The notes under the pieces are model-generated. The model saw nothing but the letters and a program-made list of their open reading frames with translations. It ran no database searches and had not been told where the DNA came from. Shown one piece after another: positions 1 through 43,829 of a stretch of DNA of 43,829 nt. Numbering within the stretch: position 1 is the stretch's first letter; the number at the start of each line of letters is the position of its first letter. Made by a program: the position numbers and the translations under genes. The stretch is from Eubacterium sp. (GTDB taxonomy: Bacteria; Bacillota; Clostridia; Lachnospirales; Lachnospiraceae): NCBI GenBank assembly GCA_017420535.1, contig JAFOIV010000005.1, positions 1-43,829 on the forward strand, given 5' to 3'.

Positions 1-20
1 CCCCGGGACTATGGTCCATT
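1..20. repeat. Partial copy of the palindromic intergenic element at the window edge
   Basis: The first 20 bases match the right half of the palindrome family (CCCCGGGACTATGGTCCATT). The left half lies outside the window or is missing. A second copy starts only a few bases further on, so two copies sit in tandem after the TelA gene. Confidence 0.6.
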
Positions 21-27
21 CACATTG

Positions 28-72
28 GTTAACAAAAAAACGAGCCACAGCCCCCGGGACTATGGTCCATTA
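28..72 (-). terminator. Palindromic element acting as terminator of the TelA gene
   Basis: Read on the minus strand, the TAA stop of the TelA gene (70-72) runs directly into TGGACCATAG, the core TCCCGGGGG, then CTGTGGCTCG and seven T residues, ending in GTTAAC. The stem has one A-C mismatch and G-U pairs, and a T-tract follows, as in an intrinsic terminator. It belongs to the palindrome family seen at the other gene ends. Confidence 0.7.
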
Positions 73-1098
73 TTTTGAGGCAAGGTATAAGCGGTCTTTC
101 ATTTCTGTGTCGATTCTTGTGAGTTCCTGCTCGGCTTCGTAGCGCTTTAATTTGCCTTCCTGCTGGATCTTTGTTATGTCATCGAGACTTTCGATAAGTA
201 TCCTGTTTGCTTCTCCTAAAGCTTTAGGATTAATTCTGTTATCGTCCATTGCTCTCTGGGTTTCTGCAGTAAGCATCTTAAGGTTCTGGGCGTTCTTTAT
301 CAAAAGCTGGTTTGACATATCAGTCAGTTTTTTATCTGCTGCCATGGCAGCTCTGGTGTGCTCAGCTCCGAAAGCAATAACTATCTGATTCTTCCAAAGA
401 GGTATAACTGTATAAAGTGTTGACTGAAGCTTATCCGCCATAGCCGCTGCATTTGCCTGGAGCATCCTTATCTGTGGCGCCTGCTGAAGTGCTATAGTCC
501 TTGTGATCTCAAGCTCCATTATTTTTCTATCCAGTCTATCGATTACCTCTGGAAGAATATCCTTACAGTCTTCAATATCCTCTCCTGCCTTTAACTTCTC
601 CATCTTATTCTTTGCCGCTGCAATCTTTAGATCCACCTGCTTAAAATATTCCTGATTCATGTTATAAATCTGATCTAACATGGCAGTATCTTTCATTAAA
701 CGTAACTGATGGGCCTCCAGCGATCTCTCAATCTTTTCAACATTTTGAGATATCACGTCATATTTATTTTTTAGATTAAGTTCTTTTGACTTCTTCTTCC
801 AAGGGAAAATGCTTCTCTCCTCTTTTTCATCTTCACTTGTATCCGTCTGAGACAGATATTCCACCGTCTTATCAATGGTGTCGCTGATCTCGTCAACATT
901 ATTTTCTCCAACGCTCTTGATCATCATTTCCGAAAGTTCAGCCATTTTTTTCTGAATATCTGCACCATATACTGTAATACTATTTGAATTTTTTATATCC
1001 AAAAGCAGAAGGTTTTCTGAAAGCTTCTCCCTGTCTTCATCACCCAAATATAGTTCTGGATTATCCGTTAACCTGCTTAATAAAGATAAATCATCCAT
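70..1098 (-). CDS. telA: TelA/KlaA-family toxic anion resistance protein
   Basis: This 342-residue protein has the TelA-family features: an N-terminal stretch ending in ITVYGADIQKKMAE, a long helical middle (LEAHQLRLMKDTAMLDQIY at about 128-146), the conserved APQIRMLQ segment and TVIPLWKNQIVIAFG at about 230-244, then a charged helical tail. Length fits the family. TelA proteins are cytoplasmic helical proteins linked to tellurite and cell-envelope stress resistance; their biochemistry is not settled. A good ribosome site (TTGGAGGAA) precedes the ATG. It is the last gene of a co-oriented block with an AAA+ ATPase and two unknown proteins, 35 bp after the preceding gene. The stop codon abuts a palindromic terminator. 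Confidence 0.9.
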   Translation of the reverse strand: MDDLSLLSRLTDNPELYLGDEDREKLSENLLLLDIKNSNSITVYGADIQKKMAELSEMMIKSVGENNVDEISDTIDKTVEYLSQTDTSEDEKEERSIFPWKKKSKELNLKNKYDVISQNVEKIERSLEAHQLRLMKDTAMLDQIYNMNQEYFKQVDLKIAAAKNKMEKLKAGEDIEDCKDILPEVIDRLDRKIMELEITRTIALQQAPQIRMLQANAAAMADKLQSTLYTVIPLWKNQIVIAFGAEHTRAAMAADKKLTDMSNQLLIKNAQNLKMLTAETQRAMDDNRINPKALGEANRILIESLDDITKIQQEGKLKRYEAEQELTRIDTEMKDRLYLASK

Positions 1099-1133
1099 TT
1101 AAAATTCCTCCAATCGGCCCAAAACAAGGCTTT

Positions 1134-2048
1134 CTAAACTGTCTCCTGTCCCATATAGGACGGTATTACTATCTTATCTCTGATACCTATTTTATCCAAA
1201 AATGCATCTGTGTCCTCATAGATATCATCACCTTTTATTTTCATTTCAATAGGCGAACCAATGTAAATATCATCATCTTGAATGTCCATGACCATTCTTG
1301 TAATAGTTTCATTTACTACTTTACCATAACTAAGGCCCCACGCTTCTTTAAACGGCATAGATTCCTTGATCCTGCATATTACTCTTCTAACAAATTCCTT
1401 GCCACACATTGGATAATAGCAAAGTCTCGGAAACAGCATCTGACCTGGGCTTTTTAATCCTACCTCACATCTGAAAACCTCTGACTCCATACAACTCAGA
1501 TCGAAAAGTCTGAAATCTACCATATAATTATTCATTTCCAGAAGATTTATAAGGTTAAGGGCAATGATCCCTCGATTTCTTATCTGGCTTTCTGAAGTAG
1601 TTTTTTCAAATGTAACCTTCATCCAGATACGCTTTACTTTCTTTTCCTCTGTTTTCTCAAGTCTATACATGTTTTTAGGCGCGCCGGCCACATATGCAGG
1701 AACATTTGGACGCTGTCCAACAAAGGATGTGACCGTCTTTCTCACCTTTACATTCTTCTTATTAACATGTTCTAACTGCTTTGCCAGACTTAGAAACTGA
1801 TCATAATTCTGGTTATATCCTCCAATGCAGTATCTGATAGCCTCCTCTAAAGGTGCTCCCGCAAATGCTTCAGTCGCAGTCCTGCTCTTTTGCTCATAAA
1901 AAACTTCTGAATTAATATCAGGATCATTTTGAAGGAAAGTCTGCACCTCGCCTATAGATTTAAAACACATCTTATATTCAACGAGAGTATTTCTTCTACT
2001 TATCTCCAGAAATCTGCATTCTTCAGGGCTTACCCCTTTATGTTCCAT
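1134..2048 (-). CDS. Conserved protein of unknown function in the TelA operon
   Basis: The 304-residue product is soluble, with no signal peptide or membrane segment, and I do not recognise its family with confidence. A basic middle part (around NKKNVKVRKTVTSFVGQRP) is followed by a mixed alpha/beta region with several cysteines (CMESEVFRCEVG, CYYPMCGKEF). Its start has an AAGGGG ribosome site 7 bases upstream, and it begins 3 bp after the stop of the AAA+ ATPase gene, so the two are almost certainly co-translated. The constant neighbourhood suggests that it works with the ATPase and TelA, possibly as an adaptor or substrate-binding partner; this is inference only. Confidence 0.75.
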   Translation of the reverse strand: MEHKGVSPEECRFLEISRRNTLVEYKMCFKSIGEVQTFLQNDPDINSEVFYEQKSRTATEAFAGAPLEEAIRYCIGGYNQNYDQFLSLAKQLEHVNKKNVKVRKTVTSFVGQRPNVPAYVAGAPKNMYRLEKTEEKKVKRIWMKVTFEKTTSESQIRNRGIIALNLINLLEMNNYMVDFRLFDLSCMESEVFRCEVGLKSPGQMLFPRLCYYPMCGKEFVRRVICRIKESMPFKEAWGLSYGKVVNETITRMVMDIQDDDIYIGSPIEMKIKGDDIYEDTDAFLDKIGIRDKIVIPSYMGQETV

Positions 2049-2051
2049 ATA

Positions 2052-4166
2052 TTAACCCCTTCTTAAATTGATAATCTGAGAAAATTCTTTATAAATAGCC
2101 TCTGCATTCTGATAATCTTTTATATACTGTCCGATAAAATCCTGAATAAAAGCAAGATATGTAATATCCTTTGTCTGGATAAATTCATAATCTAAGATCT
2201 TACTCATGTTAAAACTCTGATTATCCAGATACTTCTTTATTCTTGTAGCATCTCTTGTTGTAATGATACCTGGCGCATCTCCAAAATTCTTTCTGCCCCA
2301 TTCATCAGTAGCCATTCTGAAAAGCACAACAAATGAATACCATTCTGGGTAGTCATTAAGTATCCTTCTCTCAACATTATTATCGTAATTGATAAAGATT
2401 GGTGTAAATCTCTGCTGAACTGATTCTTCAATCTTTTCTCTGGAATTGTAATTGCTGTTAGCTCCATTTCCATCAGTATTACCAGCTCCTATAAGTCTGA
2501 AGTTTGGATGACGGCTTACATTTTCGCCGTTTGGAAAGCTGTAATTTGCGTCCTTTATATTTGATAAAAATGAATTAAGCTTTACAGTTGCTCTGCTGTT
2601 ACCATTATCGAGCTCGTCGCAGAAAGCTATCTTTCCATACTTATAGCATCTGTAGAAATTTGGTCTGCTATAACCTCCGTTTGCAGTCTGGAAACCTAAA
2701 ATGTCATATTCCTCATTGATATAACCGATATCGATAAATTCCATTTCAAGAATTCTTGCTATCTGTGAAACCATGTAAGTCTTTCCACAGCCGGAAGGTC
2801 CGATAAGATAAGGGTTTGCGTTTTCCATCACTGCTATCAGCACGTCATCAAACATCTCATGGAAATGTTCCCCTAAGGCGATCAAATGTGCCTTTCTATC
2901 CATTGCTTCCTTAAGTCTCTCACTGAATTTTCTTGATTCATCTAATAATGGATTTACTTCTGGTATCTCATTATCCTGATCAAATGAATTTACCTGAGGC
3001 TCGTAGATTCTCGCAAAATCCTGACCTGCCCCATGATATGCACTTACGTTTGCGTTTGAAGTTACTGAAATGCCAGCTGTGCCAGTTGTTCCTATGGCAT
3101 TACTTGGCATATTTCCTGAGCCAGGATTCATTCCACTAAATCTAACCTGAGATGCATCCAGTACCATTTCTGTAAGTCCCTCTGGCATCTCAAGCTTTAC
3201 TGTATTTATAGTTCTTTCTGCTGCATGCTTTAAGGCACTAAGTCTTTCTTCTGCCTCCGCAAATGTTTCATCTAAGAGCTTCTGCTTCTCATATAATACC
3301 ACCTGCTTTTGCTCCGCAACGCAATTATCATAAGCCTGCTTTAATTTCTCATCGATGATCTTTAATTCGTACTTGGCTTTTTTAACTTCGTCATCGCATA
3401 CATTTTTTACATCAACCACTGAATTTCTGGAAGTAGCATCAAGAATATTAACTCTATCATCTACTACCTTCATCAATGCTTCAATTTTATCATGTAGTAA
3501 CTCGGCTGCCTTGATTTTTCCAACTACATCGATAAGAGACGTTTCACTTACATCATAAATTCCTGCCATATGATAGATTTTTTCTAATTCTGTATCATAA
3601 ACCGCCTGCTTATCAGCAGAAGCAATCAGTTTTCCTGTCACATCAATAAGATTAGCTGTAAAACAATCCTCGTCAAGGAAATAAATCCTTGCTTCAACAG
3701 CATAAGGCTTTACAAAATACTCAAGGACATCGTCAGTTAAAGAAACATTTTTAGCCCATTTCATGAAATTAAATTTATCATTGAAAAGATCATAAATGGT
3801 ACTATTAAATGTCCTTGTAGGGATGATACCATTTTTATTAAACATCTCTAAGAAAATTACGCTGATGTTTCCAAAATCAGGAGTCAATTCCTCATAAGGA
3901 CACATTTGCGCATAAACTTCCTCAGCATATTCCATTGTACTCTTATAATTCTTTGGTGATACATCCGAAGCCAGTACTAAAACCCTGATGGCTGATGCAT
4001 AAAGGCTGAATGGCTCTATCTTGCAAAAGTCCTTATGATTCTTCAGGAACATGTAACGACTGTAAAAATCTTTTACTTCTGGATTATCGTGATCACGAAG
4101 TATACGCTCCACATCATTAATAATTTCTGTATCTGCATCTTTTTCAGTTCTTGAAAATAATCCCAT
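2052..4166 (-). CDS. AAA+ ATPase of the MoxR/CobS (AAA_5) type with coiled-coil N-terminal half
   Basis: The 704-residue protein has a C-terminal AAA+ module: Walker A GPSGCGKT at 456-463, Walker B IAFCDELD at 513-520, sensor-1 GAGNTDGNG around N563 and an arginine-rich lid (ESVQQRF). The ATPase resembles the CobS/MoxR group, which remodels partner proteins, often with von Willebrand A partners. Residues about 210-320 are a charged coiled coil, and about 340-390 is a low-complexity Gly/Asn/Ser linker. No membrane segment is seen. It lies 2 bp after the 413-aa gene and 3 bp before the 304-aa gene, so it is the motor of a tight operon that ends with TelA. A target cannot be named from sequence. 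Confidence 0.88.
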   Translation of the reverse strand: MGLFSRTEKDADTEIINDVERILRDHDNPEVKDFYSRYMFLKNHKDFCKIEPFSLYASAIRVLVLASDVSPKNYKSTMEYAEEVYAQMCPYEELTPDFGNISVIFLEMFNKNGIIPTRTFNSTIYDLFNDKFNFMKWAKNVSLTDDVLEYFVKPYAVEARIYFLDEDCFTANLIDVTGKLIASADKQAVYDTELEKIYHMAGIYDVSETSLIDVVGKIKAAELLHDKIEALMKVVDDRVNILDATSRNSVVDVKNVCDDEVKKAKYELKIIDEKLKQAYDNCVAEQKQVVLYEKQKLLDETFAEAEERLSALKHAAERTINTVKLEMPEGLTEMVLDASQVRFSGMNPGSGNMPSNAIGTTGTAGISVTSNANVSAYHGAGQDFARIYEPQVNSFDQDNEIPEVNPLLDESRKFSERLKEAMDRKAHLIALGEHFHEMFDDVLIAVMENANPYLIGPSGCGKTYMVSQIARILEMEFIDIGYINEEYDILGFQTANGGYSRPNFYRCYKYGKIAFCDELDNGNSRATVKLNSFLSNIKDANYSFPNGENVSRHPNFRLIGAGNTDGNGANSNYNSREKIEESVQQRFTPIFINYDNNVERRILNDYPEWYSFVVLFRMATDEWGRKNFGDAPGIITTRDATRIKKYLDNQSFNMSKILDYEFIQTKDITYLAFIQDFIGQYIKDYQNAEAIYKEFSQIINLRRG

Positions 4167-4168
4167 AA

Positions 4169-5410
4169 TTACTCACTTTTTCTCCCATTTATCACATATT
4201 TTCCTTCCAGTTCCTGCTTGTATCTGCTTCCTGTTCCTGAAAGGAATGTATTCTGTACCAAACCTCGCTTATTGCTTAAGTTTATGATCCTAAATTCTTC
4301 ATTTTTAAGTGTAAGCCCTGTCTGCTGGCTTTTTATCTCAGACCAGCCTCTTACATCTGCATAAGCCGCATCCCGCCAGAGATATGCACAGGAATAGATT
4401 TTTACATCCACCTGCTCGTTTATATCATTTTCATTATATAAAATGTAATCCATACCGAATGGCAGCGAATAGATTGCGCATGGTACAGCCTCTGGAAAAT
4501 GGGCCTTAAGCCCAGTCACTTCCAGCCATTGCTGAATTAAAAATGAATCATTGCTCGCTTCTTCACTCATTGGAGCGTTGTCTTCATTCAGTGGGTTAGC
4601 ATAAAGATTCACATCATAGAAGATCTGCTTTCCATTTTTCTTTATCTGCTGCATTTCTCTTAAGCTTTCTTTATTAAAGGTGAAAGATCCACTACCCTCA
4701 ATCGCCTCAGAAATTGATCTATAAGAAAATGTCATTTCATTATTGTAGAAGACTAGATTTATGATTATATCTCCATTTGCTGAAAGACAACCATTTACCT
4801 TTATTGAAACCGTACTTTCATTTACCTGAAAAGCTTTAAATACGACTCTATGGTTTGTTTTTCCCACTTTATATAAAATGCTTCCTGCTCCGCGCCAGCC
4901 ACATTTTCTATCGATAACTTCCACGTCAGTGCCCATAGTTTTATAGAGGCCTGACAAAAGATATTCAACAAATGGTTCAAAACGCAGGCTTAAGGATGCA
5001 TCATTTACCAGCACCGGATTCTCTAATTTTTCAGCATTATAATATTTATCTAAAATTGTATCATGTCTTGGAATTTCCCCAGCTTCTAGAATCTGCCTTG
5101 TAGTTCCATCCATTATGATCATTTCTTTATTTTCTGAAGAATTATATGCTTCAAAAATCTTATTAACAAAACTATTAAAACAATGATCATTCTCGGTGTA
5201 ATTCAGCTGTTTATTATCCCCATAATTAAGCAGGACCGCCGTTATACCATACTTTTGTTCCGGTCCTTTCGCTCCCGTCAGATCATAGACATGGACCATC
5301 TTTATATCTTTGATGCCCTCAACGTCTATCTCTTCCTGAGTCATTTTTCTAAAAACACTCTCAATCATTTTTTTTACCATCCAAATAGTCAAATTTGTAT
5401 AATTTGCCAC
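4169..5410 (-). CDS. Conserved protein of unknown function, first gene of the TelA-ATPase operon
   Basis: The product is up to 413 residues, soluble, with no recognised domain. The middle part (about 150-260) is rich in beta strands (GAGSILYKVGKTNHRVVFKA and following). The open frame begins with GTG at 5410. An in-frame ATG at 5380 (residue 11) is also possible and sits better downstream of the candidate -10 box at 5417-5422; neither has a strong ribosome site. It is followed 2 bp later by the AAA+ ATPase gene. It could be a partner or client of the ATPase, but nothing in the sequence shows this directly. Confidence 0.75.
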   Translation of the reverse strand: MANYTNLTIWMVKKMIESVFRKMTQEEIDVEGIKDIKMVHVYDLTGAKGPEQKYGITAVLLNYGDNKQLNYTENDHCFNSFVNKIFEAYNSSENKEMIIMDGTTRQILEAGEIPRHDTILDKYYNAEKLENPVLVNDASLSLRFEPFVEYLLSGLYKTMGTDVEVIDRKCGWRGAGSILYKVGKTNHRVVFKAFQVNESTVSIKVNGCLSANGDIIINLVFYNNEMTFSYRSISEAIEGSGSFTFNKESLREMQQIKKNGKQIFYDVNLYANPLNEDNAPMSEEASNDSFLIQQWLEVTGLKAHFPEAVPCAIYSLPFGMDYILYNENDINEQVDVKIYSCAYLWRDAAYADVRGWSEIKSQQTGLTLKNEEFRIINLSNKRGLVQNTFLSGTGSRYKQELEGKYVINGRKSE

Positions 5411-5416
5411 CCATCA

Positions 5417-5445
5417 ATTATATAAAAACACAAAAAAAACATAAA
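5417..5445 (-). promoter_or_regulatory. Candidate sigma-A promoter of the TelA-ATPase operon
   Basis: On the minus strand a TATAAT box (5417-5422) lies 17 bases after a weak TTTATG -35-like hexamer (5440-5445), with a T-rich spacer. It is just upstream of the first gene of the operon. The -35 box is poor, so this rests mainly on the -10 box and position. Confidence 0.4.
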
Positions 5446-5510
5446 GTCTTTTTTTTATATAAAAAATGCATTTTAAAGCTAATTCATTTATTTTTTAAAC
5501 TAACGAAAAA

Positions 5511-5567
5511 GGTTGACATAAAAGTGGACCACAGTCCCGGGGGCAGTGGTCCATTTTTATGTCAACC
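5511..5567. repeat. Palindromic intergenic element, full copy, overlapping a stop codon
   Basis: A 57-bp near-perfect palindrome with GGTTGACATAAAA arms (GTTGAC in place of GTTAAC), inner arms GTGGACCAC/GTGGTCCAT and core CCCGGG. The A and T tracts on both sides allow it to act as a terminator in either direction. The TGA stop of the upstream membrane-protein gene (5562-5564) is part of the right arm. Both outer arms have changed together, GTTAAC to GTTGAC and GTTAAC to GTCAAC, which keeps the pairing. Confidence 0.8.
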
Positions 5568-6668
5568 TTTTTTAGGTTTTGTTATATACTGCATTGCAAT
5601 CCTGTTTTCTGGGTTTGCGTCCGTTAAATATAAAATCACTAAGAAAATCCATTCCAATGGCTTCATCACAAAATATGTAATGTCGCAGGCTATCTTATTA
5701 TTTCTTATCCAATCTGCCAGCGGAAATCCGTATTTATCATAGAAATTTCTCACCACTCTATGAAATCTCGGAGTCTTTTCCTCTAATACATTTTCAAATG
5801 CATTTGCAATAAGCAGTTGTCTATTGACTACGATCAAATGTCCATGGCGCACGCCTTTTCTTATAGGCTTTACCAGCTTTCTATGTCCTCCGGCTGCAAC
5901 TGTGCATAAATAATGCCCATCATATTCAAGACTCTGAGGTGCTTCTTTTAAGGAAAGTCTCCATTCAGTTGTCTCTGTCCATGCTTTGATTATCGAATCC
6001 GGCTGCTGTCCAAATAAAGTCAGGATCATTATTACTATTCCCAGCAAAGGGAGTACCATTACCATTGCTACAACAGGCCAACGATATGCATCATACAAAA
6101 ATAAATTAAGCTTTTTTATGAATCTGTTTTTTCCAAATTTTTCATTAAAATGGATTTCATTTTCCTGCCATTCTTTAACTTTTTCCCTAATTATCGTGAT
6201 CACTATTAAAAATGTATTTAAAGGCACAAGTGAAAGAACCGCTAAAGTAAGTCCATCTTGAGATGAGCATTGAATGATCCATACAATCTGTACAGCTATG
6301 TTTAAATACATCGATGAAATGCATAAAACTGTCACAAGCGGCGGAAGGTAATTAACATCATTTGCAATTAATATACCTGCGCCTATTATCCCCAGCAAAA
6401 ATATCATAAATACTGTCAGAAGAGCCCCTGTCCATATAGGCTGGTGAGTCTGGTTAGAATAAATCTGCTTATTCCACATTGCATCAAACAAAACATCACC
6501 CATTTCAAGTAATACCTTTGAAAAAAAGACTCCCAAAACAATTGTTGTAAGCCATAAAAAGTTTCTTCGCCTTTTATTCTCAGTATTTTTAAATAAAATT
6601 AAGAAGTTATAAATTGTTAATGCAATTGGGGTACCCAAAAAGAATATTAATAATAAAATCGCAAGCAT
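5562..6668 (-). CDS. Multi-pass membrane protein, DUF6688-like
   Basis: The 368-residue protein has about six hydrophobic segments in its N-terminal 220 residues and a C-terminal soluble part with a striking conserved block (CTVAAGGHRKLVKPIRKGVRHGHLIVVNRQLLIANAFE, in pieces at about 255-295). From memory this fits the DUF6688 group of membrane proteins; function is unknown. The ATG at 6668 has AAGGTG upstream and is preferred over a GTG three codons earlier that would lie inside that ribosome site. It follows the TelA locus in the same orientation but is separated from it by a palindromic terminator. An association with the TelA system is only suggested by position. Confidence 0.7.
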   Translation of the reverse strand: MLAILLLIFFLGTPIALTIYNFLILFKNTENKRRRNFLWLTTIVLGVFFSKVLLEMGDVLFDAMWNKQIYSNQTHQPIWTGALLTVFMIFLLGIIGAGILIANDVNYLPPLVTVLCISSMYLNIAVQIVWIIQCSSQDGLTLAVLSLVPLNTFLIVITIIREKVKEWQENEIHFNEKFGKNRFIKKLNLFLYDAYRWPVVAMVMVLPLLGIVIMILTLFGQQPDSIIKAWTETTEWRLSLKEAPQSLEYDGHYLCTVAAGGHRKLVKPIRKGVRHGHLIVVNRQLLIANAFENVLEEKTPRFHRVVRNFYDKYGFPLADWIRNNKIACDITYFVMKPLEWIFLVILYLTDANPENRIAMQYITKPKKG

Positions 6669-6713
6669 ATCTCTCACCTTTCATTTCAGCTTTTAAGTCA
6701 GTTATTTCAAAAA

Positions 6714-6745
6714 TAAAAAAACTCCAACCCTTTGATGGTTGGAGT
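6714..6745 (-). terminator. Intrinsic terminator after the DUF4428 gene
   Basis: On the minus strand a 9-bp perfect stem (ACTCCAACC/GGTTGGAGT) with a 7-base loop is followed by seven T residues. It lies between the stop of the DUF4428 gene and the start of the membrane-protein gene. It does not belong to the palindrome family. Confidence 0.85.
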
Positions 6746-6808
6746 ATACAATATCTTTTTACTATTTGTCAAATGTTTTTTATCGTTTTGCGATATATTT
6801 ATATAAGA

Positions 6809-7558
6809 TTACATATAAGGCTGTAATGCAACCGCTGCTCTTCTGTTAAGCTCTGTACGATCACCATAAACAGCAACATCCAGACTATTTGCTGCTTCCA
6901 TTGCTTTTTCCTTTGCATCCTCTGCACCAGAAGTTGCAGCCTTAACACCTGCAGCCATAGCCTTAGCTGCATTTATCTGATTCTTCCATGTATTTCCGAT
7001 ATTTCCAAGAGTCTTCTGAATTCCAAAAAGCTTATTGAAATAATCTGAAAGCTTCTTTGGAGTGTTGTAATCATAATAGAAATCGCATAGACCGTCTGTA
7101 TTTCTAAATACAAAATGAATATATTTCTTGCTGGCATCTGCTGAAGTTCCATCTGGAAGCTTATCAATCTTTTCAGGTGAATAACCAACCAGATCTCCCA
7201 GTCTGAAAACACATGCCTGTGGGTAATATTTTCCGAAAATAAAATGCTTATACTCTGCCTTAGCAAGAGCGATAAGTCCTAAATCCTCTAACACATAAAT
7301 GTCCCCACCAAACTGAACTGGGCGCTGCTTTTTGCTTGCCTTAAGCTTTGGAACAAAAAGATCATTAAAGATCTTAGTACCATTTTCAACCTGAGCAATA
7401 TGCGCATTCACCTCATCAAGTGATGCGTGCATGAAGCTGAAATATTTCTTCATTCCCTTCTTCTGACAAGTTTTTCTGCAAATGTAATTACCATCCGCGA
7501 GTTTCTGTGACTGGAGCATATTGATCTCCGCACCACAAATTGCACATGTATGTGCCAT
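6809..7558 (-). CDS. DUF4428 zinc-ribbon protein
   Basis: The 249-residue protein begins with a small zinc-ribbon-like motif (CAICGAEINMLQSQKLADG, then YICRKTCQKK), which is the DUF4428 signature. A soluble domain of about 120 residues follows and the tail is helical and Ala/Lys-rich. DUF4428 proteins of Firmicutes have no established biochemical role. The ribosome site AGAGAGGTG precedes the ATG. The gene is monocistronic: it has its own intrinsic terminator downstream and a palindromic element further upstream. The long leader contains a nested inverted repeat. Confidence 0.8.
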   Translation of the reverse strand: MAHTCAICGAEINMLQSQKLADGNYICRKTCQKKGMKKYFSFMHASLDEVNAHIAQVENGTKIFNDLFVPKLKASKKQRPVQFGGDIYVLEDLGLIALAKAEYKHFIFGKYYPQACVFRLGDLVGYSPEKIDKLPDGTSADASKKYIHFVFRNTDGLCDFYYDYNTPKKLSDYFNKLFGIQKTLGNIGNTWKNQINAAKAMAAGVKAATSGAEDAKEKAMEAANSLDVAVYGDRTELNRRAAVALQPYM

Positions 7559-7597
7559 AAAAACACCTCTCTTTCACATTCCTATAAACCGACCAAA

Positions 7598-7636
7598 GAT
7601 CCGTCCAGATTAGTTTTCAACTAATTCAACCGGATC
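7598..7636 (-). promoter_or_regulatory. Nested inverted repeat in the leader of the DUF4428 gene
   Basis: The minus-strand leader carries an outer stem GATCCG/CGGATC and an inner stem ATTAG/CTAAT around TTGAAAA, separated by five bases on each side that could pair in part through G-U wobble. It lies between a TATAAT-like -10 box (7647-7652) and the gene. No T-tract follows, so it is more likely an operator or an mRNA-stabilising hairpin than a terminator. Confidence 0.4.
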
Positions 7637-7646
7637 AATAATTGAA

Positions 7647-7652
7647 ATTATA
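7647..7652 (-). promoter_or_regulatory. Candidate -10 box of the DUF4428 gene
   Basis: TAGTATAAT on the minus strand, about 90 bases before the start codon. I see no good -35 hexamer at 16-18 bases. Confidence 0.35.
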
Positions 7653-7705
7653 CTAGTATTTTTTTTCGACACATCACCCATTTGTATGATTTTCCCGCTA
7701 TCCTA

Positions 7706-7760
7706 GTTAACATAAAAGTGGACCACAGTCCCGGGGGCAGTGGTCCACTTTTATGTTAAC
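7706..7760. repeat. Palindromic intergenic element, full copy, after rtcB
   Basis: A 55-bp palindrome: GTTAACATAAAAGTGGACCA arm, core CCCGGG, and the matching right arm. The TAG stop of rtcB (7760-7762) shares its last base with the final GTTAAC. Probable bidirectional terminator between rtcB and the DUF4428 gene. Confidence 0.85.
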
Positions 7761-8989
7761 TATTTATCCCAGGGCTTTTTATCCCCGGAAGCTTTGAAAT
7801 TATAAACCGGCTTGATGATATCTATGATATCCACCGAATCTCTTATAACGTCTATTATATCCTCCAAAGATTTATAGGCCATTGGCGCCTCATCAAGGGT
7901 ATCTTCATTCACGGATGTTGTGTAAATCCCCTTCATAGTGTCAATATACGCCTGCATATCAAGCGTTTCCTTTGCCTTTCTTCTGGACATAAGGCGGCCT
8001 GCACCGTGAGGCGCAGAATAGTTCCATTCTGGATTTCCCTTTCCTTTGGCAAGCACGGCCCCGTCTCTCATATTGATTGGGATAAGCACAAGTTCGTCCT
8101 TATGAGCCGCAATAGCCCCCTTTCTAAGTATCATTTCCGATGTATCAATATAGTTGTGGATCGTATGAAATGACTCTCCCCCACTAAGTCCTGTTCTTTC
8201 AAGGATTATCTCTGCCATCAGCTCTCTGCTTCTTCTTGCAAATCTCTGACATATCTCCACATCGTGAAGATAGTCCTCCAAAAATGATCCATATAACCAG
8301 CAGATATCCTCCGGAACACCCAGCTGTTTTTCTTCAAATGACTTTTTTAACTCCTTAAGTGCCTGCTGAATCTCTTTTCTTCTTCCAGCCTCTTTATATT
8401 CGCGGATCAATCTGTCTCTTTCTTTAAAATACTCCTCTTTTCCCATATGAAGATCCACCGCCAGCTGCTGATAGATTTCCGCTACCTGCTTTCCTAAATT
8501 TCTTGAACCCGAGTGGATAACCAGATAAAATGTTCCATCTTCTGATCTGTCTATCTCAATAAAATGATTCCCGCCCCCAAGTGTACCAAGGGATCTCTCT
8601 AATCTTTTTGAATCTCTTAACGATCTGTAGCATCTAAGTTCAGTAAGATCAAATCTTTCTTTTCTTCCTTCCCACACGTTAAGTCCAGATGGTATAAAAT
8701 GACACGCTTCATCTATCTTTACGAAATCAAGTGTCTTATCTATTAACTTAGTGGTAAACATTCCACATCCAATATCAACACCAACAATGTTTGGACAAGC
8801 CTTGTCCACAATGGTCATGGTTGTTCCTACAGTACATCCCTTTCCTGCGTGCACATCCGGCATTATCCTTACCTTGCTGCCTTTTGTAAGGTCATAGTCA
8901 CACATTCTTCTGATCTGTTCTATTGCTTCTTCCTCTATAACTTTCGCGTAGCTTATAGCTGTATTTACTTTACCTTTGATCTCTAACAT
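7760..8989 (-). CDS. rtcB: RtcB-family RNA ligase
   Basis: RtcB joins RNA 2',3'-cyclic phosphate or 3'-phosphate ends to 5'-OH ends using GTP and Mn2+. The 409-residue protein has all the expected motifs: VDIGCGM (71-77, metal-binding Asp72 and Cys75), GGGNHF (138-143), HSGSRNLG (159-166), the HNY motif at 278-280 and SAPHGAGR with the guanylated histidine H338. The ribosome site AAAGAGGAAAG precedes the ATG. No archease gene is nearby. Two WYL-domain regulators lie directly upstream in the same orientation, with a terminator hairpin between, so regulation by them is plausible. RNA repair after tRNA or rRNA cleavage is the likely role; the true substrate is unknown. Confidence 0.93.
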   Translation of the reverse strand: MLEIKGKVNTAISYAKVIEEEAIEQIRRMCDYDLTKGSKVRIMPDVHAGKGCTVGTTMTIVDKACPNIVGVDIGCGMFTTKLIDKTLDFVKIDEACHFIPSGLNVWEGRKERFDLTELRCYRSLRDSKRLERSLGTLGGGNHFIEIDRSEDGTFYLVIHSGSRNLGKQVAEIYQQLAVDLHMGKEEYFKERDRLIREYKEAGRRKEIQQALKELKKSFEEKQLGVPEDICWLYGSFLEDYLHDVEICQRFARRSRELMAEIILERTGLSGGESFHTIHNYIDTSEMILRKGAIAAHKDELVLIPINMRDGAVLAKGKGNPEWNYSAPHGAGRLMSRRKAKETLDMQAYIDTMKGIYTTSVNEDTLDEAPMAYKSLEDIIDVIRDSVDIIDIIKPVYNFKASGDKKPWDK

Positions 8990-9082
8990 AAACTTTCCTC
9001 TTTCTTTTTACTATCCTTACTTCTATATTCTTTTCTTCAACTTACAGCTATATTCTAAAAAATGAAGCCTTCCCTTTCACGG

Positions 9083-9118
9083 AAAAAAAGTTGCGAACTA
9101 TTACAATCCGCAACTTTT
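9083..9118 (-). terminator. Intrinsic terminator after the second WYL gene
   Basis: On the minus strand AAAAGTTGCG pairs with CGCAACTTTT across a 13-base loop and is followed by a T-tract. The ascending arm repeats 14 bp of the 3' end of the WYL gene (compare 9102-9115 with 9137-9150), as if the terminator arose by duplication of the gene end. Confidence 0.75.
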
Positions 9119-9135
9119 CTTAATTTCTGCCCCCT

Positions 9136-10047
9136 CTACAATCCGCAACTCTTCTGCTTTCTGAGACGTGAGCGAATCTGCTCTACAAAACTCTCAGGCT
9201 CGATCACCTTTATCATTGGACCATAGGAAAGTATCCTGATCTCTAGTTCTGTTTCGTCATCCTTATTATAAATGATTGTTATCTTATAAAGGTTTTCCTC
9301 CAACTTTTCTGCCTGCTTTTCAAAATGTGCAAAATGAAGCAGCACTCTTTCCAGAGCATTTCTTGTATCATAAAGTAAAAATACAACCTGGCTCTTACTC
9401 TGCCTGATATCTTTAAATTTTCTTTTATCAATCGCCCCTTCAAATCTTTCACATTTCCTGATTCTTCCCATGTTGATGGTCTCTCCAAAGGATCTGCCTG
9501 CAGCATATAAACGGAATTTATCATCCTTCTCAGAATATTCAAGGAATCTGGGAATCACTACCTTTGAAAGAATTTTCCCTCGTCTGTTTTCTGTCTCTAT
9601 AACGAGAGGCGATTCATTTTTAATGGCGTCAAGTATCATCCGAAAATTCTTTATATAATTCTCGTCGTGAAAATCATCACCATCATTATACTTATCAAAA
9701 ACAAGATAATCTTCCGGTGTAAACAAAGGTTCTACATCCGAAAGATCAAATGTATCATCCAAAAAAAGTCTCACCCTTGGATCAAGCATTACAGCTTTTA
9801 TCCATCGCTTTTCCAACAAAGTCAGAGGCATATCAGGAACATTTCTAATAGGTGTATTTCCATCTGACGTGATCAGCTGCCATTTCTCATCCAGGATAGC
9901 GGGCTCCACATAAAGAAGACTTTCCTGAAATGCATTTTTCTCCACTATATTCCTTATCTCATTTTTATCCAGCGGATGATCTATCGCTCGCCTGATTATC
10001 ATCGCTATTGTCTTATAATATGCACTGTATAATTCACTGAAGATCAT
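9136..10047 (-). CDS. WYL-domain protein, probable transcriptional regulator
   Basis: The 303-residue protein has a C-terminal WYL-type region (IPRFLEYSEKDDKFRLYAAG at about 165-184) and the WYL C-terminal extension (IRILSYGPMIKVIEPESF). WYL domains bind ligands, often nucleic acid or nucleotides, and usually act as regulators. I see no clear N-terminal helix-turn-helix, so it may act with its neighbour. It starts about 40 bp after the other WYL gene and is followed by a terminator, then rtcB. Such adjacent pairs of WYL proteins are common in Lachnospiraceae. Confidence 0.8.
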   Translation of the reverse strand: MIFSELYSAYYKTIAMIIRRAIDHPLDKNEIRNIVEKNAFQESLLYVEPAILDEKWQLITSDGNTPIRNVPDMPLTLLEKRWIKAVMLDPRVRLFLDDTFDLSDVEPLFTPEDYLVFDKYNDGDDFHDENYIKNFRMILDAIKNESPLVIETENRRGKILSKVVIPRFLEYSEKDDKFRLYAAGRSFGETINMGRIRKCERFEGAIDKRKFKDIRQSKSQVVFLLYDTRNALERVLLHFAHFEKQAEKLEENLYKITIIYNKDDETELEIRILSYGPMIKVIEPESFVEQIRSRLRKQKSCGL

Positions 10048-10085
10048 TATTCATCTCCTTCTATACCAAGTATTTGCACCGCGTT

Positions 10086-11438
10086 TTACTGCACGTCTTT
10101 GGCATCTTCTTCTATCCCATAAAGTCGATACATGGACTCTATATCTTTTTTAAACATATTTTCCAAAGTCCGATTTGAAAAATGTATCTCTGTTATCCTG
10201 CAGATAAATGTCCTTATCCATGGGATCAGCTCACTCGCATCATAGACATCAGCTGAAAAACGGCTGGTATTCTTATCGAGCTTAGTTACATTTCCGCAGC
10301 GCTTTTCTCTTTCAAGCCTCTTCTCGATATGGCTTTCATAATCGGCATAATGTATTGTGAATTCAACATGCTCTAAATTCTCCTGAGCATATGAAGATTC
10401 ATTTTTATCATCTACGGAGTTTTCGTTGCATGGGGTATTTAGATTTTTGCGATTATCTGTAGCAGTTTTTTTTCTTCTTTTGTAACTGATCCTTGAGTTT
10501 GTCTGAGTACTAACGCCCCACATATGACTTTGCATCCTGGATAATTCATCTCTTAACTCATCATATGAATCGCAACATTTTCCTATCTTTACAGAAATGA
10601 TATTGTCAAGCCTGAAGCTGGAGATTTTCCCCGCATGTGAAGCAGCCATAACATATTGCCTTCCGCTCTGGGCACTGATCATTATCTTTAACGGCAGGAT
10701 CTCCTGCTCACGTTCCCGGTCCTTCCTGCGATTCCAGCCCTTGATAGTAACCCAGCTCTTATTACTGATAGCAAGAAAAAGGTTATACAGAATTTCGCTA
10801 TCCATTGCCCCGGTTATATAATGATGCTTAAAGCTAAAGATTGCCTCATTTTTGTCATACTTATCCAACAAAAATGACCCTATCACCCCGCAAGGAAATA
10901 TTTCCGAGAAAAACTCCAACGAAGTCTGATCCAGATTAGGGCATGTCTTGGCCCTTTTATAATACATGATCTTTCCGATTTTTGAGGTTTCTATAAGCCC
11001 CTGTTCCTGATATTCCTTGAGCTTTTTTCTTATTGTGGATTCGTCAAAAGTCTTTGCTTCCTGAAAGATTGAAAGATACTCATCAATTTTTTCCTCAATC
11101 TGGCTAAGAGTTAAATCCTCGTGGTCTGCAAGAATATCCATCAAAATGAAATGCAGAGTAATATCCCTATCAGTAAAACTCTTGGTTTTCCAGGCATTGT
11201 ACAGTGGATTATGCCCTAAAGTGCGGCTATCAATAGAAAGAAATACATTTTTTCCTTCCTTAGTCTGTCTGAACTGCATATAATCCCCAAGCCAGCTCTC
11301 CATTCTTCGTCTCTCATCATCATAAGACCTTTGGCTCTTGTTATTATATTCATTGCGGTTCTTAAAGCCATAAACATAAAACTCCCGCATATATTCTCTT
11401 ATTCGGTTGAAATTTTTAATAGATTCATTATATGCCAT
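10086..11438 (-). CDS. WYL-domain transcriptional regulator with winged-helix N-terminus
   Basis: The 450-residue protein has a predicted winged-helix region at about 95-160 (LHFILMDILADHEDLTLSQI, then STIRKKLKEYQEQGLIET) and a WYL-type domain further on (ITIKGWNRR...LPLKIMISAQSGRQYVMAA at about 225-265). The start MAYNES at 11438 is chosen because GGGGAGAAGG lies just upstream; a longer frame starting at 11465 begins inside the palindromic element and has no ribosome site. An Asn/Lys-rich linker at about 310-345 splits the WYL region from its C-terminal part. It is co-oriented with the second WYL gene and with rtcB, a layout compatible with control of RNA repair. Confidence 0.8.
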   Translation of the reverse strand: MAYNESIKNFNRIREYMREFYVYGFKNRNEYNNKSQRSYDDERRRMESWLGDYMQFRQTKEGKNVFLSIDSRTLGHNPLYNAWKTKSFTDRDITLHFILMDILADHEDLTLSQIEEKIDEYLSIFQEAKTFDESTIRKKLKEYQEQGLIETSKIGKIMYYKRAKTCPNLDQTSLEFFSEIFPCGVIGSFLLDKYDKNEAIFSFKHHYITGAMDSEILYNLFLAISNKSWVTIKGWNRRKDREREQEILPLKIMISAQSGRQYVMAASHAGKISSFRLDNIISVKIGKCCDSYDELRDELSRMQSHMWGVSTQTNSRISYKRRKKTATDNRKNLNTPCNENSVDDKNESSYAQENLEHVEFTIHYADYESHIEKRLEREKRCGNVTKLDKNTSRFSADVYDASELIPWIRTFICRITEIHFSNRTLENMFKKDIESMYRLYGIEEDAKDVQ

Positions 11439-11457
11439 ATCCTTCTCCCCGCCTCCA

Positions 11458-11512
11458 GTTAACATAAAAGTGGACCTAGGTCCCGGAGGCTATGGTCCAT
11501 TTTTATGTTAAC
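11458..11512. repeat. Palindromic intergenic element, full copy, after the GH31 gene
   Basis: A 55-bp palindrome with GTTAACATAAAA arms and a variant core (GGACCTAGGTCCCGGAGGC). It starts immediately after the TAA stop of the alpha-glucosidase gene (11513-11515). The inner arm ATGTTAAC creates a spurious upstream ATG for the WYL gene. Confidence 0.82.
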
Positions 11513-13534
11513 TTAAATTCGACTTATGCCATCATCAGTATAGAGTCTATAATCCTCAGCAGCTGCTTCATAACAAATATATTTTAAATCCGTAACACTT
11601 ACGTCTCCTGAACGAAGTCCAGAATATGCCGCAGATACATTTGAATTATTATTAGCATTTCTGCTTCTTTCAATATCTGCCAGCAAAAGTACCTTGCCCT
11701 TTCTTATAAATACCAGTACTTCATCTAAACCCGCCTTAACATAATGGTCACCCTGAGTAAGAACTTCCTCATCATAATCATTCCATGCCCTGAAACGTAC
11801 CATTTTCATGTCCTCCGGCAGGTAAACCATTCTACCTGAAGCATTCTGCTTATAAACTGGCGCCAGCATAAGGCTGTCCCCAAGTAATAACTGGTCTTCC
11901 ACCTCAGCACTTCTCTCATCTAAGTACTCAAAACCAAGTGGCTTAAAAAGCATTTTCTCCTCGAGAACCGCCTTCATAAATTCAGAATAAAGATATGGGA
12001 TCAAAGCATAGCGAAGTTCCACTAGATTCTTGAAAATGTCACAGCTAGGGAACTGATACATTTCCTGCTCTCTGGTTCCTAACGCCGAATGATTACGGAA
12101 AAGTGGCGTAAATATACCAAACGCCGTCCATCTAAGCAAGAGGTCTTCTGTGGTGTCTGCTCCAAATCCTCCAATATCCGCGCCGGAATAAAGGAATCCA
12201 CACATAGATAAAGCCGGCATCTGCTGAATATTCAACAATAAATGTGACCACCAGGACTGATTATCTCCACACCAAACTCCACCATATCTATGCATTCCAA
12301 TGTAACTTGAGCGTGAAAACATAAGTATTCTCTTATTTGGGCAAAGTCTTTCAAATGCCTCTCCCGCAGCCTTTGTCATATTATAACCATAAAGATTATG
12401 AACTTTATCGTGACGTATTTTCTGACCCTTATATTCATGATAGAATCTGCGATAATCCTCAGCATTATTAGCAATCGACCCTACCAGATCTTTGAATTTA
12501 AAGAACGACCAGATATCCAGATTTTTCCCTTTATAGTCATCCAGCTTCTCAAAAACTTCCGCAAGATGATCCTCTGTATAAAATATCGCCGGCTCATTCA
12601 TATCATTCCAGAAGCCGTCAATTCCCTGATCCATCAGCACTTTGTACTTATTTCCGAACCATTCTCTGGCGCTATCTTTAAGGAAATCTGGAAAATGTAC
12701 CTGCCCCGGCCAAACAGCCGCCACCAGGTTTTCTCCATTTTCTTTTTTACAGAAATAGTCTCCTTTTACGCCTTCTTCATATACATCATAGCCTTCTTCG
12801 ATCTTAACTCCCGCGTCGATAATAGGAATCAAATGAATGCCATTTTCCCTCATCTCATTTACAAAAGCTGGAAAATCCGGAAATGCCTCTTCGTCCACCG
12901 TAAAATCCTTGAAACGCTCCATATAATCAATATCCATATAAATCATATCAATCGGGATGCCAGCCTTAGCATACTCATCAGCTACGCGACGGATGTCAGA
13001 TTCATTTTTGTATCCCCATCTGCTCTGGCCGAAACCGAAGGCCCACCTAGGCGGAATGTAACTTCTTCCGATCATATGACGGAAGGCACTTACTGTTTCC
13101 AGCGGACTTTTGCCCTCGATAAAATATAGATCTGCGTCAAGATCTTCAAATGAGATCTTAAGTTCATCAAGTTTCGTGTAACCAATGTCAAATGTCACCT
13201 TCCCTGGGGTATCAACGTAAATTCCAAGAGAACATGAGCTGTCAACGGATGTGATCAGTATAAAATTCTGTGATGCGTACAAAGAACGCTTGTCCTCTGT
13301 GTGCACTGGGTCGTCGGAATTATTACTGGTGTATGTCCAGCCACGCTTATTCATACCTCTTACTGTTTCACCCAGACCATAAACTCTGTCAGTTTTCTCC
13401 AACTTCATGGATAGAGTCTTTTCAGTTTCATTTATAGTTAAAAATGGGATTTTTCCTGTCATTATTTCCATATCCACTACAACTGAATCTGTAGGAATAG
13501 GATTTCCAATTCTATATTTTTTAATATCTACCAT
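11513..13534 (-). CDS. Glycoside hydrolase family 31 alpha-glucosidase
   Basis: This 673-residue protein is a retaining GH31 enzyme, probably an alpha-glucosidase acting on oligosaccharides in the cytoplasm, since no signal peptide is present. The catalytic nucleophile is D311 in WNDMNEP (309-315) and the acid/base D424 is in WCGDNQSWW. Other family blocks are GFGQSRWGY (167-175), IDMIYMDIDYM (195-205), GADIGGFG and LFRNHSALGTREQEMYQF. A beta domain precedes and follows the barrel. The ribosome site AGGAGG is 5-6 bases before the ATG. The C-terminal 60 residues carry a low-complexity stretch (ERSRNANNNSNVSAAYSG) unlike the family core. It stands alone between palindromic elements, with no transporter beside it. 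Confidence 0.93.
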   Translation of the reverse strand: MVDIKKYRIGNPIPTDSVVVDMEIMTGKIPFLTINETEKTLSMKLEKTDRVYGLGETVRGMNKRGWTYTSNNSDDPVHTEDKRSLYASQNFILITSVDSSCSLGIYVDTPGKVTFDIGYTKLDELKISFEDLDADLYFIEGKSPLETVSAFRHMIGRSYIPPRWAFGFGQSRWGYKNESDIRRVADEYAKAGIPIDMIYMDIDYMERFKDFTVDEEAFPDFPAFVNEMRENGIHLIPIIDAGVKIEEGYDVYEEGVKGDYFCKKENGENLVAAVWPGQVHFPDFLKDSAREWFGNKYKVLMDQGIDGFWNDMNEPAIFYTEDHLAEVFEKLDDYKGKNLDIWSFFKFKDLVGSIANNAEDYRRFYHEYKGQKIRHDKVHNLYGYNMTKAAGEAFERLCPNKRILMFSRSSYIGMHRYGGVWCGDNQSWWSHLLLNIQQMPALSMCGFLYSGADIGGFGADTTEDLLLRWTAFGIFTPLFRNHSALGTREQEMYQFPSCDIFKNLVELRYALIPYLYSEFMKAVLEEKMLFKPLGFEYLDERSAEVEDQLLLGDSLMLAPVYKQNASGRMVYLPEDMKMVRFRAWNDYDEEVLTQGDHYVKAGLDEVLVFIRKGKVLLLADIERSRNANNNSNVSAAYSGLRSGDVSVTDLKYICYEAAAEDYRLYTDDGISRI

Positions 13535-13556
13535 ATATCCTCCTGTTTAATGTAAT

Positions 13557-13599
13557 TTGGGCCATAGTCCCGGGGGCTGTGGTCCATTTTTATGTTAAC
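13557..13599. repeat. Palindromic intergenic element, copy A of a tandem pair
   Basis: The right half is intact (CTGTGGTCCATTTTTATGTTAAC in pieces), while the left outer arm has degenerated to AATGTAATTTGGGCCATAG. It sits between the start of the GH31 gene and the next copy. Confidence 0.7.
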
Positions 13600-13603
13600 C
13601 TTT

Positions 13604-13648
13604 TTTTGGACCATAGTCCCGGGGGCAGTGGTCCATTTTTATGTTAAC
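13604..13648. repeat. Palindromic intergenic element, copy B of a tandem pair, containing a stop codon
   Basis: GGACCATAGTCCC core with a full right arm ending in GTTAAC; the left outer arm is truncated to T7. The TAA stop of the 691-aa methyltransferase gene (13644-13646) is inside the GTTAAC. The two tandem copies share most of their sequence over 43 bp. Confidence 0.8.
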
Positions 13649-15719
13649 TTTTTTCAACAACAATTATGCAGTTCGAATCCGGGAATTCCTTATCAAGTTC
13701 CACCAGTGGTGACAAATGTTCCCTATACCCCTCTTCAAAAAACTGTTTTGCCTCAATGACATTTGCCCCAAGCTCATCGAAAAACTCCTTATATTCCCTC
13801 ATAGTCATATAACCGAACTGTTCCTGAACTTCATGGGCGTAAGACTGAATTCCCCAGGTGTAAGTATAAAGAAATTCCCGCATAAAATTTATGTCTCCAC
13901 AAACGCTGTCACCCTCAATCTCAAACTCTCTCTTAATCTCCTTTAATCCCTTGAAATCATTTACATAATTTTTAAAGAAGTCCATCCCTTCTTTTGTTTT
14001 AAATGTAACCTTAAGCTTTTCTTTTGAGTCAGTTTTTATTCCATCTCTTATAATGATCCTTCCGCCTTTTTTCAAGGATTCGTAAGCATTTGAAAGAGCT
14101 TTCTTTACACTATCTATATTGAATTTTCCATCTTTCGTATCGGTATAAGAATAAACTTCATGCAAGATTGAAGAGAAAATGATAGATGTTGCCTTTCTCT
14201 TTTCCTCTTCTACACTTCCGAAGAAAAGCGGTCCCTCCACGAAATTATGTCTCATCACTGACCAGTTATGGTTTTCGCGCTGTTTTTTATTTGTAAGGGT
14301 TTCGATTACATTTTCACTGATGTCTGTTCCTAAGATTTTCTTGTCCGGATATTTATTTTCAAGAAGATCAAGCAGCACGCCTCCGCCTGAGCCAACATCG
14401 ACAATCTCATCTCCCACAGCAAAGTCCACTATTGATTCCTTCGTTGATTCGTCGGCATCATTCATGGCAGAAAGGTAGGAATCCTCATTATTAAGCCTGT
14501 CAAATTCATCTCTTCTAAAATGGAACATATCAAATATCATGATTATGCTCTTCTCATAGCTAAGAATTCCTGATCGCTCCGCCTCGACGCAGAAGTCACA
14601 TAACTTCTCTGCCGCCGCAGAAAATTTGAAGCTCACTTTAACTGTGTTACCAGCCACTACAGCTTTTGACTCCCTGCATACTACCGGGCAATCTCCGGTT
14701 AAGTTATCTACTCTCTCAACCACAAGCCCCACATGGGTTGAATCCCCTGTTTCTAAATAATGCTCAATTATTCTCTTTTTATACACATTTATTGACTTAA
14801 TTCCATAATAATCATAATAAAGAACATCCTGAACAGGTTTAAACTTAAGCTGTTCAAAATCATTTCCAGCCTTTTCAAATACCAATTCAAGAATTTTCAA
14901 AATGTCCTTTGGGGCAAAACATCCAAGAGACGATTCAAAATACCAAAGATCAATGTGACGATTAAAAATATTGTTTTCAAAGAAAGTAACATTTTCCTTA
15001 CTCTTTTCTGGATCTGCGGCATCCAGCATCTTTGGGCAAAGCCTGCGAAGCCTTTCATTTGAAGTAAATGGCTCAATTTTTTTATTGATTATTCCGTCAA
15101 TTATTTTTTCAACATCTGCCTTAACACGGCACCAGATATCATTACTAACAGCCGCAATGATACATTTGTTAAGAAGAAGCAACATAGCTTTAAACCGCTC
15201 TTTTCCAAATGTATCCACCAGACCATACAACTCCTTATTAAGTTTTGCATCGCAAGCCACCTCGCCGCGAATCGCCTGGCCTATCAGGCCGTGAGAGGCT
15301 ATAAGTTTATAGGTGCACTGGCAAATGTTACTGTCCTCATAAGGTGAGATATCATTTTGGTAAATTTCAGCCGATGCAAGGTTATGAATTTCAAGATCAT
15401 AACCCATTTTCTTCCAGCTCTCTCTATCATTTAAGCTTCCACATTTAGAAACTTCAGACCATTCAAGAACCGACTTAATTATCTTTAATTCTTTTGGAGA
15501 TAGTTTTTCTAAAGAATAACTTGTTGCTTCATTTGATTTATAACTTTCCTCAAGCTCCGAATCAAATATTTCAAGAGTCTTAAGCACATATTCCAGAACC
15601 TCGTTGCCTGTAATCAATGAAACACTCTTAACTCTTTCCAAATTTACAGACGTAGAATTTCCGTAAGAAAGATAGTCAAACCACTTCTTTCTTGCTTTGA
15701 TTTCTTCTATTTTCATCAT
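13644..15719 (-). CDS. Large SAM-dependent methyltransferase with an unknown N-terminal region
   Basis: Of 691 residues, the C-terminal 270 form a class I methyltransferase: motif I EIVDVGSGGGVLLDLLE (438-454), acidic motif ILGTDIS (462-468) and GGRIIIRDG in motif post-III. The first 430 residues, mostly helical, match no domain I can name; they may bind the substrate. The extreme C-terminal block (YGYMTMREYKEFFDELGAN-like) is typical of small-molecule methyltransferases. AGGAGA precedes two adjacent ATG codons, so the start is uncertain by one residue. It follows the FMN-reductase gene by 13 bp, so the two probably form an operon. The substrate is unknown. Confidence 0.75.
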   Translation of the reverse strand: MMKIEEIKARKKWFDYLSYGNSTSVNLERVKSVSLITGNEVLEYVLKTLEIFDSELEESYKSNEATSYSLEKLSPKELKIIKSVLEWSEVSKCGSLNDRESWKKMGYDLEIHNLASAEIYQNDISPYEDSNICQCTYKLIASHGLIGQAIRGEVACDAKLNKELYGLVDTFGKERFKAMLLLLNKCIIAAVSNDIWCRVKADVEKIIDGIINKKIEPFTSNERLRRLCPKMLDAADPEKSKENVTFFENNIFNRHIDLWYFESSLGCFAPKDILKILELVFEKAGNDFEQLKFKPVQDVLYYDYYGIKSINVYKKRIIEHYLETGDSTHVGLVVERVDNLTGDCPVVCRESKAVVAGNTVKVSFKFSAAAEKLCDFCVEAERSGILSYEKSIIMIFDMFHFRRDEFDRLNNEDSYLSAMNDADESTKESIVDFAVGDEIVDVGSGGGVLLDLLENKYPDKKILGTDISENVIETLTNKKQRENHNWSVMRHNFVEGPLFFGSVEEEKRKATSIIFSSILHEVYSYTDTKDGKFNIDSVKKALSNAYESLKKGGRIIIRDGIKTDSKEKLKVTFKTKEGMDFFKNYVNDFKGLKEIKREFEIEGDSVCGDINFMREFLYTYTWGIQSYAHEVQEQFGYMTMREYKEFFDELGANVIEAKQFFEEGYREHLSPLVELDKEFPDSNCIIVVEKS

Positions 15720-15731
15720 TTGTCTCCTGTT

Positions 15732-16349
15732 TTATCTGATAAAGCTTGTTGCCTGCCATGGCTCCTTCTCTGGCAGTCCGTATTTTTCTTTTCCAAGAGC
15801 AATGCTCCTCATTAAAAATGTCATATTTCTCGCAAGTGTTCTCATAGTCTGAAGTCCTTCTAAATCTTCACTAGCCTGTCCTATTTCCCTGCCATGAATG
15901 CTGTTCCAATATTGGCTGGATGCAACCGGCATGCCGCTGATCGTAAAATATTTATTCAGCTCGTCAAACGTTGCTGAAAGTCCGCCTCTTCTTGCTGAGA
16001 CTACGCTTGCTCCAACCTTCATAGTCTTATTGAAATTTGTACTATAAAAAAGTCTGTCAAGGCAGGCAATAAGAGTGGCATTTGCTGATGCATAATAAAC
16101 AGGAGAAGCGATCACAAGTCCATCAGCTTCCTTAAATTTAGGCACAAGTTCATTTACCACATCATCAAAGACACATTTGCCGTTGTCACGGCAGGAACCA
16201 CAGGCGATGCATCCCCTGATAGCTTTATTTCCAACCTGAACGACTTCGGATTCAACTCCTTCCGCCTCAAAAACCTTAACCATTTCATTTAATGCTATAC
16301 TTGTGTTTCCTCCAACTCGAGGACTTCCATTGATCATTAAAACTTTCAT
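15732..16349 (-). CDS. NADPH-dependent FMN reductase / flavodoxin-fold protein
   Basis: The 205-residue protein has the phosphate-binding loop MINGSPRVGGNT (about 4-15), a cysteine cluster CIACGSC (about 45-51) with another Cys in the DNGKCVF that follows, and IASPVYYASANATL (about 80-93) lining the flavin site. It belongs to the FMN-reductase (PF03358-like) family, and the cysteines suggest an iron-sulfur flavoprotein-like member. The start at 16349 follows GAGAGGAGACAAA; a longer frame begins nine codons earlier without a ribosome site. It lies 13 bp upstream of the large methyltransferase gene, which may indicate a shared pathway or redox-linked modification. Confidence 0.85.
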   Translation of the reverse strand: MKVLMINGSPRVGGNTSIALNEMVKVFEAEGVESEVVQVGNKAIRGCIACGSCRDNGKCVFDDVVNELVPKFKEADGLVIASPVYYASANATLIACLDRLFYSTNFNKTMKVGASVVSARRGGLSATFDELNKYFTISGMPVASSQYWNSIHGREIGQASEDLEGLQTMRTLARNMTFLMRSIALGKEKYGLPEKEPWQATSFIR

Positions 16350-16404
16350 TTTGTCTCCTCTCAATATCTCCAACATCCTGGATTTTCAGCACATGGCCCA
16401 CCCT

Positions 16405-16502
16405 GGTCAACATAAAAATGAGCCACAGTCCCTGGCACCTAGGTACAAATAAATGGACCATAGTGCCTGGCACTATGGTCCACTACACTCTATGGTCCAT
16501 TA
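16405..16502. repeat. Compound variant of the palindromic element (two to three partial copies)
   Basis: A left-arm copy (GGTCAACATAAAAATGAGCC) is followed by a hairpin at 16454-16482 whose two 14-base arms are perfect complements with a single-base spacer (TGGACCATAGTGCC/GGCACTATGGTCCA), and then by another TATGGTCCATTA half-copy. CTGGCAC replaces the usual CCCGGG core. It lies between the vWA gene and the FMN-reductase gene. Confidence 0.7.
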
Positions 16503-16568
16503 TAGCAAAAAACAAAATGTGATAAAATAACCCTGTATTGAGTTTTACTTCATTTTACCCATGAAAGA

Positions 16569-17246
16569 TTAGCGGCTCTTCTTCCCGCGCTTCTCATAGT
16601 CTCGGCTGATTTCCTCATCCCAGGCACTGTTATCCAACTCCTCACAAACCCTCATGCTATCGGCCTTCATAACTGAACAAACCGCCTTGGAAACCCCGGC
16701 AAATACATTTGCTGTCCCTTCTTCATCGCAAACATAGTTTACTGTTCTCTCTCTTCTTATTCCAAACTTGCTTGCTTCAGCGTATGCATCAATATTCGCT
16801 CCGATGAAAATAAACTCCCAACCATATTTTTCCTGCTGGCGCTTAACCATTTTCTCAATCTTCTCGCGCGAGTACCTGCTGCTGGCATTTTCCATTCCAT
16901 CCGTTGTAATGATGACGATAGTCTTATCAGGCCTATCTTCCTTCCTTGCATATTTATGCACATTCCCGATATGATGGATTGCCCCGCCAACAGCGTCGAG
17001 AAGCGCCGTACATCCCCTTACAAAATACTGCTCATCTGTCATTTTTTTGATCTTATCTATTGGAACTCTGTCGTGAATAACCTCGCTGACATTATCAAAG
17101 AGAACCGTTGAAACCAGCGCCCTCTCCCCTGTCTTTTTTTGTTTCTCCATCATAGAATTGAAACCACCGATTGTATCAGCCTCCAGCCCTGCCATTGACC
17201 CTGATCTGTCTAAAATGTAAATAATTTCTGTTAATCCTTTGCTCAT
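16569..17246 (-). CDS. von Willebrand factor type A domain protein
   Basis: The 225-residue protein is essentially a single vWA domain: MIDAS motif DRSGSM near the N-terminus (about 13-18), a conserved Thr in GCTALLDAVGG (about 78-88) and TTDGMENASS (about 113-122). The tail is basic (YEKRGKKSR). vWA domains are metal-dependent protein-binding modules and in bacteria often partner with MoxR-like ATPases; one such ATPase is at 2052-4166, but the two are far apart here. The ATG at 17246 is preferred because AGGAGG is 8 bases upstream, while the ATG two codons earlier is too close to it. Confidence 0.85.
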   Translation of the reverse strand: MSKGLTEIIYILDRSGSMAGLEADTIGGFNSMMEKQKKTGERALVSTVLFDNVSEVIHDRVPIDKIKKMTDEQYFVRGCTALLDAVGGAIHHIGNVHKYARKEDRPDKTIVIITTDGMENASSRYSREKIEKMVKRQQEKYGWEFIFIGANIDAYAEASKFGIRRERTVNYVCDEEGTANVFAGVSKAVCSVMKADSMRVCEELDNSAWDEEISRDYEKRGKKSR

Positions 17247-17291
17247 ATTCATTTCCTCCTGATTTCATCTTTTATCCTGCATGAAATGACT

Positions 17292-17329
17292 CTTCAACCT
17301 GCAATAACATCTTTAACCTGCAATAACAT
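17292..17329. repeat. Two 19-bp tandem units upstream of the vWA gene
   Basis: CTTCAACCTGCAATAACAT and CTTTAACCTGCAATAACAT follow each other directly, differing at one base. They lie 46 bases or more before the vWA start and could be part of its promoter or operator region. Confidence 0.55.
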
Positions 17330-17398
17330 TTTGTGGTTTTGTTTGATTCATGCTATGTTTTTCTTGTTTTGATGATCTTATTCTAACGAAAATGAAGC

Positions 17399-17428
17399 AA
17401 AAAAAGGTCAACCCGAAGGCGACCTTTT
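17399..17428 (-). terminator. Intrinsic terminator after the macro-domain gene
   Basis: On the minus strand AAAAGGTC pairs with GACCTTTT around a CGCCTTCGGGTT region that can itself form a short tetraloop hairpin, and a T-tract follows. Confidence 0.75.
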
Positions 17429-17497
17429 AATTATAATTTTAGTAACTTATTTGAATTCTTATATTTAATTCTATTGTGAAAAATCCAGACTCTCCAT

Positions 17498-18751
17498 CTA
17501 AATAGTAGATAAAGGGTCAAGGCCATAGTCAAACAACACAATATCGATTTTTAAAACATTGTAATCCTCATGCTCGATGAAATATCCCACCACCGCATCC
17601 GTTTGCGATATTGGTGACAGAGCATAGCCTGCAATCCTAAGAAAATCCACAGTTTCATCCATGTTTAAATGAAGCCCCACAGCTAAAGCAAGCATTTTTC
17701 CCTTTGATGGCTTAACCTGACCTTTAAGCAACTTTGAAAAATATTGCTTTGAAATGTTTGCTGCAGCGTAAACCTCAGAATTCTTAAGCCCTTTTTTATT
17801 TATCAGCATCTGCAAATGTTTCTCAAATGACTCTTTATATATCCCTTTCAAAACATCTTCCAGTGAATTATTTGCGACTGCTCTGTCCTCTATCCTGGCA
17901 GTCGCCGCTGCTCCAAGCATGGCACAGCTTTCAGTATCTGTCTTGGACAGATTGCCTGCTTCTTCGTCCTGAATATTTTTAGGCGCCACACTGTCACTTG
18001 CATCCCATGTGTTTTCTGCGCATCTGTCTCTCGCAGCTTTCTTTCCAGCAATTCTACTAAAAAGCATCCTGACCGGAGAACTTTTCTCCTTATTATCCTG
18101 AGGTGCTTTCTCTTTATTATCCTGAGGTGCTTTCTCCTCGTCCGGTGTGCTATCCCTGCGTTGTCCGAACTCTTGCATACTTTCCCTCGTAGGAAGTATT
18201 TTCTCCTCAGCAAGAGCCATTTTCACATAGCTGTCATCTATATAGCTTGATACTTCATCAACAATCTCGCCTGATATCTTAACTGACTCATCACCAAAAA
18301 CAACAAGAGTTATGTCAATTTCATGTTCTTCTAAGAAAAATGTAAACGCATCTACTGCAATCTGAATACCTGTTTTCTGCGGGAAGCCATAAGTTCCTGT
18401 AGAAATCACCGGAAATGCGATAGACTCACATCCATTTTCAAAAGCAAGATTTAAAGCTTTGTCGTAACATTTTCTAAGGATTGCTTCCTCGCCCTTGCTG
18501 GCATTTTCCCATCGAGGACCACTCACGTGTATAATGAACTTTGCCTCTAGATTAAAAGCCTTTGTGATTCCAACCTCTCCGGGCGACAGGTAACCGATCT
18601 TTTCACGTTCAGCCAGGAGATTTTCCATCCCCGCTGCTTTATAAATTGCGTAGTCTACGCCACTTCCCACTGCAACCTCAGGATTTGCCGTATTTACTAT
18701 AGCATCCGCCTTAACTTTTGTAATATCATTACGAATTATATGAAATGGCAT
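17498..18751 (-). CDS. Macro-domain protein fused to a C-terminal helix-turn-helix
   Basis: Residues about 1-175 (417-residue protein) are a macro domain: DAIVNTANPEVAVGSGVDYAI near 17-37, GEVGITKAFNLEAKFIIHVSGP and the phosphate-loop block PVISTGTYGFP. Macro domains bind or hydrolyse ADP-ribose derivatives. A polar linker contains two copies of KAPQDNKE encoded by 24-bp tandem repeats (18090-18136). The C-terminal 115 residues hold an XRE-like helix-turn-helix (GLKNSEVYAAANISKQYFSK). The start at 18751 follows GGGAGG; an ATG four codons upstream has no ribosome site. A DNA-binding protein sensing ADP-ribose or NAD-derived ligands is a plausible role. A terminator follows. Confidence 0.85.
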   Translation of the reverse strand: MPFHIIRNDITKVKADAIVNTANPEVAVGSGVDYAIYKAAGMENLLAEREKIGYLSPGEVGITKAFNLEAKFIIHVSGPRWENASKGEEAILRKCYDKALNLAFENGCESIAFPVISTGTYGFPQKTGIQIAVDAFTFFLEEHEIDITLVVFGDESVKISGEIVDEVSSYIDDSYVKMALAEEKILPTRESMQEFGQRRDSTPDEEKAPQDNKEKAPQDNKEKSSPVRMLFSRIAGKKAARDRCAENTWDASDSVAPKNIQDEEAGNLSKTDTESCAMLGAAATARIEDRAVANNSLEDVLKGIYKESFEKHLQMLINKKGLKNSEVYAAANISKQYFSKLLKGQVKPSKGKMLALAVGLHLNMDETVDFLRIAGYALSPISQTDAVVGYFIEHEDYNVLKIDIVLFDYGLDPLSTI

Positions 18752-18784
18752 ATTCCCTCCCAATCATTCACTGACATCAAGTCG

Positions 18785-18839
18785 GTTAACATAAAAATGA
18801 GCCACTGCCCCCGGGACCATGGTCCATTTTTATGTTAAC
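18785..18839. repeat. Palindromic intergenic element, full copy, after the YjbR/MGMT gene
   Basis: A 55-bp palindrome with perfect outer arms GTTAACATAAAAATG; the inner arms are mixed (GAGCCAC on one side, TGGTCC on the other), leaving one A-C mismatch and one G-U pair. It starts directly after the TAA stop (18840-18842). Confidence 0.82.
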
Positions 18840-19472
18840 TTAGATCCACTGATATTTTTTTAAATCAACTTTTCCATTAATAACTTCTACTCCCTCGGCC
18901 GAAAGAAGCTCCGCCTGTCTGTTTGCCCCACCAAAAGCAAATGCCCCTGACAGTTCCCCTTTAGAATTAACGACTCTAAAACAAGGAATATTTTCCGGAT
19001 CAGGATTTTTATGTAAAATGTTCCCTACCGCCCTTGCCATTTTTTTATCTCCAGCAAGCTCAGCAATCTGACCGTAAGTAGCAACGTTTCCGTAAGGTAT
19101 CATTTTAACTGCATCATATATTTTTCGGGCAGGCGAATAACTGATCAGGTCATAACTCTCGGCTATCATCGCTCTAATATCTTCCTCAGGAACACTTCCA
19201 TCCAAAATCACCGTATTCCAATGCAATTTATTCTGATGGTATCCGGGAACCACAGACTTATATAACTTTCTCCAGAAAAATGCTTTATCCGGGTCAACCT
19301 TCAGGTTCAGGTTCATAAAACCGTCCTTTTCATAAGTCCAAAGAAATGCCTTATTATTTCCCTTATATCTGACCAGCTGCCAATTATCATCATGAAATGG
19401 AGCGTCCTGAAATGTATCAGGGAAACTCAGACCATATGCTAAAATCTCTTGTCTCTTCTTTTCTAATGACAT
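18840..19472 (-). CDS. MmcQ/YjbR-like domain fused to an MGMT-type DNA-binding domain
   Basis: Residues 1-110 form a MmcQ/YjbR-like domain (WQLVRYKGNNKAFLWTYEK, then HWNTVIL). Residues about 113-210 form an O6-alkylguanine-DNA methyltransferase domain: IPYGNVATYGQIAELAG with the DNA-binding helix, ARAVGNILHKNP and IPCFRVV at 162-168. The acceptor cysteine C164 is present, but the family's following histidine (PCHR) is phenylalanine, so the usual Cys-His activation may be altered. The protein could be an alkyltransferase with modified chemistry or an alkyltransferase-like binder. GGAGAAGG precedes the ATG. It starts 24 bp after the HEAT-like gene and ends at a palindromic element. Confidence 0.85.
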   Translation of the reverse strand: MSLEKKRQEILAYGLSFPDTFQDAPFHDDNWQLVRYKGNNKAFLWTYEKDGFMNLNLKVDPDKAFFWRKLYKSVVPGYHQNKLHWNTVILDGSVPEEDIRAMIAESYDLISYSPARKIYDAVKMIPYGNVATYGQIAELAGDKKMARAVGNILHKNPDPENIPCFRVVNSKGELSGAFAFGGANRQAELLSAEGVEVINGKVDLKKYQWI

Positions 19473-19496
19473 ATCCTTCTCCTGTTTTTCATCAAC

Positions 19497-21074
19497 TCAA
19501 AATGAGCCTTTACTCACAAATTCCAGGCTAAATAAAATACTCTTCTTTATTCTTTCAGGAACTTTACATGAGTCCTCACCAAGAATATTTCTTATCCAAT
19601 CTGCCTTATCCCTTGAAACATTTCCATACATATTTACGCCACATACTCCAGCTTGAATTATATTGCGGATCTTGTCATCTTCATGTGAGTAGAGCAAAAT
19701 GACATATGGAAGTCTGTCCCAATATTTTCCCTTTGCCAGCATCACCGCAAGTTTTCTCTGCAATTCAACCGATTCCGTTGCAATAAATAGCTCATATATG
19801 TCCTTCGCATTATAGTGGATATCATTTGCAATTATTTCTCTATAGGCCTGTCCCATAACACTCAGTCTTTTATCCTGCAAATATTTCCAAAAAATCTCCT
19901 CTGCCTTATCCTTTTTAAGCATACCCAATGCATGAAGAGTTCTTTTCACAACTGCTGCATCATCTGATTCCAGAAATCCAATTAAAATATCAGCATCATT
20001 TTCTTTTCCATTTTCGCCAATTCCCAAAATACAAATGTTTCTATCCTGCGTATCCAGGCGATCCAGATAAAATTGTCTGATGTCTATATCCGATTTCATT
20101 TGAAGAATATATCTCGCAGAACTTCTGAGACCGGCTGATCTAGAAAGCAGCTTTTTTTCCAGTCCGTTCCAACTATCACGGACAATGCTGAATTTATGTT
20201 CTATGGCTACTTTTTGCACCACTTCACTCTTATACTCTATAAAATCATCCAGTTCCTCAATGGAAATGTCATGCTTCTGAATATAACCAGCTATCAGATA
20301 TACCTGAAGCTGACTATTTTTTTCATTTCTGATAAGTTCTTTTATCTCGTCACGCTCTATCAACTTATTTTCAAGGAAAAGTTTATAGATACTTCTCCTG
20401 GCAGCCAGTTCAAAATACTTTATTTTTTTAAGATCGTAAGTTGAGATCATCTCTCTGACTCTGGCTGAAATGCATTCACTTATATTATTTATAACTCTGA
20501 GATCCCTACGCTCTCCATTTTTAACCCTGCTTAAAAATGGAAGGATTCCCAAAATCTCCTCAAAAGACATCTGATTGATCAAATTTGTAACATTTGCCGC
20601 TAAATCTCTTAAAACTTTAGTCCAATCATTTAATCTTAAAATGAAAAATGCAGCCGAATCCTTATCTTTAAATAATCTGCGGATACATTTTTCTCTGAAA
20701 AATCCATTGGGATGAAATGTTCCCAGCCTTGCTACCCACAAAAATGCTTCTTTGTCTACAATACTTGTTTCAATATCATAAAGATCCACATTTTTCCAAT
20801 CAACAACCCACTCCATCGAAGTTATTTGCCTAAAATTCTCGTTTAAGTGTATCAATTGATTAGCGTTAAGCCCTCTCATATAGGTTTTAATATAATCTGC
20901 TACTCGTTCATTTACTTTTGCGTCCCCAACTACCAGTTCTTCGTATAAAACCGCCAGGCATCTAACATCCCCCTGAAGCAGATTGTCACCCAGTTGCTTT
21001 ATTTTATCATTGTCGATATTTTTAGCTTTGTTGATATTTGGATTGATATCATTGTTTTTATTAAAAAAAAACAC
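19497..21074 (-). CDS. HEAT-repeat-like protein of unknown function
   Basis: The 525-residue product is predicted almost all helical, with repeated helix pairs in the C-terminal two-thirds resembling HEAT or Armadillo repeats (for example ILIGFLESDDAAVVKRTLHALG at about 361-382). The N-terminal 30 residues are Asn/Lys-rich and polar. The start is a GTG at 21074 with AGGAG 7 bases upstream. No catalytic motif is seen; a protein-binding scaffold is the likely type of role. It is transcribed with the YjbR/MGMT gene 24 bp downstream. Confidence 0.65.
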   Translation of the reverse strand: MFFFNKNNDINPNINKAKNIDNDKIKQLGDNLLQGDVRCLAVLYEELVVGDAKVNERVADYIKTYMRGLNANQLIHLNENFRQITSMEWVVDWKNVDLYDIETSIVDKEAFLWVARLGTFHPNGFFREKCIRRLFKDKDSAAFFILRLNDWTKVLRDLAANVTNLINQMSFEEILGILPFLSRVKNGERRDLRVINNISECISARVREMISTYDLKKIKYFELAARRSIYKLFLENKLIERDEIKELIRNEKNSQLQVYLIAGYIQKHDISIEELDDFIEYKSEVVQKVAIEHKFSIVRDSWNGLEKKLLSRSAGLRSSARYILQMKSDIDIRQFYLDRLDTQDRNICILGIGENGKENDADILIGFLESDDAAVVKRTLHALGMLKKDKAEEIFWKYLQDKRLSVMGQAYREIIANDIHYNAKDIYELFIATESVELQRKLAVMLAKGKYWDRLPYVILLYSHEDDKIRNIIQAGVCGVNMYGNVSRDKADWIRNILGEDSCKVPERIKKSILFSLEFVSKGSF

Positions 21075-21118
21075 AGCTATTCTCCTTAACTTTCTTCAAT
21101 ATGTATAAGCTCCCCCGG

Positions 21119-21164
21119 AAAATGAGCCACTGCCCCCGGGACTATGGCTCATTTTTATGTTAAC
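21119..21164. repeat. Palindromic intergenic element, truncated left arm, containing a stop codon
   Basis: AAAATGAGCCACTGCCCCC pairs with GGCTCATTTT: both inner arms have changed from GGACC to GAGCC together, a compensatory change. The outer arm GTTAAC is present only on the gene side, and the TAA stop of the aldolase gene (21160-21162) lies inside it. Confidence 0.8.
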
Positions 21165-22209
21165 CAATAGGCATTTCCAGCATAATTTTTACATGAGCTA
21201 AAAATGCATCTACTTCTCCTTCATTGCTGCCCCATCCGGTCACCAGACGAATAGGCACCATTCCATCTTTCTCCGGCGCCCATTCCTGAAAGGCAAATCC
21301 TCTTTTAAGCCTATCTACCACAGGACGTGGAAGTATCGGAAAAATCTGATTTGTTGGAGATTTGCTATAAAACTCCACACCCATACTAAGAAGTCCATTT
21401 CTGAGCTTTTCAGCCAATTCATTAGCATGTCTTGCCATTTCAAAATAAATGCTATTCTCGCCGCCTTCTAACAGCGCCTCAAACTGCACACCCATAAGGC
21501 GTCCCTTCGCCATCATATTGCACTGGCGTTTGATCATGAATCTGAAGTTCTCTCCAATGATCGGATTGCGGATCACCAGAGCCTCTCCGAACAACGCGCC
21601 ATTCTTAGTTCCTCCGATATAAAATGCATCTGAGAGCCTTGCCAGTTCTTTAATTGACAGGTCATTTTCCTTGCATGTGAGTGCAGAACCCAGTCTGGCA
21701 CCATCTATATAAAGGAGCATATTTCTCTCCTTACATTTCTCTGAAATAGCTTCCACCTCCGCTTTACTGTAGATTGTCCCAATCTCCGTTGGCTGCGAAA
21801 TATAAACCATTCTTGGAAGTACGGTATGCTCATCTTCATATTCAACAAAAGCCGCATCTATCAGGGCAGGTGTCATTTTCCCATCCACCCCTGGCATAGT
21901 GATAATGCGATGTCCGGTGCCTTCAACCCCTCCGGTCTCATGACTGTAAATGTGTCCGGTGCGGGCAGCTACTACGGCCTCGTAAGGCTTAAGCGCCGCT
22001 GCGATCACTGTAACATTGCATGGCGTTCCTCCCACCATCATATGCACATCACAATCCTCTATTCCAATAAGTTCCTTCACCAGCTTAGCTGCATGTACGC
22101 AATGTTCATCCACACCGTATCCCACAGTGTGCTCCAAATTAGTACTGGCCAGAGCTTCCATCACCTTAGGATGAGCCCCCTGACTATAATCTGACTGAAA
22201 AAAAATCAT
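21160..22209 (-). CDS. Threonine-aldolase-type PLP enzyme
   Basis: The 349-residue protein belongs to the low-specificity L-threonine aldolase / beta-eliminating lyase family, which cleaves L-threonine or L-allo-threonine to glycine and acetaldehyde. PLP-binding Lys202 is in YIGGTKNGALFGEA, with D169 in LYIDGARLG holding the pyridine nitrogen and HIYSHETGGVE near residue 86-96 at the cofactor. The start at 22209 follows AAGGAGAATACAT; a longer frame has no ribosome site. It is a single gene flanked by a duplicated leader upstream and a palindromic element downstream. Confidence 0.92.
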   Translation of the reverse strand: MIFFQSDYSQGAHPKVMEALASTNLEHTVGYGVDEHCVHAAKLVKELIGIEDCDVHMMVGGTPCNVTVIAAALKPYEAVVAARTGHIYSHETGGVEGTGHRIITMPGVDGKMTPALIDAAFVEYEDEHTVLPRMVYISQPTEIGTIYSKAEVEAISEKCKERNMLLYIDGARLGSALTCKENDLSIKELARLSDAFYIGGTKNGALFGEALVIRNPIIGENFRFMIKRQCNMMAKGRLMGVQFEALLEGGENSIYFEMARHANELAEKLRNGLLSMGVEFYSKSPTNQIFPILPRPVVDRLKRGFAFQEWAPEKDGMVPIRLVTGWGSNEGEVDAFLAHVKIMLEMPIG

Positions 22210-22240
22210 ATGTATTCTCCTTTTATAACATCTCGCACCC

Positions 22241-22349
22241 TTTATCAACGTGCCATAATTTCATTTACTGCTTTCGGTAATTAACATGCTACAGTTCCAT
22301 TTCCATCTTTTTACCAACGTCCCATAATTACATTTACTGCTCTCGCTTA
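22241..22349. repeat. Imperfect direct repeat of about 40 bp at a 69-bp offset
   Basis: 22241-22280 and 22310-22349 match in most positions (both contain CAACGT/G, CCATAATT and CATTTACTGCT). The second copy overlaps the stop codon of the Imm33-like gene, so the first copy may be a duplicate of that gene's 3' end region. Confidence 0.65.
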
Positions 22350-22988
22350 TCTATGGGCAATAAAGATTTCTTTGTCCATCTTATCTATTTCAAACTTGTC
22401 CGGCGAAACCCTGATTATCGCAGTTCCATACGGAGCCGTGATAAACTCCTCTAACGCAGGATCCCGCATCAAAGCTGAATTAACTAACCATAATTCAAGA
22501 TTATCCGGATTATTGACATAGTCATCATCCTCATCCCCCACACAAAAATACCAGCCACTGTCCCCTTCCCTGGTTGGTTCGCTGCGCATTCCATTTTCGA
22601 TCAATCTGATATCTTCATCCCAAATTCTTTTATCATCAGCATTTTTCTTTAATGCCACCGCCAGATGAAGTAAATCCTTCTCCTTTGCTTCCACCTTATA
22701 CTCTAATCTCTCTGGCTCTGAATGACCGTTATCGCCATACACATAAACCAGCAGATCACCATTTTTATATAACATTGCCTTAACGGCCCCAAGATTTTCC
22801 TCATCTTTATAAAAAATAAAAAAATCCGAAAAATGATCGTTAACAAACCAATCAAATTCCGTTCCATTTTTCCCATTCATATAGAAAATGGCCCCGTCCT
22901 TTTCAAGATCGTTCTTACGAACATGCGGTGCCTTTAGCTTCAAGCTATCAAACATATATTTTTCAAGCTGTATCAAAATCCTGTTCAT
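22347..22988 (-). CDS. Imm33 (DUF2185)-like protein, probable immunity protein
   Basis: The C-terminal half of this 213-residue protein carries the Imm33/DUF2185-type pattern: SGWYFCVGDEDDDYVNNPDN, then LELWLVNSALMRDPAL and a final APYGTAIIRV. The N-terminal half (residues 1-110) is another unknown alpha/beta domain. Imm33 proteins accompany polymorphic toxins in Firmicutes. I chose the ATG at 22988; a frame running to 23084 is translated from the duplicated leader and is unlikely to be made. The first of two duplicated AAAGGAG-type sites lies upstream. No toxin gene is nearby, so this may be an orphan immunity gene. Confidence 0.65.
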   Translation of the reverse strand: MNRILIQLEKYMFDSLKLKAPHVRKNDLEKDGAIFYMNGKNGTEFDWFVNDHFSDFFIFYKDEENLGAVKAMLYKNGDLLVYVYGDNGHSEPERLEYKVEAKEKDLLHLAVALKKNADDKRIWDEDIRLIENGMRSEPTREGDSGWYFCVGDEDDDYVNNPDNLELWLVNSALMRDPALEEFITAPYGTAIIRVSPDKFEIDKMDKEIFIAHR

Positions 22989-23001
22989 CAAAAATATTTC
23001 T

Positions 23002-23097
23002 CCTTTACTTTCAAAAAACTGGCCAAAAGCTCCCAAAATGAGTCTCAGTCCTTTTCTTTCAAAAAACTGGCCAAAAACTCCCAAAAATGAGTCACAT
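23002..23097. repeat. 48-bp tandem duplication in the leader of the Imm33-like gene
   Basis: 23002-23049 and 23050-23097 are near-identical (both contain TTTCAAAAAACTGGCC and CTCCCAAAA). The unit includes the ribosome-site region, so the leader carries one working and one decayed copy. Confidence 0.75.
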
Positions 23098-23126
23098 TCC
23101 TACCGATATTTTTTTCGTGCAATAAT

Positions 23127-23669
23127 CTATTTTTTTCTATATCTGTCGATAATCTTATTGCTCCAAACATGAGCTTCTATATATCTCTCAGGCCCAAACT
23201 TTCCGTCGTTATTCCAATCCTGTGGCAGACCGTATTTCCTGATAATCTCCAGGATTTCCTCATAAGTATAAAGCTTCTTTCTATACTCTTTTCCATCTGC
23301 GCATCTATCACTAAATGTAGGCATTGAGTCCCCATAGGTAAATGATACCGTCCGAAGATCAAATTCATCTATAGGAATCTTCAGATACTCGCTCTCCTCA
23401 TACCAGCTGTAAAGCCACGGACTAAACTCCACCACCATATAATGTGGCGATTCTATTTCAAGCACACCGCCCTTTTTCTCAAACTCACACCTGAGAATCG
23501 CTTCACATCTACGTCTTAACGCAATATAATCCTCATTTCGCTGGGCACACATAGAATTAGGGCGCTCTGCCTTAATTCTATCAAGCACCGTCTTCGCATC
23601 TTCCTCTGAAATCTGCGTCAAACTCTGAAATGGTCTCGTACGCCGGTCATAAAAATGATATAAATCCAT
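23127..23669 (-). CDS. Conserved hypothetical protein in an immunity-type gene cluster
   Basis: The 180-residue soluble protein has no named domain. It has a conserved-looking N-terminal half (AKTVLDRIKAERPNS, then YMVVEFSPWLYSWYEE) and an acidic/aromatic C-terminal half (DFDLRTVSFTYGDSMPTF-like). Similar proteins occur widely in Firmicutes beside immunity genes as far as I recall. It sits 19 bp downstream of the 112-aa gene and upstream of the Imm33-like gene. A possible immunity-type role is inferred from context only. Confidence 0.65.
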   Translation of the reverse strand: MDLYHFYDRRTRPFQSLTQISEEDAKTVLDRIKAERPNSMCAQRNEDYIALRRRCEAILRCEFEKKGGVLEIESPHYMVVEFSPWLYSWYEESEYLKIPIDEFDLRTVSFTYGDSMPTFSDRCADGKEYRKKLYTYEEILEIIRKYGLPQDWNNDGKFGPERYIEAHVWSNKIIDRYRKK

Positions 23670-23687
23670 CCTTACCCATTCTCCATA

Positions 23688-24026
23688 TTAAAAATCAAAT
23701 TCCACCATAGTATTATAAAAAAAAGCATGTTCAAATGCTTCTTTTATATCATTTAGTCTTTTATTATTATAATGCTTCAATAATTCTTCAATAATCCCTA
23801 CAGCTATTGGAATCTTGTCCAACTCCAAAATTTCTTCTTCATACTCGTCTATTATAATATCACACTTCCTGTTTATAAGATCAAATAACCCAATCTTATA
23901 AAGCTCCATAAATTCAGGATATGATAATGTTACAATTTCCAATTCAGCTTCATTTTCAATTCCATGATCAAAATGTTCCATAGCTGTTTTATTTTTAGGA
24001 ACTACTATATATTTTTCTCTATCCAT
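23688..24026 (-). CDS. Small acidic hypothetical protein, possible immunity protein
   Basis: The 112-residue product is acidic and soluble, with no recognised family. It contains DLINRKCDIIIDEYEEEILE at about 49-68 and a helical C-terminus. Size, acidity and position beside an Imm33-like gene fit an immunity protein, but this is weak evidence. A candidate promoter lies just upstream whose -35 box falls within the palindromic element. Confidence 0.6.
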   Translation of the reverse strand: MDREKYIVVPKNKTAMEHFDHGIENEAELEIVTLSYPEFMELYKIGLFDLINRKCDIIIDEYEEEILELDKIPIAVGIIEELLKHYNNKRLNDIKEAFEHAFFYNTMVEFDF

Positions 24027-24041
24027 ATGATCCCACTATCC

Positions 24042-24070
24042 ATTATAGTATTATAATCTCAATTAGTTAA
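24042..24070 (-). promoter_or_regulatory. Candidate promoter partly formed by a palindromic element
   Basis: On the minus strand TTAACT (24065-24070, the end of the element's GTTAAC plus one base) is 17 bases before TATAAT (24042-24047), which is about 16 bases before the start codon of the 112-aa gene. TTAACT matches four of six positions of TTGACA. Confidence 0.4.
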
Positions 24071-24120
24071 CATAAAAATGAGCCATAGTCCCGGAGGCTA
24101 TGGTCCATTTTTATGTTAAC
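24066..24120. repeat. Palindromic intergenic element, full copy not at a gene end
   Basis: A 55-bp palindrome with perfect GTTAACATAAAAATG arms and core TCCCGGAGG. Unlike most copies it is not adjacent to a stop codon: another terminator (24173-24222) serves the gene upstream. A further short fragment (ACGAGCCATAGTC) lies at 24125-24137. Confidence 0.82.
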
Positions 24121-24172
24121 TCCAAACGAGCCATAGTCAACTTGACGATTGGCTAAAAAAATATCAATTAAG

Positions 24173-24222
24173 AAATGAACCCCAGTGCCAGAACATTTTC
24201 CATCGCACCAGGGTTCATTTTA
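24173..24222 (-). terminator. Intrinsic terminator after the 154-aa membrane-protein gene
   Basis: AAATGAACCC pairs with GGGTTCATTT on the minus strand, extended by TGGTGC/GCACTG, with a loop of about 15 bases; short T runs follow. It is not a member of the palindrome family, although it uses a similar ATGAACC arm. Confidence 0.7.
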
Positions 24223-24250
24223 AAATTTCACTTATATTTCAAACTGTTTC

Positions 24251-24712
24251 TCAATCTGCAGAGATCAGATTAAGGTCATCTTTTAATCTTGCAACAATCG
24301 TTCTTTCTCCCTGTCTATATTCCTTCTTTCCAAATAAGACAGCAATCTTTTGATCCTCAAGACCTCTTACTACATAATTATTATTCTCTGTCTTACCAAG
24401 TATTTCGCCTGCGAAAAACTGATAATCATGCTTCTTTATTGCCTTAAATGTTGAAAACAAATTATAAACGGCATAAAAAGGAAAAAAGTAACATATAACC
24501 AAAAATCCACCTATTCTGACACGTCCCAGATAAGTAAAGCATAAATAAATCAACACTGATATAACAATCACTACTACTATCGACGCAGGAATAAGTGCAA
24601 CCGCGCTTTTCTTTGCCTTCTTGATAAACTTGTCTTCTAATTCCTTATCTATAGAAATCGGAAACAAACATTGATTATTAACCGCATTATTTAATGAGTC
24701 TTTTACTACCAT
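24251..24712 (-). CDS. Small membrane protein of unknown function
   Basis: The 153-residue protein has two adjacent hydrophobic segments (about 40-62 and 68-90, SVLIYLCFTYLGRVRIGGFL lying across the turn), then a small soluble C-terminal domain (QKIAVLFGKKEYRQGERTIV). The ATG at 24712 is preferred because GGAGG lies 9 bases upstream; an earlier ATG overlaps that site. It forms part of the immunity-type region by position. I do not recognise the family. Confidence 0.65.
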   Translation of the reverse strand: MVVKDSLNNAVNNQCLFPISIDKELEDKFIKKAKKSAVALIPASIVVVIVISVLIYLCFTYLGRVRIGGFLVICYFFPFYAVYNLFSTFKAIKKHDYQFFAGEILGKTENNNYVVRGLEDQKIAVLFGKKEYRQGERTIVARLKDDLNLISAD

Positions 24713-24784
24713 GTAATACATCCTCCAAATTTAGTAACTTAATAAAAAATAACATAATATCTTTTATTTGTCGAATATTTTCTT

Positions 24785-24835
24785 CATAAAAATGAGCCAC
24801 ACTCCCTCGGGACTATGGCTCATTTTTATGTTAAC
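24785..24835. repeat. Palindromic intergenic element after the ArsC/Spx-like gene
   Basis: CATAAAAATGAGCCACACTC pairs with GACTATGGCTCATTTTTATG; the left outer GTTAAC is missing. The TAG stop of the upstream gene shares its last base with the right GTTAAC (24835-24837). The GAGCC/GGCTC pair is compensated on both sides. Confidence 0.8.
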
Positions 24836-25188
24836 TAAATTAATGCATTCTTCCAGTCTTCTTCCTTAAAGCCTGGAATAACAGTATCCTCCGTTATCAG
24901 AAGTGGCCTTTTCACAAGCATTCCATCCGATGACAGAATTTTATACATCTCATCCTCACTCATATCCGGAAGCTTCTTGGAAAGCTCCATTTCTCTGTAA
25001 AGCTGTCCACTGGTATTAAAAAATCGCTTTAATAGCAGCCCGCTCTTCTTATGAAGCTCTCGCAATGTCTTTTCATCCGGATGATCTTCCTTAATATCTA
25101 TCATCTCATACTTTATCTTGTTATCATCAAGCCACTTCAAGGCCTTCTTACAAGTAGTACATCTCGCATAACAGTAAACCTTAGTCAT
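24835..25188 (-). CDS. ArsC/Spx-family thioredoxin-fold protein
   Basis: The 117-residue protein has the redox motif CTTCKKA (C10, C13), IKYEMIDIKEDHPDEKTLRE typical of the family and the conserved proline-turn VKRPLLI near 93-99 (LVKRPLLITEDTVIPGF). Length and pattern fit the YffB/Spx/arsenate-reductase-like group. The two-Cys motif suggests a reductase or redox regulator; a glutathione-independent arsenate reductase role is possible but the family is often mis-annotated as ArsC. GGAGG precedes the ATG. It is 34 bp downstream of the exonuclease gene. Confidence 0.88.
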   Translation of the reverse strand: MTKVYCYARCTTCKKALKWLDDNKIKYEMIDIKEDHPDEKTLRELHKKSGLLLKRFFNTSGQLYREMELSKKLPDMSEDEMYKILSSDGMLVKRPLLITEDTVIPGFKEEDWKNALI

Positions 25189-25222
25189 ATCACACCTCCG
25201 TTATCTTCCTTAAATGTTACCA

Positions 25223-25774
25223 TCAGTTAATTACCGCTCTTTTGTATACTTCGATGTCATGCCCTAATAATTCCACAATCCTCAGCTCATCAACGGCATC
25301 ATAGAAAGCGTTATGTGTTTCTGAATATCCTCCGGAAATCATATTCAAAATACTTTCCACCCCATACCCGCTCTTCAATCTCCCTGTTTTGCAACACGGA
25401 GCATCCTCAGGTATAAATGCATTATATTGTCTGTAAGCCGCTATCTTCATAATATCAACCCACACAAATGCCTCTAATTCCGGCAAATGCTTGTAATCGA
25501 AATTCGCATTATAAGCAAATAAAACTTTCACTGATTCATTTTTAAGCAGCTTCTTAATATCCTCAAGAGCTCCCGCTCTAGACATTACAACTGTTTTTTC
25601 TTTAGGTGCATCCGCAATCGTATTTGAAAACATCCCTCCTGTTTTATACTCAGGAGAAATAATATAATACTTAGAATTCAATTCTTTCTTTGTCTCGCCA
25701 TCAGCAATAACTATCCCAATAGACATTACTTCATCCGTCCAGGTTGTTTCTGTATCAATAACAGCAAATTTCAT
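25223..25774 (-). CDS. DEDDh 3'-5' exonuclease domain protein
   Basis: A 183-residue single-domain DnaQ/RNase T-type exonuclease: AVIDTETTW with D7/E9, NANFDYKH for the third carboxylate and HNAFYDAVDEL for the H and last D. Metal-dependent 3'-5' hydrolysis of DNA or RNA ends is expected. Divergent from housekeeping DNA polymerase III epsilon, which is larger. The ribosome site GAGG is 8 bases before the ATG. It neighbours the nuclease cassette but has its own ribosome site and a 115-bp gap from it. Confidence 0.87.
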   Translation of the reverse strand: MKFAVIDTETTWTDEVMSIGIVIADGETKKELNSKYYIISPEYKTGGMFSNTIADAPKEKTVVMSRAGALEDIKKLLKNESVKVLFAYNANFDYKHLPELEAFVWVDIMKIAAYRQYNAFIPEDAPCCKTGRLKSGYGVESILNMISGGYSETHNAFYDAVDELRIVELLGHDIEVYKRAVIN

Positions 25775-25889
25775 ATATCTGGCCTCATTTGTACTAAGTT
25801 ATTTTCCTTTTGAACATCCATTATTGTTAAACCCCTTTTACATAATTTATCAGCATGTTCTGCATAATTTCTCATCGTTTAATGTAAAT

Positions 25890-26930
25890 TCACCTTGCAG
25901 CTTCCTCAAATAAAGCCAGATATTCCTTTATCTGTTTTTTCATGGAATTTGATACTTCATCTAATGAAACATATAATGGGGCCTTTAGTGCTAAATATTC
26001 TCCATCTACCAGCTCACTTGGTACCACCGATATTGCTTTTTTACAATCTTCATCAAAAATCCATTTATTGTTTATTAATTTACAAAATCTGATCCAATAT
26101 GGAGTAATACAGGAATTAAGATTCTTCCAATTTCTAGTATTCATAGATAATGAAATACAAAAGTCATTCATTTTAAAATATCTTGTATAACCAGTTTTTT
26201 GAGGTGTCGCCTTTAACCCGGTTGTATCTATCGATATATCATTGTCAGCCCTTAATGAATCCAATATATAATCCATCAAAACCGCATGTCTCTCGTATTT
26301 TATTGCATTATCTATCCCAAAGTCCCCGTCAATAAATGGTTCAAACGCTTCACTTTCAATCTGTTCACAAAAACCTTTAAGCTGCCCTACATCCATCAGG
26401 TTTAAATTGTTTTTATGTGCTGCTTCCTCTAATTTTATTATTATATCTGTCCAGGATGTTATACCAACTCTGACTCCATCAATATCTATGCATGACTCTG
26501 AAATTTCAGTAAAAGTAAAATTACCTTTTATCCTCTCATTTACTTCATTCCATAAACTGATTTTACGATTAATTGGACATATAAAGATGAGTCCTATTCC
26601 TTTATTTTTTATTAGTCTTTTTATATATGTGTTAGGTTGATTTTTAGTAAGTGTAGCAAAAAACTTAGATTCACAAAGTATTTTCTCATCACCATGCGAA
26701 TCAAATCCAGACATATCTGGTCTTTCCTTTTCTTCGCCCTTTCCCGTAACCTGACACTCAAACTTAAATGTTTTTTCAATCGGAACACACCAAACCTCTG
26801 ATAAATGCTTTACAAAGGCACTACTGAATGTATCATTGCTTGAAATAATGAATTGAAGCGATGTTGTAGCAACATCCTCCTGTGAACCTTTGAAATATGG
26901 ATATAATTGCGCTAGTAAAGATATTCCCAT
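25890..26930 (-). CDS. PD-(D/E)XK nuclease-like protein, last gene of the nuclease cassette
   Basis: The 346-residue protein carries a PD-(D/E)XK-like site: RPDMSGFD with D72, then ILCESKF with E87/K89, and a glutamine-bearing helix (KNQPNTYIKRL). This pattern is that of Mrr/restriction-type or defence nucleases. The rest is alpha/beta with no named domain. The ATG at 26930 follows GGAGGAG; a TTG four codons upstream overlaps that site. It lies 178 bp after the HNH gene and is AT-rich like the rest of the cassette. No methylase is seen, so it may act on modified DNA, RNA, or phage DNA sensed by other parts. Confidence 0.7.
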   Translation of the reverse strand: MGISLLAQLYPYFKGSQEDVATTSLQFIISSNDTFSSAFVKHLSEVWCVPIEKTFKFECQVTGKGEEKERPDMSGFDSHGDEKILCESKFFATLTKNQPNTYIKRLIKNKGIGLIFICPINRKISLWNEVNERIKGNFTFTEISESCIDIDGVRVGITSWTDIIIKLEEAAHKNNLNLMDVGQLKGFCEQIESEAFEPFIDGDFGIDNAIKYERHAVLMDYILDSLRADNDISIDTTGLKATPQKTGYTRYFKMNDFCISLSMNTRNWKNLNSCITPYWIRFCKLINNKWIFDEDCKKAISVVPSELVDGEYLALKAPLYVSLDEVSNSMKKQIKEYLALFEEAAR

Positions 26931-27108
26931 ATACTCCTCCAATCATAGCGTTTCATATTCAAAAACGAAATAATATTTCTTTTTATTTCAAAATATACTC
27001 TCGATGATATTTCATATATTTTCGTTTTTTCTCACTTAAATATAGCTTAGGAATGTCAAACAATTTCCCACAAGCTCTTATAAAAATGATTATAATCAGC
27101 TATATGTG

Positions 27109-28569
27109 TCATAAATCTCCCTTTACTAGGGTTTCCAGCTTCTCTACGTCCTCCTGCTTATCTAATACGTGCATTCTTGCATGACAATTAGGACAAAGAG
27201 ATACAGTATTATTAGTACTGTCTTCTCCTCCACGAGATAACCATATTACATGATGTACTTCGAGATACGGATTGCCATTTTTATCATTAAATGGAGCTGG
27301 TAACTTACATAATTGACATATTCCATTAGCGCGATTCCTGGTTTCTCTAACCACCTCTGCACTTCTTTTAAATGCATCTACTAATATCTTTTTTCGTCCA
27401 CCTGTACCAGATACATCTTTCTGTAAATATTCTTCAATGCTTTGCTCAATCTGAACACTTTGCTCACGATCTGGTTTCCAGTTAATAAACCGGTCTTGCT
27501 GAATAATCCAAACAAAAGAATGGGCATCAATTAATCTTAGGATTCCTTTTATATTTAGTGTCTCCTCTATTAATTCACGAATATCATTTATTATATTTAT
27601 AAATCCTTTATAGTTATCCCAACTGCATTTACGTGACGTAGAAAAATCAATCCCTAATAATTCAAATCCCTTATCAAAATGACCAGTACTAATTGGAAGA
27701 AAACAAGTATCATTTTTTATAAAGAATAAAAATGCGATGGTATCATATTTAGCACCAAAAATATCCACTGCTTTATTAAATGCATCCTCTTCACTACATA
27801 ATGGGTTGCAATAAATATCAAATAATACTCTCTCTGCATTTTCTTGATAATTCTTATGATCCCTATTAAGCCTGTTATTAAAATCAATTTGCTGATTTAC
27901 ATTTACTAAATTATCAGCCTTACTCATAGCCCTTTTAGCACATTCAGCTATCTTCCCTGTTCCAATCCAAGTCTCATTCCATTTTTGAAAATCAAGCAGA
28001 TTTCTAGCCTCTTCTGCAACCCTTGTTTTATAACCTTCTTCCCTTCCAAGAAATCCAGAACTATCTCGAAAGCTGATACATTCCGATTGCCCATCAATAT
28101 ACTGCACATATGAAGAAAAACGACACAGCTGACTAATCAGTTTTTCTCTATTTATTATATTGTATGATTTATCTATGATGATATTATCGTTTTCTGTTTT
28201 TATATATAATCCATATTGAGTGTCTATTCCTTCAGCCCTAAACAATTTTTTCAATACTTCAATAATGTTTTTTTCTTTAATAAAAAAAGCAAATTTATTC
28301 TTTTTTGCTCTAGGATTAGCCTTATTTTTTTGATATACTAACTGGTCATTTAATAATTCTTCATATAGTTGATATCCCTTGGATTCTTCATAAATATAAA
28401 CTCTTACTTCTGCTTCTTCTCTATAATAGATTTCTATACTTCTTTCCAACTTTACGAAAGTATACTGTAACTGTTTATTTTTCTTATAATGATCACTATG
28501 CGGTACTGATAGAGAATCTAATAATTCTATCACTATGTTATGAATTCTTTTTACTACATCATTATCCAT
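27109..28569 (-). CDS. HNH endonuclease with a large unknown N-terminal region
   Basis: The C-terminal 75 residues of this 486-residue protein are an HNH module: C418 and C421 (ICQLCK), H439/H440 (LEVHHVIWLSRGG), N454 and CPNCHARMH (C459, C462). The two cysteine pairs hold a structural zinc. Residues 1-400 match no family I know and probably sense or select the target. Layout (specificity region plus C-terminal HNH) resembles modification-dependent McrA-type enzymes, which is a guess. It is 41 bp after the 549-aa gene, and very AT-rich. Confidence 0.8.
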   Translation of the reverse strand: MDNDVVKRIHNIVIELLDSLSVPHSDHYKKNKQLQYTFVKLERSIEIYYREEAEVRVYIYEESKGYQLYEELLNDQLVYQKNKANPRAKKNKFAFFIKEKNIIEVLKKLFRAEGIDTQYGLYIKTENDNIIIDKSYNIINREKLISQLCRFSSYVQYIDGQSECISFRDSSGFLGREEGYKTRVAEEARNLLDFQKWNETWIGTGKIAECAKRAMSKADNLVNVNQQIDFNNRLNRDHKNYQENAERVLFDIYCNPLCSEEDAFNKAVDIFGAKYDTIAFLFFIKNDTCFLPISTGHFDKGFELLGIDFSTSRKCSWDNYKGFINIINDIRELIEETLNIKGILRLIDAHSFVWIIQQDRFINWKPDREQSVQIEQSIEEYLQKDVSGTGGRKKILVDAFKRSAEVVRETRNRANGICQLCKLPAPFNDKNGNPYLEVHHVIWLSRGGEDSTNNTVSLCPNCHARMHVLDKQEDVEKLETLVKGDL

Positions 28570-28609
28570 ATACTTTTTTCCCTTCTTTTATCAATGCATT
28601 TTAATTAAT

Positions 28610-30259
28610 CTAAATACCGCAATTTCTACAATAAGCTCTTTTAATTAAATGATCTGGTATTGTTTCCCATTCAAATCCACAGCTTTTACACTTTACTCTT
28701 GCTTTTTCTTTAGCAAGACGATATGAAATATATTGTAAGTTATTGTTAGATTTTTCATCTAATTTTTGTTGTGCCTTATAAAATCTCTTCATAATCTTAT
28801 CAACTTGATTATTCTTATTCTGAAATCCATCTCTTATTCCACACACTGGACAAATAACGTGTCTCATCACTGTACTGTAACTTGTACTCCATTCATTTTC
28901 ACATCTTTTACACTTTAATCGAACAGGTTTTTTTGCCCCATCATATTTTATTAGTTTAATTGTGTCCGTATCAATTTTTTCTTTGGCTTTCTCAAAAAGC
29001 ATCTTCTTAGCATCAACATATTCTACCTTTTTAAAAGACACTTCATATATGGTATAGTTAATTCTATTTTGTGACACCTCTGCTTTCTTCATAAGTACAA
29101 AGCACCTTCTACCATTTGCTTCATAATATAATTGCTGTGAATGATAATCTATAGATTCATATGATGCGCTTTTTATTTCTAAAATTGCTTCATCCGTTGA
29201 TAAATCACATAAAGCTAAAATTTTTTTGTCCGGATAACTAACCATCTCTTGAGATTTAATCTGTTTTTCCTTAAATATATCCGCCTTAATAAAACTAATT
29301 AATGGTTGAAACTGTTTTTGCATTTCATGAATACTATTATTAATTCTTTGTACGTATTTTTCATCTTCTTTTTTTGTTTCTGTTACCGATCCATCTGCAT
29401 TAAATAATAATGGCATTACCGGCCTAATTTTAGGTAACTCACCTATATAATTTAGCTTACTTTTATTTCTAATAAGAATTTCTCTAGAATCAATCTTTTG
29501 AACCTTTAACTCAGAATTAATCAAATGCTCCAAAATTAATCCATCACCGTTATTTCCTAACTTAAAAATATTATCTCCAGATATTTCTATTGAAAAAACT
29601 TCTTTTTTATCACAAATAAATTTCAATAATTCTTTTTGATAATATTTCATATTATTATAATTTAAAAAGCTTGCTGGAACAAAATACTCATCATTAAATT
29701 CAAAAACTTTATTACCAGTAATAATTAAATGGTGACCATTTAATGCTTCGTATAATTTCCATTCAATTATACAATCATTGATTCCAGAATGAACTTTAGT
29801 AATATTTTCAATTCCATATAAAGTTGCTAAATAATCCTTTGTTATATTACCCTCTGCAAAACGAGATGATATTATTTCATGTTTAAAATTGTAAAAAGAA
29901 AAAAAATCTATTCCAACTAAATTATGTCTCTTAAAGTATTTATTGATAAATCTTTCATCCAAACTACCATAAGTCAAAATAATTCTGGTTTTAAGTTCAA
30001 ATTTCTCAATAATAGTATTAACTTCTTCTTGTGTTAGCGGCCTCAATCCGTCAAGGTCCTCAGTTTTTATTCCATTAATACTAGTTGTTTTTACTTCATC
30101 ATTTAATTCTAAAGGCATCAATCTATCATAGATTTCTTCTGTATCCGGTTTATATATAGATATAGACAGTAGATCATCTCTAATAGCTGATAAGCCATTC
30201 GTTTCAACATCAAGAACAACATATTTAGTCGCATCTACATTACCATTATTTTTCATCAT
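28610..30259 (-). CDS. Multidomain nuclease: DEDDh exonuclease, PD-(D/E)XK-like domain, two zinc ribbons
   Basis: This 549-residue protein has three readable parts. Residues about 11-175 are a DEDDh exonuclease (D17, E19, D101, H157, D162). Residues about 345-395 fit a PD-(D/E)XK site: CDLSTDEAILEIKSA with D352 and E361/K363, then QQLYYEANGRRCFVLM. Two C-terminal zinc ribbons follow: CKRC (450-453) with CPVCG (470-473), and CKSC (524-527) with CRNCG (544-547), both with a W between (NEW, FEW). The middle 180-340 is unassigned. It starts 53 bp after a small ORF and 41 bp before the HNH gene, so an operon is likely. Probable defence nuclease; unnamed. Confidence 0.72.
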   Translation of the reverse strand: MMKNNGNVDATKYVVLDVETNGLSAIRDDLLSISIYKPDTEEIYDRLMPLELNDEVKTTSINGIKTEDLDGLRPLTQEEVNTIIEKFELKTRIILTYGSLDERFINKYFKRHNLVGIDFFSFYNFKHEIISSRFAEGNITKDYLATLYGIENITKVHSGINDCIIEWKLYEALNGHHLIITGNKVFEFNDEYFVPASFLNYNNMKYYQKELLKFICDKKEVFSIEISGDNIFKLGNNGDGLILEHLINSELKVQKIDSREILIRNKSKLNYIGELPKIRPVMPLLFNADGSVTETKKEDEKYVQRINNSIHEMQKQFQPLISFIKADIFKEKQIKSQEMVSYPDKKILALCDLSTDEAILEIKSASYESIDYHSQQLYYEANGRRCFVLMKKAEVSQNRINYTIYEVSFKKVEYVDAKKMLFEKAKEKIDTDTIKLIKYDGAKKPVRLKCKRCENEWSTSYSTVMRHVICPVCGIRDGFQNKNNQVDKIMKRFYKAQQKLDEKSNNNLQYISYRLAKEKARVKCKSCGFEWETIPDHLIKRAYCRNCGI

Positions 30260-30312
30260 TTCTTACTCTTATTTTCAAATCTTTCATTCTTTTAATCTTT
30301 ATCCAGTTAGTA

Positions 30313-30513
30313 TTAATCGATCATTAATTCATAATAATCATCACCTTTAAGTAACAGCAATTGTAACTTGCCATAGATTTCCCAATTTGCTTCCCCGTGT
30401 TCTTTTATATACTGTAGTATATAATCGATATCAGCTTGAGATATTTCTTTATCAATTAAACCAGATACATTAGAAATCATATTATTACACTGTTCTAAAG
30501 TTGCATTGTCCAT
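30313..30513 (-). CDS. Small protein at the head of the nuclease cassette
   Basis: A 66-residue acidic product, MDNATLEQCNNMISNVSGLI at the start, helical, no recognised family. The ATG at 30513 with AGG six bases upstream is preferred over a GTG six codons earlier. A TATTATAAT -10-like box lies upstream. Small leader proteins of defence operons can be regulators, antitoxins or trigger sensors; nothing decides between these. It is 53 bp upstream of the 549-aa gene and AT-rich like it. Confidence 0.55.
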   Translation of the reverse strand: MDNATLEQCNNMISNVSGLIDKEISQADIDYILQYIKEHGEANWEIYGKLQLLLLKGDDYYELMID

Positions 30514-30674
30514 ATATAACCTAGAAACCACTTCCGAATCTTTCTTTATGATTATAATATCTACTTTAGCACCACCATAAGAATCCTAACCCCATAGATA
30601 TTCTTCATGCTTACAACAGAAAACTGTATTGGGGTGATTTCGAAGTAGTTGATAACAATTTTTTACCATATATC

Positions 30675-30710
30675 AAAAGTCTCTCTGTAATAATCAGCAG
30701 AGAGACTTTT
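30675..30710. terminator. Intrinsic terminator between the Wadjet operon and the nuclease cassette
   Basis: AAAAGTCTCTCTG pairs perfectly with CAGAGAGACTTTT (13-bp stem, 10-base loop), with T/A tracts on both sides. It lies just downstream of jetD and marks the end of the Wadjet operon. Confidence 0.85.
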
Positions 30711-30794
30711 ATTGTTATTATAGAAATCTTATTTTTTCTTATCCCACTTAATCTCTTCCGCTACCATCATGAGTCCCATATCACTGATTTTGCA

Positions 30795-32021
30795 CTATTC
30801 CATTGTTATAATTTCCTGCTCTATTTTTATATTTTCTTTTATCATATAATTCAGGATATCTACAAAACAACCTCTTTCTATCAGGTTTTCAGCCAGGCTT
30901 TTGTCTCTTTCAGTAAGTGTTTTTTTATAAGTTCTATACTTGATCATAGTTTTTATATCCATATATAATGAATTTATACTAATCCCAGTTGAATCAATTA
31001 GGTTTTGTAATATACAAAAACCATCTGGATCCAAATCACCAAAGTGATAAAACTGCAGATTGAGATTTTCTGAATTGATGTTTTTAAGAATATCCCTCAC
31101 ACCTCTACCAGAGTATCCCCCAGTATAAATAAAAACTGTATTCTCTCTTTCTATCCTATGAAATGTAGTCAGATTCTCCACCGTAATTATGTTTTTGGCA
31201 TTAACAGATATTTTCTTTACCTCTTTTATCAAACTCATTGAAAGTGCTATAGGAAAACCTGACTTTGCTTCTATTACTTTATCATCAGAATATTTGATAG
31301 AAAAATCTCCATTAATATATACATATGCTGGGTTCTGGTATATTCCATATCTTTCAAGAAGCAAATGCTCTTTTTCTGTATCTGAATGAATACCATTATC
31401 AAAATCATCAACCTTATCAGCAACTTTCAGGTACTCATATAATAACCTACATACCTTGCTTCTATATTTGTTTTCAAATGTTTTACTATTTTTAAACAGT
31501 AATATAGATAATTCTCTTTCAAGTAATTCATCTTTGTTATTCATTATTTTATCCACAATATCAAAGATTATTTTTGTTTCCTCAAGAGAATATCTGCTCT
31601 TTTTCCCACCTCTCAACTTTTCTATTTCTTGTTTACTATACCACTCAGAGAAATCCTTCTGTCCCAAGTGCCTTTTAAAGAAACTAATTTCTTCAGATTG
31701 TATTTCTTTTTTTTCTTTTACTCCAATCATTTTTCTTATAAGATCAACTTTACTAATATTCAAATAGATCTTATCAATCACATCAGAGTTTTTTTTCAGT
31801 TTAATGTCAACCACATTTTCAGTCTGAAGTTCTTTTAATTCATTCTCAAAATCACCAACTTCGTCTACATCTGCAAAATCACTATAATAATTCTTAAAAA
31901 ACTCTGATGGTTTTACATAAAAGTTTTGACTTACCCTATTTAATTCTGCATAGGTTTTACTTCCCTCATACTTTTGTATAAGTTTTTCTAATATTTTCTT
32001 CTGATTAGAACTCAACTTCAT
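30795..32021 (-). CDS. jetD: Wadjet protein JetD, TOPRIM nuclease
   Basis: The 408-residue protein has the JetD C-terminal TOPRIM domain (DUF2220-like): acidic E282 in IITVENLTTFHRI and the DLDPDG motif with D329, D331 and D333, followed by a helical end. The N-terminal half is the DUF3322-like or equivalent DNA-binding part. In Wadjet systems JetD cleaves plasmid DNA captured by the JetABC SMC complex. It is the last gene of the operon, 8 bp after jetC, with a strong terminator downstream. Confidence 0.9.
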   Translation of the reverse strand: MKLSSNQKKILEKLIQKYEGSKTYAELNRVSQNFYVKPSEFFKNYYSDFADVDEVGDFENELKELQTENVVDIKLKKNSDVIDKIYLNISKVDLIRKMIGVKEKKEIQSEEISFFKRHLGQKDFSEWYSKQEIEKLRGGKKSRYSLEETKIIFDIVDKIMNNKDELLERELSILLFKNSKTFENKYRSKVCRLLYEYLKVADKVDDFDNGIHSDTEKEHLLLERYGIYQNPAYVYINGDFSIKYSDDKVIEAKSGFPIALSMSLIKEVKKISVNAKNIITVENLTTFHRIERENTVFIYTGGYSGRGVRDILKNINSENLNLQFYHFGDLDPDGFCILQNLIDSTGISINSLYMDIKTMIKYRTYKKTLTERDKSLAENLIERGCFVDILNYMIKENIKIEQEIITME

Positions 32022-32029
32022 TCTTAATT

Positions 32030-35000
32030 TTATCCTTCATTACTTTTAAAAATGACACTTCCATCAACTACTTTTGTATACCTACCGGAGTTAATTAAAC
32101 TAACTGTTGAAGTGATATGCTCACCAATACTTCCTATTTTTTCAGGTGGAGCAGCATATATTACCTGAAAATGATTATCCTCTAGATACTTAACCATCTG
32201 CTCTATTCTTTCCCTGGAAAGTGCAGAGAACGCCTCATCTATAAATGCAAGCCTTTCACAACATTTTTCATGATAAAATTGCATAAGGCTAGCAGCTAGT
32301 ATAATAAAATATGGAGTCTGTTTTTCTCCGTTGCTCGCCGAGCCTTGTTTCTTGGATAAATTGGCTTCAATTGTATTATCTCCCTGTTTACTGGTTATTA
32401 TCATATCATAAGTAAAATACTTTCTATAATCAGTATACTCTTCTTCATCTTCCTCCATGAGAATAATATCCATATACTCTTTTATATATTGCTCCATTTC
32501 TTCGTCATCACGATTAGAGTTCATATAATTTTCAGGGTTATCAAAATAATCCTTCAGTTTTCTCTTTATCTTAAAGAAAACTACTCTGTCACTTTTTTCT
32601 GTTTTAATAAATTTGTAAGTATCGTTGCCAAATGGAAGCTTCTTCAACTCTGCATTTATTATATTCATCTCCTCTTCTGCTTTTTGAATATTCTCATTGA
32701 TTTCTCCAACAAAGTCTATCATAAATGCACTTTCCAATTCCTTCGCCTTCTTATCAAGCTGTGTCTTTGCTTCCTCTATTTTAACATTTGCCGTATTCTT
32801 ATATTCACTTCTGTAGAATGGAATAAACGACGGCCCTCTTTTGGAAACATCCAGTCCAACAATATGGCAATATTCTATCTGAACATTTTCCATATTTTCA
32901 CATGCCCGTCTCATATCATTTTCAACCGAATTAAGATTCTTATATGATACAGCTTCCCCATCTTCTTTACGAAGCTTTTTATACTCCTGTTCAACACGAG
33001 TTCTGAGTTCCGTCTTGTCCCTTATCGACTCCTCAAAATCAGAAATATAATTCTTAAGACTGAATTCATGATTTTTTAATTCATCTTTACATTTCTTAAT
33101 TTCATTTTCTGAGGAACCTACTCTAGAACTATTATTATTTATTTTCTTATTTATTTCATCTAATTCCCTCTGAGCAGCCTGTTGTTCCTTAAGAGCCGCT
33201 TCAAAAGAAGGATCATTCTTTATGCTATTAATTTTATCAACAAGAGCATTCTTTCTTTCATATAGCTCCTCTTGTCTTGCAGGAGCTGTCATATCATATT
33301 CCTGACCTATAATAAGTAATATCTTCTTAATTCTATCTCTTTTTGTTTCGGCAACTTCATTTTCGCTATTATTTTTCTTTATTCTTTCTTCTATTGTATT
33401 AAGCTTCTTCTCATTTACCTTCAACTGATCAGTTATAGCAGTTTTTCCCATATATGGAACAGTATTTCTCATATCCATCAGCCTTACAGCATAGCTTTTT
33501 GCCAGCATACCATCACGGGTCATACCACCTTTAGGATAGTTATTTAATTCTTCAAGACTTTCACATAAATGTATACCATTTAAAAGATAGTTTATATACT
33601 TTCTTGCATCTAAATTTGGAACTACAAGTAATGAAGCTGCTGAGCCTGGAGTCACATCTGAATCCGGCAGTTTATTTGTCATAGCTACGGTCGCATTATA
33701 GATTTTTTTATTTCTTAATATCTTCATTGCCTCGTAGGCATATTTAGAATCCACGATAATGAAAAATCTCTTATTACCCAAAAATGTTTCAACTGCCTTT
33801 TGCCACCTGAGATCCTTAACTTCCGAAACCAGTTCAGCAAGAAACCTTACTTCTACGTCCCTGCCAACTTGAATTCCATTCTTCTTAAATTCTTCTATAA
33901 GTATTTCCTTTGCCTTAACAGCATCTATAGGATACGTAATTATCTCATTCTTTAATTCACGTATTATTTGTGAAACTTCTGACTTCTCCTCATCTAATTT
34001 CTTTGCTTCATCCTCTAAATGAACACAATCTTTATTCAATTCGTTATCACATTTATCTACAGCTTTGCGAAGGTTATTTAATGCATTTATTGCCTTTTCT
34101 GTATCAGTCTTTGCAACATCTATTTGCATTAACGCATCCTCTTCTGAAGTATCTAAAGAGATTATATTTTTTATTCTACTAAAGCTATCTTTTAATTGCT
34201 TTAGCTTTACTATCTCATCTTCAACCTTAGCTATCTCATTCTTATATTCCTGAATCTGTTTTTCGTATACTTCGAGTAATTTTTTCATATCGGTATATAT
34301 ACTGTTATTAACTGATGCCGAATACCTTTCAATAGCCAGCCTTTGTTCTTTTTCCAATTGCTTTTTTTCTATATTCAACTCTTTTATTTTAAGTGATTGA
34401 TATTCAATCTTCTTATTACACTTATCTATACTCTCCTCAGTTACAGGTATGTGCTGATAAGAATATACCAACTTCCTTATTTCACAAATATCTCGTTTCT
34501 TTTCATAGACAGAAGTTTTTTCTTCCAACTCTTCAAGTTTTTTCTTACCCTCTTCAAGCTCATTATAAATTCTTCTTATTTCCTCAAACTGTGTCTTCTG
34601 CTCCTTTATCTCTGAAAGCGATGTTATCTTCCCAGGATCAAGAACTGCTTCTCTAATAAATTTATCTATATCTCTTTCAGGCTTGAATGCCATCATTTTT
34701 ACAAGCTTTGATCTATATTTTGCAACATTACATCTGAGTCCCAGGGAACGAAGTAACTGCTCTGTTCCTTTTTCTTCACCTTTAAAATCCTTACCCTTAA
34801 TTCTTCTTCCTTTATAAAGAAGATTACTCTTACTATGGGTATAATATTTTCCTTCCTTAACATAGCTGAATTCAAAATCTTCCAATCGCGAATCCTTCAT
34901 TATGAACCAGGCTCCAGTCTTCACATCTTGTTCGTTCATAGATTCAATACATACCCCACCTGTTATATATGTTTTCTCAATTGGTGACCAGAATTCCATT

Positions 35001-35308
35001 ACTATATATGACGTTACCGCCCCTGTTCTAAGATATCTGTATTCTCCCTCACTCTTAGTATCACCTCTCACATATGACTTTACAGTCCTGTCCTTATCTC
35101 CAGCTGCAATATTAAATCTATTATTTCCGGTAAGAAGATAAGTCATAGCATCAAGAATCGTACTTTTTCCTGTTCCATTAACTCCTGTTATTAAGGTTGA
35201 ACCTCCCAAATGAAATGTTACATCCTGAAATTTCGACCAATTTATCAATCTGATTCTTGTAGCAGTCTTTCTATCAAGAACATTTGTATGATCATTCATA
35301 TGTGTCAT
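32030..35308 (-). CDS. jetC: Wadjet protein JetC, SMC-like ATPase
   Basis: A 1092-residue MukB/SMC-like ATPase: Walker A GVNGTGKST close to the N-terminus (about residues 42-50 here), long coiled coils, a hinge-like globular part in the middle, then the C-terminal head with the Walker B FIDEAFSALS about 70 residues from the end. JetC forms the DNA-entrapping and loop-extruding motor of Wadjet. The ATG at 35308 has GGAG 9 bases upstream; an ATG at 35299 overlaps the jetB stop in an ATGA arrangement and is the alternative. A longer frame reaching 35329 overlaps the jetB end further. Confidence 0.92.
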   Translation of the reverse strand: MTHMNDHTNVLDRKTATRIRLINWSKFQDVTFHLGGSTLITGVNGTGKSTILDAMTYLLTGNNRFNIAAGDKDRTVKSYVRGDTKSEGEYRYLRTGAVTSYIVMEFWSPIEKTYITGGVCIESMNEQDVKTGAWFIMKDSRLEDFEFSYVKEGKYYTHSKSNLLYKGRRIKGKDFKGEEKGTEQLLRSLGLRCNVAKYRSKLVKMMAFKPERDIDKFIREAVLDPGKITSLSEIKEQKTQFEEIRRIYNELEEGKKKLEELEEKTSVYEKKRDICEIRKLVYSYQHIPVTEESIDKCNKKIEYQSLKIKELNIEKKQLEKEQRLAIERYSASVNNSIYTDMKKLLEVYEKQIQEYKNEIAKVEDEIVKLKQLKDSFSRIKNIISLDTSEEDALMQIDVAKTDTEKAINALNNLRKAVDKCDNELNKDCVHLEDEAKKLDEEKSEVSQIIRELKNEIITYPIDAVKAKEILIEEFKKNGIQVGRDVEVRFLAELVSEVKDLRWQKAVETFLGNKRFFIIVDSKYAYEAMKILRNKKIYNATVAMTNKLPDSDVTPGSAASLLVVPNLDARKYINYLLNGIHLCESLEELNNYPKGGMTRDGMLAKSYAVRLMDMRNTVPYMGKTAITDQLKVNEKKLNTIEERIKKNNSENEVAETKRDRIKKILLIIGQEYDMTAPARQEELYERKNALVDKINSIKNDPSFEAALKEQQAAQRELDEINKKINNNSSRVGSSENEIKKCKDELKNHEFSLKNYISDFEESIRDKTELRTRVEQEYKKLRKEDGEAVSYKNLNSVENDMRRACENMENVQIEYCHIVGLDVSKRGPSFIPFYRSEYKNTANVKIEEAKTQLDKKAKELESAFMIDFVGEINENIQKAEEEMNIINAELKKLPFGNDTYKFIKTEKSDRVVFFKIKRKLKDYFDNPENYMNSNRDDEEMEQYIKEYMDIILMEEDEEEYTDYRKYFTYDMIITSKQGDNTIEANLSKKQGSASNGEKQTPYFIILAASLMQFYHEKCCERLAFIDEAFSALSRERIEQMVKYLEDNHFQVIYAAPPEKIGSIGEHITSTVSLINSGRYTKVVDGSVIFKSNEG

Positions 35309-35978
35309 CAAAATCTTCTCCATCCTCATTTTCTAAATCTATATCTTTTTTCTGTAAATCCTTAGTAAACATCCTTTCCTCAGCCTGTTTGGCAAACCGA
35401 TGAAACTCTTCTGTTTTCAGAGCAAATTGAATCGAAGGGAATATTTTAATTTTTGCATCTGCATCACCCAATTTTCCATTCATTTCTATAATGCTATATC
35501 TTTCAAGTTTTTTTATTGATTCCGATAGATCACCCTTTTTATCAAACCTATCCTGAACCTTATATTTTTCAAACTGAAACCTTAAATCTGTAATTGATAT
35601 TATTATAGATTCTGCCAGACTTCCACGTCTGACCCTGTCAGAGTATATTGTAAATAGAATACATAACACTATGCTATCAGCAAGAGACAGATTACACCTA
35701 TTAATCTGCATCTTTGATGATTCTCCTGCGCTTACAGTATTCTGCAGCATAATAACCTTATTATCCCTATCAACAAGAACGTCATATCCTATTGGGCTTA
35801 AATATCTGCTAAAAACATCAGAATGTTTAGAAACAAAAAAGTATTCTTTTTTTTCTTCCTCATTCTTTTCATATACGATAAATGTCTTCTTAAGCAAAAC
35901 TCGGATACACTTTTGAAACATCATTTTCTCACCAGATGTAAGTAAATCCCATTCACTTTCAAAACCTGCTATATCCAT
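35292..35978 (-). CDS. jetB: Wadjet protein JetB, MukE-like subunit
   Basis: The 228-residue acidic protein has the size, position and winged-helix-like composition of JetB, the MukE-like accessory of the Jet SMC complex. The sequence resembles the DUF6063-type JetB rather than the DUF4194-type, suggesting a Wadjet variant outside the classic type I; this is from memory. It is 3 bp downstream of jetA and overlaps the start of jetC by a few bases, so translation is coupled. Basic residues in GKLGDADAKIKIF may contact partners. Confidence 0.8.
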   Translation of the reverse strand: MDIAGFESEWDLLTSGEKMMFQKCIRVLLKKTFIVYEKNEEEKKEYFFVSKHSDVFSRYLSPIGYDVLVDRDNKVIMLQNTVSAGESSKMQINRCNLSLADSIVLCILFTIYSDRVRRGSLAESIIISITDLRFQFEKYKVQDRFDKKGDLSESIKKLERYSIIEMNGKLGDADAKIKIFPSIQFALKTEEFHRFAKQAEERMFTKDLQKKDIDLENEDGEDFDDTYE

Positions 35979-35981
35979 TTT

Positions 35982-37406
35982 CTACTTCCTTTTCAAATTA
36001 AACTTTCTTATGAGCATTTGCTCTGTTTCTATATACCCCTCTTCAGGCTCCACCACATATCCATTTTCCTGAGCATATACTATGGATGAAAGCATTTTTA
36101 ATAGCTGTATTTTATCTTCTATAGGAAAATCATCAGCATTTATTTTAAGTCTCTCTCCCATTAACCTGCTTACATATTCTGACATCTTATCCTTTGCATA
36201 AATATCTTCCAATTCTTTTTCAAATGCATCCTTAGTTCTTTTGATATCCGCCTCAGAAAGTTCCACCAACTCCTGCGCGCCGTTCTCTCTTATAGTCTGA
36301 CTCCTTCTCGGGTAAGATATTGAGGATAGATCAATGAACTGATTCTCATCCAATGCAAAAAGTGTTTGTATATTATCAGATACATTTTCATTTATATCCA
36401 AATAATCTATTTCTTCACCAAGAAGCATTAAGGTTCTCTCTATATCACCTCTGATATTTTTTTCCTTGTTTCTTATAAATCTAGCTCGTCCGACTGCAAC
36501 CTGAAGATAAACATTTATTTTATGTTTTATATCTGACATTATCCTATCATAGTCTCCATCTAGAAATCTAATAGCATTGTCAATCATATCCTCAATATAT
36601 TCTTCAGCCTTATCTTCCGGAATCTTTTCTTCTTTTCTACAACACAAAATCAGTTTTTCTCTTATTTCCTCTGTTTTAAGAGAATTAAGTCTCTGTAAAA
36701 TCACCCTTCTGAATGTCCTGATATTCTGCCTTTTTGTGAGACGTGCATATTCCTTAATAAAATCTCCATTAAAATAATCCAAGAGGTTTTCAGTAAGACT
36801 TTCAAATGTTTCTTCATGAATCATTCGCTCTATTATCTTTTTAATAAATGTTGCCAAAGTCTTCAAATCCTTTGACAACCCCTTGGCATTTTTGTATACA
36901 TTTTTAAGAACATCAACATATATATCTTCATATTGATCAGTATTGACCAAAGTATTATATATATTGTAAATGTAACTCGAAAATTCAACCGTTTCCGGTT
37001 TTTCCAGTTTTTCTAATAATTCTGCCAGCGTTATTCCCTGCTCAGTCATTATTATATTTCTTCCATATGTTGCATCATCTATTTCTTCATCAAGCCACCC
37101 CACCTCACTTGACGACAACTTACGTATTATTTGGGAGGCGAGTTCTAAGTAAGACGATTGCAGAGTTTTCTCAGCATAGCCATCCTGTTTTAGAGACTGC
37201 TCATCTATTTCTTCTATCGTCTCTATATGATTATCCATAAGATAGCCTGCAATGGCATCACGAATTCTTTCCCTTTCCATTTTAAATGTAATTTCTCTAT
37301 CATATTCTGCGTAAATAACCTGAAGGCAGTCTGCATATACCCTGTTATTACTTCCACTTGATAGAGGGTTAAAAAAACCTATTGGAATGATGTTAAAAAT
37401 GTTCAT
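35982..37406 (-). CDS. jetA: Wadjet protein JetA, MukF-like kleisin subunit
   Basis: This 474-residue helical protein begins MNIFNIIPIGFFNPLSSGSN, and its pattern fits the JetA family formerly called DUF5716, the kleisin-like subunit that bridges the SMC heads. It is the first gene of the Wadjet operon, directly downstream of a palindromic terminator, with an AGGGG ribosome site 9 bases before the ATG. Four gene order jetA-jetB-jetC-jetD with overlaps shows a complete Wadjet module for protection against plasmids and circular DNA. Confidence 0.85.
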   Translation of the reverse strand: MNIFNIIPIGFFNPLSSGSNNRVYADCLQVIYAEYDREITFKMERERIRDAIAGYLMDNHIETIEEIDEQSLKQDGYAEKTLQSSYLELASQIIRKLSSSEVGWLDEEIDDATYGRNIIMTEQGITLAELLEKLEKPETVEFSSYIYNIYNTLVNTDQYEDIYVDVLKNVYKNAKGLSKDLKTLATFIKKIIERMIHEETFESLTENLLDYFNGDFIKEYARLTKRQNIRTFRRVILQRLNSLKTEEIREKLILCCRKEEKIPEDKAEEYIEDMIDNAIRFLDGDYDRIMSDIKHKINVYLQVAVGRARFIRNKEKNIRGDIERTLMLLGEEIDYLDINENVSDNIQTLFALDENQFIDLSSISYPRRSQTIRENGAQELVELSEADIKRTKDAFEKELEDIYAKDKMSEYVSRLMGERLKINADDFPIEDKIQLLKMLSSIVYAQENGYVVEPEEGYIETEQMLIRKFNLKRK

Positions 37407-37426
37407 ATCATTAATCCCCTATGGCT

Positions 37427-37472
37427 AAATGGACCTTGGGGACAGTCCCCCCAGGTCCATTTTTATGTTAAC
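37427..37472. repeat. Palindromic intergenic element, variant, after the GNAT gene
   Basis: AAATGGACCTTGGGGAC pairs with GTCCCCCCAGGTCCATTT; the core has changed to GGGGACAGTCCCC on both sides and the left outer arm is missing. It begins directly after the TAA stop of the GNAT gene (37473-37475). Confidence 0.78.
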
Positions 37473-37898
37473 TTATTGAATTTTCTTAATAAACCTCAAC
37501 TGCTCTTTCTCGCTCCCGTATCCATTGTTCCTGTAAAACAAATGGGCCTCTTTTCTAGTAATTCCTGAATTAAGTCTCATCATGGAGATGCCACCTGCCA
37601 TAGCCCATTTTTCAGCTTCATGAAGGAGTTTTTTTCCAACGCCTTTTCTTCGATATTCCTTAGCTACAGCAAGTCCAAGCACATTACACATGCTTTCCGC
37701 ATAAAGAACCTCATACCGCTCAACATGAATAAATCCAACCACCTTGCCATCAATTACCCCCACAAGAACGCACTCCCTTGCAGGATCTAATTCTTCTAAC
37801 CTTTTCTTTAAAAGGTCCTTATCGCAAATGTAACCTAGATCAATTTCACATATTTTATGAATTTCTTCAAAATCATCAACAACCGCTTCACGTATCAT
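37473..37898 (-). CDS. GNAT-family N-acetyltransferase
   Basis: The 141-residue protein is a GNAT acetyltransferase: motif A VLGLAVAKEYRRKGVGKKLL with the acetyl-CoA-binding R/Q-x-x-G-x-G/A turn at RRKGVGKK, and the C-terminal FYRNNGYGSEKEQLRF block. The acceptor is unknown. Its leader (GGGGGATGAGAAATGATA) is very like the leader of the methyltransferase gene at 42737, and its 3' end has a decayed copy at 41803-41860. It stands between the DUF4143 gene and the Wadjet operon. Confidence 0.9.
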   Translation of the reverse strand: MIREAVVDDFEEIHKICEIDLGYICDKDLLKKRLEELDPARECVLVGVIDGKVVGFIHVERYEVLYAESMCNVLGLAVAKEYRRKGVGKKLLHEAEKWAMAGGISMMRLNSGITRKEAHLFYRNNGYGSEKEQLRFIKKIQ

Positions 37899-37941
37899 TT
37901 CTCATCCCCCACATTTCTTAAAATCCTCACTAACATTTTTT

Positions 37942-39237
37942 TCATTCAGCTGACTTTACCCATTCAGCAGCAAGATATAGCGGCACATTTACCATCCAAT
38001 CCTGCTCTCTATATTTCGCCATAGAAAACCTTACTGGTTTAAGTTTATCATTGCTTTCATAAATAGTTCTTAAACTTTTTGATTTTAGATTTTCCTCAGC
38101 TTTAACTTCTATCGGATAAACATTATAATTCTGGATCAAAAAATCAAGTTCAAGCGTTGCTCTATCCTTAGAATAATAATAAACTTTCTTACCCAGACAT
38201 TTTAATTCCTGCAATACATACTGTTCTGTAAATGCTCCCTTGTACTCAACAAAAGCATTATTATTTATCAACACATCTCTTGAATCCACGTCAGACATTG
38301 CACCTAACAGACCAAGATCAACTAAGAATAACTTAAATGTATCAAATTCTTCATAAAATTTAAGAGGTTTTTCAACCTTTGATACTCTTAATACTTTATA
38401 AACAAGACCTGCATCAACTAACCACTGAATTGCCTTTTCAAATTCTTTAGCTCTTGCCCCTTTTTTTAGAACACTATAAATAAATTTTTTATTCTCTTTT
38501 GCTAATTGACCTGGAATAGAATCCCAAACCATATTTACCTTTGGTAAAATTTCAGATGGAACATGCTTAGAAAAATCCCGTCTATAATCTGCCAATATTT
38601 GATTTTGAATATTTCTTACTTCAAACACATCTTTATTTTCAATATATGCCTTAACAACTGCAGGCATGCCGCCAACATAATAATATTGGCGTAATAAATC
38701 CGTAAATAAAGCATCAAATGAAGAAAGTTCATCCCATCTATGGCTTTCAATATTTGAAATAATAATATCCTTACCAAGAGCCATCAAAAACTCCTTAAAT
38801 GACAATGGATATAGATTTATTTCATCCACTTTTCCAACCGGAAATCCTGTGCCTTCATGCATCCCTATTCCTAATAAACTACCTGCTACTGCCAAATGAT
38901 ACTCAGGCGCATTTTCACAAAAATATTTTAAGGCTGTTAATCCCGCAGGAACTACCTGGATTTCATCCAAAATGATCAAAGTTGTTTCTGGTTTTATTGG
39001 CTCCCCAGATAAAATTGATAAACTACGTATTAATCTCTCTGTATTAAAATCAGAAAAAATTGTATTTATTTCTTTTGTTTCATCACAGTTTATATATGCC
39101 ACATTTGAATATTCTTTAGAACCAAATTCTTTAAGTATCCATGTTTTTCCAACCTGTCGTGCGCCATTAAGTATAAGTGGTTTTCTATCTGATTTATTTT
39201 TCCATTCTAACAAACTATCATAAACTAAACGTTTCAT
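37942..39237 (-). CDS. AAA ATPase with C-terminal DUF4143 domain
   Basis: The 431-residue protein has an AAA_14-type ATPase: Walker A GARQVGKT (25-32) and Walker B LIILDEIQ (87-94). The C-terminal half is DUF4143, with a PD-(D/E)XK-like core (LELDFLIQNYNVYPIEVKAEEN). Such genes are widespread and often multi-copy in Clostridia and Bacteroidetes; function is not established. The promoter carries a TATAAT box and three iterated repeats at 33-bp spacing, a layout that suggests autoregulation or a regulatory repeat. Confidence 0.9.
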   Translation of the reverse strand: MKRLVYDSLLEWKNKSDRKPLILNGARQVGKTWILKEFGSKEYSNVAYINCDETKEINTIFSDFNTERLIRSLSILSGEPIKPETTLIILDEIQVVPAGLTALKYFCENAPEYHLAVAGSLLGIGMHEGTGFPVGKVDEINLYPLSFKEFLMALGKDIIISNIESHRWDELSSFDALFTDLLRQYYYVGGMPAVVKAYIENKDVFEVRNIQNQILADYRRDFSKHVPSEILPKVNMVWDSIPGQLAKENKKFIYSVLKKGARAKEFEKAIQWLVDAGLVYKVLRVSKVEKPLKFYEEFDTFKLFLVDLGLLGAMSDVDSRDVLINNNAFVEYKGAFTEQYVLQELKCLGKKVYYYSKDRATLELDFLIQNYNVYPIEVKAEENLKSKSLRTIYESNDKLKPVRFSMAKYREQDWMVNVPLYLAAEWVKSAE

Positions 39238-39264
39238 AGTATCAATCCCACCTTTCTAATGACT

Positions 39265-39270
39265 ATTATA
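39265..39270 (-). promoter_or_regulatory. Candidate -10 box of the DUF4143 gene
   Basis: TATAAT in GTGTATAATAG on the minus strand, about 30 bases before the ATG. The 17 bases upstream of it form the body of one of the iterated repeats, so a protein bound there would block the promoter. No good -35 hexamer is visible. Confidence 0.4.
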
Positions 39271-39355
39271 CACTTTTGCAAAGGAAATTTCCATGTATCA
39301 TTACATTTTTGCAAAGGAAAATCCGGCAGTCCGTTACACTTTTGCAAACGAAAAT
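39266..39355. repeat. Three iterated 22-bp repeats at exactly 33-bp spacing
   Basis: Copies at 39266-39290, 39301-39322 and 39334-39355 share, on the plus strand, TTA(T/C)ACNTTTTGCAAANGRAAAT. The central G lies at 39278, 39311 and 39344. One copy lies in the DUF4143 core promoter, and one overlaps the 3' end of the toxin frame. Related sequence occurs at 40038-40048 and 42768-42787. Confidence 0.75.
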
Positions 39356-39660
39356 TTTGCTTCATGATACATAAAATCTTCTTTTTCTCCGAACATCTCT
39401 GCAATAATAATCGTATCTCTGTCTATATAATAAAATAAATGATTATGATTAACAAAAATCACTCTAAAGTCAGTATCAAAGTCAAATTTGGCGGATAAAT
39501 CCACACCCAAATCCGGATTCATCTGATGATGTCTTTCTCTATTGGTAATCGTTTTTATCGCCGTTTTTGCTAATTCTTTGCCATACTGCTCAGTTAAATA
39601 TTGTTTCAAAGTCTTTAACTTCCGACGAACAATCTGAGAATATTACAACTTGTAATTCAT
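39334..39660 (-). pseudogene. RelE/ParE-type toxin gene with a premature stop codon
   Basis: Read from the ATG at 39658-39660 the product would be MNYKL, then a TAA stop (39643-39645), then YSQIVRRKLKTLKQYLTEQY and a typical RelE/ParE continuation with FRVIFVNHNHLFYYI and a MFGEKEDFMYHE end. The N-terminal part is normal for the family, so the stop at codon 6 truncates the toxin. The final residues (KFSFAKV) are encoded by an iterated repeat and not by family sequence. Re-initiation at a TTG (39609) could in principle make a shortened form. It directly follows the broken antitoxin. Confidence 0.8.
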
Positions 39661-39661
39661 A

Positions 39662-39908
39662 TTACAATCCAAGCTCCTTCTCAAGATCATCGGCAGAAAT
39701 AGTACCTTCTTCTCTCACAGACACTTTCGCCTCTGCTGATTTAGTCATAAGCTGTAAAAGTGCTTTTTTGTTTATCAAGTTCTGCTATATCAACTAAAGC
39801 GCAGGTTCCATGTCCATTCTTTGTAAAATATACTCTGTTTCCATAAGCTACTTCGTTAACAATAGTTGTATAATTCTTTAATGCCGAACCCGGTTTTATA
39901 TTTGGCAT
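39662..39908 (-). pseudogene. Phd/YefM-type antitoxin gene with a frameshift
   Basis: The frame from the ATG at 39908 gives MPNIKPGSALKNYTTIVNEV and then a Phd/YefM-type fold up to AELDKQ at codon 47. A run of six A residues (coding strand, 39764-39769) shifts the frame; with five A residues the frame would continue as ALLQLMTKSAEAKVSVREEG and end DDLEKELGL at the TAA at 39662-39664, just before the toxin ATG. As written, the product ends after about ten wrong residues. This is either a real decay, a slippery A-run or a sequencing error. Confidence 0.82.
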
Positions 39909-40011
39909 AAGCTCACCTTCTTTCCTTGTTATAGGAATATACTATCATGCCATCATTATTCCACAATAATTTTCCCATAAATTTACCCCTAAATTCACAC
40001 CATATTTTTGT

Positions 40012-40037
40012 ACTCTCGAGCAAGCATTCGCCGCATC
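40012..40037. repeat. 26-bp direct repeat, copy 1
   Basis: Exactly repeated at 41904-41929 (ACTCTCGAGCAAGC followed by ATTCGCCGCATC). The two copies bracket the ATP-grasp and zeta-toxin-like genes. Confidence 0.8.
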
Positions 40038-40092
40038 GTTGCAAACGAAAATGGACCAAGGTCATCATTTCATGCCCCGTGGTCCATTTTCC
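40038..40092. repeat. Variant palindromic element with an iteron-like flank
   Basis: AAAATGGACCA pairs with TGGTCCATTTT around a non-standard core (AGGTCATCATTTCATGCCCCG). The outer GTTAAC arm is replaced on one side by GTTGCAAACG, as in the repeats upstream of the DUF4143 gene. Confidence 0.65.
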
Positions 40093-40139
40093 ACCCTTAG
40101 TAAATTTTTATATCAACCTTATCAAAAAGTTTCATTCAT

Positions 40140-40925
40140 TTAAAAATGAAATTCATCTTCTCTTTCCAAAAGCTGTGCCCATCTTGCTGAAATCAGTTTT
40201 GCATATGCAATGCTTGATAATCCATAGTTCCCCAGGGCATACGCATCATTAAACTCAACTAACAAAGTTCTTCCATCCCTTGTATAACATATATCCATAC
40301 TGCAGGATGCCGGTCTATCCTCCCACTGCTTAAATGCCTCTAACATTTTCTTTACTACATTTTCGTCATAATGATAAAGATAACTCTGTCTCTCCCTATC
40401 GAGCATCAGGCCGTAAGGTCTTAAATCAATCAACTTGTCATATAAAATAAACCCTCTCCACTCAGCAAGAATATCCAATGGTTCTGAAACGATCACCTCG
40501 TAGTTGTCAGTACCATTTCCGCAACCCCTTAAATCTGAAATGCTGGCAATGATTTTTCCCGTAAATGCCTTATCGCGTACAGGCTTTACAAAATAACCCG
40601 CTGACCATTTTTCTTCGTTAGATGCAATACTGTCAATTGTATCCCGCCACATGTTCCTTCCCAGAAACATTTTCATATTTTCCGGATAGTCTGGTATATA
40701 AGGAACAACACCAAATTTTTCAAAAATGGTATTGCATTGATCAATATAATCCAAAACAATATCAGCTCTTTCTACCCTGTCATATATCTCGTCAATTGTA
40801 TGATATGGTATTATTTCCGCCCCTAATTCACGAAACCCATACATCGCGTTAGCAATGTTGGGACTATGCGGAATTTCCATGTTCATACCTCTATCAAATT
40901 TTGTCTTAAGCCATATTCGTCCCAT
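40140..40925 (-). CDS. ATP-grasp protein (DUF4343-like)
   Basis: The 261-residue protein has the C-terminal ATP-grasp features: a lysine in YFVKPVRDKAFTG for ATP contacts, EVIVSEPLDILAEWRGFIL, SMDICYTRDGRTLLVEFNDAY with metal-binding E and N-D, and GLSSIAYAKL. It resembles the small ATP-grasp group with DUF4343, which may ligate amino acids or modify peptides; no partner gene is adjacent to define a substrate. It is 21 bp downstream of the zeta-toxin-like gene, so co-transcription is likely. Confidence 0.8.
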   Translation of the reverse strand: MGRIWLKTKFDRGMNMEIPHSPNIANAMYGFRELGAEIIPYHTIDEIYDRVERADIVLDYIDQCNTIFEKFGVVPYIPDYPENMKMFLGRNMWRDTIDSIASNEEKWSAGYFVKPVRDKAFTGKIIASISDLRGCGNGTDNYEVIVSEPLDILAEWRGFILYDKLIDLRPYGLMLDRERQSYLYHYDENVVKKMLEAFKQWEDRPASCSMDICYTRDGRTLLVEFNDAYALGNYGLSSIAYAKLISARWAQLLEREDEFHF

Positions 40926-40946
40926 AAGTTTTATTCCTGTAATATT

Positions 40947-41507
40947 TTAATAATCTATATATTTTTTATACCAAGATGGCTGATTATTTGATATTAAGTA
41001 TTTTTTTCCATTTTTGTAAATAGCAAATCTTCTAAATTCTTCTGTATTATCATACATTACAAGAAGATCAATCATGTCCATGCATTTTTTAATTCCTTTA
41101 AAACTTTCTAAGTACCTTCTTTCAATATCTTTCTCCGGAATTCCATGTCCACCATGTTTTACTCTATAAGCCACCCTGTTTTTTGCGATTTCTACAGAAT
41201 CGAGACCCACATAGTGTATCTCAACAATATATCCTAATTCTTTTGCTTTAAGAATATTATTAAAAATAGATTTACCACATAATGTTGTTTCTTGATTAAA
41301 AGTTTCTCCAGCTTCAAAAAAAGAACTAATCATTTTTATAGCCATTTTACTTGCTTCTAATGAATCCACCGTATTTTGCCAATTACCAATCCTCTTGACA
41401 ATTTCATCAGAATTAACTCTTTTCATACCTTTGAAGGCTTCATTAGTATTATAGAGAGTAGATTTTCCAGCTCCATTTACTCCAGCAAATAAGATATATT
41501 TTTTCAT
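40947..41507 (-). CDS. Zeta-toxin-like P-loop kinase
   Basis: The 186-residue protein begins MKKYILFAGVNGAGKSTLYN, a P-loop (G9-T17), followed by RVNSDEIVKRIG, the base-binding D, and ETTLCGKSIFN and the arginine-rich helix (NRVAYRVKHGGHGIPEKDIERR). This pattern fits the zeta toxin / UDP-GlcNAc kinase group. The start codon overlaps the stop of a 59-aa ORF by one base (TAATG), so translation is coupled. Small-partner plus zeta is the layout of many Firmicutes toxin-antitoxin modules, so the preceding ORF is the candidate antitoxin. Confidence 0.82.
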   Translation of the reverse strand: MKKYILFAGVNGAGKSTLYNTNEAFKGMKRVNSDEIVKRIGNWQNTVDSLEASKMAIKMISSFFEAGETFNQETTLCGKSIFNNILKAKELGYIVEIHYVGLDSVEIAKNRVAYRVKHGGHGIPEKDIERRYLESFKGIKKCMDMIDLLVMYDNTEEFRRFAIYKNGKKYLISNNQPSWYKKYIDY

Positions 41508-41686
41508 TAAAAGAGATTCCCTTCAATTACCTTTCTTTGTTTTTGTTGAAGCAAAAAATCTCCAACCATCTGGTAAAATCTTTTTTCTTCCTCATCATCA
41601 GCTTCCATAATTATTTGTAACGTATCGTCCGGATTTAATTTTTTAATCTCATTATAAATCTCAGTAAACTTTTTTACATCACACAT
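41507..41686 (-). CDS. Small ORF upstream of the zeta-toxin-like gene, candidate antitoxin
   Basis: A 59-residue acidic, helical product (MCDVKKFTEIYNEIKKLNPD at the start, then IIMEADDEEEKRFYQMVGDF). GAGG lies 9 bases before the ATG and the TAA stop overlaps the downstream ATG. Size, charge and translational coupling fit an antitoxin of a zeta-like module. I do not recognise a named family. Confidence 0.7.
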   Translation of the reverse strand: MCDVKKFTEIYNEIKKLNPDDTLQIIMEADDEEEKRFYQMVGDFLLQQKQRKVIEGNLF

Positions 41687-41802
41687 GTTTTTTACCTCTT
41701 CTGTAACCTATATACTATAATAGTGAACTACTTTTTCCGCCCACTAGTTCAATTTTGCAATTTTCTAAACCATTTTATTATATCATACTGTTTATTTTTC
41801 TG

Positions 41803-41860
41803 CTAAATCTCCTTAAAAAACCTCAACTGCTCATTCGAACTCACGTCTCCTGTGCTCCCC
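41803..41860 (-). pseudogene. Remnant of the 3' end of a GNAT gene
   Basis: On the minus strand the frame reads GSTGDVSSNEQLRFFKEI and a TAG stop, matching the end of the GNAT gene at 37473 (GYGSEKEQLRFIKKIQ) at both protein and nucleotide level (CCTCAACTGCTC is identical on the plus strand). Nothing more of the gene is left: an in-frame stop lies just upstream. Confidence 0.6.
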
Positions 41861-41903
41861 TAATCCCCTCATAAAATTGCTACGCCTACGTTTTTTGTGA
41901 CGC

Positions 41904-41929
41904 ACTCTCGAGCAAGCATTCGCCGCATC
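41904..41929. repeat. 26-bp direct repeat, copy 2
   Basis: Identical to 40012-40037. It lies 7 bp downstream of the methyltransferase stop codon, between that gene and the GNAT remnant. Confidence 0.8.
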
Positions 41930-41936
41930 ATTCCAG

Positions 41937-42737
41937 TTATTTTGCCGCTGCTGTACTAGCAATAAACATTCCATAATCTTTAGGAATATGAAGAACGCTG
42001 TCACGCATATTCTTTTCAAGCACGCAACGAAGCGTCTCTCTCGGATAATCCTGAATATCCGAAAAACTTGGCAGCGAATAGAGATAGTCGATTAAGTCAT
42101 CTACATTTGTTACGTCCAGCGAATCTTCATATAAGCGCTTTTCAACCACAGGGAAATATTTCTTCAGTGTATCTGCACCATTCTGCAATGTGAAATTATA
42201 ATTATAGGCGCTGCTGATAGGAAACTCATCAAACATCAGCTCTACGTGCTCGCAAATTCCATTTTCGCCATAAGTAGCACAGTAGAAAGTACCATTTTGC
42301 TTAAGAACCCTGTGAACTTCCTTAAGTCCCCGTGAAAGATCCGGAACATGATAAAGCATCATATTTGCGATAACCACATCGAATTTTTTATCCGAAAATG
42401 GAATCTCCTGAATATCAACAATCTTATACTCAATCTTACCAGCCTTATCAACACATTTAAGCTTTTCCTTTGCAGCAAGTATCATACCTTCGGACAGATC
42501 TGAAAGAATCAGCTCAGAGCAACGATTGATAATATCCTCTTTTCCAAGCCACATTTCTCCGGTCCCACATCCAAGTTCAAGCACTGACATTCCTTCTTTA
42601 ATTACATAATTAGAAAAGATCCAATTACCGAACCCCTGCTTATTTGTGGAATACTTTTGATGGATTGAAATCCTGGTATTCAATTTATCGGAAGTGCTGT
42701 ATTGTTCTCTAACCGTTGTTTCATCGTTACTTATCAT
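41937..42737 (-). CDS. Class I SAM-dependent methyltransferase
   Basis: The 266-residue protein has motif I VLELGCGTGEMW (about 52-63), the acidic SAM-ribose motif ELILSDLSEGM, motif II DKKFDVVIANMMLYHVPD and the LKQNGTFYCATYG block, a typical Methyltransf_11/25-type small-molecule methylase. The substrate is unknown. The ATG at 42737 follows TGAGGTATGAGAA, a leader almost identical to that of the GNAT gene at 37898. A GNAT remnant and a 26-bp repeat lie just downstream, so the methyltransferase may have replaced or interrupted a GNAT paralogue. Confidence 0.9.
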   Translation of the reverse strand: MISNDETTVREQYSTSDKLNTRISIHQKYSTNKQGFGNWIFSNYVIKEGMSVLELGCGTGEMWLGKEDIINRCSELILSDLSEGMILAAKEKLKCVDKAGKIEYKIVDIQEIPFSDKKFDVVIANMMLYHVPDLSRGLKEVHRVLKQNGTFYCATYGENGICEHVELMFDEFPISSAYNYNFTLQNGADTLKKYFPVVEKRLYEDSLDVTNVDDLIDYLYSLPSFSDIQDYPRETLRCVLEKNMRDSVLHIPKDYGMFIASTAAAK

Positions 42738-42781
42738 TTCTCATACCTCACATTTCTTAAAACCATTACACTTTCACAAAC

Positions 42782-42828
42782 AAAAATGGACCATAGTCCC
42801 GGGGGCAGTGGTCCATTTTTATGTTAAC
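42782..42828. repeat. Palindromic intergenic element containing a stop codon
   Basis: AAAAATGGACCATAGTCCC core with a full right arm ATTTTTATGTTAAC; the left outer arm is replaced by an iteron-like ACTTTCACAAACAAAAATGG. The TAA stop of the membrane-protein gene (42824-42826) is inside the GTTAAC. Confidence 0.82.
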
Positions 42829-43829
42829 CTACTGGATTTACATCATCTCTTACTTCTTTAAATTCAACTCTATACTTGCCATCGTAATCATCATCATGAT
42901 CATCGCCATCATAATCATCGTCATCTTCACAGTAATCTATGTCCCAGCCATCCATAAACTCAAGCTCTAGAGAATCAAATAAGTCTTTTTTTACCTCTAC
43001 CTCTTTATCTCCCCAAATGCCTGCAGTTATCTCAACTATTCCGTCAGTAGGGAAACTTATCTTCATGGATATAACAGCATCTGCAGGTTTAAAATAATAC
43101 AGTGGATTATACTCAGCAAATTTCATCACTATATCCTGCTTTGCATCATCATCTATCTTTTCGCATGAAAGCTCTTTTCCTTCGCTGTTTACCAGCACGT
43201 ATCTAAAGTTAAAAGTTTTATACTTTACATCATCCGGCTCGCATTTGATATTCGGATTTTTTTCTTTAATATGCAAAAAAAGTTCCTCTGTTTCAGACAT
43301 TAAACCCTCTTTCCACATTTCCGCATCCGATAAGATATATTTATTTCCATCAGTTGCCACGGCCTCGACAATGTGCCTTGCATTTTTAGTTGGAGTTTCT
43401 TGATTAACAACCTTATTGTAGCCATAAATTCGATGTATCTCATCATATTTAAGCGCTACCTGGCCTTCATGACTTTTAGCGTCGCTGATAATACCAAGCA
43501 CCATATTTTCTGTAAGATAGATCCTCAGACTATGAAGCCATATAGAACCTTCTTTATTTGCTTCTTCATCAATATCCTTCGCCGTAATATTGCCAAGCGA
43601 TATAACCTTCCTCGAAGTTCTAACCTCATATAGTCCTCCAAAGAACGGAATCGCACTGATTATCCCTAAAATGACACCGGCAAGTCCAATTCCATGATAG
43701 AATACGCTAAAGAAATTAATCTTCACACAAATGATACATACATCACCGAAAATTTTATCCATACTGTAAACAGATACATTTTCGCCGATGATCTTCCCCG
43801 CTGCTGAAGAAATGCTTTGTCTTGCTTTA
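42824..43829 (-). CDS. Membrane-anchored protein of unknown function, 5' end outside the window
   Basis: From the right edge the frame is open with no stop and no clear start, so the gene probably begins outside the window; the ATG at 43762 is internal or an alternative. A hydrophobic segment (GIGLAGVILGIISAIPFFGG) is followed by about 260 residues of soluble domain and a very acidic Asp/Tyr-rich stretch (EDDDDYDGDDHDDDYDG) near the C-terminus, which may bind cations. The family is not recognised. Its stop codon is inside a palindromic element. Confidence 0.7.
   Translation of the reverse strand, partial: KARQSISSAAGKIIGENVSVYSMDKIFGDVCIICVKINFFSVFYHGIGLAGVILGIISAIPFFGGLYEVRTSRKVISLGNITAKDIDEEANKEGSIWLHSLRIYLTENMVLGIISDAKSHEGQVALKYDEIHRIYGYNKVVNQETPTKNARHIVEAVATDGNKYILSDAEMWKEGLMSETEELFLHIKEKNPNIKCEPDDVKYKTFNFRYVLVNSEGKELSCEKIDDDAKQDIVMKFAEYNPLYYFKPADAVISMKISFPTDGIVEITAGIWGDKEVEVKKDLFDSLELEFMDGWDIDYCEDDDDYDGDDHDDDYDGKYRVEFKEVRDDVNPVG

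Follow-up and report, generated by a model that had tools for sequence, protein, structure and literature searches.

Three nuclease genes beside a Wadjet operon in a variable island of a Eubacterium sp., one encoding a probable type IV-like HNH enzyme with an exchangeable N-terminal domain

The window (the whole stretch of 43,829 nucleotides of Eubacterium sp. DNA analysed here) contains a complete type I Wadjet operon and, next to it, three genes for nucleases of different chemistries. We lean towards regarding this content as Wadjet together with three independent single-gene nucleases gathered at an island site, with the HNH protein acting as a type IV-like restriction enzyme. Sister genomes carry other genes at this site, a variable island. 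Its borders, defined by blastn of the window against the sister genomes, are the GNAT gene at 37473-37898 and the DEDDh gene at 25223-25774; the shared flanks consist of the GNAT gene and, from 25793 downwards, a block of DEDDh, ArsC and 156-aa genes (Table 1). Wadjet and the three nuclease genes lie between the flanks in the window, and HNH-368, HNH-509, GmrSD_N and PIN7 proteins are encoded between the same flanks in G540. HNH-368 also adjoins the DEDDh gene in G549, on a short contig without a visible GNAT gene, where the GNAT-side border is not established. In G506 the GNAT gene is followed directly by the 156-aa gene with nothing between them; the DEDDh gene is absent at that site, and the ArsC gene lies ∼11 kb further on.

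Table 1. Features of the window discussed in the text, with the evidence that defines them
Feature	Position	Strand	Basis
Variable island	25794..37453	.	blastn against G540, G549 and G506, and ORFs of those loci
Type I Wadjet operon jetA-jetB-jetC-jetD, complete	30795..37406	-	Pfam, PADLOC
14-pair terminator-like hairpin between jetD and the nuclease genes	30675..30710	.	listed on + strand only
3'-terminal remnant of a larger gene, containing the 66-aa ORF	30319..30582	-	tblastn of the 325-aa G535 protein
549-aa nuclease: DEDDh exonuclease, PD-(D/E)XK-like site, two zinc ribbons	28610..30259	-	Pfam, PADLOC, alignment
549-aa protein, DEDDh exonuclease domain	residues 14-169		Pfam RNase_T E 5e-8; PADLOC DEDDh E 6e-13
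549-aa protein, PD-(D/E)XK-like site	E338, D352, E361-x-K363		motif kept in G504 relative
549-aa protein, zinc ribbons	C450/453/470/473 and C524/527/544/547		6/8 cysteines identical in G504 relative
486-aa HNH nuclease	27109..28569	-	Pfam HNH E 9e-10
HNH protein, N-terminal exchangeable domain	residues 1-137, 28159-28569	-	end of G540 DNA homology
HNH protein, middle 'core' domain	residues 138-372, 27454-28158	-	∼235 aa
HNH protein, C-terminal HNH part	residues 373-486		Pfam, PADLOC, PDB
346-aa PD-(D/E)XK-like protein	25890..26930	-	motif in three sequences; ORF list gives 350 aa from TTG 26942

A first-pass annotation of this DNA had placed the genes in a defence context next to a complete Wadjet operon, and both statements are borne out by PADLOC, in which JetA, JetB, JetC and JetD are all matched in order (E 1e-72, 5e-56, 2e-175 and 7e-107, respectively). 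The adjoining operon is thus a full type I member, whereas the three nucleases match no Wadjet profile of PADLOC. The four co-oriented ORFs described beside the operon are indeed found there on the minus strand (the 66-aa ORF at 30513-30313, the last ORF as listed at 26942-25890 and the other two as in Table 1), with successive gaps of 53, 40 and 166 bp, the last being 178 bp if counted to an ATG at 26930. Between jetD and the 66-aa ORF lie 281 bp that contain a 14-pair terminator-like hairpin (the hairpin scan gave 5 sites in the region versus 3.4 expected), so that a shared transcript of the nuclease genes with Wadjet is not indicated. A promoter scan was uninformative (59 sites; mean of shuffled sequences, 63). 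The combination of several nuclease chemistries (HNH, DEDDh and PD-(D/E)XK-like) with no methylase likewise holds, as no methylase was recognised by Pfam among the eight island proteins scanned.

The same annotation had read the four ORFs as one cassette, and had named a failure to find the genes together elsewhere as evidence against it. Apart from the window, no genome or locus that was examined showed more than one of the three nucleases, and the outcome speaks against a cassette. Whole-genome searches of G540 and G507 gave no match to the 549-aa or the 346-aa protein, yet both genomes possess the core domain with an HNH end; in G504, neither the core nor a 346-aa match was found, yet a relative of the 549-aa protein is present. 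The ORF and annotation lists of seven further loci (L022, L069, L070, L071, L094, L095 and L096), inspected by eye, contain no second member of the set, an absence that for L070, L071, L094, L095 and L096, which are short or end near the gene, holds for the visible part only. The genome samples overlap, and the counts of matching genomes given below are not independent of one another.

The smallest member also fails as a conserved component, as the 66-aa ORF, previously taken for a cassette gene, reads as the tail of a decayed larger gene. A search with this ORF (a GTG at 30531 would extend it to 72 aa) matched 8 of the 61 genus genomes at E ≤ 0.1, its own included, the match in G535 being clearly significant (E 5e-8), that in G507 borderline (0.004) and the other five falling at 0.04-0.1. 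In G535 the matching sequence forms the C-terminal portion of a protein of 325 aa, and this protein in turn aligns by tblastn with 30582-30319 of the window (34% over 93 columns, E 1e-9). Since the homology runs upstream past both the GTG and the ATG, as far as an in-frame stop, the ORF is regarded as a remnant. A role as antitoxin or partner, considered for this ORF, was accordingly rejected.

Co-orientation and short gaps, together with the 281 bp and hairpin that set the group apart from jetD, would be in keeping with the three nucleases forming one co-transcribed, multi-component system in which each chemistry processes the product of the last. We nevertheless judge such a system very unlikely, as every genome or locus examined other than the window showed at most one of the nucleases, the 66-aa member is what is left of a decayed gene, and the 346-aa gene has a strong ribosome-binding site of its own after the 178-bp gap. 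Furthermore, the HNH gene is shared with G540 without the other nucleases, the homology stopping 17 bp beyond its stop codon. The site also cautions against taking nucleases that adjoin one another in an island for a single system before their co-occurrence has been tested.

The HNH protein, correctly named as such in the first pass, is most likely a type IV-like restriction enzyme. Its best matches are a PADLOC mREase_IV profile (E 1e-19, residues 391-471 only) and, in the PDB, EcoKMcrA (6ghc, E 3e-18 on residues 374-473), followed by TagI and ScoMcrA-like chains. The catalytic motifs of the HNH domain are present as CxxC (418), HH (439), NN (453) and CxxCH (459). A nuclease domain with its catalytic motif, as expected of a type IV enzyme, is found, with matches confined to the HNH part, and the eight island proteins scanned include no cognate methylase. 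The N-terminal domain is distinct and exchangeable; it matches no known sensor, gave no significant family match (best DUF3979, E 0.03) and has no match in the PDB, plasmids or viral contigs. The core domain gave no significant match in Pfam, PHROGs or the PDB. Matches to the whole protein occur in 50 of 299 phylum genomes, and the non-own matches among those listed all fall within residues 315-483, that is, the HNH part and at most the end of the core.

The joint between the N-terminal domain and the remainder of the protein is defined by comparison with G540, to which the gene shows 97.8% DNA identity over 27092-28157 (1066 bp, blastn) before the two sequences become unrelated inside the gene. 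From residue 139 onwards, the protein body is ∼95% identical in G540 and 65% in G507. The N-termini of the window and G540 proteins are unrelated, with a local score of 30 against a shuffled mean of 34, and 374 of 500 shuffles scoring as well. The G507 protein begins at the same joint (residue 139) with no N-terminal domain, and a UzuA gene (PADLOC E 4e-77) lies 15 bp upstream of its gene.

The core (residues 138-372) was found as the own copy only in 249 phylum genomes and in 3 of 61 genomes of the genus (window, G540 and G507). Outside the genus it occurs in four unrelated records. In a Christiangramia (Bacteroidota) locus, L022, the protein has another front, which matches phrog_8048 positions 3-135 (E 8e-45), and its end is a NOV_C/DUF3883 domain; on a Paracoccus plasmid the protein has an endonuclease VII-like end and its gene lies inside a type I restriction cluster. 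The protein of an IMG/VR contig (L071) has an end like that of the Paracoccus one (37% over 92% of the protein) and its gene adjoins putative terminase genes, as judged by eye, and that of a fecal record (L070, MT836682) has an HNH end. Three core proteins (G507, L070 and L071) have no N-terminal domain; in L070 and L071, no reader gene was recognised beside the core gene and no defence genes were seen. In five of the seven loci found, the window included, the core gene has known or candidate defence genes as neighbours within 3 kb, seven being a small number of loci. These genes are Wadjet, GmrSD_N, UzuA, PDC-S14 with an anti-phage dCTP deaminase (338 bits versus an NCBIfam cut-off of 400; PADLOC dCTPase E 7e-128) and type I R-M. 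A tblastn suggestion that the core is a relative of the McrB N-terminal domain DUF3578 was discarded, the good part of that alignment being the shared DUF3883 end and the rest gapped and weak. UzuA was likewise rejected as a regular partner of the core; it was found beside it once only, and no core lies beside UzuA in two annotated plasmid loci (3 of 28 matching records were viewed, the third being without annotation).

At the level of sequence, these comparisons show the domain boundaries, the exchange of both ends around a conserved middle, the defence neighbours and the conserved catalytic motifs; a recombination point near residue 138 would be equally in keeping with plain mosaicism. Tentatively, the core could be an undescribed coupling platform of DNA restriction that takes different sensors in front and different nucleases behind. 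The sensor would then reside in the same chain or in a separate protein such as UzuA, the nucleases would be HNH, endonuclease VII-like or DUF3883, and the island site may here have caught a sensor exchange between sister genomes.

The likeness to established enzymes is partial. EcoKMcrA (6ghc) and TagI (6ghs) have a C-terminal HNH domain homologous to that of the window protein. A separate N-terminal domain and the lack of a visible methylase are shared with the SRA-HNH and EVE-HNH type IV enzymes; however, the window protein has an extra middle domain of ∼235 aa with no significant Pfam, PHROG or PDB match, and its N-terminal domain is unrelated to any sensor found. Uzume, a single-gene system, is represented by the UzuA gene preceding the core-HNH gene of G507, whereas none of the window proteins scanned with PADLOC matches UzuA. 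PD-T4-1 and other DUF3883 (NOV_C) defence proteins resemble the L022 core protein in its final domain, whereas the core protein of the window ends in HNH.

In a type IV-like mode of action, the exchangeable N-terminal domain would detect something in the incoming DNA, probably a modified base. The conserved middle domain would link this detection to the nuclease and restrain the nuclease, and the HNH domain would cut. Self DNA would be spared, lacking the sensed feature, and no methylase would thus be needed. We infer DNA as the target, modification as the signal and a coupling role of the middle domain; the N-terminal domain is called a 'reader' on account of its exchange, not of homology. 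An earlier proposal of recognition by unknown domains is retained as likely for the N-terminus of the HNH protein, which is the exchangeable part, and for that one domain only. Fusions of a PUA-superfamily sensor with HNH are established modification-dependent enzymes, and in one of them, VcaM4I, the HNH blade is kept blocked by the sensor together with a linker helix, a toxic nuclease resulting when both are removed (PMC7897488); VcaM4I was compared from this description, not from a sequence match. Sensing by the front, and coupling and restraint by the middle domain, are proposed by analogy with this enzyme.

Other roles of the HNH protein were weighed against this reading. It may be an HNH endonuclease of the homing or mobile-element type that has no part in defence, its N-terminal exchange being neutral mosaicism. 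Such a role would be consistent with the phage matches of the protein, which in 13 of 14 records are confined to the HNH part, with the many PHROG HNH families that match the same part and with the position of the L071 gene beside putative terminase genes, as HNH proteins near terminase genes often serve phage. We consider it unlikely, since defence genes accompany the core in most of its loci, type IV enzymes give the strongest matches in PADLOC and in the PDB (although in the HNH part only), and the body is kept with the front exchanged, the nuclease end also switching family. Somewhat less improbable, although still doubtful, is that the N-terminal domain senses a phage protein, a DNA end or structure, or RNA, making the protein an activated effector and not a type IV enzyme. 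This would accord with the three core proteins that have no N-terminal domain and with the fact that no modification-binding family was recognised in the N-terminus of the window protein. The closest nuclease relatives (EcoKMcrA, TagI and ScoMcrA-like) are, however, modification-dependent, beyond which nothing specific argues against it. If the type IV-like reading is correct, the window and G540 proteins form a matched natural pair whose bodies are nearly identical and whose only large difference is the sensor, allowing the signal of each sensor and the switching of the blade to be learned directly.

The 549-aa protein was described earlier as a multidomain nuclease, which is supported for its DEDDh domain by Pfam and PADLOC and for its PD-(D/E)XK-like site by a conserved motif only. 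Residues D17, E19, D101, H157 and D162 of the DEDDh motif are identical in a ∼41%-identical relative in G504, as are E338, D352, E361 and K363 in the pairwise alignment; the zinc-ribbon pair C470/C473 falls in an alignment gap in this relative. Pfam also reports DUF4379 (E 1e-6). The PD-(D/E)XK site would cut, the DEDDh site would resect and the zinc ribbons would contact DNA, as far as the motifs suggest. The N-terminal domain is like that of DEDDh exonucleases (PolC-type, Cas2-DEDDh and CRISPR-associated DEDDh), from which the protein differs by the PD-(D/E)XK-like site and the pair of zinc ribbons that follow. The deoxydinucleases that accompany phage defence in Clostridia are DEDDy enzymes according to PMC11706625; the 549-aa protein was not placed among them because it has H-x4-D at the corresponding place. 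Matches at E ≤ 0.001 occur in 22 of 200 family genomes, the own genome included and the only one with a full-length match, and in 2 of the 61 genomes of the genus, the own one and G504 (41%). With a two-sequence profile, 10 of 348 family genomes matched at 1e-8, the nine non-own matches lying within positions 5-218 of 599 only, in the exonuclease part. Phage matches were found in 45 records, the best 20 of the 45 all within residues 407-548, the zinc-ribbon part, and no relative was found in plasmids or in viral contigs, the latter searched with the single sequence and with the alignment. The G504 gene stands between putative sensor kinase and TetR genes (by eye), with no plus-strand ORF of at least 20 aa in the gap before it. 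Neither for the core domain nor for a DEDDh and PD-(D/E)XK fusion was a paper found among the matches listed in the open PubMed Central literature, outside which most subscription papers lie.

For the 346-aa protein, an ATG at 26930 is the better start, because GGAGGAG stands just upstream of it, the TTG of the ORF list lies in that ribosome-binding site and a relative at L094 aligns from the Met at 26930. The D...E-x-K...Q motif (D76, E91-x-K93 and Q102 in the numbering of the 350-aa ORF) is identical in three sequences. The previous PD-(D/E)XK label therefore keeps its motif, without the backing of a family: Pfam, PADLOC, PHROG and further profile scans gave no significant match for the window protein, and PDDEXK_4 (Pfam E 0.011) was obtained for the L094 relative only. 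Conservation of motifs between relatives is the sole basis of the PD-(D/E)XK sites in both this and the 549-aa protein. To judge by its motif, the 346-aa protein would add a third endonuclease that works alone. No relative was found in viral contigs (single sequence and alignment), plasmids or phages, and only the own copy in 299 phylum genomes and in the 61 of the genus. Four of 250 family genomes match, the own included, the others being G559, G576, where the contig end truncates the copy, and G092, which has no more than a piece with a stop. The neighbours visible in G559 and G576 include neither the HNH nor the 549-aa gene.

The AT-richness reported for the genes is confirmed by GC fractions of 0.27-0.33 in the three nuclease genes versus 0.32-0.45 in 13 sampled genes outside the island, the two ranges overlapping slightly. 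The 549-aa gene has a GC of 0.27, and the HNH gene 0.25 in its front and 0.34 in the remainder. A palindromic repeat of ∼56 bp occurs 13 times in the window, in full or in part and with the query copy counted (blastn E ≤ 1e-4), but never inside the island, for which the chance under uniform scatter is 0.018; the island limits for this comparison were fixed beforehand from the sister-genome blastn. One partial copy of the repeat lies at the GNAT edge (37454-37473).

Genes carrying the core, the ~235-aa middle domain of the HNH protein of the window, lie beside known or candidate defence genes in another genome of the same genus (G507) and in Christiangramia. In the former, the gene for UzuA, a protein of the Uzume defence system, and the core-HNH gene lacking the exchangeable N-terminal domain (front) possibly constitute a two-gene pair, and the small gene of the Christiangramia row looks, by eye, like one for a zinc-finger and PD-(D/E)XK protein. 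The sister genome G540 holds alternative content at the island site.

Coordinates of loci, genes and repeats
Feature	Location	Positions	Remark
HNH-368, HNH-509 with exchanged front, GmrSD_N protein, PIN7 protein	L063 (G540)	4669-11086	alternative island content
UzuA gene, front-less core-HNH gene	L093 (G507)	2322-4328	second gene 15 bp downstream
Anti-phage dCTP deaminase, PDC-S14, small gene, core-DUF3883 gene	L022 (Christiangramia)	5046-11179	gene row
421-aa protein	window	17498-18763	
Stand-alone DEDDh-type gene, 183 aa	window, island edge	25223-25774	PADLOC DEDDh, E 8e-11
~56-bp palindromic repeat, example copies	window	24065-24121, 5512-5566, 7705-7761, 11457-11513, 18785-18840, 42782-42828	

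The ORF of the DEDDh gene starts 19 codons earlier in the G540 and G549 copies than in the window. Inspection of its sequence by eye suggests that the 421-aa protein has a putative macro domain with a helix-turn-helix region after it. The palindromic repeat, which is interspersed at 24065-24121 and 12 other places and is likewise carried by G506, G540 and G549, has no copies within the island (25794-37453); one partial copy lies at the island edge.
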